From Nymphaea colorata (Eukaryota; Streptophyta; Magnoliopsida; Nymphaeales; Nymphaeaceae), in the NCBI RefSeq assembly GCF_008831285.2, contig NC_045140.1:21078370-21142369 (forward strand): a stretch of DNA of 64,000 nucleotides, given 5' to 3'. The translations under genes and the position numbers were made by a program. Numbering within the stretch: position 1 is the first letter of the stretch; the number at the start of each line of letters is the position of its first letter. The notes beneath the pieces are model-generated. The model ran no database searches. It was given only the letters and a program-made list of their open reading frames with translations, and was not told where the DNA came from. Positions 1 to 64,000 of this stretch are shown in pieces.

Positions 1-451
1 ATCAAGTTGCCTCATTAGTCATTAACCAAACTTAAATTAGTGACGTGCGTTTAATGGACAAAATCTTATGTCTTTAATAAGGTTTTCAAAAACTTTCCTC
101 TAGAGAAATTATACTGCCATAAATGGGTGAAACCTTCCCGAGGGTAACTGGAGGAGAATTTACCAGAAAAAGCCTTGCCTCACCACATATGCTGGAAAAT
201 TAATTATTTTTTCTTATTTTTCCTTTCTTATCGTACTCCTTTTGAAATCTCGGGCTAAAAATTATGTAAAACTTTTCACTTGGATTTTTTTAGTTCGAAC
301 GTCATTTTCCAAATTGCTACGGATAACGAGTTTGTCAATAAACTGAATTTGTGAAACAGACTATCTTTGTCATCAACTTGTGAGAGATAGAGGATAAAAA
401 ATGTCTTTCTTAATAACTATGCAATTCTGATAATGACGAGTTAATTGTGAC

Positions 452-491
452 TATATATATATATATATATATAAGAGAGAGAGAGAGAGAG
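452..491. repeat. (TA)n(GA)n microsatellite
   Basis: About ten TA units run into about ten GA units. The copy of the block at 20655-20698 has a shorter TA run and a similar GA run, so the length has changed since duplication. Confidence 0.9.
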
Positions 492-1275
492 CTTTTAAAA
501 AAAGGAGGATGAAAGAAGAATGGGGAGACAGTGAGTTCCATACGTGACTCATCAAAATGACAAGCGAGAAGAAACAATGACGCCGTGTCTGCCATTATTT
601 AAAATTAAGGATATTGAAAATTTTGTCCCTTGCTGAGTTAATTTTATATTATTTTTGAAAATTGAAAGTATGATCAACTGGAATTTGCCCCTTCGGAGCA
701 CGACATTTAGTGAGAAAAACCATTATGAACCTTACCAGAGCATCGGTTCGAGATTTACCATTTTCAACCTTATGGGGACGATTTAAGCATAAACTGAAAA
801 CATTGAGATCCCGATTTCGTCTAATGGACCTTCGTGTCCGACTTCATGTTGAAGATTTTTCCAAAATCTTCCAGTGTTGATATACGCAGTCATCTTAGTT
901 TTCAACAGGAGTGATCCAAACAATCTTCTCGTTCTCAATTTAAGTGAGGGAAAATGTTGAACTCAAATAAAAATTTTATTTTAACATCAACTAAAATAAA
1001 CATCAGAATCTGTTGGTGAGAAAAATTAGAGCTGTTTTAAAGGCAAATAAATGGCGCCAACCTTTCCCTGTGAACCATTAAGAAAAACTTGATTCTCTTT
1101 CTATTATATAGGTTATATGTATACTTTATATTGTTGTCAAAACTTTTAATTAAATGTGACTTTGAAATTTTGGCTTCAAGTAATGCTTGATATATAGCTA
1201 TGAACTTAGCAACAGCCTAACAATTTTAGTGCACCATGAGAATAAAACCAAAAAAAGAAAGAGCAACATATATAC

Positions 1276-1350
1276 CATAAGGGTGACTTGGATTTGTTTT
1301 TATGTGTCGGTTTGGTACCTTTCAGACAAGCGACCGTCTTTTAACATCTT
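1276..1350 (-). pseudogene. CYP82 exon-1 3'-end relic (type 1)
   Basis: On the minus strand this reads K-M-L-K-D-G-R-L-S-E-R-Y-Q-T-D-T and then decays. It corresponds to the last 22 or so codons of CYP82 exon 1, which precede the intron donor; the ATG|GTATAT donor is still recognisable. An internal insertion disrupts the frame. No preceding exon 1 sequence and no exon 2 belong to it. The DNA 3' of it matches the introns of gene B and pseudogene F. Confidence 0.65.
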
Positions 1351-2099
1351 ATAAAGATTTAATGAATCCAAAAGTATATGAGCAAACGAAAAACGGTACT
1401 GTCTTGCATCTTTGACATTATAACACTTAAAGCCTGTTATTGTGAGCATGACTTCTTTAAATTTTTTCACACACGAGATGGTTCACGTTGGGCTTGCCTA
1501 TAATGGTGCCTGTTAATGTCCGTAATTTTTTAATGTTAAGTGTTCTTTCTAAACACGACAAATGTTTATACAAATTCTTGGTCCAAACAACGACGAATAC
1601 CTACCTTTTCGTCTTTTAGCAATAATTTTATCTTATTTAATTCGTAACAGGAGCGTACAATGAATTAGATCAGACGATGCCCCTTCTCACTATCATTTCA
1701 ATGTCGAATTCACGGTTCTCACTATAAGAAATCGAACCAAAACTGACAAGTTCTTCGGCTGTAAAATTCATAAATAAGGAACGCATCACGCCATCTGATA
1801 CTTAGGACATCTTTGATTCATGAAACAATATCACGTGATTGGGTACATGGACATGAAGTTGATCAATGAATTATAAGTGGCAACTGGCAGCTTCCCAAGG
1901 AACAGCTAGTGTGCAGAATACAAGATTACATTTCCATTGAGACGAAACATTCACAAATTTCTCTTATAACAATCACATTTTATTTGCTCCTTGTTTGTTT
2001 GAAAGTAAACTAGAAAAAGTTGTTCTAAAAGCAACGAGCCCTGCTAAATGATCATTAAGCATACAAAAACAGCAAGCAAAATGTATATGAGCTGTTTGA

Positions 2100-4311
2100 C
2101 TAATAGAGGTGAGGCGGAAGACGAGGCTTCACGCGAACTTTGAGCGGAGCTGCTCTAGGCATGGTCACCCCTGACCCTTCGGTCATATCAACTGGCTCGT
2201 CCCTGGGAGTCCACCACTCAAAGCTCTGCAGCAAGCGTGCCAAAGTTAAGTGAAGCACTTGCAAAGCCATTGTCCAGCCGGGGCACATCCTCCGGCCCGT
2301 TCCGAACGGCATGAAGGCAAAGTTCTGACCACCGAAGGCAACCTCTTTGTGGCTTGTCAAGAACCTCTCCGGCCTGAACTCTTCTGGGTCCGTCCACAAC
2401 ATCGGGTCTCGAAATATCTTCCAGGCATTAACAAACAGAGTCGTGTCGGCTGGTATGTGGTACCCGCCAAGCTGGATGGGCTCGATCGACTGATGCGGGA
2501 GGAACAGCGGCGCCGCTGGGTACAGGCGCATTGACTCTTTCAGGATAGCTTGCAAGTATGGCAAGTTCTTGATGTCTGATTCCTCCACCCGTCTTTCCCT
2601 GCCTACGTTGCAGTCCAACTCTTCTTGTGCTTTTTCCAGTGCCTGGCGGCTGTTAAGCAGAGCTGAGAGAGCCCACTCTAAGGTGATCGATGTCGTATCC
2701 GTACCTGCCGCTACCAAACCCTGTGATAATTCAGGACGATCCACATCGCTTGCATAATTTAGCTTCGTTTGAATATAAAATTGAAAAACAAATCTAGAAA
2801 ATAATACATTTTGAACCTTACCAAAAAGGAGATATGAACTCAAAAACCAGATCTAAGCTTGACACCCTATTTTGGTCTACGCTATTTTACATACAAAACA
2901 GAGTTGATTTTAAGCTAATTAATAAGGTAGGGAATCGTTTTCGCAAAAGAAAAAGAATATCAAATCCATGTATTGCGCACCGGGCTTGGTCAGAACGATG
3001 CTCCCTAATTTTTAAGAAAACTTTGCCCACCCACTTCCATAATTTCTACAACAAAATGATTTGCATTGAATGCTACTTATTTAGTTTAAATGGACTTTTT
3101 GTTGTTATTAAAATCACATTGTTTTGCACCATTGATTTCTTTCTAATTAAATCTTAGGACACAACTAACTTAAATTTAAATTATAACTGAAACGTTTTAA
3201 CTAAAAAAAAGAACATTTTCGCTAGTTTGTATAACCATTATAAAAAACAAAGAACCTAAGTAATATTGTAAAACCTTATAAGTGAAATTTTAAAATAAGT
3301 AATTAATGTGATATATAGACTTACCAATAGTTGGTTAACCTTGTGTAAATACAACTAGAAGAAAATCCATAAGAAGAAAGAGCCATGTACCATGGCGGTG
3401 GCTTCAATTATTGTGTCAGTTTGGTGCTTTTCTGACAAATGGCCATCTTCTACCTCTTTAATGAGGACGTCAATGAAATCACTCTCCGTGTCCATTATCC
3501 CAGACTTTCTCTCTCGCCGGTGCTCGGCAAGCCAAGCCGATGCAAATCCGTCCATCTTCTTTTTAACCCTCTTCATGGCTTTGAGGTGGCCACCAACATC
3601 TAGCCACTCCAGACATGGTATCGCGTCGCTGACCGTCAACACTCCCAACAGATGGCAAAACTCACTTATCACTTTTCTAAACTCTTCTGCCTCACCATCA
3701 TTTTCTTCACCGTCCAAATCAAAGTACCGTTTTCCGGCGACCATCCTAAGCATGATGTTCATGATCAGGTTGCTGAAGCGCCGAGTCATGTCCACCGAGT
3801 AATCGCCACCGCAGCTGCGGTATAAGGCCTCCACCAAGGAGCCCACCTCCTCGACTCGGATGTGCTTGAGCAGCTCGAGTCGCTTGTTTGATAGCAGCTC
3901 GATGGTGACCATCTTGCGGACTTCGCGCCAGTAAGGTCCGTACGGGGCGAGCCCGTGCATGGCGCAGCCATAGCCGAGGCATTTCGCGCTCTCCAATGGG
4001 GGACGACTGGCAAAGGCTTGGTCGTTTGTAGTGAAGCACTCCTTAGCTAGATCCATGCTGCTCACTACTAAAGCACGCATTTGACCTAGTCGAAGGGTGA
4101 ACAAAGGCCCGTGCTTCTCTGAGAGAGCGGCCAAGGTTCTATGGAGAGGTGTGGTTCCACTCAGCAAGCCAAGGTGGCCGACTACAGGCCAAGCTTCAGG
4201 GGGCTCGATCGGTCGGCGTTTTGTTTCTCCTCTCTTTTTTGGCCAAATATGGTAGACTAAGACAAGGGCAAAGAGGGCTGCCAAACCCTCTAGCAGCTTC
4301 ATGGAATCCAT
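2100..4311 (-). CDS. Cytochrome P450, CYP82-like, gene A (intact, mosaic)
   Basis: Two exons, 4311-3391 and 2720-2100 (stop TAG), with a 670-bp phase-0 intron (ATG|GTACAT ... TCACAG|GGT), give 513 residues, normal for CYP82. The start is the ATG of MDSMKLL, shared by all paralogs; the upstream in-frame Met at 4500 is not conserved. Residues 5-24 form the ER anchor, followed by a proline-containing hinge and WPVVGHL. WREVRK is at 128-133, AAGTDTTS of the I-helix at 311-318, ExxR (KESMR) at 368-372, PERF at 424-427, and the haem loop FGTGRRMCPG at 446-455 with Cys453. The C-terminus PRLPPHLY is the CYP82 ending. The family oxidises alkaloids, terpenoids, coumarins or flavonoids with a P450 reductase partner at the ER; the substrate here is unknown. 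Exon 1, the intron and the first 24 codons of exon 2 are C/D/E type, while most of the rest of exon 2 and the 3' flank are B type. Confidence 0.9.
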
Positions 4312-5640
4312 CGTTGCGATGAGAGAATTTGTTGTCTTGTGTGTGGTGCGATGGTGTGTGTGTCTATGTATATATATATATATATATATTATAGGTGTAG
4401 TGTGGGTATCTGTGACAACCAAGAAAACAACTTCGGTGAATAGCGTGACTTTTGAAAAAGTTGAGTACATAATTGAAACTTTTTGCCCTGAAAACTTCAA
4501 AAAAGTAAACTGTGAGTCACTTCTGTCCTTTTCTCGTGAAAAAAAGAAAAAAAAATATAGAGTGACTGATTAAATGCTAAGAATGGTACCTGGATTGCAA
4601 TTAATTATGATTTAAAAGAAACTACCGGTCATAGCTCTTTAAAGTGGGAGCTGGTCATGGGGAAGAGTGAGTGAAATCAATTAACTGAAGATATTTCACC
4701 ATTATTTCTTTCATTCTCTCTTCAAAATGCTAAAGATTCACCGAGACTTTAATTTTTCAAGTTCTTAATGACTCGTACCATTCAGTTTCATAACCAAAGC
4801 TAAATCTAAGTTGGATATTCCACTGACATCTGATAAAGATCCGAGCCAGTTGCATATAAATGTCAGATCTTACGCATGTCTAATCCCAGTTTGCTTTAAA
4901 ATGAATTTGAGCCTGAATTCCAACATTATACTTTAAAAATACCCTTAAAAAACGTACCATTTTTATAACAAACCAGCTCCATCTGGGCAGCTTTTAGCAT
5001 CTTACTGCAAACTCCGACTAGAAAAGTTGGCATCTCTAACGTAACCATTCAGAAAGATAGTGCCTAACAAATTAAATTTAGGAGAAAAGGTGGACCTTGA
5101 ATAAAAAGTGAGTGTCTCATCTGAAACGTCCACAGGTCCACCTGTTCCCCACAAATGCGATGAGATGGACGTCTTGGCTTGTTCTTTGCCAAATGCCAAG
5201 GAACAGCGAGTGAAGCATCGAACGGGCCGTATTTATTGATGGTCGTGGTTCTTATTAACGAGTGAAAGGCGAAGATAAATTCTAATCACGTTCTAATCTA
5301 AACCGCAAGCTGTGGCGATATCAAACATACAAAGGAACAAAAACGTACCTGTTTGATTCAGAGTATTCAAACAACAAAAGGCTCCACCTATTATAGAGAT
5401 AATAACCTGACGTCTGCTAGGTAAGAAGTCTGCACGATCATACTGTGTCTTCTTGCCAATGGAATCAGCGAAGCTTTTAGGTGGCTGTCTGTATACACCC
5501 TTTCAGAAACATATTTGGGATGCAATCGTTTGCACCAATTTTCCTAAACAAACAGGAAACTTAAATATAAAAATCCTACTTATTCAGGCAAGGATTATGA
5601 CAACAAAACCGAAGAATAAAATAGCAAATCTAGAAGCTGT
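4312..5640. repeat. Upstream block of gene A, shared with genes C, D, E
   Basis: No gene is seen. The first 500 bases (including a stretch around 4620-4770 with CTTTAAAGTGGGAGC) recur upstream of C, D and E and of the pseudogene at 41505, so promoters were copied with the genes. The distal part (4980-5640) recurs at 29280-30070, 42900-43570 and 47500-48210. Short open frames in it are not conserved between copies. Confidence 0.7.
4368..4393 (-). promoter_or_regulatory. TATA-like (TA)n tract of gene A
   Basis: A TA microsatellite lies 57-82 bases upstream of the ATG of gene A and is the only TATA-like sequence at the expected place. Tracts of other lengths sit at the same place in front of D and E. 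The transcription start is not visible. Confidence 0.5.
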
Positions 5641-5764
5641 GGTGTTTCTAGCCTGTTTCAAATGAAATGACTTGACCAAGAAAAAAATTAGGAATAAGAC
5701 CAACTAGACCATCAAGTACTACATGGAAACAGGAATAGGAAACTAGATCCTTAATCTTCAAGGT

Positions 5765-5935
5765 CGCTGATGAGAGGGAGACGAGGCTCCATAAGAAGTT
5801 TGAGGGGAGGAGTTGCTTTGGGCCTAACCCCTCGGTCATGTCAACTGCCTCCTGCATGGGTGTAGTCCATTCAAAGCTGTGCAATAAACATGCTATAGTT
5901 GAGTGAATAGCTTGGAACGCCACCAAGAACTCACG
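5765..5935 (-). pseudogene. CYP82 exon-2 C-terminal relic
   Basis: The minus strand encodes HSFEWTTPMQEAVDMTEG, the region just before the C-terminus of CYP82. A frame change follows, after which EPRLPLISD can be read in another frame, a decayed form of the PRLPPHLY ending. No haem loop or I-helix precedes it. The sequence downstream (5640-5765) matches 48085-48220, where the P450 tail itself is absent. Confidence 0.7.
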
Positions 5936-6063
5936 ATCTTGCCAACGTTTAGTACAGGCGACCATTTTGAGCCTCATCGGAAGAATGATTCAAATATAAA
6001 CTAAAATTCATTTTAGTATAAAGATCATCCAGGACCTTGTGAAAAGAATCTTTTAAACTCTGG

Positions 6064-6363
6064 CTAAAGAAATCTAAAATCCCGTTTGGTGAAGAACTTT
6101 AGGCCTGGTTCGTTGAGATCGGGTCTCGTTTCAAAACAAACTGAAATCAATCCCAGCCTAATTAGTTGAGATCCAATGGAGCTACCTTGCAGATAGCTGG
6201 CTCTGACGCAAACCCAGATGCTTCTGCCGAATCGAATTAAATTGTAAGACTTTCTTAGGTGAATAAGCCCATGATCATCGCTAGATCTTCTGGAAGAAAT
6301 TTTTAGTGAAAGTTTCTTCTCAATTCGACTACTTCTGAGTACAGATGATGAACTAGCCATCAT
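6064..6363 (-). other. Unrecognised ORF, recurrent block (copy 1)
   Basis: A 99-codon frame begins MMASSSSVLRSSRIEKKLSL and contains KISSRRSSDDHGLIHLRKSY. The first 40 codons recur, still open, at 31125-31236 and 37735-37854. I do not recognise the protein. The conserved part is basic and serine-rich with no visible membrane segment, and could be a captured first exon or signal-like leader. The frame after LRKSY differs between copies, which suggests an exon border or decay there. Confidence 0.35.
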
Positions 6364-6607
6364 CTGGTAAGATGGATGTCAGTTACTTTATTATTAAGTT
6401 GTTGCAAGTTTGATGATGAACCAACCGTAAGGGATACAGAGTACAGAACAAAACGCAGAGAGCACGGGAGAAAACAGAGATAGCAGCACTTTTTCATTTA
6501 ATCAATCAATGAATATATATGAGTAAACTTTTCAAGATCTCTCTCTCTCCCGCGCGCTCACTCCTTGCCTGTTCCCCAATGGTATGCCATATCAGCCCAA
6601 ACCCTAA

Positions 6608-6780
6608 TCAGGGGCGGAATAAAAAAATTTTCATGCGGGGGCCGAATTAAAGTTTTTTTAAATTTTGACAGGAATCAAAATATCATTTTTCAAAATTTTT
6701 ATAAACAATTAAAATTTTCATAAAGTTATATGTAATTTTTTTTAAAAATTGAGGTGGGCCCCCCTTGGCTCCGCTCCTGA
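6608..6780. mobile_element. MITE-like insertion with inverted ends
   Basis: The ends TCAGGGGCGGA and TCCGCTCCTGA are inverted repeats with one mismatch, around an AT-rich core without coding capacity. The duplicate of this region near 34800 lacks the insert: both copies read ...CCCAAACCCTAA before it and ...AGCTGTA(G/T)ATTATTGGG after it. No clear target duplication is visible, so the superfamily is not assigned. Confidence 0.6.
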
Positions 6781-7494
6781 CCTTCATCACGAGCTGTAGA
6801 TTATTGGGTTTCATATTACCACTACTAAAATTGGTTGTATGGAATTCTCTCTGCCAAAATCATCAAATGTTCAGTAGGATGTGGATGTTTGCAAGTTTTT
6901 AATGTTCAACTGTTCTTGCTAAACACGTCAAAAGTAAAAACCAAATCTCCGTTTTCGTCTTTTAGCAATAATTTTAACTTCTTTAATTCGTAGCAGGACA
7001 TGTACAAGCACATTTCAATGTCAAATTCACAGTTCCCATTATAGGAAATTGAACGCAAACTCTCAAGTTAATGAAACGACAACCCCACTTTGGCTTTAAA
7101 ATTCATAAATAACGAAGCATCACCTCATCTGATACGTCGGCAGCTTTGATTAATGAAACAACATCCCAATTTTTTCTTTTAAAAAAAAACTTTAGAACCG
7201 CCCACCTGAATCTTCACATTTTGTTGAGTTTTGCAGGGAAAACGCACGATCGGGAAAAAAAAGAAAAAGAAAAAGGAGCCGGGTCTCGGCTAAGCAACAT
7301 ACGGAATACATGTTTTAAGTTAATTCCTTTGCTAAATCACTTCTAGGTCTCTCTAGACGCTCCACATAGCTAAAAAGAGAACGAATCATTTTAAACCATT
7401 TTTAAATGCGATCATAATTATATTATCTCATTTTTATCAATGACCTAAGTGATTCACATCACACTTTGGCATATCATGGTTTGGTAGCTACCTG

Positions 7495-7548
<54 letters not shown>

Positions 7549-8179
7549 CACATGCACTGTCGTGAAAAATAAAACAAATAACAAGGTAACGTAATAACAT
7601 GTGAAAGTCTCGAGAATGTTTACATGTGAAATCTTTGTAAAGATTTTAATGGCCAAGGTTGAAAATTTTGAACAGATAAATAGGGGCCGTTCGATTTTAC
7701 AAAATGGGCGAACTATACATGTTTAAGAACCTTGTGGGGACGATTTAAACATAAACTGAAAACTTTGAGATCCCGGTTTCGTCTTATGGAGCTTCGTGTC
7801 CGACTTCATGTTGAATTTTTTCCAAAATACTTCCAATGTTAATATACGCAGTCGTCTTAGTTTTCAGCCTTTCTATATCCAAACAGAAGTCATGCGTCAT
7901 AAGGACCAAACAATCTTCTTGTTCTCAACTTAAGTGAGGGAAAATGTTGAACTCAAATAAAAGTTTTATTTTATCATCAAATAAAATAAACACCAGAATC
8001 TGTTGGTGAGAAAAATTTGAGCTGCTTTAAGCGCAAATAAATAGCGCCACTCTTTCTCTGTTAACAATTAAGAAAAACTTGGTTCTCTTTCTATTATATA
8101 GGTTATACGTATATACTTTATATTGTTGTCAAAACTTTTAATCAAGTGTCACTTTGAAATTTTGGCTTCAAGTAATGAT

Positions 8180-8224
<45 letters not shown>

Positions 8225-8313
8225 CTTAGCAGCAGCCTAACAATTAGTGCACCTTGTGTAAAATACAATGAGAAGAAAAACAAAAAGAAGAAAGAGCAGC
8301 ATGTATTGTATAC
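6781..8313. repeat. Non-coding P450-flank block
   Basis: No gene is seen. Positions 6781-7690 match 34810-35770, and 7690-8313 match the relic-bearing blocks at 640-1275, 20985-21583 and 38755-39334. Two long (TA)n microsatellites occur at 7497-7543 and 8182-8221; both are much shorter or absent in the paralogous copies. Confidence 0.65.
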
Positions 8314-8379
8314 CATAACGGTGGCTTGGATTATGGTATCAGTTTGGTACTTTTCAGACAAGCGACCGTCTTTTAACAT
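8314..8379 (-). pseudogene. CYP82 exon-1 3'-end relic (type 1), frame open
   Basis: Twenty-two codons read MLKDGRLSEKYQTDTIIQAT then VM, ending at an ATG|GTATAC donor. This is the exact 3' end of CYP82 exon 1 (compare EVEDGHLSEKHQTDTIIEAT in gene A). The rest of exon 1 is missing upstream, so it cannot make a P450. Confidence 0.75.
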
Positions 8380-10015
8380 CTTTGTCTTATAAAAGTTTCA
8401 TGAATCCAAGAGAATATGAGCAAGTGCAAAACGGTACGGTCTTGCACCGTTGACATTAATAACACTTAAAGCCTGTTATTGTGAGCATTACATCTTTACA
8501 TTTTTTCACACACGAGATAGTTCACGTTGCCCTTGTCTATAAAGGTGCCTGTGGGTGTCCGTAATTTTTTAATGTTAAGCTGTTCGTTCTAAACACGTCA
8601 AATGTTTAAACAAATTCTTGGTCCAAACAACGATCCATTCCTACCTTTTCGTCGTTTAGCAATTTATTTTATTCGTAGCAGGACGTGTACAATGAATTAG
8701 ATGAGCTCTCACTATCATTTCAATGTCAAATTCACGGTTCTCACTATAAGAAATAGAACCAAAGCTGACAAGTTCTTCGGCTGTAAAATTCATAAATAAG
8801 GAACGCATCACGCCATCTGATACGTAGGCCATCTTTGATTAATGAAACAATATTACGTGATTTCGTACGTAGACTTGAAGTTCATCAATGAATTATAAGT
8901 GGCCACTGTTAATTTCCCAATTTAAAAACAAAAAAAGAAAAAGAAAAAGAAACGGCCACCTGAATCTTTCACATCTTTGTTGAGGTTGCATTGTGTTACT
9001 AGGACGGGTCACGATCTTTTAGCGGGTACCCAGATTACGAGTTAAATCAAGAATGATTTTTATAAAATTGTTAGTTACGCTGTGGTTTCAGAGTTACATT
9101 GGATCTATGATATTCTATTAAGATTGTTAAGTTAAAATTAATTGAAATAGAAGTTATAAGATTGCAGTGAGGTGGAATTTCACAAACTTAAAATGTTTAA
9201 GTCCATTGATCAACTCTCTCTCTCTCTCTCTCTCTCTCTCGCGTCCATTAACCCTGAGAAGGATCATGGAAAAGTAAGAGCTTGTTTTATCATTCAATCC
9301 TTTTAGGGGAGACTTTCGTTTTTCTTTTCCAGGGTTCTTTTCATAATTCTGAGGTTCCAAATACTTGTTATATTTTCGGCGCCATAACCACCTCTCTCTT
9401 GTCTCTGCAATTACAACTAAAGTTGTGGTGAAATCATGGAAAGACTGACCAAAAAAAAAATGTGAATCGTAAAACTGTAAAATGCCTCTTCCTACAAGAG
9501 ATTCTCTCTCTCTTTTATGAAGCATGCTTTCTGAATCCATCACACTATTGCTTGTCTTCCTAATTATTCGTCTCTTAGCTCTAGAATTTTATCTTATGTA
9601 TTGTAGCAGGACATGCAGGATGAATGGTAGAGAAGATTAGTCGTAATAAATCTCCACTAAAAAAACTGTATCAGATAAAAGCCGCTGTCATCCGTGTTAC
9701 CGTCAGACAAAAGCATGAGGCAGATGAAGCATTTTGTGCAATTTGAAGATCTTCAAGGCAACGATTCACTCGCCAGAATGGCCCTTCCAATTATGCGTGT
9801 GATGACGAGGACAGTCCCTTGATTGAGACCTCACAGCTTGCTTAGTTGCAACCAAGGAACAGCTAGCGAGACATGTGTGCAGAATACAAGATTACATTTC
9901 CATTAAGACGAAACATTCACAAATTTCTCTTATAACAATCACATTTTGTTTGCTCATTGTTTGTTTGGAAGTAAACTAGAAAAAGTTGTTATAAAAGCGA
10001 CGAACCATAGCTGGA
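8380..10015. other. Intergenic: block remainder plus unique DNA
   Basis: Positions 8380-8960 continue the repeated flank block. Positions 9000-9840 have no duplicate that I can find in the window and no supportable gene; they include a (TC)n run at about 9213-9240. From 9815 the sequence is B-type P450 3' flank, which the copia element at 10016 interrupts. Confidence 0.6.
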
Positions 10016-10337
10016 TGTTGCGAGATTTGTGGAAGAAGATTGGTGTTGCCCAATACACCAAATCAACTATATTCTGCTGTTACAATGTGATTGTGGATAA
10101 TCAAGAGAGAAGGAAAGAAATCTTCTCTATATTTTGAAAAAGATTCGATAACCGCTTTCTTGGTTATCGTCTCACTCATCATGTATAAAAACCCTCTTTC
10201 TCTCTTGGATTGTAACAATGGAAAGAAAAATAAAATAGCAGTCTTCTTCTTCCTCCGTGGACGTAGGCGAGAGTGCCGAACCACGTAAATCTGTTGTTCC
10301 TGTTTCTATTGTTGCTTCTACCTTATGTTTTTTATCA
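10016..10337 (+). repeat. 5' LTR of the young copia element
   Basis: 322 bp, TG...CA ends. It contains TATAAAAACCCTC around 10183-10195, a likely TATA box, and is preceded by the target duplication CTGGA. Confidence 0.95.
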
Positions 10338-10349
10338 TGGTATCAGAGC
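10338..10349 (+). other. Primer-binding site
   Basis: TGGTATCAGAGC directly follows the 5' LTR. It is the usual complement of the initiator tRNA-Met 3' end used by plant copia elements. Confidence 0.9.
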
Positions 10350-11230
10350 GGGTTATATAAAGCCGCTGCATATTTCTTCGACAATCTTGGAGACAGGCTG
10401 TGAGCTGTTTTTTGACAAGGAGATACTTGCTGTTTGAAGGAGTAGCAGAACAGAGTGCCGACCGTCAGGAAACCTGCCAGAAAATTGGCCGGCGTTGTCT
10501 ACTCCGGCGACGTCAAAGGTCGAGCAAGGACTCCTTCGAATCATCTACTTCTGAGGAACGTTCCTACCAATTTTCAGATTTTTTGACACAGCCATTAAGG
10601 AGTTATGATTTTTTTAAGAAACACCTGTTGCTGCTGCTCCTCTGTTTTTCCCAAACCGTCAGGAAGCCTGCTGCAAAACTGACCGGCGTTGTCAGCTCCA
10701 GCGACGTCAGGGGTCGAACAAGGGCTCCTTAGAATCGTCTACCTCTGAGGAACGTCCCTACCAATTTTCAGATTTTTAGAAGCAGCCATTGAGGAGTTAT
10801 GATTTTTTGAAGAGATGCCTCTCGCTGGAAAAACTGTCTGCAACTACTCTTCCCTTTCCCCAATTTCTATTCACGAATTGGGATGCAAGGGCACTCTCAA
10901 ATTTTTTGCCGTCTCTCTACTTTTGAGTTAATTTGGTTGTCGGGAGCTGTGGTTGAGGACCAGGAAAAAGAATCAAAAGGTCTTCATTGGCGATCAAGGT
11001 TTTCTGAATCCATTATTGAGGTCGATCAAGGTTTTCTGAATCCATTATTGAGGTTCTTCGTTATCGGGTGACATCCTCCTCTCCCATGTTCCTTGAGAGC
11101 ATGATTGATTATGCACATTTATTCTGAAACGAGTTTTTGAATGATCGAGTAGCAGCTTTGAGTAGCATCTTTCACTAGCTTCCTTGCTATATTCTGTTAT
11201 TTTGTGAATTGTCTGGTATTCTCTTATTCA

Positions 11231-14200
11231 ATGGCAAATAACCAGCAAGAAACTACAGAAAGTTTTAGACATCTCAATAGCAACGAGCAAAGCAGCCAAC
11301 CTCTGAAAATCACCAATATGCTATTGAATGGCACCAACTACTTAAGTTGGGCTAAGGCAGCTCGACTATTTTTAAGCGGTCGATCCAAGGTTGGATACAT
11401 AAATGGGAAGATCAGTCCTCCTAATAGATCAGATCCTAAATTTGATGATTGGCAATCTGAAAATGATATGGTGATGTCGTGGCTTATTAACTCCATGGAA
11501 CCCTCTATTTCAAATCTATTTATGTATCAAGAAACTGCAAAGGAAATTTGGGATGAGTTAAAACAACTTTTTTCAGAACAGAATAACCTCGCACGAGTCT
11601 ATCAAATTCAGGTCGAGATTGCTAATCTTATGAAGGGTGACAAATCACTGAATCTCTACATAGGAGAACTCAAAAGCCGATTTGATGAACTTCTGCAATA
11701 TAGGCCTGCTACGACTGATCCTGACACATACAAAACCCGGTTTGAGGAAGACAAAATCTTCAAATTTTTGGCAGGTTTAGGAGCCGATTATGAAGGTATT
11801 AGGAGTCAAATCCTCAATACCACTCCGCTGCCCAACTTCAACAATGTTTGTCAAATGATACAAAGGGAGGCTGCACGAAGGCAAGTTATGAATTCCAAAA
11901 TTGAAATTTCTGAAGAAAGCCGTGAACAAATGGCATGCGTCGCTCAGGCCGATTTTGTCAAAGGGGATCAAAAACTTCCGAATGCCAACAAACCCTCCAA
12001 TGCTAACTCCAGCTATCAGAAAGGGAGAAATAAATTTAGATGTACCCACTGCAAGCGGACTGGTCATACTCGTGAAAGATGTTGGGAGCTAGTCGGAAGA
12101 CCAACAAGAGACAAAGCTACCTCCTCCACAAAACTGGCGTATTCCACCAATTCTGATTTAGCGAACTTTGTCACCAAGGACGACCTTGAGAAATTTTTTC
12201 AAAAGTTTGCAAAGACCAATCTAGTATCATCTCAGCCTATCAGCAATTCAGAAGGTAACAACTTTGCTTTGACTGCTACTTTAAATCGTTCTGCATGGGT
12301 TATTGACACAAGGGCTACCGATCATTTGTCTAGCGACTTAAGAAAAATTATTAATCTTGACAAAACAAAACAAAGATCAGTTTTTACAGCCGATGGATCA
12401 CCCATTATTGCTGAAGGATATGGTGAAACTACATTCTTTAAGAAAGGGCAGAAATCTCAAGTTTTATATATTCCCAAACTGTCAGCTAATCTCATGTCGG
12501 TAAGCAAATTAACCAAGTCTCATAACTGTTTGGTTGTTTTTTCCTCAAAGGATGTGATATTTCAGGATTGTGTGACGAACCAGGAGATTGGTAGAGGGCA
12601 TGAGCAGAATGGGCTATACGTGATGGACGAAAATTGTTGCAACCTCATTGTGAATGATCAGCAAGATCGACGTTCTCACTACTGGACCTGACACGCCAGA
12701 CTTGGTCACATCTCTAATCAAAGTTTAACTCGTCTTATTCCAAATCTTACAGTTGAAAATAAATCATGTGATGCTTGTGAATTTTCTAAATCCACAAGAT
12801 TACCTTTCCAGTCTTCTACTGAAAAATCAAATGACATCTTTGATTTAGTTTATTCCGATGTTTGGGGACCAGCTCCAGAAGTGTCATATTCTGGATTTAG
12901 ATATTATGTTTCCTTTATTGATGACAAGACACGCATGACATGGTTGTTCTTTCTTAAGTATAAGAGTGAAGTTTTTAGTGCTTTCAAAGAATTTTTCAAG
13001 ATGGTACATACTCAATATGGAGTAAAGATAAAAAAAACTTCGCTCTAACAATGGTGGAGAATATGTGAATGATGCTCTTGAAACCTTTTTAAAAGGGGAA
13101 GGAATACAACCTCAATATTCTTGTGCAGGTACTCCACAACAAAATGGAGTGGCAGAACGAAAGAATAGACAATTACTGAATGTTGCTCGATCTCTTATGA
13201 CTCACATGCATGTTCCTTTTCGTTTTTGGAATGATGCAATTGTTACGGCCTGTTATATTATCAACAGAGCACCAAGTTCCAGTATTGAAAATCAAGTTCC
13301 TATAGAACTTCTTCTCAACAGAAAAGTTTCTATAAAGCATCTTAAAGTTTTTGGATGTAAATGCTATGTTCATAGACAGGAAAACTTTAGGAACAAATTT
13401 GAAAAACGTGCTGTCAAAAGTATTTTCCTCGGTTATTTCAGTAGAAAGAAAGGATATAAATGTTATGATCCAGTCACTAGAAGATTATTTATATCTCGTG
13501 ATGTGAAATTTTTTGAACAGGAATCCTTCTTTGATTATCAAAGACAGGGGGAGATGAATGTTGTTAATCCGACCAAGCAGCCCACATTGCCAATAGTGAA
13601 AATCAGCTATGAAGCTCCTAGTGCTAGCAAGCAGCCCGTATTGCCTATGGTTGAACCCCATTTTGAAGTAGACAAAATCATTTCAAATGATGTGTCTCCA
13701 CTTTCACCTCAAGAACCCGACACCAGCTTCAATCCTCCCACTCTTTCCATCGAACCAAATCCCAATTCAAACCAACCAGAAAATTCCATTAGACAATCCA
13801 CTCGTCCTACCAGACCACCAACAAAATTTAGTGATTATTATACCTATCTTACAACAAACAAAAACCATTCCATAGACCAATACTTGTCATTCGAAAATCT
13901 GCCCATTCACTATAAATCCTATATCCTAAATACCTACTCCCAAAACGAACCAAAAACTTATGAGGAGGCAAAATCTGATCCAAAGTGGCATAATGCAATG
14001 GAAGAAGAACTTGCGGCATTGAAAAAAAATCAAACATGGGATTTAGTTCCTCTACCTGATGGCAAGAAGCTGGTTGGATGCAAGTGGGTTTATCGAATAA
14101 AATACAACAGCGATGGAAGTGTAGAACGCTACAAAGCTCGCCTGGTCGCCAAAGGATTCACTCAAACTGAAGGTATTGACTATACTGAAACCTTTGCTCC

Positions 14201-15479
14201 TGTTGCAAAGATGAGTTCTGTCCGAATGTTAATCTCAGTAGCAGCAAACAAGAGATGGCCTCTAAATCAACTTGATGTGAAAAATGCTTTTCTTCATGGT
14301 GAACTCAATGAAGAAGTTTATATGGAGGCTCCAAAAGGTATAAAAAATGAGCACAGGTACGTATGTAAATTGAAAAAGGCTCTATATGGTTTGAAGCAGT
14401 CACCGCGAGCTTGGTTCTCTCGTCTTAGTGATGCGCTTGCAAAAATGGGTTTCAAAAGAAGCAGTGCTGATCATACTATGTTTACGTCTTTGAGAAACTT
14501 TAAAATATGTATTCTCCTGGTCTATGTGGACGATATAATAATGACAGGTGATGATATTGATTTTATGCCACGCGTCAAATACTATCTTAATCAGCTCTTT
14601 GAAATCAAAGATTTGGGGATACTAAGATTCTTTTTAGGAATTGAAGTTGCACACTCAAACAAAGGAGTCTTCCTTTGCCAAAGGAAGTATACGTTAGATC
14701 TATTGAAAGAAACAGGATGCTTGGGTGTGAAACCAGCAGAGACACCCCTTGAAGTCAATTGTAAATTAAAGAAAGATGAAGGAGAAGTCGTCGAGAATAT
14801 TCAAAGCTTTCAGAAACTCGTCGGTAAACTCATATATTTAACTGTTACAAGACCAGACATATCTTATGCTGTAAGTCTCATCAGTCAGTTTATGCATTCT
14901 CCTAGATCATCTCATATTGAAGCTGCTCATAGAATATTGAGATATTTAAAAAGATGCCCTGGAAAAGGAATTTTAATGAAACGTGATCTGCCACTAGATG
15001 TTGTGGGTTATACTGATGCAGATTGGGCAGGGGATCCAAACGACCGAAGATCTACTTCTGGTTTTTGCACCTTCGTTGGAGGAAATCTTGTAACTTGGGG
15101 AAGCAAAAAACAAACTGTAGTTGCTCGATCAAGTGCTGAAGCAGAATACAGAGCTATGGCTGGATGTACATGTGAACTGGTGTGGATAAAAGCGCTTCTG
15201 AAGGATATGAATATTGACGTGCGAGACTCTATAAAGCTTATATGTGACAATATGGCTGCCATCTATATTGGGGCAAATCCGGTCTTTCACGAAAGAACCA
15301 AACACATTGAAATTGACTGTCACTTCATTAGAGAGAAGATTCAAGATGGAACTATCAAAACTTGTCATGTTAAAAGTGAAAATCAGTTGGCTGATATTTT
15401 CACCAAGAGCCTAGCACGTGAAAAGCATCAAAGCATTGTAAACAAGTTGGGACAGATTGATATCTGTCCTCCAACTTGA
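11231..15479 (+). pseudogene. Copia gag-pol region (fossil)
   Basis: Parts in order: a gag domain (LNGTNYLSWAKAARLFLSGR near 11320-11390); a CCHC zinc knuckle CTHCKRTGHTRERC near 12041-12082; a protease region near 12300; integrase, with the TPQQNGVAERKNRQ motif near 13130-13170; reverse transcriptase, with YKARLVAKGFTQ near 14130 and YVDDI near 14524; and RNase H (YTDADWAGD near 15010, SSAEAEYRAM near 15130). The order marks Ty1/copia. About two breaks interrupt the reading frame. Confidence 0.9.
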
Positions 15480-15487
15480 GGGGGAGA
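15478..15487 (+). other. Polypurine tract
   Basis: GAGGGGGAGA lies immediately before the 3' LTR and serves as the plus-strand primer in this family. Confidence 0.85.
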
Positions 15488-15488
15488 T

Positions 15489-15814
15489 TGTTGCGAGATT
15501 TGTGGAAGAAGATTGGTGTTGCCCAATACACCAAATCAACTATATTCTGCTGTTACAATGTGATTGTGGATAATCAAGAGAGAAGGAAAGAAATCTTCTC
15601 TATATTTTGAAAAAGATTCGATAACCGCTTTCTTGGTTATCGTCTCACTCACTCATCATGTATAAAAACCCTCTTTCTCTTTTGGATTGTAACAATGGAA
15701 AGAAAAATAAAATAGCAGTCTTCTTCTTCCTCCGTGGACGTAGGCGAGAGTGCCGAACCACGTAAATCTGTTGTTCCTGTTTCTATTGTTGCTTCTACCT
15801 TATGTTTTTTATCA
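15489..15814 (+). repeat. 3' LTR of the young copia element
   Basis: 326 bp, almost identical to the 5' LTR, with a 4-bp ACTC duplication and one substitution. The target duplication CTGGA follows. Confidence 0.95.
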
Positions 15815-15861
15815 CTGGATGTGTGCAGAATACAAGATTACATTTCCATTAAGATGAAACA

Positions 15862-17635
15862 TAGCTGGATGGGCTCGATCGACTGATGCGGGAGGAACAG
15901 CGGCGCCGCTGGGTACAGGCGCATTGACTCTTTCAGGATAGCTTGCAAGTATGGCAAGTTCTTGATGTCTGATTCCTCCACCCGTCTTTCCCTGCCTACG
16001 TTGCTGTCCAACTCTTGTTGTGCTTTTTCCAGCGCCTGGCGGTTGTTGCGGAGAGCGGCGACTGTCCACTCTAAGGTGACCGATATGGTGTCTGTGCCGG
16101 CCGATACCACAGCCTGCCATAGTTATATATATGCGGTACAAGTTAGTTTTTGAGGAATGAATTCTGTCCTTCACAGACAAGTATCATTTTATTTTTTTGA
16201 AAATCGAAAAATATGAAGATACATAGAATTTGTCCCTTCGGAGCACGACATTTAGTAAGAAAACCATTTTGAACCTTATCAGAGCAGCGATTTGAGATTT
16301 ACCATTTGCAAACAAACAGAAGTTTATGTCATGAGGACCAAACGATCTTCTAGTTCTGGATTTAAGTGAAGGAAAATATTGAACTCAAAGAAAAGTTTAC
16401 TATATTTTTTATCATAAAATAAAATAAACATCAGAATCAGTTGATGAGAAAAATATTAGCCGTTTTAACGGCAAACGAATACTACAACTCAGTTTCTCGG
16501 CCAACCATAAAGAAAAACTAGATTCTCTTTCTAATATATAAGTTATATGTATGCTGTATTGTTGTCAAAATTTTTAATGCAAATGTGACTTTTAATAATT
16601 TTGTTGGCTTCAAGCTATGATTAACATATATGAAGTTAGCAACAGCCTAACAATTTTAGTGCAGCTTGTGCAAAATACAACGAGATGAAAAACCAAAGAG
16701 CAACATACCATAATGGTGACTTTGATTATGGTGTCAGTTTGGCACTTTTCAGACAAGCGACTGTCTTTCAACTCTTCAATCAGCACATCAATGAAATCTC
16801 GCTCCGCTTCTATCCTGCCGGCAGACACTTTCTTCCGCTGGTGTTCTGCCGGCCAGGCCGAGGCAATTCGGTCCATCTTCTTGTGAACCCTCTTCATGGC
16901 CTTGAGGTGACCACCCACATCGAGCCACTCCAGCCATGGTATTGCGTCAGTAACTGTCAGCACTCCCAATAAATGAAAAAACTCGCTTATCACTTTCCAT
17001 AACTCTCCCGCGTCCCCAGTGTATCCTTCTTCACTGTCCAAAACGTACAGTTTTCCGGCTACCATCCTAAGGATGATGTTCACGATGAAGGTGCTGAAAC
17101 GCCACTTCATGTCCACCGGTTGATCGCCACCACAGGTGTGGTATAAGGCCCGCACCAAGGAACCCACCTCTTGGACTCGGATGTCCTTGAGCAGCTCAAG
17201 TCGCCGGTTTGATAGCAGCTTGATGGTGACCATCTTGCGGACTTCACGCCAGTATGGTCCATATGGGGCGAGGCCGAACATGGCATGGTCGTAACCGAGG
17301 CATTTTGAGCCCTGTAGTGGGGGCCGACCAGCAAAGGCTCGGTCGTTTGTAATGAAGCACTCCTTGGCTAAATCTGCGCTGCTCAGTACTGCAACACGCA
17401 TTCGACCTAGTTGAAGGGTAAAAAGAGCGCCGTGCTTCTCTGATAGAGCAGCCAAGGTTCTATGGAGAGGAGTGGTTCCGCTTAGTAGGCCGAGGTGGCC
17501 AACTACCGGCCAAGCACCGCCAGGCTGGGGTGGTCGGTGCCTTGTTTCTGCCTGCCGCTTCTTTGGCCAAATATGGTATATGAAGAAAAGGGCAAGGAAA
17601 GCAGCAAAGCCCTCTACCAATTTGATGGAATCCAT
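15862..17635 (-). pseudogene. CYP82-like pseudogene F, haem domain lost
   Basis: Exon 1 (17635-16709, 309 codons from MDSIKLVEGF) is fully open and B type. The intron (16708-16114, 595 bp) keeps ATG|GTATGT and GGCAG|GCT. Exon 2 starts normally (AVVSAGTDTISVTLEW) and runs through ExxR (KESMR), but stops matching after HQSIEPIQL at about 15862. PERF, the haem-binding cysteine loop and the C-terminus are gone, so no functional P450 can be made. Exon 2 joins a stretch of P450 3' flank (TGCAGAATACAAGATTACAT), which is a deletion or rearrangement scar. The copia element then inserted 43 bases further on. The promoter region is still like that of gene B, so transcription is possible. Confidence 0.88.
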
Positions 17636-18860
17636 AGTTGCAATGGGGGAACTTGCTGTTTTGTGGTGGTGTGTTTGTGCCTTGGATGCATATATATAAA
17701 AGAAAAGTGCCGTGAGGATTGCTGGCAGGTCAGAAAGCAACTTGTGAGAAGAAGCGTTTCTCTTCTGAAAGACGATGGCCATATAAGTGGAGCCTTTGTC
17801 CCTGGCAATGAAAATGGAAGCCATAACCGGTTTTGTTGTTTTCTGAAAAAACGAATTAAAGAAAGTGAAGCTTGTGCCTTCCAATTGTCGTGTATGGAAA
17901 TCCTGTTGACTGTGACCATCAAGTGACTAAATTGATCTGGATTTTATTGCTCAGTTACGTTGTCGATTGTATTGATGCATCCACCTGTTCTATTTCATCT
18001 TATGACATTATGTTCTGCAATATTTGAGAATCACCGTCAATACCTTGGTGTAGACGCGGGATAACCCTTTGTTCCATATCCCTGGGGCTATTAGGTTACG
18101 TGTAACAATTGAAAGCAAAGTCCCTCAATTTTGGTTAGAATGGTTACATGGCTGTAGCAGAGCTAAAAGATTTAACAAAAAGAGCACCTGTTTAAAAACA
18201 TTTATATTTGGAGGGACACCTATATATCTAGATAAAAGTAAATAATAAAATTTTCAATGTGAAAATAAAGACATTTTAAAGAGCTGTGTGGCCAATTGGC
18301 TACACCAGCCCATATGTGGCTACACCACTGCTACATGCTGTTATGGGCTTATTCCTCTCATCTGAATACAGGTCATAAGCTCTGGCTACTACTATCACAA
18401 CTCTTGAACTATCACAACTCCTTTCAAGCGAATTCTTAGCATAATGTAAGAATTCAACACCTAAAGATGTTACAGGACTTTATAGGCATTTGAGTAGCAA
18501 AAATAGTTGTTGACGCAGGCGTGATAAAGGCCAAGTTTTGGGAATAATAGGTTCAAAACAGCATCTGCACTACGTAGATGCAATGTCAAAGAATGAGATT
18601 ACTTTCATATAGTTATTTGTGAATTGTGATAACAGTTTTTCGAGGATTAACCCATATTTTGTTGGTCTTCGTGAAGAGATCAGCTTGATTTTAAGTAGAA
18701 CATATTTATGTAGCAACTTTAAATGCCTGGAGGTGCAAATGGGTACATCATAAACTACAAACTTGTGCAACAACTTCATGCGCCATCATATGTAGGAACG
18801 CCATCCATCGTCAGGGCATAAAGAGAGACCAAGTTCATGTGTTGCATTTACCAAGGTGAC
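17636..18860. repeat. B-type upstream block (copy 1)
   Basis: No gene is seen. It aligns with 24652-25910 upstream of gene B, including the stretch TTTATTGCTCAGTTACGTTG and the segment around 18540-18790. Genes B and F were thus duplicated with about 1.2 kb of upstream DNA. This promoter block differs from that of genes A, C, D and E. Confidence 0.75.
17689..17700 (-). promoter_or_regulatory. TATA-like box of pseudogene F
   Basis: TTTATATATATG on the minus strand, about 55-65 bases before the ATG, at the same position as in gene B. Confidence 0.5.
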
Positions 18861-18879
18861 ATTTCAAAGATTGTTCTGC

Positions 18880-19190
18880 CGGATGCTTGAAACCTGAGCC
18901 TGGGCTTGGCCCGGTTAAGATAATTTTTTTTATAAAATTTATTTTTAAATAATAAAATATATATTATTAATCTAATAAAAGTAATATTAAAAACTTATCA
19001 AGCCAAATCGAGTCCCGTCAGGCCTATCCAAACTGACCCGATACATTATCGAGCCAGTCCAAGCTGATGTTTTAGGGCTCGAACCCGGGCACAATCGAAC
19101 CGGGTACCAGGTACCGGTCGAGTACCCAGCCTAATGCCTACCTCTATTGCTTCCTCCTCTTACTCATATCTCCAGCTGGGCTAGGACGGG
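18880..19190. repeat. GC-ended, AT-rich dispersed repeat (copy 1)
   Basis: A core of AATAATAAAATATATATTATT is bounded by GC-rich arms (GAGCCTGGGCTTGGCCCGG and AGGGCTCGAACCCGGGC) that are roughly inverted to each other. Copies occur at 35815-36110 and 37985-38300. It looks like a non-autonomous transposon or SINE-like family, but no target duplication is clear. Confidence 0.5.
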
Positions 19191-19478
19191 TCTTGTGGGT
19201 TTTAACCGAACCCAAATTATGATTGAGCCCCACAGCTTGCTTAGTTGTTTAGTTGCAAACAAGCAACAGCCGGGGAAACAAGTGTGCAGAATACAGTATT
19301 ACATTTCCATTAAAATGAAACACTCACAACTCTCTTATAACATTCTCATTTTATTGCCTCATTGGTTGCTTGGAAGTAATCTAGAAGGAGAGGGTTGTTA
19401 TAAAAGCAACGAACCCTGCTAAAACATCATCAAGCATACAAAACAGCAAGCAATATATATGAGCAGTTTCACTAATAC

Positions 19479-19817
19479 AGGTGAGCTGGGAGACGAGGCT
19501 TCAGACCAACTTTGAGCGGAGCTGTCCTGCATACATACGTTTATGTATTTACTTTTGGTTAACCATTTAAGAAACTTAGATTTCGTGCTTCCATACATTC
19601 ATACGTTTGTGTGTTTACTTTTCTTCTATTGCCAATAACTTTTGGGCGTGATTTTAAAAATTTCTCTTATCAAGACCCTAGCGATTTTAGTGCACTCATT
19701 CTAAAACAGATCGAGAAAAAAAGGAGGATCTACCATAGTGGTGGCCTTGATTATTACATCAGTTGTATGCTTCTCAGACAAGTGTCTGCCTCCTAGCTTT
19801 TTAATGAACCCGTCCAT
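19479..19817 (-). pseudogene. CYP82 relic, type 2: exon-1 end joined to exon-2 tail
   Basis: At 19817-19734 the minus strand reads MDGFIKKLGGRHLSEKHTTD then VIIKATTM and a GTAGAT donor. At 19530-19479 it reads TAPLKVGLKPRLPAHLY then stop, the perfect CYP82 C-terminus. About 200 bases of intron-like DNA lie between, so nearly all of exon 2 was deleted. The exon-1 end (IKKLGGRHLSEKHTTDV) differs from all five intact genes and marks a third P450 subtype. Confidence 0.75.
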
Positions 19818-19859
19818 GTACAATGAGGAGAGGACCCATAAGGAATTGAAACGTCATTT

Positions 19860-20045
19860 TGGTTCATATATATGATATCTTTGATAATTGAAACGTCACG
19901 TGATTCGGTTCGTAGTCAAGGTGATTAATGAATTATATGTGGCAAGGCCACATTATAAAAACCTTTACACGCCCACGTGAATGTCTCACACTTTTTGTTG
20001 AACTTTGGAAGGAAGACGCAAGACAAGCAAATGAGAGAGATAGAA
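19860..20045. repeat. 180-bp flank repeat (copy 1)
   Basis: The segment containing ATTGAAACGTCACGTGATTC and ending in GA-rich DNA recurs at about 30905-31110, 37555-37725, 43620-43830 and 49155-49325. It travels with the type-2 relics and the recurrent unrecognised ORF. Confidence 0.6.
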
Positions 20046-20220
20046 GAGACGACATTAAGTATATCTACACCTAACCTTTCCGAGTTATTAGAAAGCAACA
20101 CTCGTATAATTTAAAGAAAATTTGACGTAAAAAGACATAGATTAGGTTGTCGAGTATAATATAATTAAAGAGGTCAATGCAAAATAAACAAAATGAAGAT
20201 GGATTATATTGAGAGCTTTG

Positions 20221-22501
20221 TAATAAAGTTACCTCATTATTCATTAACCAAACTTAAATTAGTGACGTGCGTTTAATGGACAAAATCTTTTGTCTGTAAT
20301 AAGCTTTTTAAACATTTTCCTCTAGAAAAATTATACTGCGATAAATTGGTGAAACCTTCCCGAGGGTAACTCGAGGAGAATTTACCAGAAAAGGCCTTGC
20401 CTCACCTTTTACTTATTTTTCTTTTCTTAGCATACTACTTTTGAAATCTCGGACTAAAAATTATGTAAAATTTTTCACTTGAATTTTTCTAGTTCAAATG
20501 TCATTTTCCAAATTGTTACGGATAACGAATTTGTCAATAAACTGAATTTGTGAAATAGACGATCTTTGTCATCACCATGTGTGAGAGAGAGAGAGGGTAA
20601 AAAAATGTCTTTCATAATAACTATGCAATTCTGATAATGACGAGTTAATTATGACTATATATATAATATCAAGAGACAGAGAGAGAGAGAGAGAGCTTTT
20701 GAAAAAAGGAAGATGAAAGGAGAATGGGGAGAAAGTAAGTTCCATGCATGACTCATCAAAATGACAAGCAAGAAGTAACAATGACGCCGTATCTGCCATT
20801 ATTTAAAATGGCCACCAACATTGTCCATGTATTTTATCTCTTTTAGTTTTTCATTAATCAGATAATTTTCATACTCTTATGTAAAATCCTCAGGATTTGA
20901 GAACTAAGGATATTGAAAATTGTCCCTTACTGAGTTATTTTACTTTTTTTGAAAATTGAAAGTATGATCACCTGGAATTTGCCCTTACGGAGCACGACAT
21001 TTAGTAAAAAAAACCATTATGAACCTTATCAGAACATCGGTTCGAAATTTGCCATTTTCAACCTCATGGGGACGATTTAAACATAAACTGAAAACATTGA
21101 GATCACGGTTTCGTCTAATGGAGCTTCGTGTCCGACTTCATGTTGAAGATTTTTCCAAAATCCTCCAGTGTTGATATACGCAGTCGTCTTAGTTTTCTGC
21201 CTTTCTATACGCAAACAGAAGTTACGTGTCGTAAGGACCAAACAATCTTCTCGTTCTCAATTTAAACTCAAATAAAAGTTTTATTTTATCATCAAATAAA
21301 ATAAACATCAGAATCTGTTGGTGAGCAAAATTTGAGCTGTTTTAAAGGCAAATAAATAGCGCCACCCTTTCTCTGTGAACCATTGAGAAAAACTTGGTTC
21401 TCTTTCGATTATATAGGTTGTATGTATACTTTATATCGTTGTCAAAACTTTTAATTAAGTGTGGCTTTGAAATTTTGGCTTCAAGTAATCTATGAACTTA
21501 GCAACAGCCTAACAATTTTAGTGCACCACATGTAAAATATAATGAGAAGAAAAACCAAAAAGAAGAAAGAGCAACATATATACCATAACGGTGGCTTGGG
21601 TTATGGTGTCAGTTTGGTACCCTTCAGACAAGCGACCGTCTTTTAACATCTTGTAAAGATTTCATGAACCCAACAGTATATGAGCAAATGCAAAACGGTA
21701 CTGTCTTGCATCTTTGACATTAGTAACACTTAAAGCCTGTTATTGTGAGCATTACTTTTTAAAAGTTTTTCACACACGAGATAGTTCACGTTGGGCTTGC
21801 CTATAATGGCACCAGTGGATGTCGGTAATTTTTTAATGTTAAGCTGTTCTTTCTAAACACGTTAGATGTTTAAACAAATTTTGGTGCAAACAACGACGCG
21901 TACCTACCTTTTCGTTTTTTAGCAATAATTTTATCTTATTTAATTAGTAGCAGGACGCGTACAATGAATTAGATCAGACGATGCCCCCTCTCACTATCAT
22001 TTCAATGACAAATTCACGGTTCCCACTATAACAAATCGAACCCAAACTGACAAGTTCTTCGGCTGTAAAATTCATAAATAAAGGAACATCTTTGATTAAT
22101 GAAACAATATCACGTGGTTGGGTACGTAGACTTCTTGAAGTTGATCAATGAATTATAAGTGGCAACTGGCAACTTCGCAATTTAAAAACAAAAAAAGAAA
22201 AAGCTTTAGGAACGCCCACCTGGATCTTTCACATTTTTGTTGAGGTTTTTGCGTGTGATTGAGACCTCACAGCTTGCTTAGATGCAATCAGGGAACAGCT
22301 AGCCAGACATATGTGCAGAATACAATATTACATTTCCATTAAGATGAAACATTCACAAATTTGTCTTATAACATTCTCATTTTATTTGCTCATTGTTCGT
22401 TTGGAAGCAAACTAGAAAAAGTAGTTCTAAAAGCAACGAACCCTGCTAAATCATCATTAAGCATGCAAAAACAAGAAGCAAAATATATCTGAGTTGTTTG
22501 A
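20221..22501. repeat. Duplicated P450 3'-flank block (copy 2)
   Basis: This is the partner of 1-2099 and lies downstream of gene B. No gene is seen apart from the relic at 21584-21655. The final 200 bases before the stop of gene B presumably hold its 3' UTR. Confidence 0.75.
21584..21655 (-). pseudogene. CYP82 exon-1 3'-end relic (type 1)
   Basis: The minus strand reads KMLKDGRLSEGYQTDTITQA then TVM at an ATG|GTATAT donor. It is the homologue of the relics at 1276, 8314 and 39335. The upstream part of exon 1 is absent. Confidence 0.7.
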
Positions 22502-24651
22502 CTAATAGAGGTGAGGCGGGAGACGAGGCTTCAGGCGAACCTTGAGTGGAGCTGCTCTAGGCATGGTCACCCCTGATCCTTCGGTCATGTCAACTGGCTC
22601 GTCCGTGGCCGTCAACCACTCGAAGCTTTGCAGCAAGCGTGACAACGCTAAGTGAAGAACTTGCAAAGCCATTGTTCGACCAGGGCACATCCTCCTGCCT
22701 GACCCAAACGGCATGAAGGCAAAGCTCTGACCGTCGCTGAAAGCAAAATCCTCGTCGCTGGTTAAGAACCTCTCTGGTTTGAACTCTTCTGGGTTTGTCC
22801 ACAACATCTGGTCTCGAAATATCTTCCAGGCATTAACAAACAGAGTCGTGCCGGCTGGTATGTGGTACCCGCCAAGCTGGACAGGCTCGTTCGACTGATG
22901 CGGGAGGAACAGCGGTGCCGCTGGGTACAGACGCATTGACTCTTTCACGACAGCTTGCAAGTACGGCAAGTTCTTGACGTCTGATTCCTCCACCCGTCGT
23001 TCCCTGCCTACATTGCAGTCCAACTCTTGTTGTGCTTTTTCCAGCGCCTGGCGGTTGTTGAGGAGAGCGGCGACTGTCCACTCTAAGGTGACCGATATGG
23101 TGTCTGTGCCGGCCGATACCACAGCCTGGCAAAGTTCATGACGGATGCCCAATATATACATAAGCTAGTTTTTGGGCAATGAATTTGTCCTTTACGGACT
23201 GTCATTTCATTTTTTTGAAAATGGAAAAATAAGAAGATACATAGAATTTGCCCCTTCGAAGCATGACATTTAGTAAGAAAACCATTTTGAACCTTATCAG
23301 AGCAGCGGTTTGAGATTTACCATTTGCAAACAAACAGAAGTTTATGTCATAAGGACCAAACGATCTTCTAGTTCTGGATTTAAGTGAAGGAAAATATTGA
23401 ACTCAAAGAAAAGTTTACTATATTTTTTATCATCAAATAAAATAAACATCAGAATAGTTGATGAAAAGAATATTAGCTGTTTAACGGCAAACGAATACTG
23501 CAACTCAGTTTCTCGGCCAACCATAAAGAAAAACTAGATTCTCTTTATAATATATAAGTTATATGTATGCTGTATTGTTGTCAAAATTTTTAATACAAGT
23601 GTGACTTTTAATAATTTTGTTTGTTTCAGGCTATGATTAACATATATGAAGTTAGCAATAGCCTAACAATTTTAGTGCAGTTTGTGCAAAATCTAACGAG
23701 AAGAAAAACCAAAGAGCAACGTACCATAATGGTGGCTTTGATTATGGTATCAGTTTGGTGCTTTTCAGACAAGCGACTGTCTTTCAACTCTTCAATCAGC
23801 AGGTCAATGAAATCTCGCTCCGCTTCCATCCTGCCGGCAGACACTTTCTTCCGCTGGTGTTCTGCCAGCCAGGCCGAGGCAATTCGGTCCATCTTCTTGT
23901 GAACCCTCTTCATGGCCTCGAGGTGACCACCCACATCCAGCCACTCCAGCCATGGTATCGCGTCAGTAACGGTCAGCACTCCCAATAAATGAAAAAAATC
24001 GCTTACCACTTTCCATAACTCTTCCGCGTCCCCAGTGTTTCCTTCTTCACTGTCCAAAAAGTACCGTTTTCCGGCGACCATCCTAAGGATGATATTCACA
24101 ATGAAGGTGTTGAAACACCACTTCATGTCCACCGGTTGATTGCCACCACAGGTGTGGTATAAGGCCCGCACCAAGGAACCCACCTCTTGGACTCGGATGT
24201 CCTTGAGCAGCTCGACTCGCCGGTTTGATAGCAGCTTGATGGTGACCATCTTGCGGACTTCACGCCAGTATGGTCCATACGGGGCGAGGCCGAACATGGC
24301 ATGGTCGTAACCGAGGTATTTTGAGCCCTGTAGTGGGGGCCGACCAGCAAAGGCTCGGTCGTTTGTAATGAAGCACTCCTTGGCTAGATCTGCGCTGCTC
24401 AGTACTGCAACACGCATTAGACCTAGTTGAAGGGTAAAAAGAGCGCCGTGCTTCTCTGATAGAGCAGCCAAGGTTCTATGGAGAGGAGTGGTTCCACTCA
24501 GTAGGCCGAGGTGGCCAACTACCGGCCAAGCACCACCAGGCTGGGGCGGTTGGCGTCTTGTTTCTGCCTGCCATTTCTTTAGCCAAATATGGTAGATGAA
24601 GAAAAGGGCAAGGAAAGCAGCAAAGCCCCCTACCAATTTGATGGAATCCAT
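22502..24651 (-). CDS. Cytochrome P450, CYP82-like, gene B (intact)
   Basis: Exons 24651-23725 (309 codons) and 23125-22502 (207 codons plus stop) with a 599-bp intron (ATG|GTACGT ... GCCAG|GCT) give 516 residues. The start is MDSIKLVGGF; the in-frame Met 18 codons upstream is probably in the leader. The N-terminal anchor is followed by QPGGAWPVVGHL. Further motifs are WREVRK, SAGTDTIS in the I-helix, KESMR (ExxR), PERF, and FGSGRRMCPG with Cys456. The C-terminus is PRLPPHLY. The haem loop reads CPGRT, against CPGWT in the other subgroup, and the PERF-to-haem spacing is one residue longer (SDEDFAFSDGQSF). Function: probable ER monooxygenase of specialised metabolism; substrate unknown. It is the only intact member of its subgroup here. 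Confidence 0.92.
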
Positions 24652-25215
24652 AGCTGCAATGAAGGAACGCTGTTTTGTAGTGGTGTGCTTGTGCCTTGGA
24701 TGCATATATATAAAAGAAAAGTGCCGTGAGGACTGCTGGCAAGTCAGAAAGCAACTTGTGAGAAGTAGCGTGTCTCTTCTGAAAGACGATGACCATATAA
24801 TTGGAGCCGTTTGCTCCTGGCAATGAAAATGGAAGCCTTAACCGGTTTTGTTGTCTTCTGAGAAAACGAATTAAAGAATGTGAATCGTGTGCCTTCCACT
24901 TGTCGTGTATGGAAATCCTGTTTCCTGTGACCATAAGTGACTAAATTAATCTGGATTTTATTGCTCAGTTACGTTGTCAATTATATTGGTGCATCCACCT
25001 ATTCTACCTATTCTATTTCTTCTTATGACATTTTGTTGTGAGATATTTGAGAATTACCGTCAATACGTCCGTTCCATAGCCCTGGGCCTATTAGGTTACG
25101 TGTAACAAATGAAAGTAAAGTCCATTAATTTAGGTTAGAATGGTTAAATGGCAGTAGCGGAGCTAGAAAAAGTAATTAGAAGGGCAGTTGTTTAGAAACA
25201 TTTATATCTAAAGGC

Positions 25216-25250
<35 letters not shown>

Positions 25251-26223
25251 TAAGTATGAAATTTCTCAATGTGAAAATAAAGACATTTTAAAGAGCTGTG
25301 TGGGCAGTTTCCCACCCCAGCCAATATGTGGCTACACCACTGTTACATGCTGTCATGTGCTTATTCCTCTCATCTGAATACAGGTCATAAGCTCCAGCTA
25401 CTACTATCACAACTTTTGAACGATCACAACTCATTTCAAGCGAATTCTTAGCATAATGTAAGTAGAATTCAACACCCAAACGATGTTACAAGTCTTGGTA
25501 GGCATATGAAGGGAAATTAAGAGCACCAAAGGGCGCACATTTGCAATGAGGAGCGAAAATGGTTGTTGATGCAGGCGTGATAAAGGCCAAGTTTTGGGAA
25601 TAATAGTTTCAAAACAGCATCTGCACTACGTAGATGGAATGTCAAAGACCGAGATTACTTTCATATAGTTATTTGTGAATTGTGATAGCACTTTTTGGAG
25701 GATTAACCCATATTTTGCTGGTCTTCATGAAGAGATCAGATTGATTTTAAGTAGAACATATTTATATAGTAAATTTAAATGCCTAGCAGGTGCAAATAGG
25801 TACATCATAAACTACAAACTTGAGCAACAACTTCATGCGCCATCATAAGTAGGAACGCCATCCATCGTGAGGGCATGAAAAGAGACCAAGTTCATGTGTT
25901 GCATTCACCCAAGGTGCGGTTTGAGATTCCTTGCCTTAAAAGGTTTGCACGTTCCGTCCACATTGTTTTGGCAAAATATTAATAGAAAGCAAAGCCTTTT
26001 AAGGGTTTCATTTTAAGGGTTTCATTGAGATAGCTTTCGTATGAAGAACGCAATATTCACAAATTTCACCTATAACGTTCTCACTTTATTACCTCATAAA
26101 CTTCTCTTATAACATTCTCCTTTTATTACCTCATTGTTTGTTTGGAAGTAAAATAGAAAGAATTATTGCTAAATCATCTTGAAGCATACAGAAAACAGCA
26201 AGCAATATATACGAGCAGTTTCA
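24652..26223. repeat. B-type upstream block (copy 2) and 3' flank of gene C
   Basis: No gene is seen. Positions 24652-25910 copy 17636-18860. A (TA)n tract at about 25217-25249 replaces a short TATATATCTA in the other copy. Positions 25930-26223 are the 3' flank of gene C, with a small direct duplication around 26070-26130 (TATAACGTTCTCACTTTATT and TATAACATTCTCCTTTTATT). Confidence 0.65.
24704..24714 (-). promoter_or_regulatory. TATA-like box of gene B
   Basis: TTATATATATG on the minus strand, about 53-63 bases before the ATG, conserved with pseudogene F. Confidence 0.55.
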
Positions 26224-28730
26224 CTAATAGAGGTGAGGTGGGAGGCGAGGAGTCAAACGGACTTTGAGTGGAGCTGCTTTGGGCATGGTCAGCCCAAACC
26301 CTTCGGTCATATCAACTGGCTCGTCCATGGGCATCGACCACTCAAAGCTCTGTAGCAAGCGTGCCAAAGTTAAGTGAAGAACTTGCAAAGCCATTGTCCA
26401 GCCGGGGCACATCCTCCGCCCCATTCCGAACGGCATGAAGGCAAAGTTCTGGCCACCGAAACCAATCTCTTTGTCGCTCGTCAAGAACCTCTCTGGCCTG
26501 AACTCTTCTGGGTCCGTCCACAACATTGGATCTCGATGTATCTTCCAGGTGTTAACAAACAGGGTAGTGCCGGTCGGTATGTGGTACCCACCAAGATGGA
26601 TGGGCTCGATGGACTGGTGCGGGACCAAGAGCGGCACTGCCGGGTACAGGCGCATTGTCTCTTTTAGGATGGCTTGCAAGTATGCCAAGTTCTTTATGTC
26701 TGATTCTTCCACTTGTCTCTCCCTCCCTACCTTGCAGTCCAACTCTTCTTTTGCTTTTTCCAGCACCTGCCGATTGTTGAGCATAGCGGAGAGAGCCCAC
26801 TCTAAGGTGACCGACGTCGTATCCGTGCCTGCTGCTACCAAACTCTACGATAATTCAGGACCATCCACATCACTTGCATAATTTATCTTCGTTTTGAAAA
26901 ATAATCTCTCAATTACAGAATTATTTTCTTTTTTAAAAGTAAAAAATATTGAGACGGACGTCATCTAGTAAGAACCCTTATCATAAAAAAGGTTTGAATA
27001 TAAAATTGAAAAAAAATCTAGAAAATACAACATTTTGAACCTTATCAAAAGGAGATAGAAACTCAAAAACCAGATCGGCGCTTGAAACCCTATTTTAGTG
27101 TACTCTATTTTATATACAAAACCCAGTTGATTTTACGCTAAGTCGGGACTAGTTTCCCAAAAAAAAGAAAAAAAATCAAATCCATGTCTATATGTGATTC
27201 CCGACCGGGTTTGGTCAGAACAATGATCCCTAATTTGTAAGAAAACTTTGCTCACCCATCTCAATAATTTCTACAACAAAATGATTTGCAACTTATTTAG
27301 TTTAAAGGAACTTTCTGAAGACCATCAATATCTAGGCCAGCCCAGTTTGGCTGAAGAAGTGCAATTGCCAAGTCCTTCCGAAATACCCATGGTAGAATGA
27401 ATGGATAAGTTAAAATTTTAAACTATTTTTAAGTGGACTTTTTGCTATTATTACCATTGATTTCTTCCTGATTAAATTTCAGACACAACTAAATTAAATT
27501 TAAATTATAACTGAAACGTTTTAACCAAAAAAAATTCTCTAGACTGTATAACCATTATAAAACAACAAAGAAACTTAAGTCTCTGTCTATAATATATATA
27601 CATATATAAAAATATATATATGTATATATATGCATAACTTATTATTGCAAAATCTTATAAGTGAGATTTTAAATAAGTAAATAATGAGATATATAGACTT
27701 ACCAATAGCCGGGCACTTTGCCTGGCACTTTTTTGGTTAACCTTGTGTACATACAATGAGAATTAAATCCATGATTGAGAAGTAAATCCATGATTAAAGA
27801 GCCACGTACCATAGCAGTGGCTTCGATTATGGTGTCCGTTTGGTGCTTTTTGGACAAGTGGTCGTCTTCTACCTCTTTAATGAGCACGTCGATGAAATCT
27901 CTCTCCGTGTCCCTTCTGCCGGACTTTCTCTCGCGCCGGTGCTCTGCAAGCCAAGCCGATGCAAATCCGTCCATCTTCTTTTTAACCCTCTTCATGTCTT
28001 TGAGGTGGCCACCAACATCTAGCCACTCCAGACATGGTATCGCGTCACTCACCGTTAATACTCCCAACAGATGGAAAAACTCACTTATCACTTTTCTAAA
28101 CTCTTCTTCATCACCATCATTTTCTTCACCGTCCAAATTAAAGTACCGTTTTCCGGCGACCATCCTAAGAACGATGTTCATGCTCAAGTTGCTGAAAAGC
28201 CGATTAATGTCCACGGAGTAATCGCCGGCGCAGCTGCGGTATAAGGCCTCCACCAAGGAGCCCACCTCCTCGACTCGGATGTGCTTGAGCAGGTCGAGTC
28301 GCCTGTTTGATAACAGTTCGATGGTGGTTATCTTGCGGACTTCGCGCCAGTAAGGTCCGTACGGGGCGAGCCCAAGCATGGCGCAGCCATAGCCGAGGCA
28401 TTTGGAGCTCTCCAATGGGGGACGACTGGCAAAGGCTTGGTCGTTTGTGGTGAAGCACTCCTTGGCTAGATCCATGCTGCCCACTACCAAAGCACGCATT
28501 TGACCTAGTCGAAGGGTGAACAAAGGCCCATGCTTCTCTGAGAGAGCAGCCAAGGTTCTATGGAGAGGTGTGGTTCCAGTCAGCAGGCGAAGGTGGCCAA
28601 CTACAGGCCAAGCACCACCGGGCTCAGTCGGTCGGCGTTTTGTTTCTCCCTTCCTCTTTGGCCAAATATGGTAGAGGAAGACAAGGGCAAGGAAGGCTGC
28701 CAAACTCTCTACCAGCTTCACGGAATCCAT
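26224..28730 (-). CDS. Cytochrome P450, CYP82-like, gene C (intact)
   Basis: Exons 28730-27810 (307 codons) and 26844-26224 (206 codons plus stop) with a 965-bp intron (ATG|GTACGT ... TCGTAG|AGT) give 513 residues. It starts MDSVKLVESL; the anchor is at 5-24 and GGAWPVVGHL follows. WREVRK, VAAGTDTTS (310-318), KETMR (ExxR), PERF (424-427), FGMGRRMCPG with Cys453, and the PRLPPHLY end are all present. It is of the C/D/E subgroup (KAKEELDCKVGRER, YPAVPLLVPHQS). The head-to-tail neighbour B lies 1.6 kb upstream in coordinate terms, with its own promoter block. Substrate unknown. Confidence 0.92.
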
Positions 28731-30775
28731 CGTTGCGCTGAGAGAATTTGCTGTCTTGGTGTGTGGTGCGATGGTATATGTGTATGCATATGTTATAGAT
28801 ATGGTGTGTGTGGTGTCGGTTGACAACAAGAAAGCAACTTCCATGAAATAGCGTATGTTTTTGAAAAAGTTGACTATATAATTGAAACTTTTTGCACCGG
28901 GATTAAATGACTGACTAAATGTAGAATGACTGATTAAATGTTAAGATTGGCACCTGGATTGCAATTAATTATGATTTAACTGAAATTTCCGGTCATGGCT
29001 CTTTAAAGTGGGGGCTGGTGATGGGGAAGATTCAAGAATGAGTGAAATCCTTTCTTTCATTCTCTCTTCAAAATGCTTAAGATTCACCAAGACTTTAATG
29101 TACCAAGTTCCTAATGACTCGTAGCATTCAGTTTCATAACCAGAGCTAAATCTAAGTTGGATATTCCACTGACATCTGATAAAGATCCGAGCCAGTTTGC
29201 TTATAAATGTCAGATCTTGGCATGTCTAATCCCAGTTTGCTTTTAAATGAATTTGAGTCTGAATCCCAACCTTAAACTTTAAAAATACCCTTTAAAAACG
29301 TACCGCTTTTGAAATAAACCAGCTCCATCTGGGCAGCTTTTAGCATCTTACTGCAAACTCCGGCTAAAAAAGTTGGCATCTCTAACACAAAAATTCCGAA
29401 AGAGAGTGCCGAATAAATTAAATTTAGGAGAAAAGGTGGACCTTGAATGAAAAGTGAGTGTCTCATCTGAAACGTCCACAGCTCCACCTGTTCCCCACAA
29501 ATGCAATGAGATGGACGTCTTAGCTTGTTCTTTGCCAAGGAACAGCGCCCATTGTTTCAATCATCTTTCGTGAAGCATCGAACTGTCCGTATTTATTGAT
29601 GGCCGTGGTTCTTTTTAACGAGTGAAAGGCGGAGATAAATTCTAATAACGTTCCAATCTAAACCGGATATCAAACATGCAAAGGAACGAAAATGTCCTTG
29701 TTTGATTGAGAGTATTCAAACAACAAAAGGCTCCACCTATTCTAGAGATAATAACCTGACGTCTCTTAGGTAAGAAGTCTGCACAATCATACTGTCTCTT
29801 CTTGCCAATGGAATCAGCTGCTTCTTGCAGAAGCTTTTTATGCTTTGTTAACGTGAAATCCTGCGGCTGAAGGCGTCCACTCTTTAAGGAAGTACATACA
29901 GGTGGCTGTCTGCACACACCCTTTCACAAACATATTTGGGATGCAATCGTAGGCACCAGTATTCCTAAACAAACAGGAAAGTTAAATATAAAAATCCTAC
30001 TTATTGAGACAAGGAGTATGATAACAAAACTGAAGAATAGCAAATTCAGACAAGGAGTATGATAACAAAACTGAAGAATAGCAAATCCAGAAACTGAAGA
30101 ATAGCAATCCCAGCTTCCAATGAAGTTAACCTTGCAGATAGCTGGGTCTGACCCAAACCCAAATACTTCTGCCGAATCTAATTAATTGTTTCGGTCGGTA
30201 TTGGAGTCCATTTTCGAACTCACAAACCTACTGAAACCTGTAATAAACACAAGAGTGTCCCTGAAAATGAAAGATATAATAGCAAAAGCATGTTGAAAAG
30301 AATTTTAAAACAGTTTTATGTTTAAAGATTCTTAAGAGGCTTCAGGAACTAATATACTTATCGGTGATATTCTCCGTTGTGTTAGCTGTCTCCAAATGCA
30401 TAAAAGAGGCCGAACACTGCTATCAATTTAAATAGGGCAGTAGCGCGCTTCCTTCAACTCACAATGACAAGAAATGCTGAGCTAACAGAAAATTTTAAAT
30501 TTTTGTTCAGTAAATCAAGCAAGCATCAAAATCAAATTAGAAAAATCAGAGCTACTATAATTAAGGGGCAAACAAAATTAAACAGCAACTTAACTTTTGG
30601 TTAACCATTTAAGAAACTTAGATGTTGTGCTTCCATACATACATACGTTTATGTGTTTACTCTTCTTCTATTGCCAATACCTTTTGGGCGTGATTTTAAA
30701 AATTTCTCCTAACAAGAGCCTAGCGATTTTAGTGCACTCATTCTAAAACAGATCGAGACAAAAAGGAGGATCTAC
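28731..30775. repeat. Upstream block of gene C and adjoining flank
   Basis: No gene is seen. Positions 28731-30070 copy the upstream block of gene A, lacking about 40 bases (around 28895). A short segment, CAAGGAGTATGATAACAAAACTG, is repeated in tandem near 30015-30075. Positions 30120-30770 match 48480-49130 and lead into type-2 P450 relics in both places. Confidence 0.65.
28784..28802 (-). promoter_or_regulatory. Weak TATA-like region of gene C
   Basis: ATCTATAACATATGCAT on the minus strand, 54-72 bases before the ATG. The long TA run of genes A, D and E is missing here. Confidence 0.35.
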
Positions 30776-30859
30776 CATAGTGGCGGCCTTGATTATTACA
30801 TCAGTTGTGTGCTTTTCAGACAAGTGTCGGCCTCCTACCTTTTTAATGAGCCCGTCCAT
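30776..30859 (-). pseudogene. CYP82 exon-1 3'-end relic (type 2)
   Basis: Twenty-eight open codons read MDGLIKKVGGRHLSEKHTTD then VIIKAATM, ending at an ATG|GTAGAT donor. It matches the relics at 19734 and 37462. The rest of exon 1 is absent. The DNA beyond the donor (30590-30770) matches 19540-19730 and so represents old intron. Confidence 0.75.
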
Positions 30860-30981
30860 CAGAGGACATATAAGATGAAATCAGAGGACCCATGAGGAAT
30901 TGAACCGTCATTTTGGTGCATATATATGATATCTTTGATGATTGAAACGTCATATGATTCGGTTCGTAGTCTTGAAGTTAA

Positions 30982-31236
30982 TTAAGGAATTATAAGTGGC
31001 AAGGCCACACTATAAAAAACTTTACACGCGCTCCTGAATGTCTCACATTTTTTGTTGAGCTTTGGAAGGAAGACGCAAGAAAAGCACATGAGAAAGAGAG
31101 AGAGAAGAGACGAGCTTGTGTAAGACTTTTTTAGGTGAATAAGCCCATGATCATGGCTAGTTCCTCTGGAAGAAATTTTTAGTGAAAGCTTCTTCTCAAT
31201 TCGACTACTGATGAGTGCAGATGATAAACTAGCCAT
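30982..31236 (-). other. Unrecognised ORF, recurrent block (copy 2)
   Basis: The frame starts MASLSSALISSRIEKKLSLK and continues ISSRGTSHDHGLIHLKKSY, as in the copies at 6064 and 37660. The later part (SLLSLFLMCFSCVFLPKLNKK) is hydrophobic, resembling the 37660 copy and unlike the 6064 copy. The function is not recognised. The old copia element at 31253 is inserted just upstream of its ATG. Confidence 0.35.
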
Positions 31237-31252
31237 TGCCTGGTAAGATGGA

Positions 31253-31425
31253 TGTTAGTTTAACAAGACATTGTGCCAATTCTCACATTGTAAAATCCCT
31301 CTTTTGTTTCCTTTTTCTGAGGATGAGACAATGCTTGGAAGTTATGCTCTCTCTTGTATAAATATTGCAATTTGTTTGCAATGTAATCAATCAAATTCTG
31401 TTTTTCCTTGGTTCATTGTTTATCA
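31253..31425 (+). repeat. 5' LTR of the old copia element
   Basis: It begins TGTTAG, ends TATCA and is followed by the decayed primer-binding site. It contains TTGTATAAATATTG, a likely TATA region. Confidence 0.7.
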
Positions 31426-34400
31426 CGGTATGAGAGCCTGGTCGAAGTCGACCAGGGTGAGCACGGGCAGCATCTGCTCCATCCCGATCTTCCGCAATGC
31501 CAGGATTCCTACAGAAGTCTCCCTGTTCCTCTGTTCACCACCATCGATGTCGGCCTCCATAGTGCTCAGGAAGCACCCTCTATTCGTTTCGATTCAACGA
31601 GCCCAAGCTCGACCGAACCGATGCCTGAGCTAGCTGGAATCTCCATATTTTCTGCTGCCTTCGCTGCGGTGTTTTCTTCTTCAGCGAGAGAGATAGGCCT
31701 GCCTCCCAACTTCAGAAATTTGGCTTTGTTTCCACCGACCATCTCTCACCGTGAGACTGAACAGGAACCATCATCTGGAAGTTGTGCTTCCAACGGTCTG
31801 GTGCTAGACCGGATCCGACACCGGTGTCGACCAGAATTGCAGGTTTTTCGGCCGCCTGTTCCAGTGCTGCAGTCATTCATTCTCTAGACTCAAAACTTTA
31901 TTTAGTTCTCTTAATTTGTCTCATGTTGATGAACATTGTTCAAATTGTCGCCTTGCTAAACAATCTCATTTACCGTTTCCCAAAAGTTCAATCTCTACTA
32001 TCAGGTCTTTTCAATTGATTTATTGTGACATTTGGGGAGGCTACCAACGGAGTCACTTTCTGGTGCATATTATTTTTTGACTATTGTCGATGATTTTTCT
32101 AGATCCATATGGGTATACTTGATGCGTTACAAACATGTAACCTTTTTTGTAAAATAGATTCGTAGCGACAATGAAGTACATTTTTTTTTTTAAATGATAT
32201 GACACAATTTTTGCAAACCAAGGGCATAGAAAGACAACACTCTTGTGTCTGGATCTCACAATAAAATGGATTTGTTGAACGAAAGCAAGCTGAACTTCAT
32301 TTGAAATTTTGGGCAGATTGTGCCTTAACTGCAACATATTTGTTAAATTGTTTGCCCACAAAACCATTAAAGGACAAAACTCCTTTCCAAATTCCTCACT
32401 GCAACCGTCCAACTTATAATCATATTCGGACATTTTGATGCTTATGCTATGTATATAATATTTCAAAACGTCATAAATTTGATGCTCGTTCTCGAAAATG
32501 TGTCCTTATTGGATATCCGCTTGGACAAAGTGCTTATAAACTTTACGATCTTCAAACATATGAAGTCTTTACAAGTCGTGACATTCATTTTGAAGAACTT
32601 GAGTTTCCTTTCTCTAACATCAAAGATAGTGATAGTAGGCTTGTGTTGCCTCTTCCTCCACGTGAATCTCTTGAATATGAATACGTAGTCTCTAGTCCTT
32701 ATTCCATATCTCATGAAACTACCACCACATTACCACATGAATACTCCCTGTCAACATCACCAAATGAACCTCCACCACCCACTATGTCACAACTTGACCC
32801 CAATGATACCACTGTTAGTCACCTACCATTACGGTGTTCTACTCAGCAGTGCATGGTACCACATCGTCTACAAGACTATCAATGCTTCTACTCTACCTCA
32901 CTCAAATCCTCTAAAGAGAACCATCGTCTTTCAATGAGGTAATGCAATATCAAGAATGGAGAAATGCTATGGATGCTGAGCTTCAAACATTAGAGGCAAA
33001 CTCTACTTGGAAAATCACTTCTCTTCAACCAAGCAAAAAACCCATTGGTTGTCGCTGAGTTTACAAAATCAAGTATAAAACCGATGGATCTGTTGAGAGA
33101 TATAAGGCACAATATGTTGCTAAAGGATATACACAAACCATATACACAAACAGAATGCATCGACTGCACTGAGACTTTTTCTCCTGTTGCCACAATTATG
33201 ACTATTCAATGCCTCCTATCCATTGCTACTATTAAAGAGTGGTCACTTTATCAAGTCGACATTAATAATGTCTTTCTTCATGGAGATTTGCAAAAAGAAG
33301 TCTATGTCTCTTCCACCTGGTTTTACTCGACAAGGGGAGAACATTGTCTGTCGGCTTAAGAAATCTTTTTATGGGTTGAAACAATCATCTCAAAATTAGT
33401 TTTTTAAACTCACTGAATTCCTTCAACACCTTGATTTTTCTCAATGTAAGACAGATTACTCCTTATTCTCTAAGGTTAAAAAGCATGGTAATATTTTTAT
33501 CATCGTATATGTTGACGACATTATTATTGCATGAGACATTCGACAAGCCATTGATGAGTTGAAAGTAATCATCAATGGTAAACTTCAATTGAAAGATTTA
33601 GGATAACTAAAATATTTTTTGGGCATTGAAGTTGCAAGGTCAAAACGTAGAATTTTTCTTTCTCAAAAAAAATATACAATGGACATTCTCCATGAAGCTG
33701 GATATAGTGGGGCCAAACCGAGTGACACACCAATGAAACAACATCTAATGGTTGATGACGAAAAAGGTCAACTGTTAGAAGACCATACTTTCTTTAGAAA
33801 AATCATTGGTTGCCTAGTCTATTTGACCATCACGCGCTGGATATTCTTCATAATGTTCATATTTTAAGTCAGTTCATGGCACACGCAAGAACCACTCACT
33901 TGGAAATGGCCTTTTACATCATTCAATATGTTAAATCATCGTCTGGACATGGTATTCTTTTATCATCTAATAGCAACATTGTTGTTAAAGGATTTTGTGA
34001 TTTGGACTGGGCCTCATGCCCAATGACAAGGAGATCAACTTCTGGATTCTGTATATTTATGGGAGACAACCCAACATCATGGAAGGTCAAGAAGCAATCC
34101 ACTGTATCGAAGTCTTCAGCAGAAGTAGAGTATAGAGCTATGACTCTAGCCACTTGTGAAATGACTTGGATAAAATATATTCTCAAAGATTTTGGAATCA
34201 TTCATGAGCAGCTTATAGAGTTACATTGTGACAATAATGCAACAATGCATATCGTTGCAAACCCGGTATTTCATGAAAGGATTAAGTATATAAAGATCGA
34301 CTGTGATGTTGTTCGCAAGAAAATCCAAAGTAAAGAAATCTGCGTCAAGCACGTTAAATCTGAAAATCAAGTTGCTGATATCTTTACAAAGCCTTTAGGA

Positions 34401-34469
34401 AAGGAATCATTTTTCAAGTTAAGAGGTATGTTGGCCTTAACTGATCCAGAGCTCCAAGTTGAAGGAAAG

Positions 34470-34618
34470 TGTTAGACGTTATGTAAATCTAATCTATATA
34501 GGCAAGTTGTATCTTTCCAAGATCTCAGTTGTAAAATACCTCTTTTGTTTCCTTTTTTTGAAGATAGATAACGCTTGTATAAATATTGTAATTTGCTTAC
34601 AATGCAATCAATCAAATT
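34470..34618 (+). repeat. 3' LTR of the old copia element (truncated)
   Basis: It begins TGTTAGACG directly after the pol remnant and carries the same TTGTATAAATATTG stretch as the 5' LTR. Its last part is missing, and P450-flank DNA resumes with CGTAAGGGATACA. Confidence 0.75.
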
Positions 34619-37005
34619 AGATGATTCATCGTAAGGGATACAAAGTACAAAAGAAAACGTAGAGAGCAAGGGAGAAAACAGAGATAGCAGAATTTTCTCA
34701 TTTGATCAATGAATGAATATATATGAGTAAACTTTCCAAGACCTCTCTCTCTCTCTCTCCCCTTCTTTCCCGTTCCCCCAATGGCCTGCCATATCCGCCC
34801 AAACCCTAAACACAAGCTGTATATTATTGGGATTCGTATTATAACTACTAAAATTGGTTGTACAATTTATTCTTGCTTTACATCCTCACGGGCGGCCTGA
34901 TATTTTGGAATTCTCTATGCCAAAATCATCAATGTTCGGTAGGATGTGGATGTTTGCAAGTTTTTAATGTTAAACTGTTCTTTCTAAACACGTCAAAAGT
35001 TTAAACAAAATCTCGGTCAAACAACAAAGCAAAAGCATCCCTCCCTTTTCGTCTTTTAGCAATAATTTTAGTTTCTTTAATTCGTAGCAGGACATGTACA
35101 ATGAATATCAGATCATTTCAATGTCAAATTCACAGTTCCCACCACAGGAAATTGAACGCAAACTCTCAAGGTAATGAAACAACTACCCACTTTGGCTTTA
35201 AAATTCATAAATAACGAAGGCATCACCTCATCTGATACGTCGGACATCTTTGATTAAGGAAACAACATCCCAATTAAAAAAAACTTTACCTGAATCTTCA
35301 CATTTTGTTGAGGTTTGCAGAGAAAACGCATTATTGGGAAACCAAAAAAAAAAAAAAAAAAAGAGAAAGAAAAAGGAGTCGGGTCTCGCCTAAGCAAAAC
35401 ACAGAATACATGTTTTAAGTTAATTCCTCTGCTAAGTCACTTCTCTAAGTCTCTCTAGACGCTTCACAAAGCTAAAAAGAGAAATAGTCATTTAAAACCA
35501 TTTTTAAATACGATCATAATTATCTTATCTCATTTTTATCATTGACCTAAATGATTCACATCAAACATTGGTAGCTACCTGTTCATATATATAATGTTAC
35601 ACATGCACTGTGGTGAAAAATAAAACAAATAACAAGTTAAGCAATAACATGTGAAAGTCTCGAAAGTATGAACATGTGAAATCTTTTCAAAGATTTTAGT
35701 GGCCGAGGTTGAAAATTTTGAACATATAAATAGGGACATTCGATTTTACAAAATGGGCGAACTTGAAATGTTTAACATTAACATGTGAGTTTGTTTTTGT
35801 CAGTCTGGGCATATTTTCCACCCTTGAGTTTGGACTCGACCTTATGCCCGAAACCCGAGCCTGGCTCGATTAAGATAAAAAATATTTTTTTAAATATAAA
35901 ATATTTTTGTGAAAATAAAATATATTTTTAATAATAAAATATATATTATTAATCAAATAAAATTAATATTAAAAACTTATCGAACCGAATCATGCCCATC
36001 GGACCTACTCAGGCCGGACCCATACATCATGGAGCTGGCCCGAGCTAGTTTTCTCAGGCTCGGATGCCCACCTCTATAATGCTTCCTCCGGTTACTCATA
36101 TATCGAGTTGAGATTATAGTGTCAGTTTGGTACTTTGTCATAAAAGCGACCGTCTTTTAACATCATTTAACGAATCCAACGGGTATATGAGCAAATGCAA
36201 AACGGTACTGTAATGCATCTTTGACATTAGTAACACTTAAAAGCCTGTTATTGTGAGCAATACTTTTTTAAATTTTTTCACACACTATAATCCTGTTCAC
36301 GTTCGGCTTGCCTATAACGGTGCGCGTGGATGTCCGTAATTTTTTAATTTTAAACTGTTCTTTCAAAACACGTCAAATGTTTAAGCAAAGTCTTGGTCCA
36401 AACAACGACGCATCCCTACCTTTTCGTCTTTTAGCAATAATTTCATCTTATTTAATTCGTAGCAGGACGTGCACAATGAATTAGTTCAGACGATGCCCCC
36501 TCACACCATCATTTCAATGATAAATTCACGGTTCCCACTATAAGAAATCGAACCCAAACTGACAAGTTCTTCGGCTGTAAAATTCATAAATAAGGAACGC
36601 GTCACGCCATCTGATACTTAGGACATGAAACAATATTACGTGATTGGGTACGTAGACTTCTTGAAATTGATCAATGAATTATAAGTGGCAACTGGCAAAT
36701 TCCAAATTTAAAAACAAAAAGAAAAACTTTAGAAACGTCCACCTGAATCTTTCACGTTGAGGTTTGCGTATGATTGAGACCTCACAGCTTGCTTAGTTGC
36801 AATCAGGCAACAGCTAGCGAGACATGCGCGTAGAATACAAGATTACATTTCCACTAAGATCAAACATTCACAAATTTCTCTTATAACATTCCCATTTTAT
36901 TTGTTGACTGTTTGTTTGGAAGTAAACTAGAAAAGATTGTTCTAAAAGCAACCAACCCTGCTAAATCATCAATAACCATAAGCAAAATATGTATGAGCTT
37001 TTTGA
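34619..37005. repeat. Non-coding P450-flank block
   Basis: No gene is seen. Positions 34619-35770 match 6405-7700 without the MITE-like insert. Positions 36110-36760 match the relic-bearing blocks, with a decayed exon-1 end at about 36115-36170. The last 250 bases are B-type 3' flank. Confidence 0.65.
35815..36110. repeat. GC-ended, AT-rich dispersed repeat (copy 2)
   Basis: Core AATAATAAAATATATATTATT with GC-rich arms (CCCGAGCCTGGCTCG and GGCTCGGATGCCCACCTCTA). It is a copy of 18880-19190. Confidence 0.5.
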
Positions 37006-37515
37006 CTAATAGAGGTGAGGCGTTCAGGTGAACTTTGAGCGGAGCTGCTCTAGGCATGGTCACCCCTGATGCTTCGGTCATGTCAACTGACTCGGCCGTC
37101 AACCACTCAAAGCTTTGCTTTGCAGCAAGCGTGCCAAAGTTAAGTGAAGAACTTGCAAAGCCATCGTCCAGCCGGGGCACATCCTCCGCCCCATTCCGAA
37201 CGGCATAAGGGCAAAGTTCTGACCACCGAAGGCAATCTCTTTGTGGCTCGTCAAGAACCTTTCTGGCTTGAATTCTTCTGGGTCCGTCCACAACATCGGA
37301 TCTCGTTGTACCTTCCAGGTGTTAACAAACAGGGTGGTGTTGGCGGGTATGTGGTACCCACCAAGCTGGACGGGCTCGATGGACTGGTGCGGAACCAAGA
37401 GTGGCCCCGCTGGGTACAGGCGCATTGTCTCTTTTGCGATGGCTTGCATCCGTTGCTTGCGTCAGACAAGTGTCGGCCTCCTAGCTTTTTAATGAACTCG
37501 TCCATCAGGGACGTA
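37006..37515 (-). pseudogene. CYP82 exon-2 remnant fused to a type-2 exon-1 end
   Basis: From 37450 the minus strand reads MQAIAKETMRLYPAGPLLVP, PERF and FGMGRRMCPG of D type, up to LARLLQS. A 5-bp TTTGC duplication then shifts the frame. SFEWLTAESVDMTEASGVTM follows in the new frame as B-type sequence. A further deletion of about 11 bp removes the normal tail. At its 5' side (37510-37450), MDEFIKKLGGRHLSDA, the end of a type-2 exon 1, is joined straight to mid-exon 2, with the intron and I-helix deleted. It is non-functional. Confidence 0.85.
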
Positions 37516-37659
37516 CGATGAGCAGAGGATCCAATTTTGGTGCATATATATGACATTATTGAAACGTCATGTGATTCGGTTCGTAGTCTTGGAGTTGATT
37601 AATGAATTATAAGTGGGAAGGCCACATTATAAAAAACTTTACACGCCCACCTGAATGTC

Positions 37660-37854
37660 TCACTTTTTTTTTGTTGAGCTTTGGAAGGAAGACGCAAGAC
37701 AAGCAAATGAGAGAGAGAGAAGAGACGAGCTTGATATGTAAGACTTTCTTAGGTGAATAAGCCCATGACCATGGCTAGATCCTTTGAAAGAAATTTTTAG
37801 TGAAAGTTTCTTCTCAATTCGACTACTTCTGAGTGCAGATAATGAACTAGCCAT
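37660..37854 (-). other. Unrecognised ORF, recurrent block (copy 3)
   Basis: The frame begins MASSLSALRSSRIEKKLSLK, continues ISFKGSSHGHGLIHLRKSY and ends in SSSSLLSLSFACLASSFQSS. It is the third copy of the block also seen at 6064 and 30982. All three keep an ATG, though the encoding stretch is short enough for this to be chance in recent duplicates. Confidence 0.35.
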
Positions 37855-37984
37855 AATCTGGTAAGATGGATGTCAGTTACCATATTATTAAGTTGTTGCA
37901 AGTTGGATGATGAACCAACGGTATGGGGGCAAAAGGTTGAACTGGGCGAACTTGAAATGTTTTTAGAACATTAACATGTGAGTT

Positions 37985-38300
37985 TGTTTTTATCGTCCTG
38001 GCCATATTTTCCACCCAATATATTTTGGTAATAGGTAAAGTGCATCGGTTTGGTTAAGATAAAAAATATTTTTTAAATATAAAATATATTTTTAATAATA
38101 AAATATATATTCTTAATCAATTAAAATTAAAATTAAAAACTTATCGGACTGAATCGTGCCCGTTGAACTTACCCACCCGGGCCGACCTGATACATTATCG
38201 AGCTGGCCCGGCTGGTTTTTTGAAGCCGGAACCTGGGCCCGATGCGCACCTCTATTGCTTCCTCCTCTCATTCATATCTCCAGCTGGGCTAGGATGGGTC
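37985..38300. repeat. GC-ended, AT-rich dispersed repeat (copy 3)
   Basis: It contains AATAATAAAATATATATTCTT, then GCCCGGCTGG and GAACCTGGGCCCGATGCGCA. It shares both flanks with copy 1 over CTCCAGCTGGGCTAGGA, so the copies may have spread partly by segmental duplication. Confidence 0.5.
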
Positions 38301-38577
38301 ACAAGGGTTTTAGCCGGCACCCAAATTATGATTGATCCCCACAGCTTGCTTTGTTGAAAACAAGAAAAAGCGGCGAAACAAGTGCGCAGAATACAATATT
38401 ACATTTCCATTAAAGATGAAACACTCACAAATCTCCTACAACATTCTCATTTTATTACCACATTGTTTCTTTGCAAGTAATCTAGAAACTGAGAGTTGTT
38501 CTAAAAGCAACGGACCCTGCTAAATTATCATTAAGCATACAAAACTACAAAACAGCAAGCAATATATATGAGCAGTT

Positions 38578-38752
38578 CCACTAATACAGGTGGGGCGGGA
38601 GACAGGCCTCAGACGAACTTTGAGCGGTGCTGTCCGGGGCATGGTCAGTCCAAACCCTTCCGCCATGTCAACTGGCTCATCCGTGGGTGTCGACCTCTCG
38701 AAGCTCTGCACCAAGGGTGCCAATGCCTAGCAACGAACTTGCAAAGCCATCG
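38578..38752 (-). pseudogene. CYP82 exon-2 C-terminal relic
   Basis: The minus strand reads LVQSFERSTPTDEPVDMAEG, FGLTMPRTAPLKVRLRP and then, after a 1-bp loss, an altered tail in place of PRLPPHLY. The adjoining 3' flank (38330-38577) matches 19220-19478, tying this relic to the type-2 lineage. Upstream of it, the sequence changes to a type-1 relic block at about 38755. Confidence 0.75.
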
Positions 38753-38754
38753 TC

Positions 38755-40700
38755 CATTATGAATCTTATCAGAACATCAGCTTGAGATTTACCATTTTCT
38801 ACCTTATGGGGACAATTTAAACATAAACTGAAAACATTGAGATCCCGGTTTCGTCTAATGGAGCTTCGTGTCCGACTTCATGTTGAAGATTTTTCTAAAA
38901 ACTTCCAGTGTTAATGTACGCAGTCGTCTTAGTTTTTAACAGAAGTTATGTGTCATGAGGACCAAACAATCTTCTCGTTCTCAATTTAAATGAGGGAAAA
39001 TGTTGAAATCAAATAAAAGTATATTTTATCATCAAATAAAATAAACATCAGAATTTGTTGGCGAGAAAAATTTGAGCTGTTTTAAAAGCAAATAAATAGC
39101 GCCACCCTTTCTCTCTGAACCATTAAGAAAGACTTGGTTCGTTTTCTATTATATAGGTTATATGTATACTTTATATTGTTGTCAAATCTTTTAATTAAGT
39201 GTGACTTTGAAATTTTGGCTTCAAGTAATGATTGATATATAGCTATGAACTTAGCAACAGCCTAACAATTTTAGTGCACCATGTGCAAAATATAATGAGA
39301 AGAAAAGCCAAAAGAAGAAGAGCAACATATATACCATAACGGTGGCTTGAATTGTGGTGTCAGTTTAGTACTTTTCAGATAAGGGACCGTCTTTTAACAT
39401 CATTTCATGAATCCAACAATATATGAGCAAATGCAAAACGGTACTGTCTTGCATCTCTGACATTAGTAACACCCAAAGCCTGTTATTATGAGCATTACTT
39501 TTTTAAAGTTTTTCACACACGAATAGTTCACGTTGGGCTTGCCTATAATGGTGCCTGTGGATGTCCGTAATTTTTTAATGTTAAGCTGCTCTTTCTAAAC
39601 ACGTCAAATGTTTAAACAAAGCAACGACGCATACCTATCTTTTCGTCTTTTAGCAATAATTTTATCTTATTTAATTCGTAGCACGACGCGTACAATGAAT
39701 TAGATGAGACGATGCCCCCTCTCACTATCCTTTCTATAAGAAATCGAACCCAAAATGACAAGTTCTTCGGCTGTAAAATTCATAAATAAGGAACGCATCA
39801 CGCCATCTGATACGTAGGACATCTTTGATTAATGAAAAAATCGTGATTGGGTACGTAGACTTCTTGAAGTTGATCAATGAATTATAAGTGGCAACTGGCA
39901 ACTTCCCAATTTAAAAACAAAAAAAAAAAAACTTTAGAAACGGCCACCTGAATCTTTCACATCTTTGTTGAGGTTTGCTGGGATAACGCATGATGAAAAA
40001 AAATAGAGTGAAACGAGACAAAGAAAAAGGGTCGGGTCTCGCCTACGCAAAACACTGAATACATGTTTGAAGTTAATCCCTTTGGCAAATCACCTCTAAG
40101 TCTCTTTGCCAAATCACCTCTAAGCCTCTCCAAACACTCCACATTTTTGAAAAGGGAAGTGATCATTTTAAACCGTTTAAAAATACAATTATAATTATCT
40201 AACCATAACAATTTTAGAGAAAGGAACCTTCCACCAGAGAAGATTGAAATAAAGCGACCCAAAGGCAAAAGGCCCCCAGTAGGGGAGCAGCCTGATTTTT
40301 TTTTTCTTTCTTTTTTCTTTTGGTGGTGGTAGTCACTCCCATATGCCAGATTTCAGAAAAATAATTTGGGTTAGGTTATTTTGAGGAGATCAGATGACAA
40401 TGCTAACTTGAAAATATAGAAAACAAACTATTTTTTCCAGGAGCCCTTCAATGGAGGATAGGGACTTTTTAGAACCTTTTAACTTTGTATATTAATGCCC
40501 ACCATCTTATCTCATTGGTATCAACGAATAAAATGACTCACATCAAACTTTGGCATATTATGGTTTGGTGACTACCCGTTTTCATATATATAGAAGATTA
40601 ATATCTAAAATGTTACACATTGAAAAGTCTCGAAAGTATTGGCATGTGAACTTTTTTCAAAGATTTTAGGGGCCAATGTTGAAAATTATCAACATAGAAA
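38755..40700. repeat. Relic-bearing flank block and adjoining DNA
   Basis: Positions 38755-39960 copy the block seen at 640-1905 and 20985-22250. Positions 39960-40260 resemble 7215-7440, with a small tandem duplication of CTTTG(C/G)CAAATCACCTCTAAG at 40080-40125. The rest, to 40700, partly matches 7440-7690, plus an unmatched insert at about 40210-40500. No gene is seen. Confidence 0.6.
39335..39405 (-). pseudogene. CYP82 exon-1 3'-end relic (type 1)
   Basis: The minus strand reads LKDGPLSEKY then TDTTIQATVM with the ATG|GTATAT donor preserved. It is homologous to the relics at 1276, 8314 and 21584. Confidence 0.68.
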
Positions 40701-40701
40701 T

Positions 40702-41419
40702 TGTTGAACAATCAAGTTGCCTTTCTTGTTCCCATCCGTTGGGCATATAGTCGTTCAGCCTTGTGCGTGTTTTAGAAACTATCATAGTTTCGTTCCATTA
40801 CTAATTGTATTGCCTCCTGAAAGAGCCTTTCATGTTTGTTAGACATTTTAATGGAAGTTCTCATATAGCGTGTATTGTCTTTGGCCCAAGACAATGAAAA
40901 ATACAAAACGAGGTGTGGAGCCTTTGTCATGGATGTAGGTCTGAGAAGACCGAACCACGTTAAATCTTGTTTGTTTCTTGCTCTTCTTTCTTTGTACATG
41001 GTATTAGAGCAGGTGCCTTGATTCTGTGTTCACAGAATTCTAGAACTTCAATGTCAGCTCTGCTTCTAATAAAAATTGGACAACATCAAGGTATACTAGT
41101 GAGGAGTGGACGCCCTAAATTTCAGCTTCAATCGAGCACCAGGGGTGAATCGCGTGCAGGATCTGTCTCCCTATCGCATGCGGTTCTCTGTTCTTCACTT
41201 GCAGCTTCCTGTTTCACAGCAGATTCATGGCCGAAAATAGCTCGTTCACACCAAGCCAGTGGTCGGACTTTACAATGGAGAGAATAGTTGTTCAAGATCA
41301 GGTATCCAATACCAAAATCACTTCCACTCTCCTAGATGGAAGTAAAAGAAATTATTTATCTTGGTCTAGATCTATTACATTATATATCAGTGGTAGATCA
41401 AAGTTGGGTTACATTTAAA
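40702..41419 (+). mobile_element. 5' end of a third copia element (truncated fossil)
   Basis: A 297-bp LTR (40702-40998, TGTTGAAC...GTACA) is followed directly by TGGTATTAGAGC, the tRNA-Met primer site. A leader and the start of a gag frame come next (LDGSKRNYLSWSRS, ISGRSKLGYI), related to but distinct from gag of the element at 10016. Everything downstream is missing, and the fragment abuts the P450 pseudogene at 41505. Confidence 0.8.
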
Positions 41420-41504
41420 AAATCGGATATGGTAAGCAATTTTATATCCGATTGAGAAATTAGATATGATAAAAGGTATATATCTGAATCCAATCGTTCA
41501 CATC

Positions 41505-42374
41505 TCAGTTTGGTGCTTTTCTGACATGAGGCTGTCTTCTCCCTCTTTTAATGAGCACGTCCATGAAATCTCTCTCCGTGTCCCTTCTACCGGACTTTCT
41601 CCCACGCCGGTGCTCTGCAAGCCAAGCCGACGCAAATCCGTCCATCTTCTTTTTAACCCTCTTCATGGCTTTTAGGAGGCCACCAACATCTAGCCACTCC
41701 AGACATGGTATCGCGTCGCTGACCGTCAACACTCCCAAGAGATGGCAAAACTCACTTATCACTTTTCTAAACTCTTCTGCCTCACCATCATTTTCTTCAC
41801 CGTCCAAATCAAAGTACCGTTTTCCGGCGATCATCCTAAGCATGATGTTCATGCTCAAGTTGCTGAAACGCCGATTCATGTCCACCGGGTAACCGCCACC
41901 GCAGCTGCGGTATAAGGCCTCCACCAAGGAGCCCACCTCCTCGACTCGGATGTGCTTGAGCAGCTCGAGCCGCCTGTTTGATAGCAGCTCGATGGTGGCC
42001 ATCTTGCGGACTTCGCGCCAATAAGGTCCGTACGGGGGCGAGCGCGAGCATGACACAGCCATAGCCGAGGTATTTGGAGCTCTTGAATGGGGGACGACCG
42101 GCAAAGGCTTGGTCGTTTGTAGTGAAGCACTCCTTGGCTAGATCCATGCTGTTCACTACCAAAGCACGCATTTGACCTAGCCGAAGGGTGAACAAAGGGC
42201 CGTGCTTCTCTGAGAGAGCAGCCAATGTTCTATGGAGAGGTGTGGTTCCACTCAGCAGGCGAAGGTGGCCAAGCACTACCGGACTTGGTCGGTCGGCGTT
42301 TTGTTTCTCCCCTCCTCTTTGGCCAAAGATTGTAGACGAAGACGAGGGCAAGGAGGGCTGCCAAACTCTCTAAC
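41505..42374 (-). pseudogene. CYP82-like exon-1 pseudogene, twin of gene D
   Basis: The sequence is nearly that of exon 1 of gene D (DSMKLLESLAALLALVFVYN). The initiator ATG has become AGG. An 11-bp deletion removes part of PGGAWPVVGHL and shifts the frame. One extra G near 42036 shifts it again before YGPYWREVRK. One extra T near 41550 alters the end after DVLI. Homology stops at the QTD codons near 41505, where unrelated AT-rich DNA and the copia fragment follow. There is no exon 2. The promoter block upstream is almost intact. Confidence 0.9.
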
Positions 42375-43936
42375 AGTTTCATGGAATCCCTCGTCAAGAT
42401 GAGAGAATTTGCTGTCTTGGTGTGTGGTGCGATCGTGTATGTGTATGCATATGTTACAGATATGGTGTGTGTGGTGTCGGTTGACGACAAGAAAGCAACT
42501 TCGGTGAAATAGCGTATGTTTTTGAAAAAGTTGACTATATAATTGAAACTTTTTGCCTGAAAACGTCAAAAAAGTAAACTGTGAATCACTTTTGTTTTTT
42601 TCTCGTGACAAAAGAAAAAAAAAATTAGAATGACTGATTAAATGGTAAGCTTAGCACCTGGATTGCAATTAATTATAATTTAGCTGAAACTGCCGGTCAT
42701 AGCTCTTTAAAGTGGGAGCGGGTGATGGGGAAGAGTGAGTGAAATCAATTAACTGAATATATTTCACCATTATTTCTTTCATTCTCTCTTCAAAATGCTG
42801 AAGATTCACCGAGACTTTAATTTACCAAGTTCCTAATGACTCGTAGCATTCAGTTTCATAACCAAAGCTAAACCTAAGTTGGATATTCCATTGACGTCTG
42901 ATAAAGATCCACCTGTTCCCCACAAATGCAATGAGATTGACGTCTTGGCTTGGTCTTTGTCAAGGAACAGCGCGCCTTGTTTCAATCATCTTTTGTGAAG
43001 CATCGGACGGGCCCTATTTATTGATGGTCATGGTTCTTATTGACGAGTGAAAGGCGGAGATAAATTCTAGTAACGTTCCAGTCTAAACCGAAAGCTGTGG
43101 CGATATCAAACATACAAAGGAACAAAAATGTCCTTGTTTGGTTCAGAGTATTCAAACAACAAAAGGCTCCACCTATTCTATAGATAATAACCCGACGTCT
43201 CTTAGGTAAGAAAAGAAGTTTGCATAATCATACTGTCTCTTCTTGCCAATGGAATCAGTAAGCTTTTTATGCTTTGTTAGCGTGAAATCCTGCGGCTGAA
43301 GGCGTCCACTCTTTAAGAAAGTACACAAAGGTGGCTGTCTGTACACACCCTTTCACAAACATATTTGGGATGCAATAGTTTGCACCGGTATTCCTAAACA
43401 AATAGGAAAGTTAAATGTAAAAATCCCACTTATTCAGACAAGGAGTATGATAACAAAACTGAAGAATAGCAAATCCAGGAACTGTGGTGTTTCTAGCCTG
43501 TTTCAATTGAAATGACTTGACCAAGAGAAAAATTAGGAATAAGACCAACTCGGCCATCAAGTACTACATGGTGACAGGAATAGGAAAATAGACAAATCAG
43601 AGACAGTGTAATTAAGGCATATATATGATGTCTTTGATTATTGAAACGTCATGTGATTCGGTTCGTAGTCTTGAAGTTGATTAATGAATAATTATAAGTG
43701 GCAAGGCCACATTATAAAAAGCTTTACACGCCCAACTGAATGTCCCAGTTTTTGTTGGGCTTTGGAATGAAGAGAAAGACGAGCAAATGTGAGAGAGAGA
43801 GAAGAGACACGCTTGATATGTAAGACTTTCTCCATTTATTAGCTCATTGTTTATTTGGAAGTAAAACAGAAAGAATTGTTGCTAAATCATCATGAAGTAT
43901 ACACAAAACAGCAAGCAATACATATGAGCAGTTTCA
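42375..43936. repeat. Upstream block of the pseudogene and 3' flank of gene D
   Basis: Positions 42375-43570 are nearly the same as 47002-48180, the closest block pair in the window apart from the LTRs. Positions 43620-43830 are a copy of the 180-bp flank repeat. No gene is seen. Confidence 0.75.
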
Positions 43937-46900
43937 CTAATAGAGGTGAGGCGGGAGGCGAGGAGTAAGACGAACTTTGAGCGGAGATGCTTTGGGCATG
44001 GTCAGCCCAAACCCTTCGGTCATATCAACTGGCTCGTCCATGGGCGTCGACCACTCAAAGCTCTGCAGCAAGCGTGCCAAAGTTAAGTGAAGAACTTGCA
44101 AAGCCATCGTCCAGCCGGGGCACATCCTCCGCCCCGTTCCGAATGGCATGAAGGCGAAGTTCTGACCACCGAAGGCGATCTCTTTGTGGCTGGTCAAGAA
44201 CCTCTCCGGCCTGAACTCTTCTGGGTCCGTCCACAACATCGGATCTCGTTGTATCTTCCATACGTTAACAAACAGGATGGTGCCGGCTGGTATGTGGTAC
44301 CCACCAAGCTGGACAGGTTCGATGGACTGGTGGGGGACCAAGAGCGGCCCTGCTGGGTACATGCGCATTGTCTCTTTTACGATGGCTTGCAAGTATGCCA
44401 AGTTCTTTATGTCGGATTCCTCCACTCGTCTCTCCCTCCCTACCTTGCAGTCCAACTCTTCTTTTGCTTTTTCCAGCACCTGACCATTGTTGAGCAGAGC
44501 GGAGAGAGCCCACTCTAAGGTGACAGACGTCGTATCCGTGCCTGCCGCTACCAAACTCTGCCATAATTAAGGACGATCCACATCACTTGCATAATTTAGC
44601 TTCGTTTTGAAAAATAATCTCTCAATTATCGAATTACTTTTCTTTTTAAAAATCAAAAATATTGAGACGGATGTCATCTAGTAAGAACCCTTATCATCTT
44701 CCTAACCAGTGTTTTGTTCCTTGTGGGTGAATTTCATACCATGGAGCAGATGAAAGAATTGACTCTTTTGTCCAACAATGAATTACTCCATGCCTGTCCC
44801 CATCCTGAAAGACTGCATAGTGTTTTTTGTGTTGGCGGATGAATGGAGAAAGATTATAGACAATAACATGTTGGAGGCATGTGACAGGCCATGTGCCTAT
44901 TTATAACTGGTAGTACTACGTGCCTTTTTCCTGTCACAGAAATGTAGGCCGATTACCTAACAATGTGAAAAAAAAAAAGGGCACAATGTTCCAAGTGTAA
45001 GAGAAGTTCCGTGTTGGGTGTTTAAGCAGATGCAAATTTTTGATAAAATATTTTGGGAAGGTAAAAAGTGAAGCTCAATACATTAGCTTATGCTGCAAAA
45101 AGTAAAACCCCCAAACAATACAACTTGTTTTTTTATCCTTGAAAGATACATAATTTTGTAAAAATGCTGAAAATGACCTTTAAATCTTGTTGGTAATTTT
45201 TGTTTTTCTGTCCCTTTTAACATTAAAAATTTTAAACCTATGATTTAGGACAGGATCTTCCCACCCTACTCACAAAACTATGGAGGCGTTTAAATTCATG
45301 GTATTTAAATGTGTGGCATATCAAAAGTAAGGGGGTGTCTGAATGCATGGCATTTAAATAAGGTCAGACATTTAATACCAGGTATTTGGAAGGTGGAACC
45401 AAAATTCCATTTTTCTTAACCCAAGCGTGTGCGAATACATGGTATATCTTTTTGATACTCTTCGTTTCCACTTTATGGTAGTCTAAGGCTAGAGGAAGAT
45501 TGTTTTGTTTGGCCAAAAACGCAAACGGGAATTCAGATAGTTGATAACAGTAATTTCCGAGAGTTGCTCGTCTTGACGTTTAAATTTTGATGGAAAAAAA
45601 CTGCAAATAATGTGAACGATACAACAGAGCTAGCTTTTGTAACTAGTAGCCAGCCAAAAAAGCGACATATTTTCGTTTTGAAGGTTAGTGCTCAGTGTAA
45701 CAAAAAAAAAAGGTCCAAGTTCCAACAGTCAACCACTTGATAGTTTTAGAAAGAGCCAGAGAGAAGTGCGATCAATATTCAGGCCTACCCAGTTTGGCTG
45801 AAGAAGTGCAATTGCCAAATCCTTCCGAAATACCCATGGTAATAGGAATGAAGGGATAGGTTAAAAATTTACGCTACTTTTAAATGGACTTTTTGTTATT
45901 ATTAAAATGACACTTTTGTTTTGCAACATTGATCTCTTTCTCTATATATATATATATATATATAAAATAAGTGAATAATGAGATATGACTTACCAAAAAC
46001 CTGGGCACTTTTAGGTTAACCTCGTGGAAATACAATGAGAAGAAAATCCATAAGAAAGAGCCACTTACCATAGCGGTGGCTTCAATTATGGTGTCAGTTT
46101 GATACTGTTCTGACAAGTGGCCGTCTTCTACCTCCCTAATGAGCACGTCAATGAAATCTCTCTCCGTGTCCTTTTTGCCGGACTTTCTCTCACGCCGGTG
46201 CCGGTGCCGGTGCTCTGCAAGCCAAGCCGACGCAAATCCGTCCATCCTCTTTTTAACCCTCTTCATGGCTTTGAGGTGGCCACCAACATCTAGCCACTCC
46301 AGACTTGGTATCGCGTCACTGACCGTCAACATTCCCAACAGATGGAAAAGCTCAATTATCAGTTTTCTGAACTCTTCTGCCTCACCTTCATTTTCTTCAC
46401 CGTCCAAATTAAAGTACCTTTTTCCGGCGATCATCCTAAGCATGATGTTCATGCTCAAGTTGCTGAAACGCCGATTCATGTCCACCGGGTAACTGCCACC
46501 GCAGCTGCGGTATAAGGCCTCCACCAAGGAGCCCACCTCCTCGACTCGGATGTGCTTGAGCAGCTCGAGTCGCCTGTTTGATAGCAGCTCGATGCTGGCC
46601 ATCTTGCGGACTTCGCGCCAATAAGGTCCGTACGGGACGAGCGCGAGCATGGTGCAGGCATAGCCGAGGCATTTGGAGCTCTCGAATGGGGGACGACTGG
46701 CAAAGGCTTGGTCGTTTGTAGTGAAGCACTCCTTGGCTAGATCCATGCTGCTCACTACCACAGCACGCATTTGACCTAGCCGAAGGGTGAACAAAGGCCC
46801 GTGCTTCTCTGAGAGAGCAGCCAAGGTTCTATGGAGAGGTGTGGTTCCACTCAGCAGGCGAAGGTGGCCAACTACAGGCCAAGCACCACCGGGCTCGGTC

Positions 46901-47001
46901 GGTCGGCGTTTTGTTTCTCCCCTCCTCTTTGGCCAAAGATTGTAGACGAAGACGAGGGCAAGGAGGGCTGCCAAACTCTCTAACAGTTTCATGGAATCCA
47001 T
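43937..47001 (-). CDS. Cytochrome P450, CYP82-like, gene D (intact)
   Basis: Exons 47001-46069 (311 codons) and 44557-43937 (206 codons plus stop) with a 1511-bp intron (ATG|GTAAGT ... GGCAG|AGT) give 517 residues. It starts MDSMKLLESL; the anchor is at 5-24. GGAWPVVGHL, WREVRK, VAAGTDTTS, KETMR (ExxR), PERF and FGTGRRMCPG (Cys457) are present, and it ends PRLPPHLY. Exon 1 has four extra residues (AEHRHRHRRERK against AEHRRERK) from expansion of a CCGGTG hexamer near 46197-46212, in a surface loop before the I-helix. The intron is the longest of the family because of about 1.1 kb of unrelated DNA. Substrate unknown. Confidence 0.92.
44698..45775. other. Unrelated insert in the intron of gene D
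   Basis: The introns of C and D agree up to AGTAAGAACCCTTATCAT and again from CAGTTTGGCTGAAGAAGTGC. Between these, D has about 1.08 kb found nowhere else in the window, replacing about 350 bp. I find no coding frame, inverted ends or target duplication. It may be a transposon remnant or a deletion-insertion event. Confidence 0.5.
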
Positions 47002-49472
47002 CGTTAAGATGGGAGAATTTGCTGTCTTGGTGTGTGGTGCGATCGTGTGTATATATATACATATTATAGGTGTAGTGTGTGTATCTGTGACAACCAAGAA
47101 AGCAACTTCGGTGAAATAGCGTATGTTTTTGAAAAAGTTGACTATATAATTGAAACTTTTTGCCTGAAAACGTCAAAAAAGTAAACTGTGAATCACGTTT
47201 GTTTTTTTCACGTGAGAAAAGAAAAAAAAAATAGAATGACTGATTAAATGGTAAGCTTAGCACCTGGATTGCAATTAATTATAATTTAACTGAAACTGCC
47301 GGTCATAGCTCTTTAAAGTGGGAGCGGGTGATGGGGAAGAGTGAGTGAAATCAATTAACTGAATATATTTCCCCATTATTTCTTTCATTCTCTCTTCAAA
47401 ATGCTGAAGATTCACCGAGACTTTAATTTACCTAATGACTCGTAGCATTCAGTTTCATAACCAAAGCTAAACCTAAGTTGGATATTCCATTGACGTCTGA
47501 TAAAGATCCACCTGTTCCCCACAAATGCAATGAGATGGACGTCTTGGCTTGGTCTTAGTCAAGGAACAGCGGGCCTTGTTTCAATCATCTTTTGTTTTGT
47601 GAAGCATCGGACGGGCCCTATTTATTCATGGTCGTGGTTCTTATTGACGTGTGAAAGGCGGAGATAAATTCTAGTAACGTTCCAGTCTAAACCGAAAGCT
47701 GTGGCGATATCAAACATACAAAGGAACAAAAATGTCCTTGTTTGGTTCAGAGTATTCAAACAACAAAAGGCTCCACCTATTCTACAGATAATAACCCGAC
47801 GTCTCTTAGGTAAGAAAAGAAGTTTGCATAATCATACTGTCTCTTCTTGCCAATGGAACCAGTAAGCTTTTTATGCTTTGTTAGCGTGAAATCCTGCGGC
47901 TGAAGGCGTCCACTCTTTGAGGAAGTACATAAAGGTGGCTGTCTGTGCACACCCTTTCACAAACATATTTGGGATGCAATAGTTTGCACCAGTATTCCTA
48001 AACAAATAGGAAAGTTAAATGTAAAAATCCCACTTTTTCAGACAAGGAGTATGATAACAAAACTGAAGAATAGCAAATCCAGAAACTGTGGTGTTTCTAG
48101 CCTGTTTCAAATGAAATGACTTGACCAAGAGAAAAATTAGGAATAAGACCAACTCGACCATCAAGTACTACATGGTGACAGGAATAGGAAACTAGATCCT
48201 TAATCTTCAAGGTCGCTGATTACTTCTCAATAATTAACACTCAAGTAAAATAAATCAACTTAAATAGTTGGTCAACATCTCCATCAATGTCAAATGAGCT
48301 GAATAGTAAATTTTCCCTTGAAGCAGTAGATAATGCAATTTCCTTCTGCAATAGCAATTAAAAACAATGGAAATATGAACTCGCAACATGATCAAAGTAG
48401 TCAATTTTAATACGACAGAAAACCTGAAAAACCAAGAACTAAATGCTGAGATAGGGCTCAAGGCCACTTTCCAACAATCCAATGAAGTGAGCGTTGCAGA
48501 TAGCTGGGTCTGACCCAAACCCAAATACTTCTGCCGAATCGAATTAAATTGTTTCGGTCGGTGTTGGAGACTTTTTCTGAACCCACAAACCTACTGAAAC
48601 CTGTAATAAACACAAGAGTGTCCCTGAAAATGGAAGATATAACAGCAAAAGAATGTTGAAAATAATTTTAAAACAGTTTTATGTTAAAAAGTCTTAAAGA
48701 GGCTTCAGGAACTAATATACTTATGCGTGATATTCTTAGTTGTCCTAGTTGCTTCTCTAAATGCATAAAAGGGGCCGAACACTGCTATCGATTTAAATAG
48801 GGCAGTAGCGCGCTTCCTTCAACTTACAACGACAAGAAATGCTGAGTTAACTGAAAAATTTTAAATTTTTGTTCAGCAAATCAAGAGCGCATCAAAATGA
48901 AATTAGAAAAATCAGAGACACTGTAATTAAGGCAAACAAAATTAGACAGCAACTTAACTTTTCGTTAACCATTTAAGAAACTTAGATGTTGTGCTTCCAT
49001 AAACACATACGTTTATGGGTTATACTTTTTTTCTATTGCCAATACCTTTTGGGCGTGATTTTAAAAATTTCTCTTAACAAGAGCCTAGCGATTATTACAT
49101 TATAAAACAGATCGAGAGAAAAGGGAGGATCTACCATAGTGGTGGCCTAGATTATTGAAACGTCAGGTGCTTCGGTTCGTAGTCTTGAAGTTGATTAATG
49201 AATTATAAGGGGCAAGGCCACATTATAAAAAGCTTTACACGCCCACCTGAATGTCCCAGTTTTTGTTGAGCTTTAGAAAGAAGACAAAGACGAGCAAATG
49301 AGAGAGAGAGAGAGAGAAGAGACAAGCTTGATATGCAAGACTTTCTCCTTTTATTACCTCATTGTTTATTTGGAAGTAAAACAGAAAGAATTGTAGCTAA
49401 ATTATCATGAGGCATACACAAAACAGCAAGCAATATATGTGGGCAGCTTCACTAATAGAGGTGAGGTGTTCA
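47002..49472. repeat. Upstream block of gene D and 3' flank of gene E
   Basis: No gene is seen. Positions 47002-48180 copy 42375-43570. Positions 48480-49130 copy 30120-30770, ending in a type-2 exon-1 scrap (CTACCATAGTGGTGGCCT at 49131-49148). Positions 49155-49325 are a copy of the 180-bp flank repeat, with a (GA)n run. The last bases hold a 20-bp tandem duplication around the stop codon of gene E (49452-49490). Confidence 0.65.
47049..47068 (-). promoter_or_regulatory. TATA-like (TA)n tract of gene D
   Basis: TATAATATGTATATATATAC on the minus strand, 48-67 bases before the ATG. Confidence 0.5.
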
Positions 49473-52018
49473 CTAATAGAGGTGAGGTGGGAGGCGAGGA
49501 GTCAGACGAACTTTGAGGGGAGAAGATTTGGGCATGGTCAGCCCAAACCCTTCGGTCATATCAACTGGCTCGTCCGTGAGCGTCGACCACTCAAAGCTTT
49601 GCAGCAAGCGTGCCAAAGTTAAGTAAAGAACTTGCAAAGCCATCGTCCAGCCGGGGCACATCCTCCGCCCCATTCCGAACGGCATGAAGGCGAAGTTCTG
49701 ACCACCGAAGGCAATCCCTTTGTGGCTGGTCAAGAACCTCTCCGGCCTGAACTCTTCTGGGTCCGTCCACAACATCGGATCTCGTTGTATCTTCCAGGTG
49801 TTAACAAACAGGGTGGTGCCGGCCTGTATGTGGTACCCACCAAGCTGGATGGGCTCGATGGACTGATGCGGGACCAAGAGCGGCCCTGCTGGGTACAGGC
49901 GCATTGTCTCTTTTACGATGGCTTGCAAGTATGCCAAGTTTTTTATGTCTGATTCCTCCACTCGTCTCTCCCTCCCTACCTTGCAGTCCAACTCTTCTTT
50001 TGCTTTTTCCAGCACCTGACGATTGTTGAGCAGAGACGAGAGAGCCCACTCTAAGGTGACAGACGTCGTATCCGTGCCTGCTGCTATCAGACCCTGCGAT
50101 AATTCCGGACTATCCACATCACCAGCATAATTTAGCTTCGTTTTGAAAAATAATCTCTCTGTTATCAATTTATTTTCCTTTTTAAAAATAAAAAATATTG
50201 AGATGGGCGTCATTTAGTAAGAACGACCATTTTGAACCTTATCATAAGAAAGATTTGAATATAAAATTGAAAATGACAATCTAAAAAATAGAACATTTTG
50301 AACCTTATCATGAAAAGGATATATAAACTCAAAAACCAGATCGGAGCTTGAAACCCTATTTTGGTTACTCTATTTTACATACAAAACACAGTTTCAGTTT
50401 ATTTTAAGCTAATTAATAAGGTCGGGACTCGTTTTCCCAAAAGAAAAAGAAAATCAAATCCATGTCTATATGTGATTGCCGACCGGGGTTTGGTCAGAAC
50501 GATGCTCCCTAACTTTTAAGAAAACTTTTTCCACCCACCTCCATAATTTCTACAACAAAATGATTTGCATTGAATGCTACTTATTTAGTTTAAAGGCACT
50601 TTGTGAAGACCATCCAGGCCTGCCCATTTTGAAGCAGTGCAATTGCCAAATCCTTCCCAAATACCCATGGTAATAGGGATGAGTGGATAAGTTAACATTT
50701 TACACTACTTTTAAATGGGCTTTTTGTTATTATTATAATGACACGTTTGTTTTGCACCATTGATTTATTTCTATTTAAATCTTGGGACACAACTAAATTA
50801 AATTTAAATTATAACTGAAACGTTTTAACCAAAAAAACATTTTCGCTAGTCTGTATCACCATTATAAAAAAACAAAGAAACTACGTCTCTTTCTGTAATA
50901 TATATATATTATACAAAATCTTTCTTTTACAATAATAAGTTATGCATATATATATATATATATATATTATTGTAAAACGTGACTTTTTAAAATAAGTAAA
51001 TAATGAGATATATATCCTTACAAATAGCCTGGCACTTTCGCTTAACCTTGTGTAAATACAATGAGAAGAAAATTCATAACAAGAAACAGCCACGTACCAT
51101 GGCGGTGGATTCGATTATGGTGTCAGTTTGATGCTTTTCTGACAAGTGGCCGTCTTCTACCTCTTTAATGAGCACGTCCATGAAATCTCTCTCGGTGTCC
51201 CTTGTACCGGACTTTCTCTCTCGCCGGTGCTCTGCAAGCCAAGCCGACGCAAATCCGTCCATCTTCTTTTTAACCCTCTTCATGGCTTTGAGGTGGCCAC
51301 CAACATCTAGCCACTCTAGACATGGTATCGTGTCACTGACCGTCAACACTCCCAACAGATGGAAAAACTCACTTATCACTTTTCTAAACTCTTCTGCCTC
51401 ACCATCGTTTTCTTCACCGTCTAAATTAAAGTACCGTTTTCCGGCGACCATCCTAAGTATGATGTTCATGCTCAAGTTGTTGAAACGCCGATTCATGTCC
51501 ACCGGGTAATCGCTACCACAGCTGCGGTATAAGGCCTCCACCAAGGAGCCCACCTCCTCGACTCGGATGTGCTTGAGCAGCTCGAGTCGCCTGTTTGATA
51601 GAAGCTCGATGGTGGTCATCTTGCGGACTTCGCGCCAGTAAGATCCGTACGGAGCGAGCCCAAACATGGCGCAGCCATAGCCGAGGCATTTGGAGCTCTC
51701 CAATGGGGGACGACTGGCAAAGGCTTGGTCGTTTGTAGTGAAGCACTCCTTGGCTAGATCCATGCTGCTCACTACCAAAGCACGCATTTGACCGAGTCGA
51801 AGGGTGAACAAAGGCCCGTGCTTCTCTGAGAGAGCAGCCAAGGTTCTATGGAGAGGTGTGGTTCCACTCAGCAGGGGAAGGTGGCCAACTACAGGCCAAG
51901 CACTACCGGGCTCGGTCGGTCGGCGTTCTGTTTCTCCCCTCCTCTTTTGCCAAATATGGTAGACGAAGACAAGGGCAAGGAGGGCTGCCAAACTCCCTAC
52001 CACCTTCATGGAATCCAT
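49473..52018 (-). CDS. Cytochrome P450, CYP82-like, gene E (intact)
   Basis: Exons 52018-51098 (307 codons) and 50093-49473 (206 codons plus stop) with a 1004-bp intron (ATG|GTACGT ... TCGCAG|GGT) give 513 residues. It starts MDSMKVVGSL; the anchor is at 5-24 and GSAWPVVGHL follows. WREVRK, IAAGTDTTS at 310-318, KETMR (ExxR), PERF at 424-427 and FGMGRRMCPG with Cys453 are present, and it ends PRLPPHLY. It is of the C/D/E subgroup. It is the outermost gene of the array. Upstream of it the shared block ends at about 52570, so the array stops there on this side. Substrate unknown. Confidence 0.92.
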
Positions 52019-52071
52019 GGTTGCGATGAGAGAATTTGCTGTTTTGGTGAGTGGTGCGTTCGTGCATGTAT

Positions 52072-52096
52072 GTATATATATATATATATATTATAT
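52072..52096 (-). promoter_or_regulatory. TATA-like (TA)n tract of gene E
   Basis: A run of about ten TA units, 54-78 bases before the ATG, at the same position as in gene A. Confidence 0.5.
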
Positions 52097-52779
52097 GTCT
52101 GGTGTGTGGTGTCGACTTCCGTGAAATTGCGTTTGTTTTGAAAAAGTTGACTATATAGTTGAAACTTTTTGCCCTGAAAACGTCAAAAAAGTAAACTGTG
52201 AAACACTTTTGTCATTTTCTCGTGAGAAAAAAAAAAAACATGTAGAATGACTGATTAAATGGTAAGATTGGCAACTGGATTGCAATTAGTTATGATTAAC
52301 AGAAACTGGCGGTCATAGCTCTTTAAATTGGTAAGATATTTCACCATTATTTCTTTCATTCTCTCTTCAAAATGCTGAAGATTCACCGAGACTTTAATTT
52401 ACCGAGTTCCTAATGACTCGTTTTATTCAGTTTCATAACGAAAGGTAAATCTAAGTCGGATATTCCACTGACATCTGATAAAGATCCGAGCCAGTTGCTT
52501 ATAAATGTCAGATCTTACTCATGTCTAATCTCAGTTTGCTTTTAAATGAATTTGAGCCTGAATCCCAACCTATTACAAAAGATACGATTCAACCCATGAC
52601 TGAATATAAGTAATTATCTGATAATGACCAATGAGCATCCGTACTCTTTCTTTCGTGTTAATTATGCCACAACCATTAACCATTGAGGTTGAACAGATAT
52701 CTTTTATCAGTTAATGGCAAAACATCTAACCAAAGCCATTGCTTGAACTTCTTGTCATGGTAAACAAAAGTGCCAAACA
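52097..52779. other. Promoter-side flank of gene E, end of the array
   Basis: Positions 52097-52570 are the shared C/D/E upstream block, with a deletion in the CTTTAAAGTGGGAGC region. From about 52570 onward nothing matches the P450 flanks. No gene is seen. Confidence 0.6.
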
Positions 52780-53300
52780 AGCTTCAAAGCGAATTAGTCG
52801 AATGCTTGCTGTGCTTTTCTGCAGTCGAATTAAACAAAACCCATCACATAATAACTCCAAAAACTTCGTATACACTAAAATCTTTGTATCATTCCTATGT
52901 TGTCCTTTATAGAGATAAGGGAAAACAAGTACAACACGATTGTTGCTGCTTTTATAAGAAAGAGTGCCACCCGGAAGAATGGTCCTCACCGGTGAATAGA
53001 GGAAGAAAGACAGAAGCCACCGGAAGAAGGGCCAAAGTTGAAGTAGTCCTTCTTCCTCTGGACACGTATATACCTATTGCAAAAGGGCCAAAGCGAATTA
53101 GAAGAATGGTTGGTGTACTTTTCTGCAGTCGAATTACTCAAAACCCACCACATAATAACTCCAAAAAGTTCATATACACTAAAATCTTTCTATTATTCCT
53201 GTGCTGTCCTTTGTAAAGATAAGGAAAAGCAAGTCAGACACGAATGTTGCTGCATTTATAGGAAAAAAGTGCCGTAGAAGCCACCCGAAGAACCCGAACG
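52780..53300. repeat. Two-copy tandem repeat of about 200 bp
   Basis: Copy 1 (about 52785-52985) and copy 2 (about 53088-53290) share GAATTA...TTTTCTGCAGTCGAATTA, ATAATAACTCCAAAAA and ACACTAAAATCTTT, and end in GAAGCCACC-like DNA. About 100 unrelated bases lie between them. The open frames within are not conserved in length, so it is treated as non-coding. Confidence 0.7.
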
Positions 53301-53873
53301 TGGCATGCCCAATGGCCAACCACACCAACCCGCCCTTGAAAGTGAACAAAGGTTGCCTGAAAACTTAATTTAGCTACGAAATTGGTGAGTGACTTGAGTG
53401 TATATGACGAAGGGCGGCGCTTGCGAGAGAAGAAAAGCCCTACGTGGACCACGTGATGCGTTCTGCTCTCAACTAGGAAAAGTAAAAAAGAGAATGAAAG
53501 TCGAAGACATGCCGCCCTGTCGTCCATGAAGATTTTCCTCTGCTTTCAAACAGGAATATGAAAAAAGAGTCTGGTGAGCTGGAGGACATGGCGTCTCCGA
53601 CTGTTCTTGCCCATGCTCGCCTTGAACACAAAAGTCGAGACGTAACAAGGAACGTGCGGTTCTGAACACTGTCTCGATTTTTGTCTAGCATCTGGTTTCT
53701 AAACAGAAACAGATCAAATTGCTGTGTTTAAATTTGGATTTTAGTTTTTAATAGATATTCGATGTCCATTATTCACACACTTGACTTATAATAATGAGGT
53801 TCTGATTCGGTTGTGTATTTAAAAATCCGATTCGCTTGAAAAGTTTAAACGCCCTTCCATTTGGACTGGCCTC

Positions 53874-54010
53874 GAGTTTTGAATTTAAAATTTAGATTCG
53901 AATATTGTGTTAAAACTTGTCATCAGAGACTGCGTTCCATCATTTGGAGTTTTGAATTTAAAATTTGGATTCGAATATTGTGTTAAACTTGTAATCATAG
54001 ATTGAGTTGC
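53874..54010. repeat. 73-bp direct repeat, two copies
   Basis: GAGTTTTGAATTTAAAATTT begins both copies (53874 and 53947), followed by GATTCGAATATTGTGTTAAA. A weaker third trace is near 54250. Confidence 0.8.
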
Positions 54011-55812
54011 GTGTGGTGCAACAAATCACTTGGGAATTGAGTTGTGTGCAAGTGAGTTGCGTGCTTGCACAGATGCAGCACACATCTGTGCAACAAATAT
54101 AATGCACCCAACAAAGAAAGGAAGGTGAAGGCATTTTTTTTTTCAGAATTTTTTTAGAAAAGTATGTATCTTTATTTACACCTTTTAATATTTTTATAAT
54201 TTCCTTTTTCTTTTTGTTTTTACAAGAGTCTCCCTTTTGACTTTCGATCATTTGGATTTGTATATTGTGTTCGAATTTGCGTCATTTGGATTCACATCTA
54301 AAATTATTTGAATCCAAATATTTAAGAATTAGATCCATTGACATCCTTGATCCTTGATTCGACCAAACCTACCTACGATAATGTGCTTTTCCAATTCCAA
54401 AGTGAATAACTGCAGTTTAATACTGAAGTGTAGTTTATGAAACAGTGTGACACTCATGTAGTTTTATCGCGTACGAAGTTTAAATAGGGTGAAATCATAA
54501 TAACTCATGGTACTTGTCTTGCAAACAATAAATAATTAGGGGCCTTCATATTTTCGCTTTTATGTCTACTGTCTAGTATAGATAAATATTATTGATCACT
54601 TAATTATCTTAATTATTGTTTCTAGGCAAACAATTGCAGACCGACTTGGGTGTTGTTTCCAGCCAAACTATTGAATGTGAAACAAACGTAGTGGTGCAAA
54701 GACAAAAACGTATAAGTGCATCATAGTCGTCAGTTCCTTTGAAGAATACAAATTTGCAAATTTGTCGGTAAGCTTTCCACATGTAGTGTTACGTTGTGTA
54801 TGAAAGTACACATGGGTTAAAGCTAATTCTTTCAGTAAACGCTCAATAAACGCACATATTGTGGACACAACATGCACAAGTTATGCAGAGGCAAGTAAGT
54901 GAAACTTCATGATCGAGTAGGATGATGTTCGACCGCCTTACTTGCCTTAATGACATCTAGTCCGCAACAATTTCGTCCACAACAAGTCGGCAACTGGCTT
55001 CGACTCCCTATCCAAGATTTCATATGAAGATGAAGATAGATAGACATTTGAATGATTGGCAGGGTTCTAACAAAACAAAACCTCATGGCCACAACATCGA
55101 TGGTTTATGATACGATAATCTTAAGTTAGTGTTTAGCACTATTTGTTTAATTCAGTGCACGCTCTTGTTACATTGAGTTTGAAGTAGGCTGGCGGGCTTG
55201 TGAAAAACCTACAAATCTCGGGGCCACGAGAGCCAAATAAAGCAGCTTGAAAAAGTAGACCTGCGATACAAACCGTCTATTTATTTATGGATTCCAATTT
55301 AGACGCGAGGGAATGTCCGCTCAGTGTAGTAACATCCTTCATTATCATCTTAATATGTTGCTTTTGAAATTTTAAGAGACTAAAAAGAATTATGGTGCTC
55401 TCTGTCCTTGTAAGACGAGGAAAAAACTCATCAATATGTTTAGTCGAGTTAAAGGCGAAAAACATTCTAAGCCTTATTTCATTGCACTTCTATTGGGGAA
55501 GTCTTTCCTTAAAAGATTTGGGAAGGGTATCCTTTGAGCCAAGAAATTTCAATCACATGAAAGAAATTTCCATCTGTAACCACACTTCAAACTTCTCATC
55601 CGATCTCTCTTCAGACTGATATCATAAACAAACAGCAAAAGGGAAGAAAAAAAAACTACCTATACAAAGTTACCAACTTCAGCAGCAATCAAGTTCATGC
55701 TCAACGAAACTCCCAACCGCTCCTCCGACCGAGGCCGCGCTGCCGGCCGGCTTACTCCAAAGGGCAGAGAGCGCCGTAGAGAGAGAGAGAAAGAGAGAGA
55801 GAAGACGTCTGG
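54011..55812. other. Intergenic, nothing recognised
   Basis: AT-rich DNA with scattered short frames and no recognisable protein motif. The frames at 54907-55092 (minus) and 55392-55619 (plus) lack family resemblance and supporting context. A GA run lies at about 55778-55802. Confidence 0.5.
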
Positions 55813-56004
55813 TTATGGACCGGTGGCGGGCCGTGCCGGATGGTGGTGGAAACCCGGCCTTGGTTCCCTCCTAAAGCAAAATCGGCAGACCACGAGGAGG
55901 AGGAGGACGACCAAGGCGACGACCACAGCGCCTGCAATGAGCTTGAAGGCGGCCATGACATCTGCTTTCTTGTGATTTTTCCAGCTTCGTCGCACAGGGC
56001 ACAT
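55813..56004 (-). CDS. Possible small single-pass membrane protein
   Basis: A frame of 63 codons contains AAFKLIAGAVVVALVVLLLL then VVCRFCFRR, a strong single transmembrane segment with a basic, cysteine-containing border and a short His/Pro-rich tail. The likely start is the inner Met (MAAFKL, 47 residues) rather than the first one. The region is GC-rich compared with its surroundings and carries competing open frames, so it may be an accident of composition. I do not recognise a family. It could be an intact small peptide gene or the end of a larger spliced gene. Confidence 0.35.
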   Translation of the reverse strand: MCPVRRSWKNHKKADVMAAFKLIAGAVVVALVVLLLLVVCRFCFRREPRPGFHHHPARPATGP

Positions 56005-57098
56005 AAAGTAAAATTAAGAGGAAGGCAATGGGGCATGCCGGTGCCGGTGCTCACACGTAGGCGCTGTTGTGGCAAAGCTCCTCCTCTTGTGGCAACAACA
56101 GATGGCAAGCTCCCGTGATTGTCTTGGCAGTGTTCGGATCTGCATCGATCTGATCCAGATTCTACCGAATTTGATTTAATTTGGCTTTCAAATGATCAGA
56201 TCCCAACTCGGATTTGGACCCAATGCATGAAATCGGATCCCACTAGTATGAGATCTGTCATCTATATGTAATTGTTGGATCCCATTTGAATATCAAACTC
56301 ATATTATGATTCAAAAAATTTGTATGTTTGATCGAAATTCAAATATTAATTCGACCTGGGATAACTGTTTACCACATCTAACTAAACATACCCGAAATTG
56401 GGCCGCTAAATGGGATAGATCTGATTCATTGATAACAAAAGGGGGACGCATCTATGAACCATACCATATTCTCCTCCTAGCAAGCTTCTTGCTTCCTAGC
56501 GACTAGCCAGATCCCTTTACAAGGGGATTAATCATCCAGCTCACCCGAAAATAGTCGAAGTAACCGAAACCACATGTCATGCAGCTTTTAAAGCAACGTA
56601 TGGTTTTGCTTCAGTTACAAGTGCCTCTCACGGATGGTTAATTCACTTTCTCGGATCTGGAACGCAAGAAATATTCTTCCAGAGGTGTAAATGTTGCATC
56701 ATGAAGCAAGATGCTGTAGTCACTTTTCTTTGGTTGGGCATAAAATGCATGCCATTTTTAGTTGATTTTTCTTTCACATGAGACAAATCATCCTGGAGAT
56801 CTTTGAAGGCCTCTAGGTATTGATGCTTGTTATATAATTCTCATGGTCGCCACTGGCTGCAAAACAATAGATGGGTTTGCTCGATGGTTATGGATAAATA
56901 CAAATAAGAAGCCAGTTTTAGCATCATACTTCCTTTATATCGCCTCTACAAGTTTAGCATCTGGAGTTTTTTGTTATAACCTATACTAAGCAATAATCAC
57001 GTCGGCCATAAAGGTCTCTTTAAACTAAGATTAAGAAAAGAAAAGATGTAAAGAGGGAAGAAACAGGGAATGGAAAGTTAAGAAGGCGATGATATTGA
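56005..57098. other. Intergenic downstream of the KANADI gene
   Basis: No gene is seen. The last few hundred bases presumably include the 3' UTR of the KANADI gene; no clear poly(A) signal can be singled out. Confidence 0.5.
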
Positions 57099-57754
57099 TT
57101 AACATCTGAGAAGAGTGAGTTCATTAGGCGAATCAGAGTGATCAGACTGCCAGCTTTGTCTTCCCAAAGTAAACTCTAGGTTGGGCAGCTTGGAGAGAAA
57201 GTGAGAAGGACTAAGGTGAGTGTGCGCATCACTGTAGCATTTCCCTTCGTGTCCTTGCGGAACACACATACCTTCCATGAAGTAATTGTCCTGCAGATCA
57301 TGACAAGCAAAAGTGTCATTCAAACTTGTGAAGTTTAGAGAGGAAAAAAAAGAGATGGTCTAGAAAAATTAATAGTTCAGCTTGGTTTTTGAACTGGGTT
57401 TGACCCAGTAGTTGAAATTTTCGAGCACAAGAAGGCCAGTAATAAAACTAGGTGAATCGAAAGTGCAGTGGTTCACGATAAGCTTCTAAGTAAGGCTTGT
57501 ATTAACTTAGAAGAAGCCCCGATCTTGGTGTATAAGTCAAAACATGAAAAATACTAACTTCCTCCTGAATTTGCCACATTCTAGATGCGTTGGGATGCTT
57601 AGGTAACTTAAGATATATGTCCTTTGGATGGTAGGGATTGGATTAAGGATAAGCCACCTGACTAGTTTCCTTTGATTTCTGATTTGTAAGGAATGCACAT
57701 AATATAGCTTGTTATTGATATAATACCAAAACAACAAAGAATAAATAACGTGTT

Positions 57755-57812
<58 letters not shown>

Positions 57813-60514
57813 TAGATAGATAGATAGATAGAAACAAGCACAGAAAAATGCAACTGGTGCAATATTGACCTTCAAATTTTCATTCCTGAAATTTCCGGAA
57901 GCTGAATGGATCTGCGGATCTTCTTGCTCCATTCCACTCCAAGCATTGCCTTCCGGTGATGAACAAGGGCCTCTGCTTTTGCGTGTAAAAAAAGAACGAT
58001 TTAATACCAATTGTGACTAGAGATTCAAGTTGAGATTTGTGATTCTAAGGGTATTTCTCTTGGAAAGAACTAAAAGGGAAAAGGCAGGCAGGAAAACAGC
58101 AGGTACATACAAAATGTTCAACCTTAAAAGGACTTTACATTATAGTAAAAGTAGGTCCAGAAGTGATTACGCAAAAGACGGTAAGTTTTAATTTCAAGAG
58201 CTAACTTAGGTCACATTTATAAGCACGCTTACTAATTGCATGTGCCTGAACTACGGTAAATATTTGTCTAGTCACTTAAGTCTCTTGGAAACCATTGAGA
58301 TCTGTGCACTGTACGATGGAGCATTTACTTTTTCCTTGGGAATGAAAACAAAAAAGGCACTTCCAACCCATTGATGAAATTTATAAAGCAAATGGTCTTC
58401 GTCTCTTGCAGAATCTCGACATCAAAACTTACTCTTTTGGTAGGACTCTACATGGTCGAAACATTCCCATCAAAAACAAAAACAAGAGAACAAAAGCATC
58501 TTACAGCTTCAAGTGATTCAGTCACAATTGCATCTATCGAGCAATTTTTTAGACCAAAAGCTAGACATACTTTGCCTTGACAGGGCAAATTGAAAAGAAA
58601 GAAGACGGAGAAATAGAATGCAACAGATCTTTGCATCAGATCGGTCCATTATTCAAGTGCGTCACATACCCACTTTAGATCAGATGAAGAAATTAAATAA
58701 AGAGCAACAGAACTTGCGTAGAGAGAGTGAAAGACTTATACTCGCGCGTTCATGAATGTCTCTGTCTATTTAAACTTGCCGACAGAAACCCCTCTCTCTT
58801 TCTCTCTTTTCATACACAAACAGGCACACATATTAACGCCAAGCAGCATCAAATTTCGACGCGAATAACTAGATTTAGATGCATCAAATCCGTTTACTCC
58901 CGTGAGTGCATGAGAGAGAGAGAGAGAGAGAGGTGCACCTAGAAGCTATGGCTGGAGGGGGCGGTGAGTTATGAGGGTAAGAACGATTCATAAAGATGGA
59001 TGGGACTCCATGAGACGGCAACCCGCAATCAATATCGGATGCCCTACCACTCCCATCTCCTTTCTCTGCTGCTGAAGCTGCCGCTGCCGCTACCGCTAGC
59101 GCCTGCCCACCATGGCCTGCAGAGAACGAGGCACCCCAACCATTGTCCTTCCTTTATGAGACACCAATCAAATAATTCATCGACTAAATTCAAAGACGAC
59201 AGTACGCTGCGCGACAGGCAGCAACAGTGGACCCGATGTGAAAGCAGAAGACCAATGTCACTACTCTCCACCAGATAAGATGGAATGTAATGGAGTTGCA
59301 TGGGAATGAACGGTCCAGATTACCTGCTCCTCTGTCTGTGCTCTTCACCGTCCGATACATCTACGAATACGAGAGCAAAAAGAAAGAAATTAATCAGATG
59401 ATCTCCTCGGTGCTATTCCAACACTGTTGTGGGCGCTGAGGATTGTGTAAGAAGGAAAACTAACAGATGTTGCTAGACCAATGTAAGACAGAAGATTATT
59501 TAAGCGATTTCGTGCATATTGTTGTTGTTGTCTGATAGGAAATGGATTTTGGCTTTGGTAGGGTCGGTTTGGATCATATTTTACTGTAGACAATTTCACC
59601 ACACTGTAAGTAGACTCTGTTGGTGGTCAAAGCCTAGGAGGCTGAACCCGTGACGGGTTGTTCAATCTGATTGGCTCACACATTACACGGTGGTCTACAT
59701 CTAGCGGGCTAAATATGGCTACATGGCTCACGCTTTGGTTCATTGGTGCCATTGAATTTGAGTTTATGAGGCGGTGGCTGCAACATGAGTACATGACCGA
59801 GCTGGTCGGGAGAAACATCTTGTAGCTACCATGAATCCATGGTATATAGCCTTTTAATCTATGTACCTGTAGATGACTCTTTACATGAGCCAAGGTGAGA
59901 TCCTTCACGTTCATGAGCTCCAACACTGATTTTGGCGTCGCCCCTGAAATTTATAGTTCTCTGTTAAGAACAGTTCATCCACTTCATCGACAAAACCAGC
60001 AGGGAAATCTAGAACAAGTTATATATAAAAGGAAAAGAGAGAAAAAAAATTTCTTATTGCTGTCAGTTCTCGTTGTTGCCATACTCTCATGGCCACCGAG
60101 GAGCTCCACGGCGTGAACGAAGTGGGCGTGAAGGGTCGTCGTCCATCTCATTCTCGGTGCCCTTATGCTCCGCTTCCCGCCTGATCCGAACCTCGAGCTT
60201 CTTTTGAAGTCTCGGCTGCAGACGTGCAGGTGCTGCTGCTGCTGATGCTGGTGGCCGAAGGACGCCTGCCCTTGCACGCCCGAGTCGAAGCCGAGCCTGA
60301 GGGAGGGCTCGTAAGAGCCAAGCTTGCCAGAAGCGTGTGCCGACCCCATGAGTGGGGAGCAGCAGCCTTGGTCCTGGCTGGCCTCGCTGCCGCTGCTGGC
60401 CGATTCCGTGGCCGAGCTCTGCTCGTAGTATGACCCCATGAGCGGGCTGTGGCCTGAGGTGATCGGAGGACTTATCTGTAGGGACAAGTCCGGAGAGGCC
60501 GTCTTGGTCTTCAT
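57099..60514 (-). CDS. KAN4: KANADI-family GARP transcription factor (KAN4/ATS-like)
   Basis: Exon 1, 60514-60085, starts [17 protein letters not shown], the KANADI N-terminal hallmark, and reaches [20 protein letters not shown] and LLGGHE. Exon 2, 59943-59867, gives [20 protein letters not shown] and VKSHLQ. Exon 3, 59360-59324, gives [13 protein letters not shown]. Together these form the complete GARP (myb-like) DNA-binding domain with standard splice sites. A later exon (about 57972-57870) reads [20 protein letters not shown]. The last exon, 57290-57099, ends [10 protein letters not shown]...[10 protein letters not shown], closest to the ATS/KAN4 ending. The phases of exons 1-2-3 and of the last two exons agree. 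A connection, probably one exon between 59323 and 57973, is not resolved. KANADI proteins are nuclear repressors that set abaxial polarity; KAN4 acts in ovule integuments. It has no evident tie to the P450s. Confidence 0.85.
57752..57832. repeat. (TG)n(TA)n(GATA)n microsatellite in a KANADI intron
   Basis: A compound repeat of TG, then about 20 TA, then about 6 GATA units, inside the last intron. It is likely to vary between individuals. Confidence 0.9.
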
Positions 60515-60796
60515 CTGCTTTTTACAGATAGAAGAAGAAGAAGAAGAAGAAGAAGAAGAAGAAGGGGGAGTTGTGGGGATGTTGATGGTGGGGAAAGGAG
60601 AATATTAAAGGCTAAAGTCAAAGTGCGGTTGTGATTAGGTCATGATGGCAATTGTGAGTTTTATGATTTGCATGGGAGTTGTAGGGTGTAGGACGCAGGG
60701 AAGGAGGAAGGGAGGTAGCTAGGCTGGCTAGGTGGTCGAAATGGTTCTGTGATCCGGCAGAGTTCATAAATGCTACTCTGCAGCCACAGGCAGAGC

Positions 60797-60842
<46 letters not shown>

Positions 60843-61450
60843 CACTCTTAGAAACCAGAAGTCTTGGTGATGTTAACCGGGAGAGATAGACGAAGGGTTA
60901 TTCTTTATACCCTTCACATACTTGAGAGTGAGAGAGAGATAGAGGGAAAGGACAAGAATTCCTTCGTTCCTTTCTACTATTATCTGGTACTTTTCTTTTA
61001 AACTTTGTAGTCTTTCTCTGCTTTCTTTCTCTAATCTTTGTTGGTCCCATCCTAATTTAGAATATTCTCGACCTTTTTTGTCTTCAAGAAACGTGCCCCT
61101 GCCAGAGGCGTGTCCTCCTTTCCCATAACCATTTTATTTTCACCAACATCGACTTACTCCATCCATTAACAGGATCGTTTCACTCGCTCGATAACCAGTG
61201 TTTCCCTTCGCTTTGATCATCACCGGCCGGCCACCTTAGGTGAGCATGCACTCCCACTATCGAGGACGACCCTGAAGAATTTTTCCGGCGACTTTTTTCT
61301 CAAGAATATTTTCTTGACGTTCGGTCAAACAAAACGGTTTGCAGGTCTCACTGAAATTCCAGTACATGAGGCTTTTAAAACAGAGACACGTCATCCACGG
61401 ATAATTTATCTCCGGGTTTCGTATCCTCTACAAGCTCACCCTCAGGCATT
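60515..61450. promoter_or_regulatory. 5' leader and promoter region of the KANADI gene
   Basis: No coding sequence. A (GAA)n run at 60531-60564 (CTT in the gene's sense) lies 17-50 bases before the ATG, in the likely leader. A (GA)n run at 60797-60842 (CT in sense) lies about 300 bases upstream, where plant promoters and leaders often carry CT tracts. No TATA box could be assigned. Confidence 0.45.
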
Positions 61451-64000
61451 TACGACTTAAAATCGTGGAATTCGAAGCGCAGGCCTACAGATCGGTTGAT
61501 GGAAACGTTGGTTCTTAAATTATGCAAACATATCATCTTGTTTGGATGCGTAAACAGGATTTAGATTTCCAACATCTTGCCTACCGATAAGATTTCGGAA
61601 AGATACATATGTGTGAGGATTCTAAATCTGCAAAATAAGAGAAGTTTGGAGAAAAGTTGGAAACTTTTCCTGTGAGAAGCGATTGGACAAAATTTATGGG
61701 AACCAGATTGTATTGTACAGGAGGGATTTTGTTTCATCCGGCCAGATCTCATTTCCCAAATGCTCCGTCATCTGTGATCATGAGAGGCAAATATCAAATT
61801 TTTATGGAGGGTGGGAGTGGTGCAAGTGTTGGATCATTTTAAGAACGTGATTTGGCAGGCGAGCTAACTCTGTCCTCGGAAACAAACAGGCGCAAAAAGA
61901 AGAAAACATATTCCAACCAGAAAGACGCAGCCAAAATGCCAACAACATTATTTAAAACATTTCCCCGAGCTTCGCTTTTCGCCCTTGTATATATTTCAGA
62001 AACCTTGTCGGAAATGCTACCGGGAAAAAGTAAAACTCGCCGACGCCGAAGCTCTGTCTATCTTTTTTATTGGAGGGCGGGCCCACATCCCGCCCCCTAT
62101 TATCCGTGCGTGGGTCCCGCCTTCTCCCTCCCGTCCACATGCTCCGGACCCTAAGCGCTTGTTCTCTCGGCCCAATATTCCCCTCCCTGTCGGATCCGAA
62201 CCGTTCCTATATTCCTCTCTCGAGCCTAGAGCGCCCGCGCCCTCTCTCTCTCTTGATTCACTTTGGCTCCTTTCGCCCGGACCCACTCGCTCACTCCCTT
62301 CCGTTTTCAATAATAATGCAACACGTCCACCACAAACCCTTTGTAAGTTCAAAAATAAAAAGCCATAGAAATCAAAAATTTCACTTAAACTATACTACCT
62401 TCGAGACAAACTTCACTATTTAGATTTAAAAAGAAAAAGGGTTGTAGAGAGTCTTTACATCCACATAAAAAGCCGAGTTTAGAATGAAAGTTGTTGCGAG
62501 ATTAAAAAAGAAAGAAAGAATGGAGATCGGGATCGGAAGGGAATTGTTAATGGAGATCGAGGGGACGAAGGGTCAGCGCCTGATGCGGAGGGTTGATTCC
62601 CTAGGGGAAGGACTCCTTTGTAATTTTCTTTGTCACGTGCAGGGCACTGGTTTCGCACGTGCGATGGAACGAGAAGGAGAGAGCCACGGATCGTAGTTCA
62701 CTGTTCTGAAACAGTAGGCGCTTTTTGTTTTTGAGCCTTTCTTTCTTTCTTTCTTTCTTCCCCCTCGCAACGTAGAAGTGGTGGGAAAACGTGAAGGTAA
62801 GAAGAGGACGAACTGTTTGTTGTTCATCGACGATCGGTCCATGCATCGAAGTAGTAAAATCGCATCGCCCTCAACTTATCTTGATTCCATCTTCTTCTTC
62901 TTCTTCTTCTTCTTCTTCTTCTTCTTCCATGCCTCTGCAAAGCCATTCTCCGTATTTGAATTTGTTTAAGGAGCATCGGATTTGAATCTTAAATGCAAGC
63001 GCATAACATAAACAGTTTCCAGAACAAATATTTGCGGTGAAGAGATTGAGAAAATAGAAACACCTACGGGGTTCGATTACAAACTTGCAAGGGAGATTGA
63101 GACTTTTGTTTTTTTTAGGTGGTGGCTTGATAACCTCCTACTTACCTGAAATTAACTTGCACGCATACTTAAAAGATGTGGTGGGTTGATAACCTCTTTC
63201 TTTATTAGATGTCCATTGAATGAGAGAAAACAAGTAGACAACGAAGTGGAATGTGATGTCCTCTCACAAGCCAGGATTTAGTTTTCAGAAGTGAGGTTAC
63301 ATATATGTGGGCGAATGTGTGTTTTAACTAGATTGTTGAGTCATAAACCCATAGTAGTAACAAAGAAAAAGCATTTAATATCATGGAGTGTGTGTTTAAT
63401 ACCAGTGAGGATTTAAATTTCTCATCGAGTATTTATATAATATAGATATAATTTTGACAACGCCACTGTTAACCCAAGTCAAACACCGTCATTTATTTTT
63501 CTCATTAAATGTTTGAAAGTTGTCCTTTAATACGGAGAGGAATATGGCCGAGCTAGCAACTTGTGAAGATTGGATCGAGCTATGCAAATTCAATCTCCTT
63601 GTATATATCGACAGTCGGCACATAGTACTTATTCATTCCAGCTTTAATAAGTTAACTTTTTTGAGTTTGATATGAACATTAGATAATTAATATCATGTAT
63701 GCAAATCGTTACACTTTGCTCCGCTAATATAAGGTTCCTAGAAATATGAACACAATTAAATGCGAGGATCACTAGCGTTTGCTCTGCCAACGCGATCAAC
63801 TAGTCGGGCAACATATAAATTAATAATGTTTTGGAAGTTAAAATCTCGTCTATACATATCAAAATATTATTTTTTATAGATTAATAATGTCTTGAAAGTT
63901 ACCGTGACATTCATAAAGCAAATTATAAAGAAAAGGAACCAAAAGAAAAGTGTCCAAAGTAGGGGGTTTAAAACCCATGTCAAAAATGAAATATTGATCA
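61451..64000. other. Intergenic, nothing recognised
   Basis: No gene can be supported. A C-rich stretch at 62070-62320 yields overlapping open frames on both strands with proline- and serine-rich, low-complexity products. A (TTTC)n run at about 62740-62760 and a (TTC)n run at 62890-62927 are present. The region from 63000 is AT-rich with no motif. Confidence 0.5.

Follow-up and report, generated by a model that had tools for sequence, protein, structure and literature searches.

How a single gene of a tandem cytochrome P450 array comes to resemble one sub-group of its neighbours over some stretches and a second sub-group over others is the question raised by gene A, which lies near one end of a 64,000-nucleotide stretch of the Nymphaea colorata genome (contig NC_045140.1, positions 21,078,370 to 21,142,369; hereafter the window). 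An initial annotation, made from the sequence alone, had described the gene as a mosaic of two P450 sub-groups, and we have followed that description through the exons, the intron and both flanks.

The plant P450 genes of the window form a tandem array, every copy of which lies on the minus strand; the letters B to F come from the initial annotation and were assigned to loci by the present analysis. Five genes (A, B, C, D and E) are intact; all five are split into two exons by a phase-0 GT..AG intron that lies just 5' of the I-helix motif. Gene A (4311-2100) consists of exon 1 (4311-3391), a GT..AG intron (3390-2721) and exon 2 (2720-2100), with a single open frame of 513 residues. Gene B (24651-22502) stands for the B sub-group, and genes C (28730-26224), D (47001-43937) and E (52018-49473) form the C/D/E sub-group. 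Gene F (17635-15862) is a truncated copy in which exon 1 is open and exon 2 is cut, leaving a remnant at 15862-16113. Among the relics are an exon 1 pseudogene, P1 (42388-41504), a pseudo exon 2, P2 (37449-37022), and three further P450 pieces, P3 (38756-38381), U19 (19524-19281) and one at 5922-5776. We take the family to be CYP82, membership of which is assigned at an identity of about 40% or above with named CYP82 proteins. In exon 1, identities are 91.6-94.7% within A, C, D, E and P1, 95.5% between B and F, and 78.6-81.0% between the two sub-groups. The introns, in global alignment, are poorly alike between sub-groups (45-53%): B-F reaches 92.4%, A-E 89.9%, C-E 87.9% and A-C 86.4%, and the intron of A is 49.7% identical to that of B and 47.8% to that of F. 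The D intron, 1511 bp long as against 670 in A, gives 51-62% with A, C and E in such alignments (A-D 60.3%). A few identical runs of variable sites occur in exon 1 within the C/D/E group, where 10 pairs were tested: A and P1 have one in common at 3656-3729 (p = 0.013), D and P1 another (p = 0.004) and C and D a third (p = 0.032); the run shared by A and P1 is lost as a real signal after correction for the 10 pairs. Apart from the P450 genes, a minus-strand open frame at 59984-60604 had no Pfam match at 0.001, this being the one frame searched, and contains a motif that we take to resemble a KANADI-type GARP protein.

That gene A encodes a P450 is seen from its protein, which the Pfam p450 profile (PF00067) matches over residues 37-496 with 342.7 bits against a gathering score of 22.8 (4.3e-102), and whose nearest solved chain is ferruginol synthase 5ylw (5e-73). 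P450 enzymes carry three signature motifs, the haem loop FxxGxRxCxG, the K-helix ExxR and the I-helix AGTDT; in A they read FGTGRRMCPG (residues 446-455), ESMR (369-372) and AGTDT (312-316). The frame is intact across all of the junctions described below, as are the splice sites, and Ka/Ks in exon 1 is 0.29-0.39 for A against C, D and E.

The affinities of A were followed at diagnostic exon columns, those with one base in C, D and E and another in B (plus F, where F exists); columns with a third base in A were dropped, which left 196 sites with A in one of the two states. Along the exons A is successively of C/D/E, B/F, C/D/E and B type. Exon 1 (3391-4311, residues 1-307), which holds substrate-recognition segments SRS1-3, has the C/D/E state at 116 sites and the B state at 5 (123 sites, 2 other), the intron is of C/D/E type by the identities given above, and so is the start of exon 2 (2650-2720; 12:1), with the I-helix and SRS4. 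A B/F-type tract follows at 2405-2649 (1:22), 244-253 bp long when measured between its flanking sites and containing the K helix, ExxR and SRS5; within it A retains the C/D/E state at 2624 and shows a base of its own at 2640. The next block, 2174-2404, with the PERF region and the haem-Cys loop, is again of C/D/E type (28:1), and the tail, 2100-2173, with SRS6 and the stop codon, is of B type (1:9), differing from B at 4 of 74 bases and from C, D and E at 13-16. The states of A in exon 2 (77 sites, 2 other) form the string CCCCCCCBCCCCCBBBCBBBBBBBBBBBBBBBBBBBCCCCCCCCCxCCCCCCCBCCCCCCCCCxCCCBBBBBCBBBB. The switches placed by the initial annotation at about 2650 and about 2405 are found again here. 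It had called the sequence from 2405 to 2230 D-like: the C/D/E type of that block stands, its end lies at 2174 rather than at 2229/2230, and C/D/E-like is the safer label for it, as E (14 differences) and C (16) are hardly worse than D (11 of 231), with B at 38 of 231.

The string contains 12 runs, where shuffled strings have a mean of 38 and a minimum of 21 and none of 100,000 reached 12; at the 45 third-codon-position sites of exon 2 alone the clustering has p = 3e-5. Switches of paralog state are thus clustered, silent sites included. A change-point model over the 196 sites gave BIC values of 198.1, 150.7, 128.0, 109.4 and 116.2 for one to five segments; four segments are best, with cuts at 2658/2649, 2406/2404 and 2175/2173 (the two-log-unit interval of the last is 2187-2173), so that the junctions are located to within 2 to 14 bases. 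The same run scan with C, D, E, B and F as query gave p = 1.0, 0.36, 1.0, 0.09 and 0.90, none of them significant. Block pattern, shuffles and change points together bear out the mosaic nature of gene A.

Synonymous distances follow the same blocks. In exon 1, Ks from A is 0.16-0.20 to C/D/E and 0.53-0.62 to B/F (A-F 0.62), and in 2720-2650, with only about 20 synonymous sites, it is 0.32-0.48 and 0.73, respectively. Over the part of the tract that F retains (2649-2470), A-F is 0.025, A-B 0.196 and A-C/D/E 0.39-0.59; 2404-2174 gives 0.17-0.20 to C/D/E and 0.75 to B, and the tail, again with only about 20 synonymous sites, 0.17 to B and 0.38-0.58 to C/D/E. On a fixed tree, A joins at 0.005 from the C/D/E node and 0.195 from B/F in exon 1, at 0.02 from the C/D/E node in 2720-2650, at 0.005 and 0.223 in 2404-2174, and at 0.196 from C/D/E as against 0.016 from B/F in the tail. 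For the tract, the join point lies 0.158 from the C/D/E node (2649-2405) or, with F included (2649-2470), 0.126 from it as against 0.006 from B/F. Segment by segment, then, the attachment of A moves from the C/D/E end to the B/F end, back, and on to the B end, and its segments clearly do not all group with one paralog. Allowing separate edge lengths for each block class (exon 2, five genes) raised lnL by 33.5 and lowered BIC from 3552.8 to 3530.9, a gain of 21.9. Unrooted topology tests over all trees rejected A nested within C/D/E for 2649-2405 (AU 5e-7) and for the tail (AU 0.006); for exon 1, 2720-2650 and 2404-2174 they rejected neither placement, because A there sits on a long internal branch beside the C/D/E node, and in those blocks site states and attachment position were therefore used instead. 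A home-made triplet scan, in which 102 of 120 ordered triplets passed the entry threshold and were tested and the best 45 were considered, likewise pointed to recombination: among those 45, A is the child at the permutation floor of 5e-5 in all six combinations of a C/D/E major with a B/F minor parent. The same 45 also place F as the child, with B and A as parents, at 2607-2477 (p = 5e-5) and B as child with A and E (p 0.0003-0.0006), which can be explained as echoes of the mosaicism of A and of private changes in B.

The flanks extend the pattern beyond the coding region. On the 5' side (4312-5700), the 150-bp bins covering 4351-5700 align with C, D, E and/or P1, and none aligns with B or F. 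The 3' flank (1-2099) is of B type, as had been claimed: the bins of 1-1950 match B at 89-95% down to base 1 and show no match to C and only 71 bp to D and 53 bp to E, both in bin 1801-1950, alignment with C/D/E returning only in the bin from 1951. Portions of this flank are also matched by P2 and by the flank of F (7600-10010); over 766-1898, A is 92.7% identical to B (1069 bases) and 90.3% to the F flank (1106 bases). The two ends of A thus come from different sub-groups, which is the pattern a crossover gives, and, as in the chimeric insect gene CYP337B3 discussed below, ends and flanks trace to two paralogs. A single crossover by itself fails to account for A, four segments being preferred to two (BIC 109.4 vs. 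150.7).

The tail and 3'UTR were polarised with relics from the window, P3 and U19, which are short, perhaps mosaic themselves, and 74.7-78.6% and 80.0-83.6% identical, respectively, to A-E in the exon part; 25 sites are listed, and often just one relic has a base. A carries B's base at 16 of the 25, where the relics side with C/D/E at 8, with B at 5, and are mixed or silent at 3. At the other 9 A has the C/D/E base and the relics agree with C/D/E throughout, which would fit private changes in B. P2, like A, carries B's base at the 8 sites with C/D/E-like relics.

Of particular weight for the order of events is the tract at 2649-2405. Its closest relative, and likely donor, is the exon 2 remnant of F, from which A differs at 3 of 180 bases (98.3% identity), so that the tract is nearly identical to an identifiable donor; beyond the cut in F, A differs from B at 1 of 65. 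A-private bases number 1 in 245 in the tract as against 42 in 1223 in the coding blocks of C/D/E type (Fisher p 0.006), and their scarcity marks the tract as young. The 3' flank of A looks older than the tract, judging from its identities to B (92.7%) and to the F flank (90.3%) set against the 92.4% between the B and F introns. With moderate confidence, then, the crossover would have come first and the F-type conversion afterwards, with the caution that the 3 of 180 in the tract and the 9.7% of 1106 in the flank come from coding and non-coding sequence, whose rates differ.

We consider it likely that A was assembled in this way, by ectopic homologous recombination, with an enzyme of intermediate profile as the presumed result. 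An unequal crossover near 2174 would have put the 5' flank, exon 1, the intron and most of exon 2 of a C/D/E-type gene in front of a B-type 3' end and brought in B-type downstream DNA as well; the junction is observed, and its mechanism and date are what the reading supplies. A later gene conversion of 244-253 bp would then have overwritten 2649-2405, an observed tract, with F, at that time still longer, or a near-identical gene as the presumed donor. By parsimony only, the direction would be from F to A. F retains B-type sequence 5' of the tract, and its 3' side is gone; since the tract extends past the present end of F, F or a twin of it was longer then. The junction sequences at the F locus (9852-16113) suggest that a deletion, accompanied by a small templated filler, removed the remainder of exon 2 from F and that a copia element was inserted later. 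The filler consists of AGCTGGAT, repeated, plus a 42-bp copy of 3'UTR sequence; the element has LTRs at 10016-10337 and 15489-15814 (98.5% identical over 326 bp), a 5-bp target duplication, CTGGA, and gag and reverse transcriptase matches. An unequal crossover in exon 2 plus a conversion tract, as first proposed, remains the simplest account of segments that switch affinity. The initial annotation had not assigned the two events to particular segments; most probably the F-like tract is the young patch, and the crossover fell at the junction near 2174.

The reverse order would take just as many events: a crossover near 2650 would have made everything 3' of it B/F type, and a later C/D/E-type conversion would have restored 2404-2174. 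A-B distances are indeed about equal in tract (14/245) and tail (4/74), and 2404-2174 is slightly nearer to D than to E or C. We nevertheless regard this order as unlikely: A is much nearer to F in the tract than in the flank, and A-private bases, so scarce in the tract, are ordinary in 2404-2174 (6/231), which makes the tract the young piece, the extra A-B distance there stemming from changes private to B. Distinctly less probable is an origin by conversions alone, with two B-type tracts, the second of which would reach from the tail through no less than 2 kb of 3' flank. A long conversion and a crossover look alike in sequence, and the B-type flank runs out of the window before its far end is reached; against this, no gene of the window lies further out than A, whose 5' side is C/D/E and whose 3' side is B, as from a crossover, and tracts above 2 kb are unusual, the rice survey reporting an average of 130 nt and a maximum of 1237 (PMC2277409). 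An assembly chimera, with reads of different copies merged, is more improbable still, even though near-identical tandem copies are prone to mis-joining and the tract is so close to F. The tract departs from F at three bases and stays of B type for 65 bp past the end of F, with one difference from B, and is thus not a verbatim copy of any copy in the window; moreover, tail and flank are about 5-7% off B, and the reading frame is kept at all junctions. Least of all can recombination be dispensed with by taking the B-like pieces as ancestral states kept by A or as convergence driven by selection on these two recognition segments, SRS5 and SRS6, for although both B-type pieces contain an SRS and the relics side with B at 5 of the 25 tail/3'UTR sites, third codon positions are equally sharp (p 3e-5), the A-F synonymous distance is 0.025 in the tract as against 0.62 in exon 1, A equals B at 8 of the 25 sites where the relics agree with C/D/E, and the 3' flank is of B type too, so that convergence and ancestral retention are rejected on the silent and the polarised sites.

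A gene formed by crossover and subsequent conversion, as we favour, would have kept an open frame while combining SRS1-4 and the haem loop of C/D/E type with SRS5 and SRS6 of B/F type. The SRS limits are those we assume after Gotoh, with SRS6 placed at the tail block. A agrees with B, unlike C, D and E, at six scattered positions of exon 1, at ten in the tract (A334, Q339, N345, P361, S370, A377, F380, L381, A406 and F410) and at four in the tail (S490, V492, R496 and K505). With ExxR at E369-R372, A377 and L381 are positions +5 and +9 of SRS5, where Gly/Val is changed to Ala and Val to Leu, with a change of Leu to Phe at +8; in SRS6, Phe490 is changed to Ser and Leu492 to Val. In CYP76AH15, the residues 5 and 9 from ExxR (G362 and L366) are described as a mutagenesis hot spot, modelled as pointing towards the haem, where L366F and L366E raised one product and G362V and G362V/L366F altered the product pattern (PMC6240942). 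The new combination of recognition segments in a frame still open, which the initial annotation had put forward, therefore stands at the level of sequence for SRS5 and SRS6, and a changed activity is an expectation drawn from it. A would presumably be expressed as a membrane P450 from a C/D/E-like promoter, its 5' flank being of that type, and its active site may give a substrate or product profile between those of its two parents; an altered reaction would fit the imported residues, though the exchange may also have been neutral in its effect.

Chimeric P450s from tandem arrays have already been published, and gene A is a well-resolved new case. The CYP337B3 gene of Helicoverpa armigera arose by unequal crossing-over of CYP337B1 and CYP337B2, with at least six likely fusion events and fenvalerate hydroxylation tested (PMC6211633). 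Like A, it joins two neighbouring paralogs with the frame intact, and the repeated fusions at one locus recall A and P2; it is, however, an insect gene with tested activity and one described crossover, whereas A is a plant gene known from sequence, with three junctions and a conversion tract. Gene conversion between P450 paralogs is also reported for CYP6B8/B28 and CYP6B9/B27 of Helicoverpa zea, but the tracts there are 5'-polar and homogenise within pairs (PMC7830528), whereas that of A is short, 3' and mixes diverged sub-groups. Among plants, the CYP82D tandem array of Tripterygium wilfordii, in which 133 kb hold 11 complete and 4 incomplete genes and the copies have different enzyme roles, is similar to the window as a dense P450 array with gene remnants and LTR elements; the main text of that paper contains neither 'gene conversion' nor 'unequal', and the passages considered describe no mosaic genes (PMC9936527). 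The family would be shared too, if the window is CYP82 as we take it to be. The rice survey of multigene families lists 377 conversion events found by GENECONV, more than 60% of them between chromosomes, with short tracts, P450 among the families and pseudogene partners, all of which is similar to A; it is a genome survey without single-gene anatomy (PMC2277409), and here one gene is dissected. In Apiaceae CYP71AJ, SRS regions including SRS5 and SRS6 separate the functions of close paralogs, as they may in A, but the changes are treated as substitutions, and 'gene conversion' and 'recombination' are absent from the main text (PMC4482195). A search outside most subscription journals found no paper combining CYP82, 'gene conversion' and 'tandem'.

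Gene A amounts to a natural domain swap with relatives of both parents within 64 kb, namely the intact B, C, D and E and what is left of F, and its imported residues include two SRS5 positions singled out by plant P450 mutagenesis. It thereby bears on whether ectopic recombination, beside point mutation, makes new plant P450 activities, the patching of one paralog with pieces of others being an established means by which clusters of this kind explore new enzymes. It also makes plain that trees built from whole genes can be misleading for arrays like this one.

Gene A may have company within the window. P2 has a C/D/E-type body with a B-type tail and 3' flank (36114-37449), switching at 2220/2212 in A coordinates; its flank is 90.0% identical to A (581 bases) and 90.4% to B (561 bases). 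Since it has its own switch position, and its flank is no closer to A than to B, P2 is probably a second, independent C/D/E-to-B fusion. Private changes in the stretch opposite A 2649-2470 number 7 in B and 1 in F (4 other), as against 12 and 21 in exon 1, an excess in B (Fisher p 0.016) in a comparison picked after seeing the data. The differences between B and F there lie mostly at 2594-2477 in A coordinates, B 22882-22999 in exon 2, and B may carry an SRS5 patch of its own from a paralog outside the window. One might go further and suppose that the array shuffles 3' SRS cassettes, with SRS5 and SRS6 brought separately, and without loss of frame, into a C/D/E enzyme, F's SRS5 in A, the patch in B and the fusion in P2, as a recurrent and selected route to P450 specificities in plants rather than an accident; we offer this as a speculation that is more likely wrong than right by a good measure.

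Short relics of P450 exon-1 ends occur at 1189-1356, 8221-8382, 19668-19820, 21542-21658, 30710-30862 and 39246-39397. Such relics recur within the 3' flank units of B type as well as outside them; in the flank of A they accompany B/F-type intron sequence (916-1350). They are traces of older members of the array.
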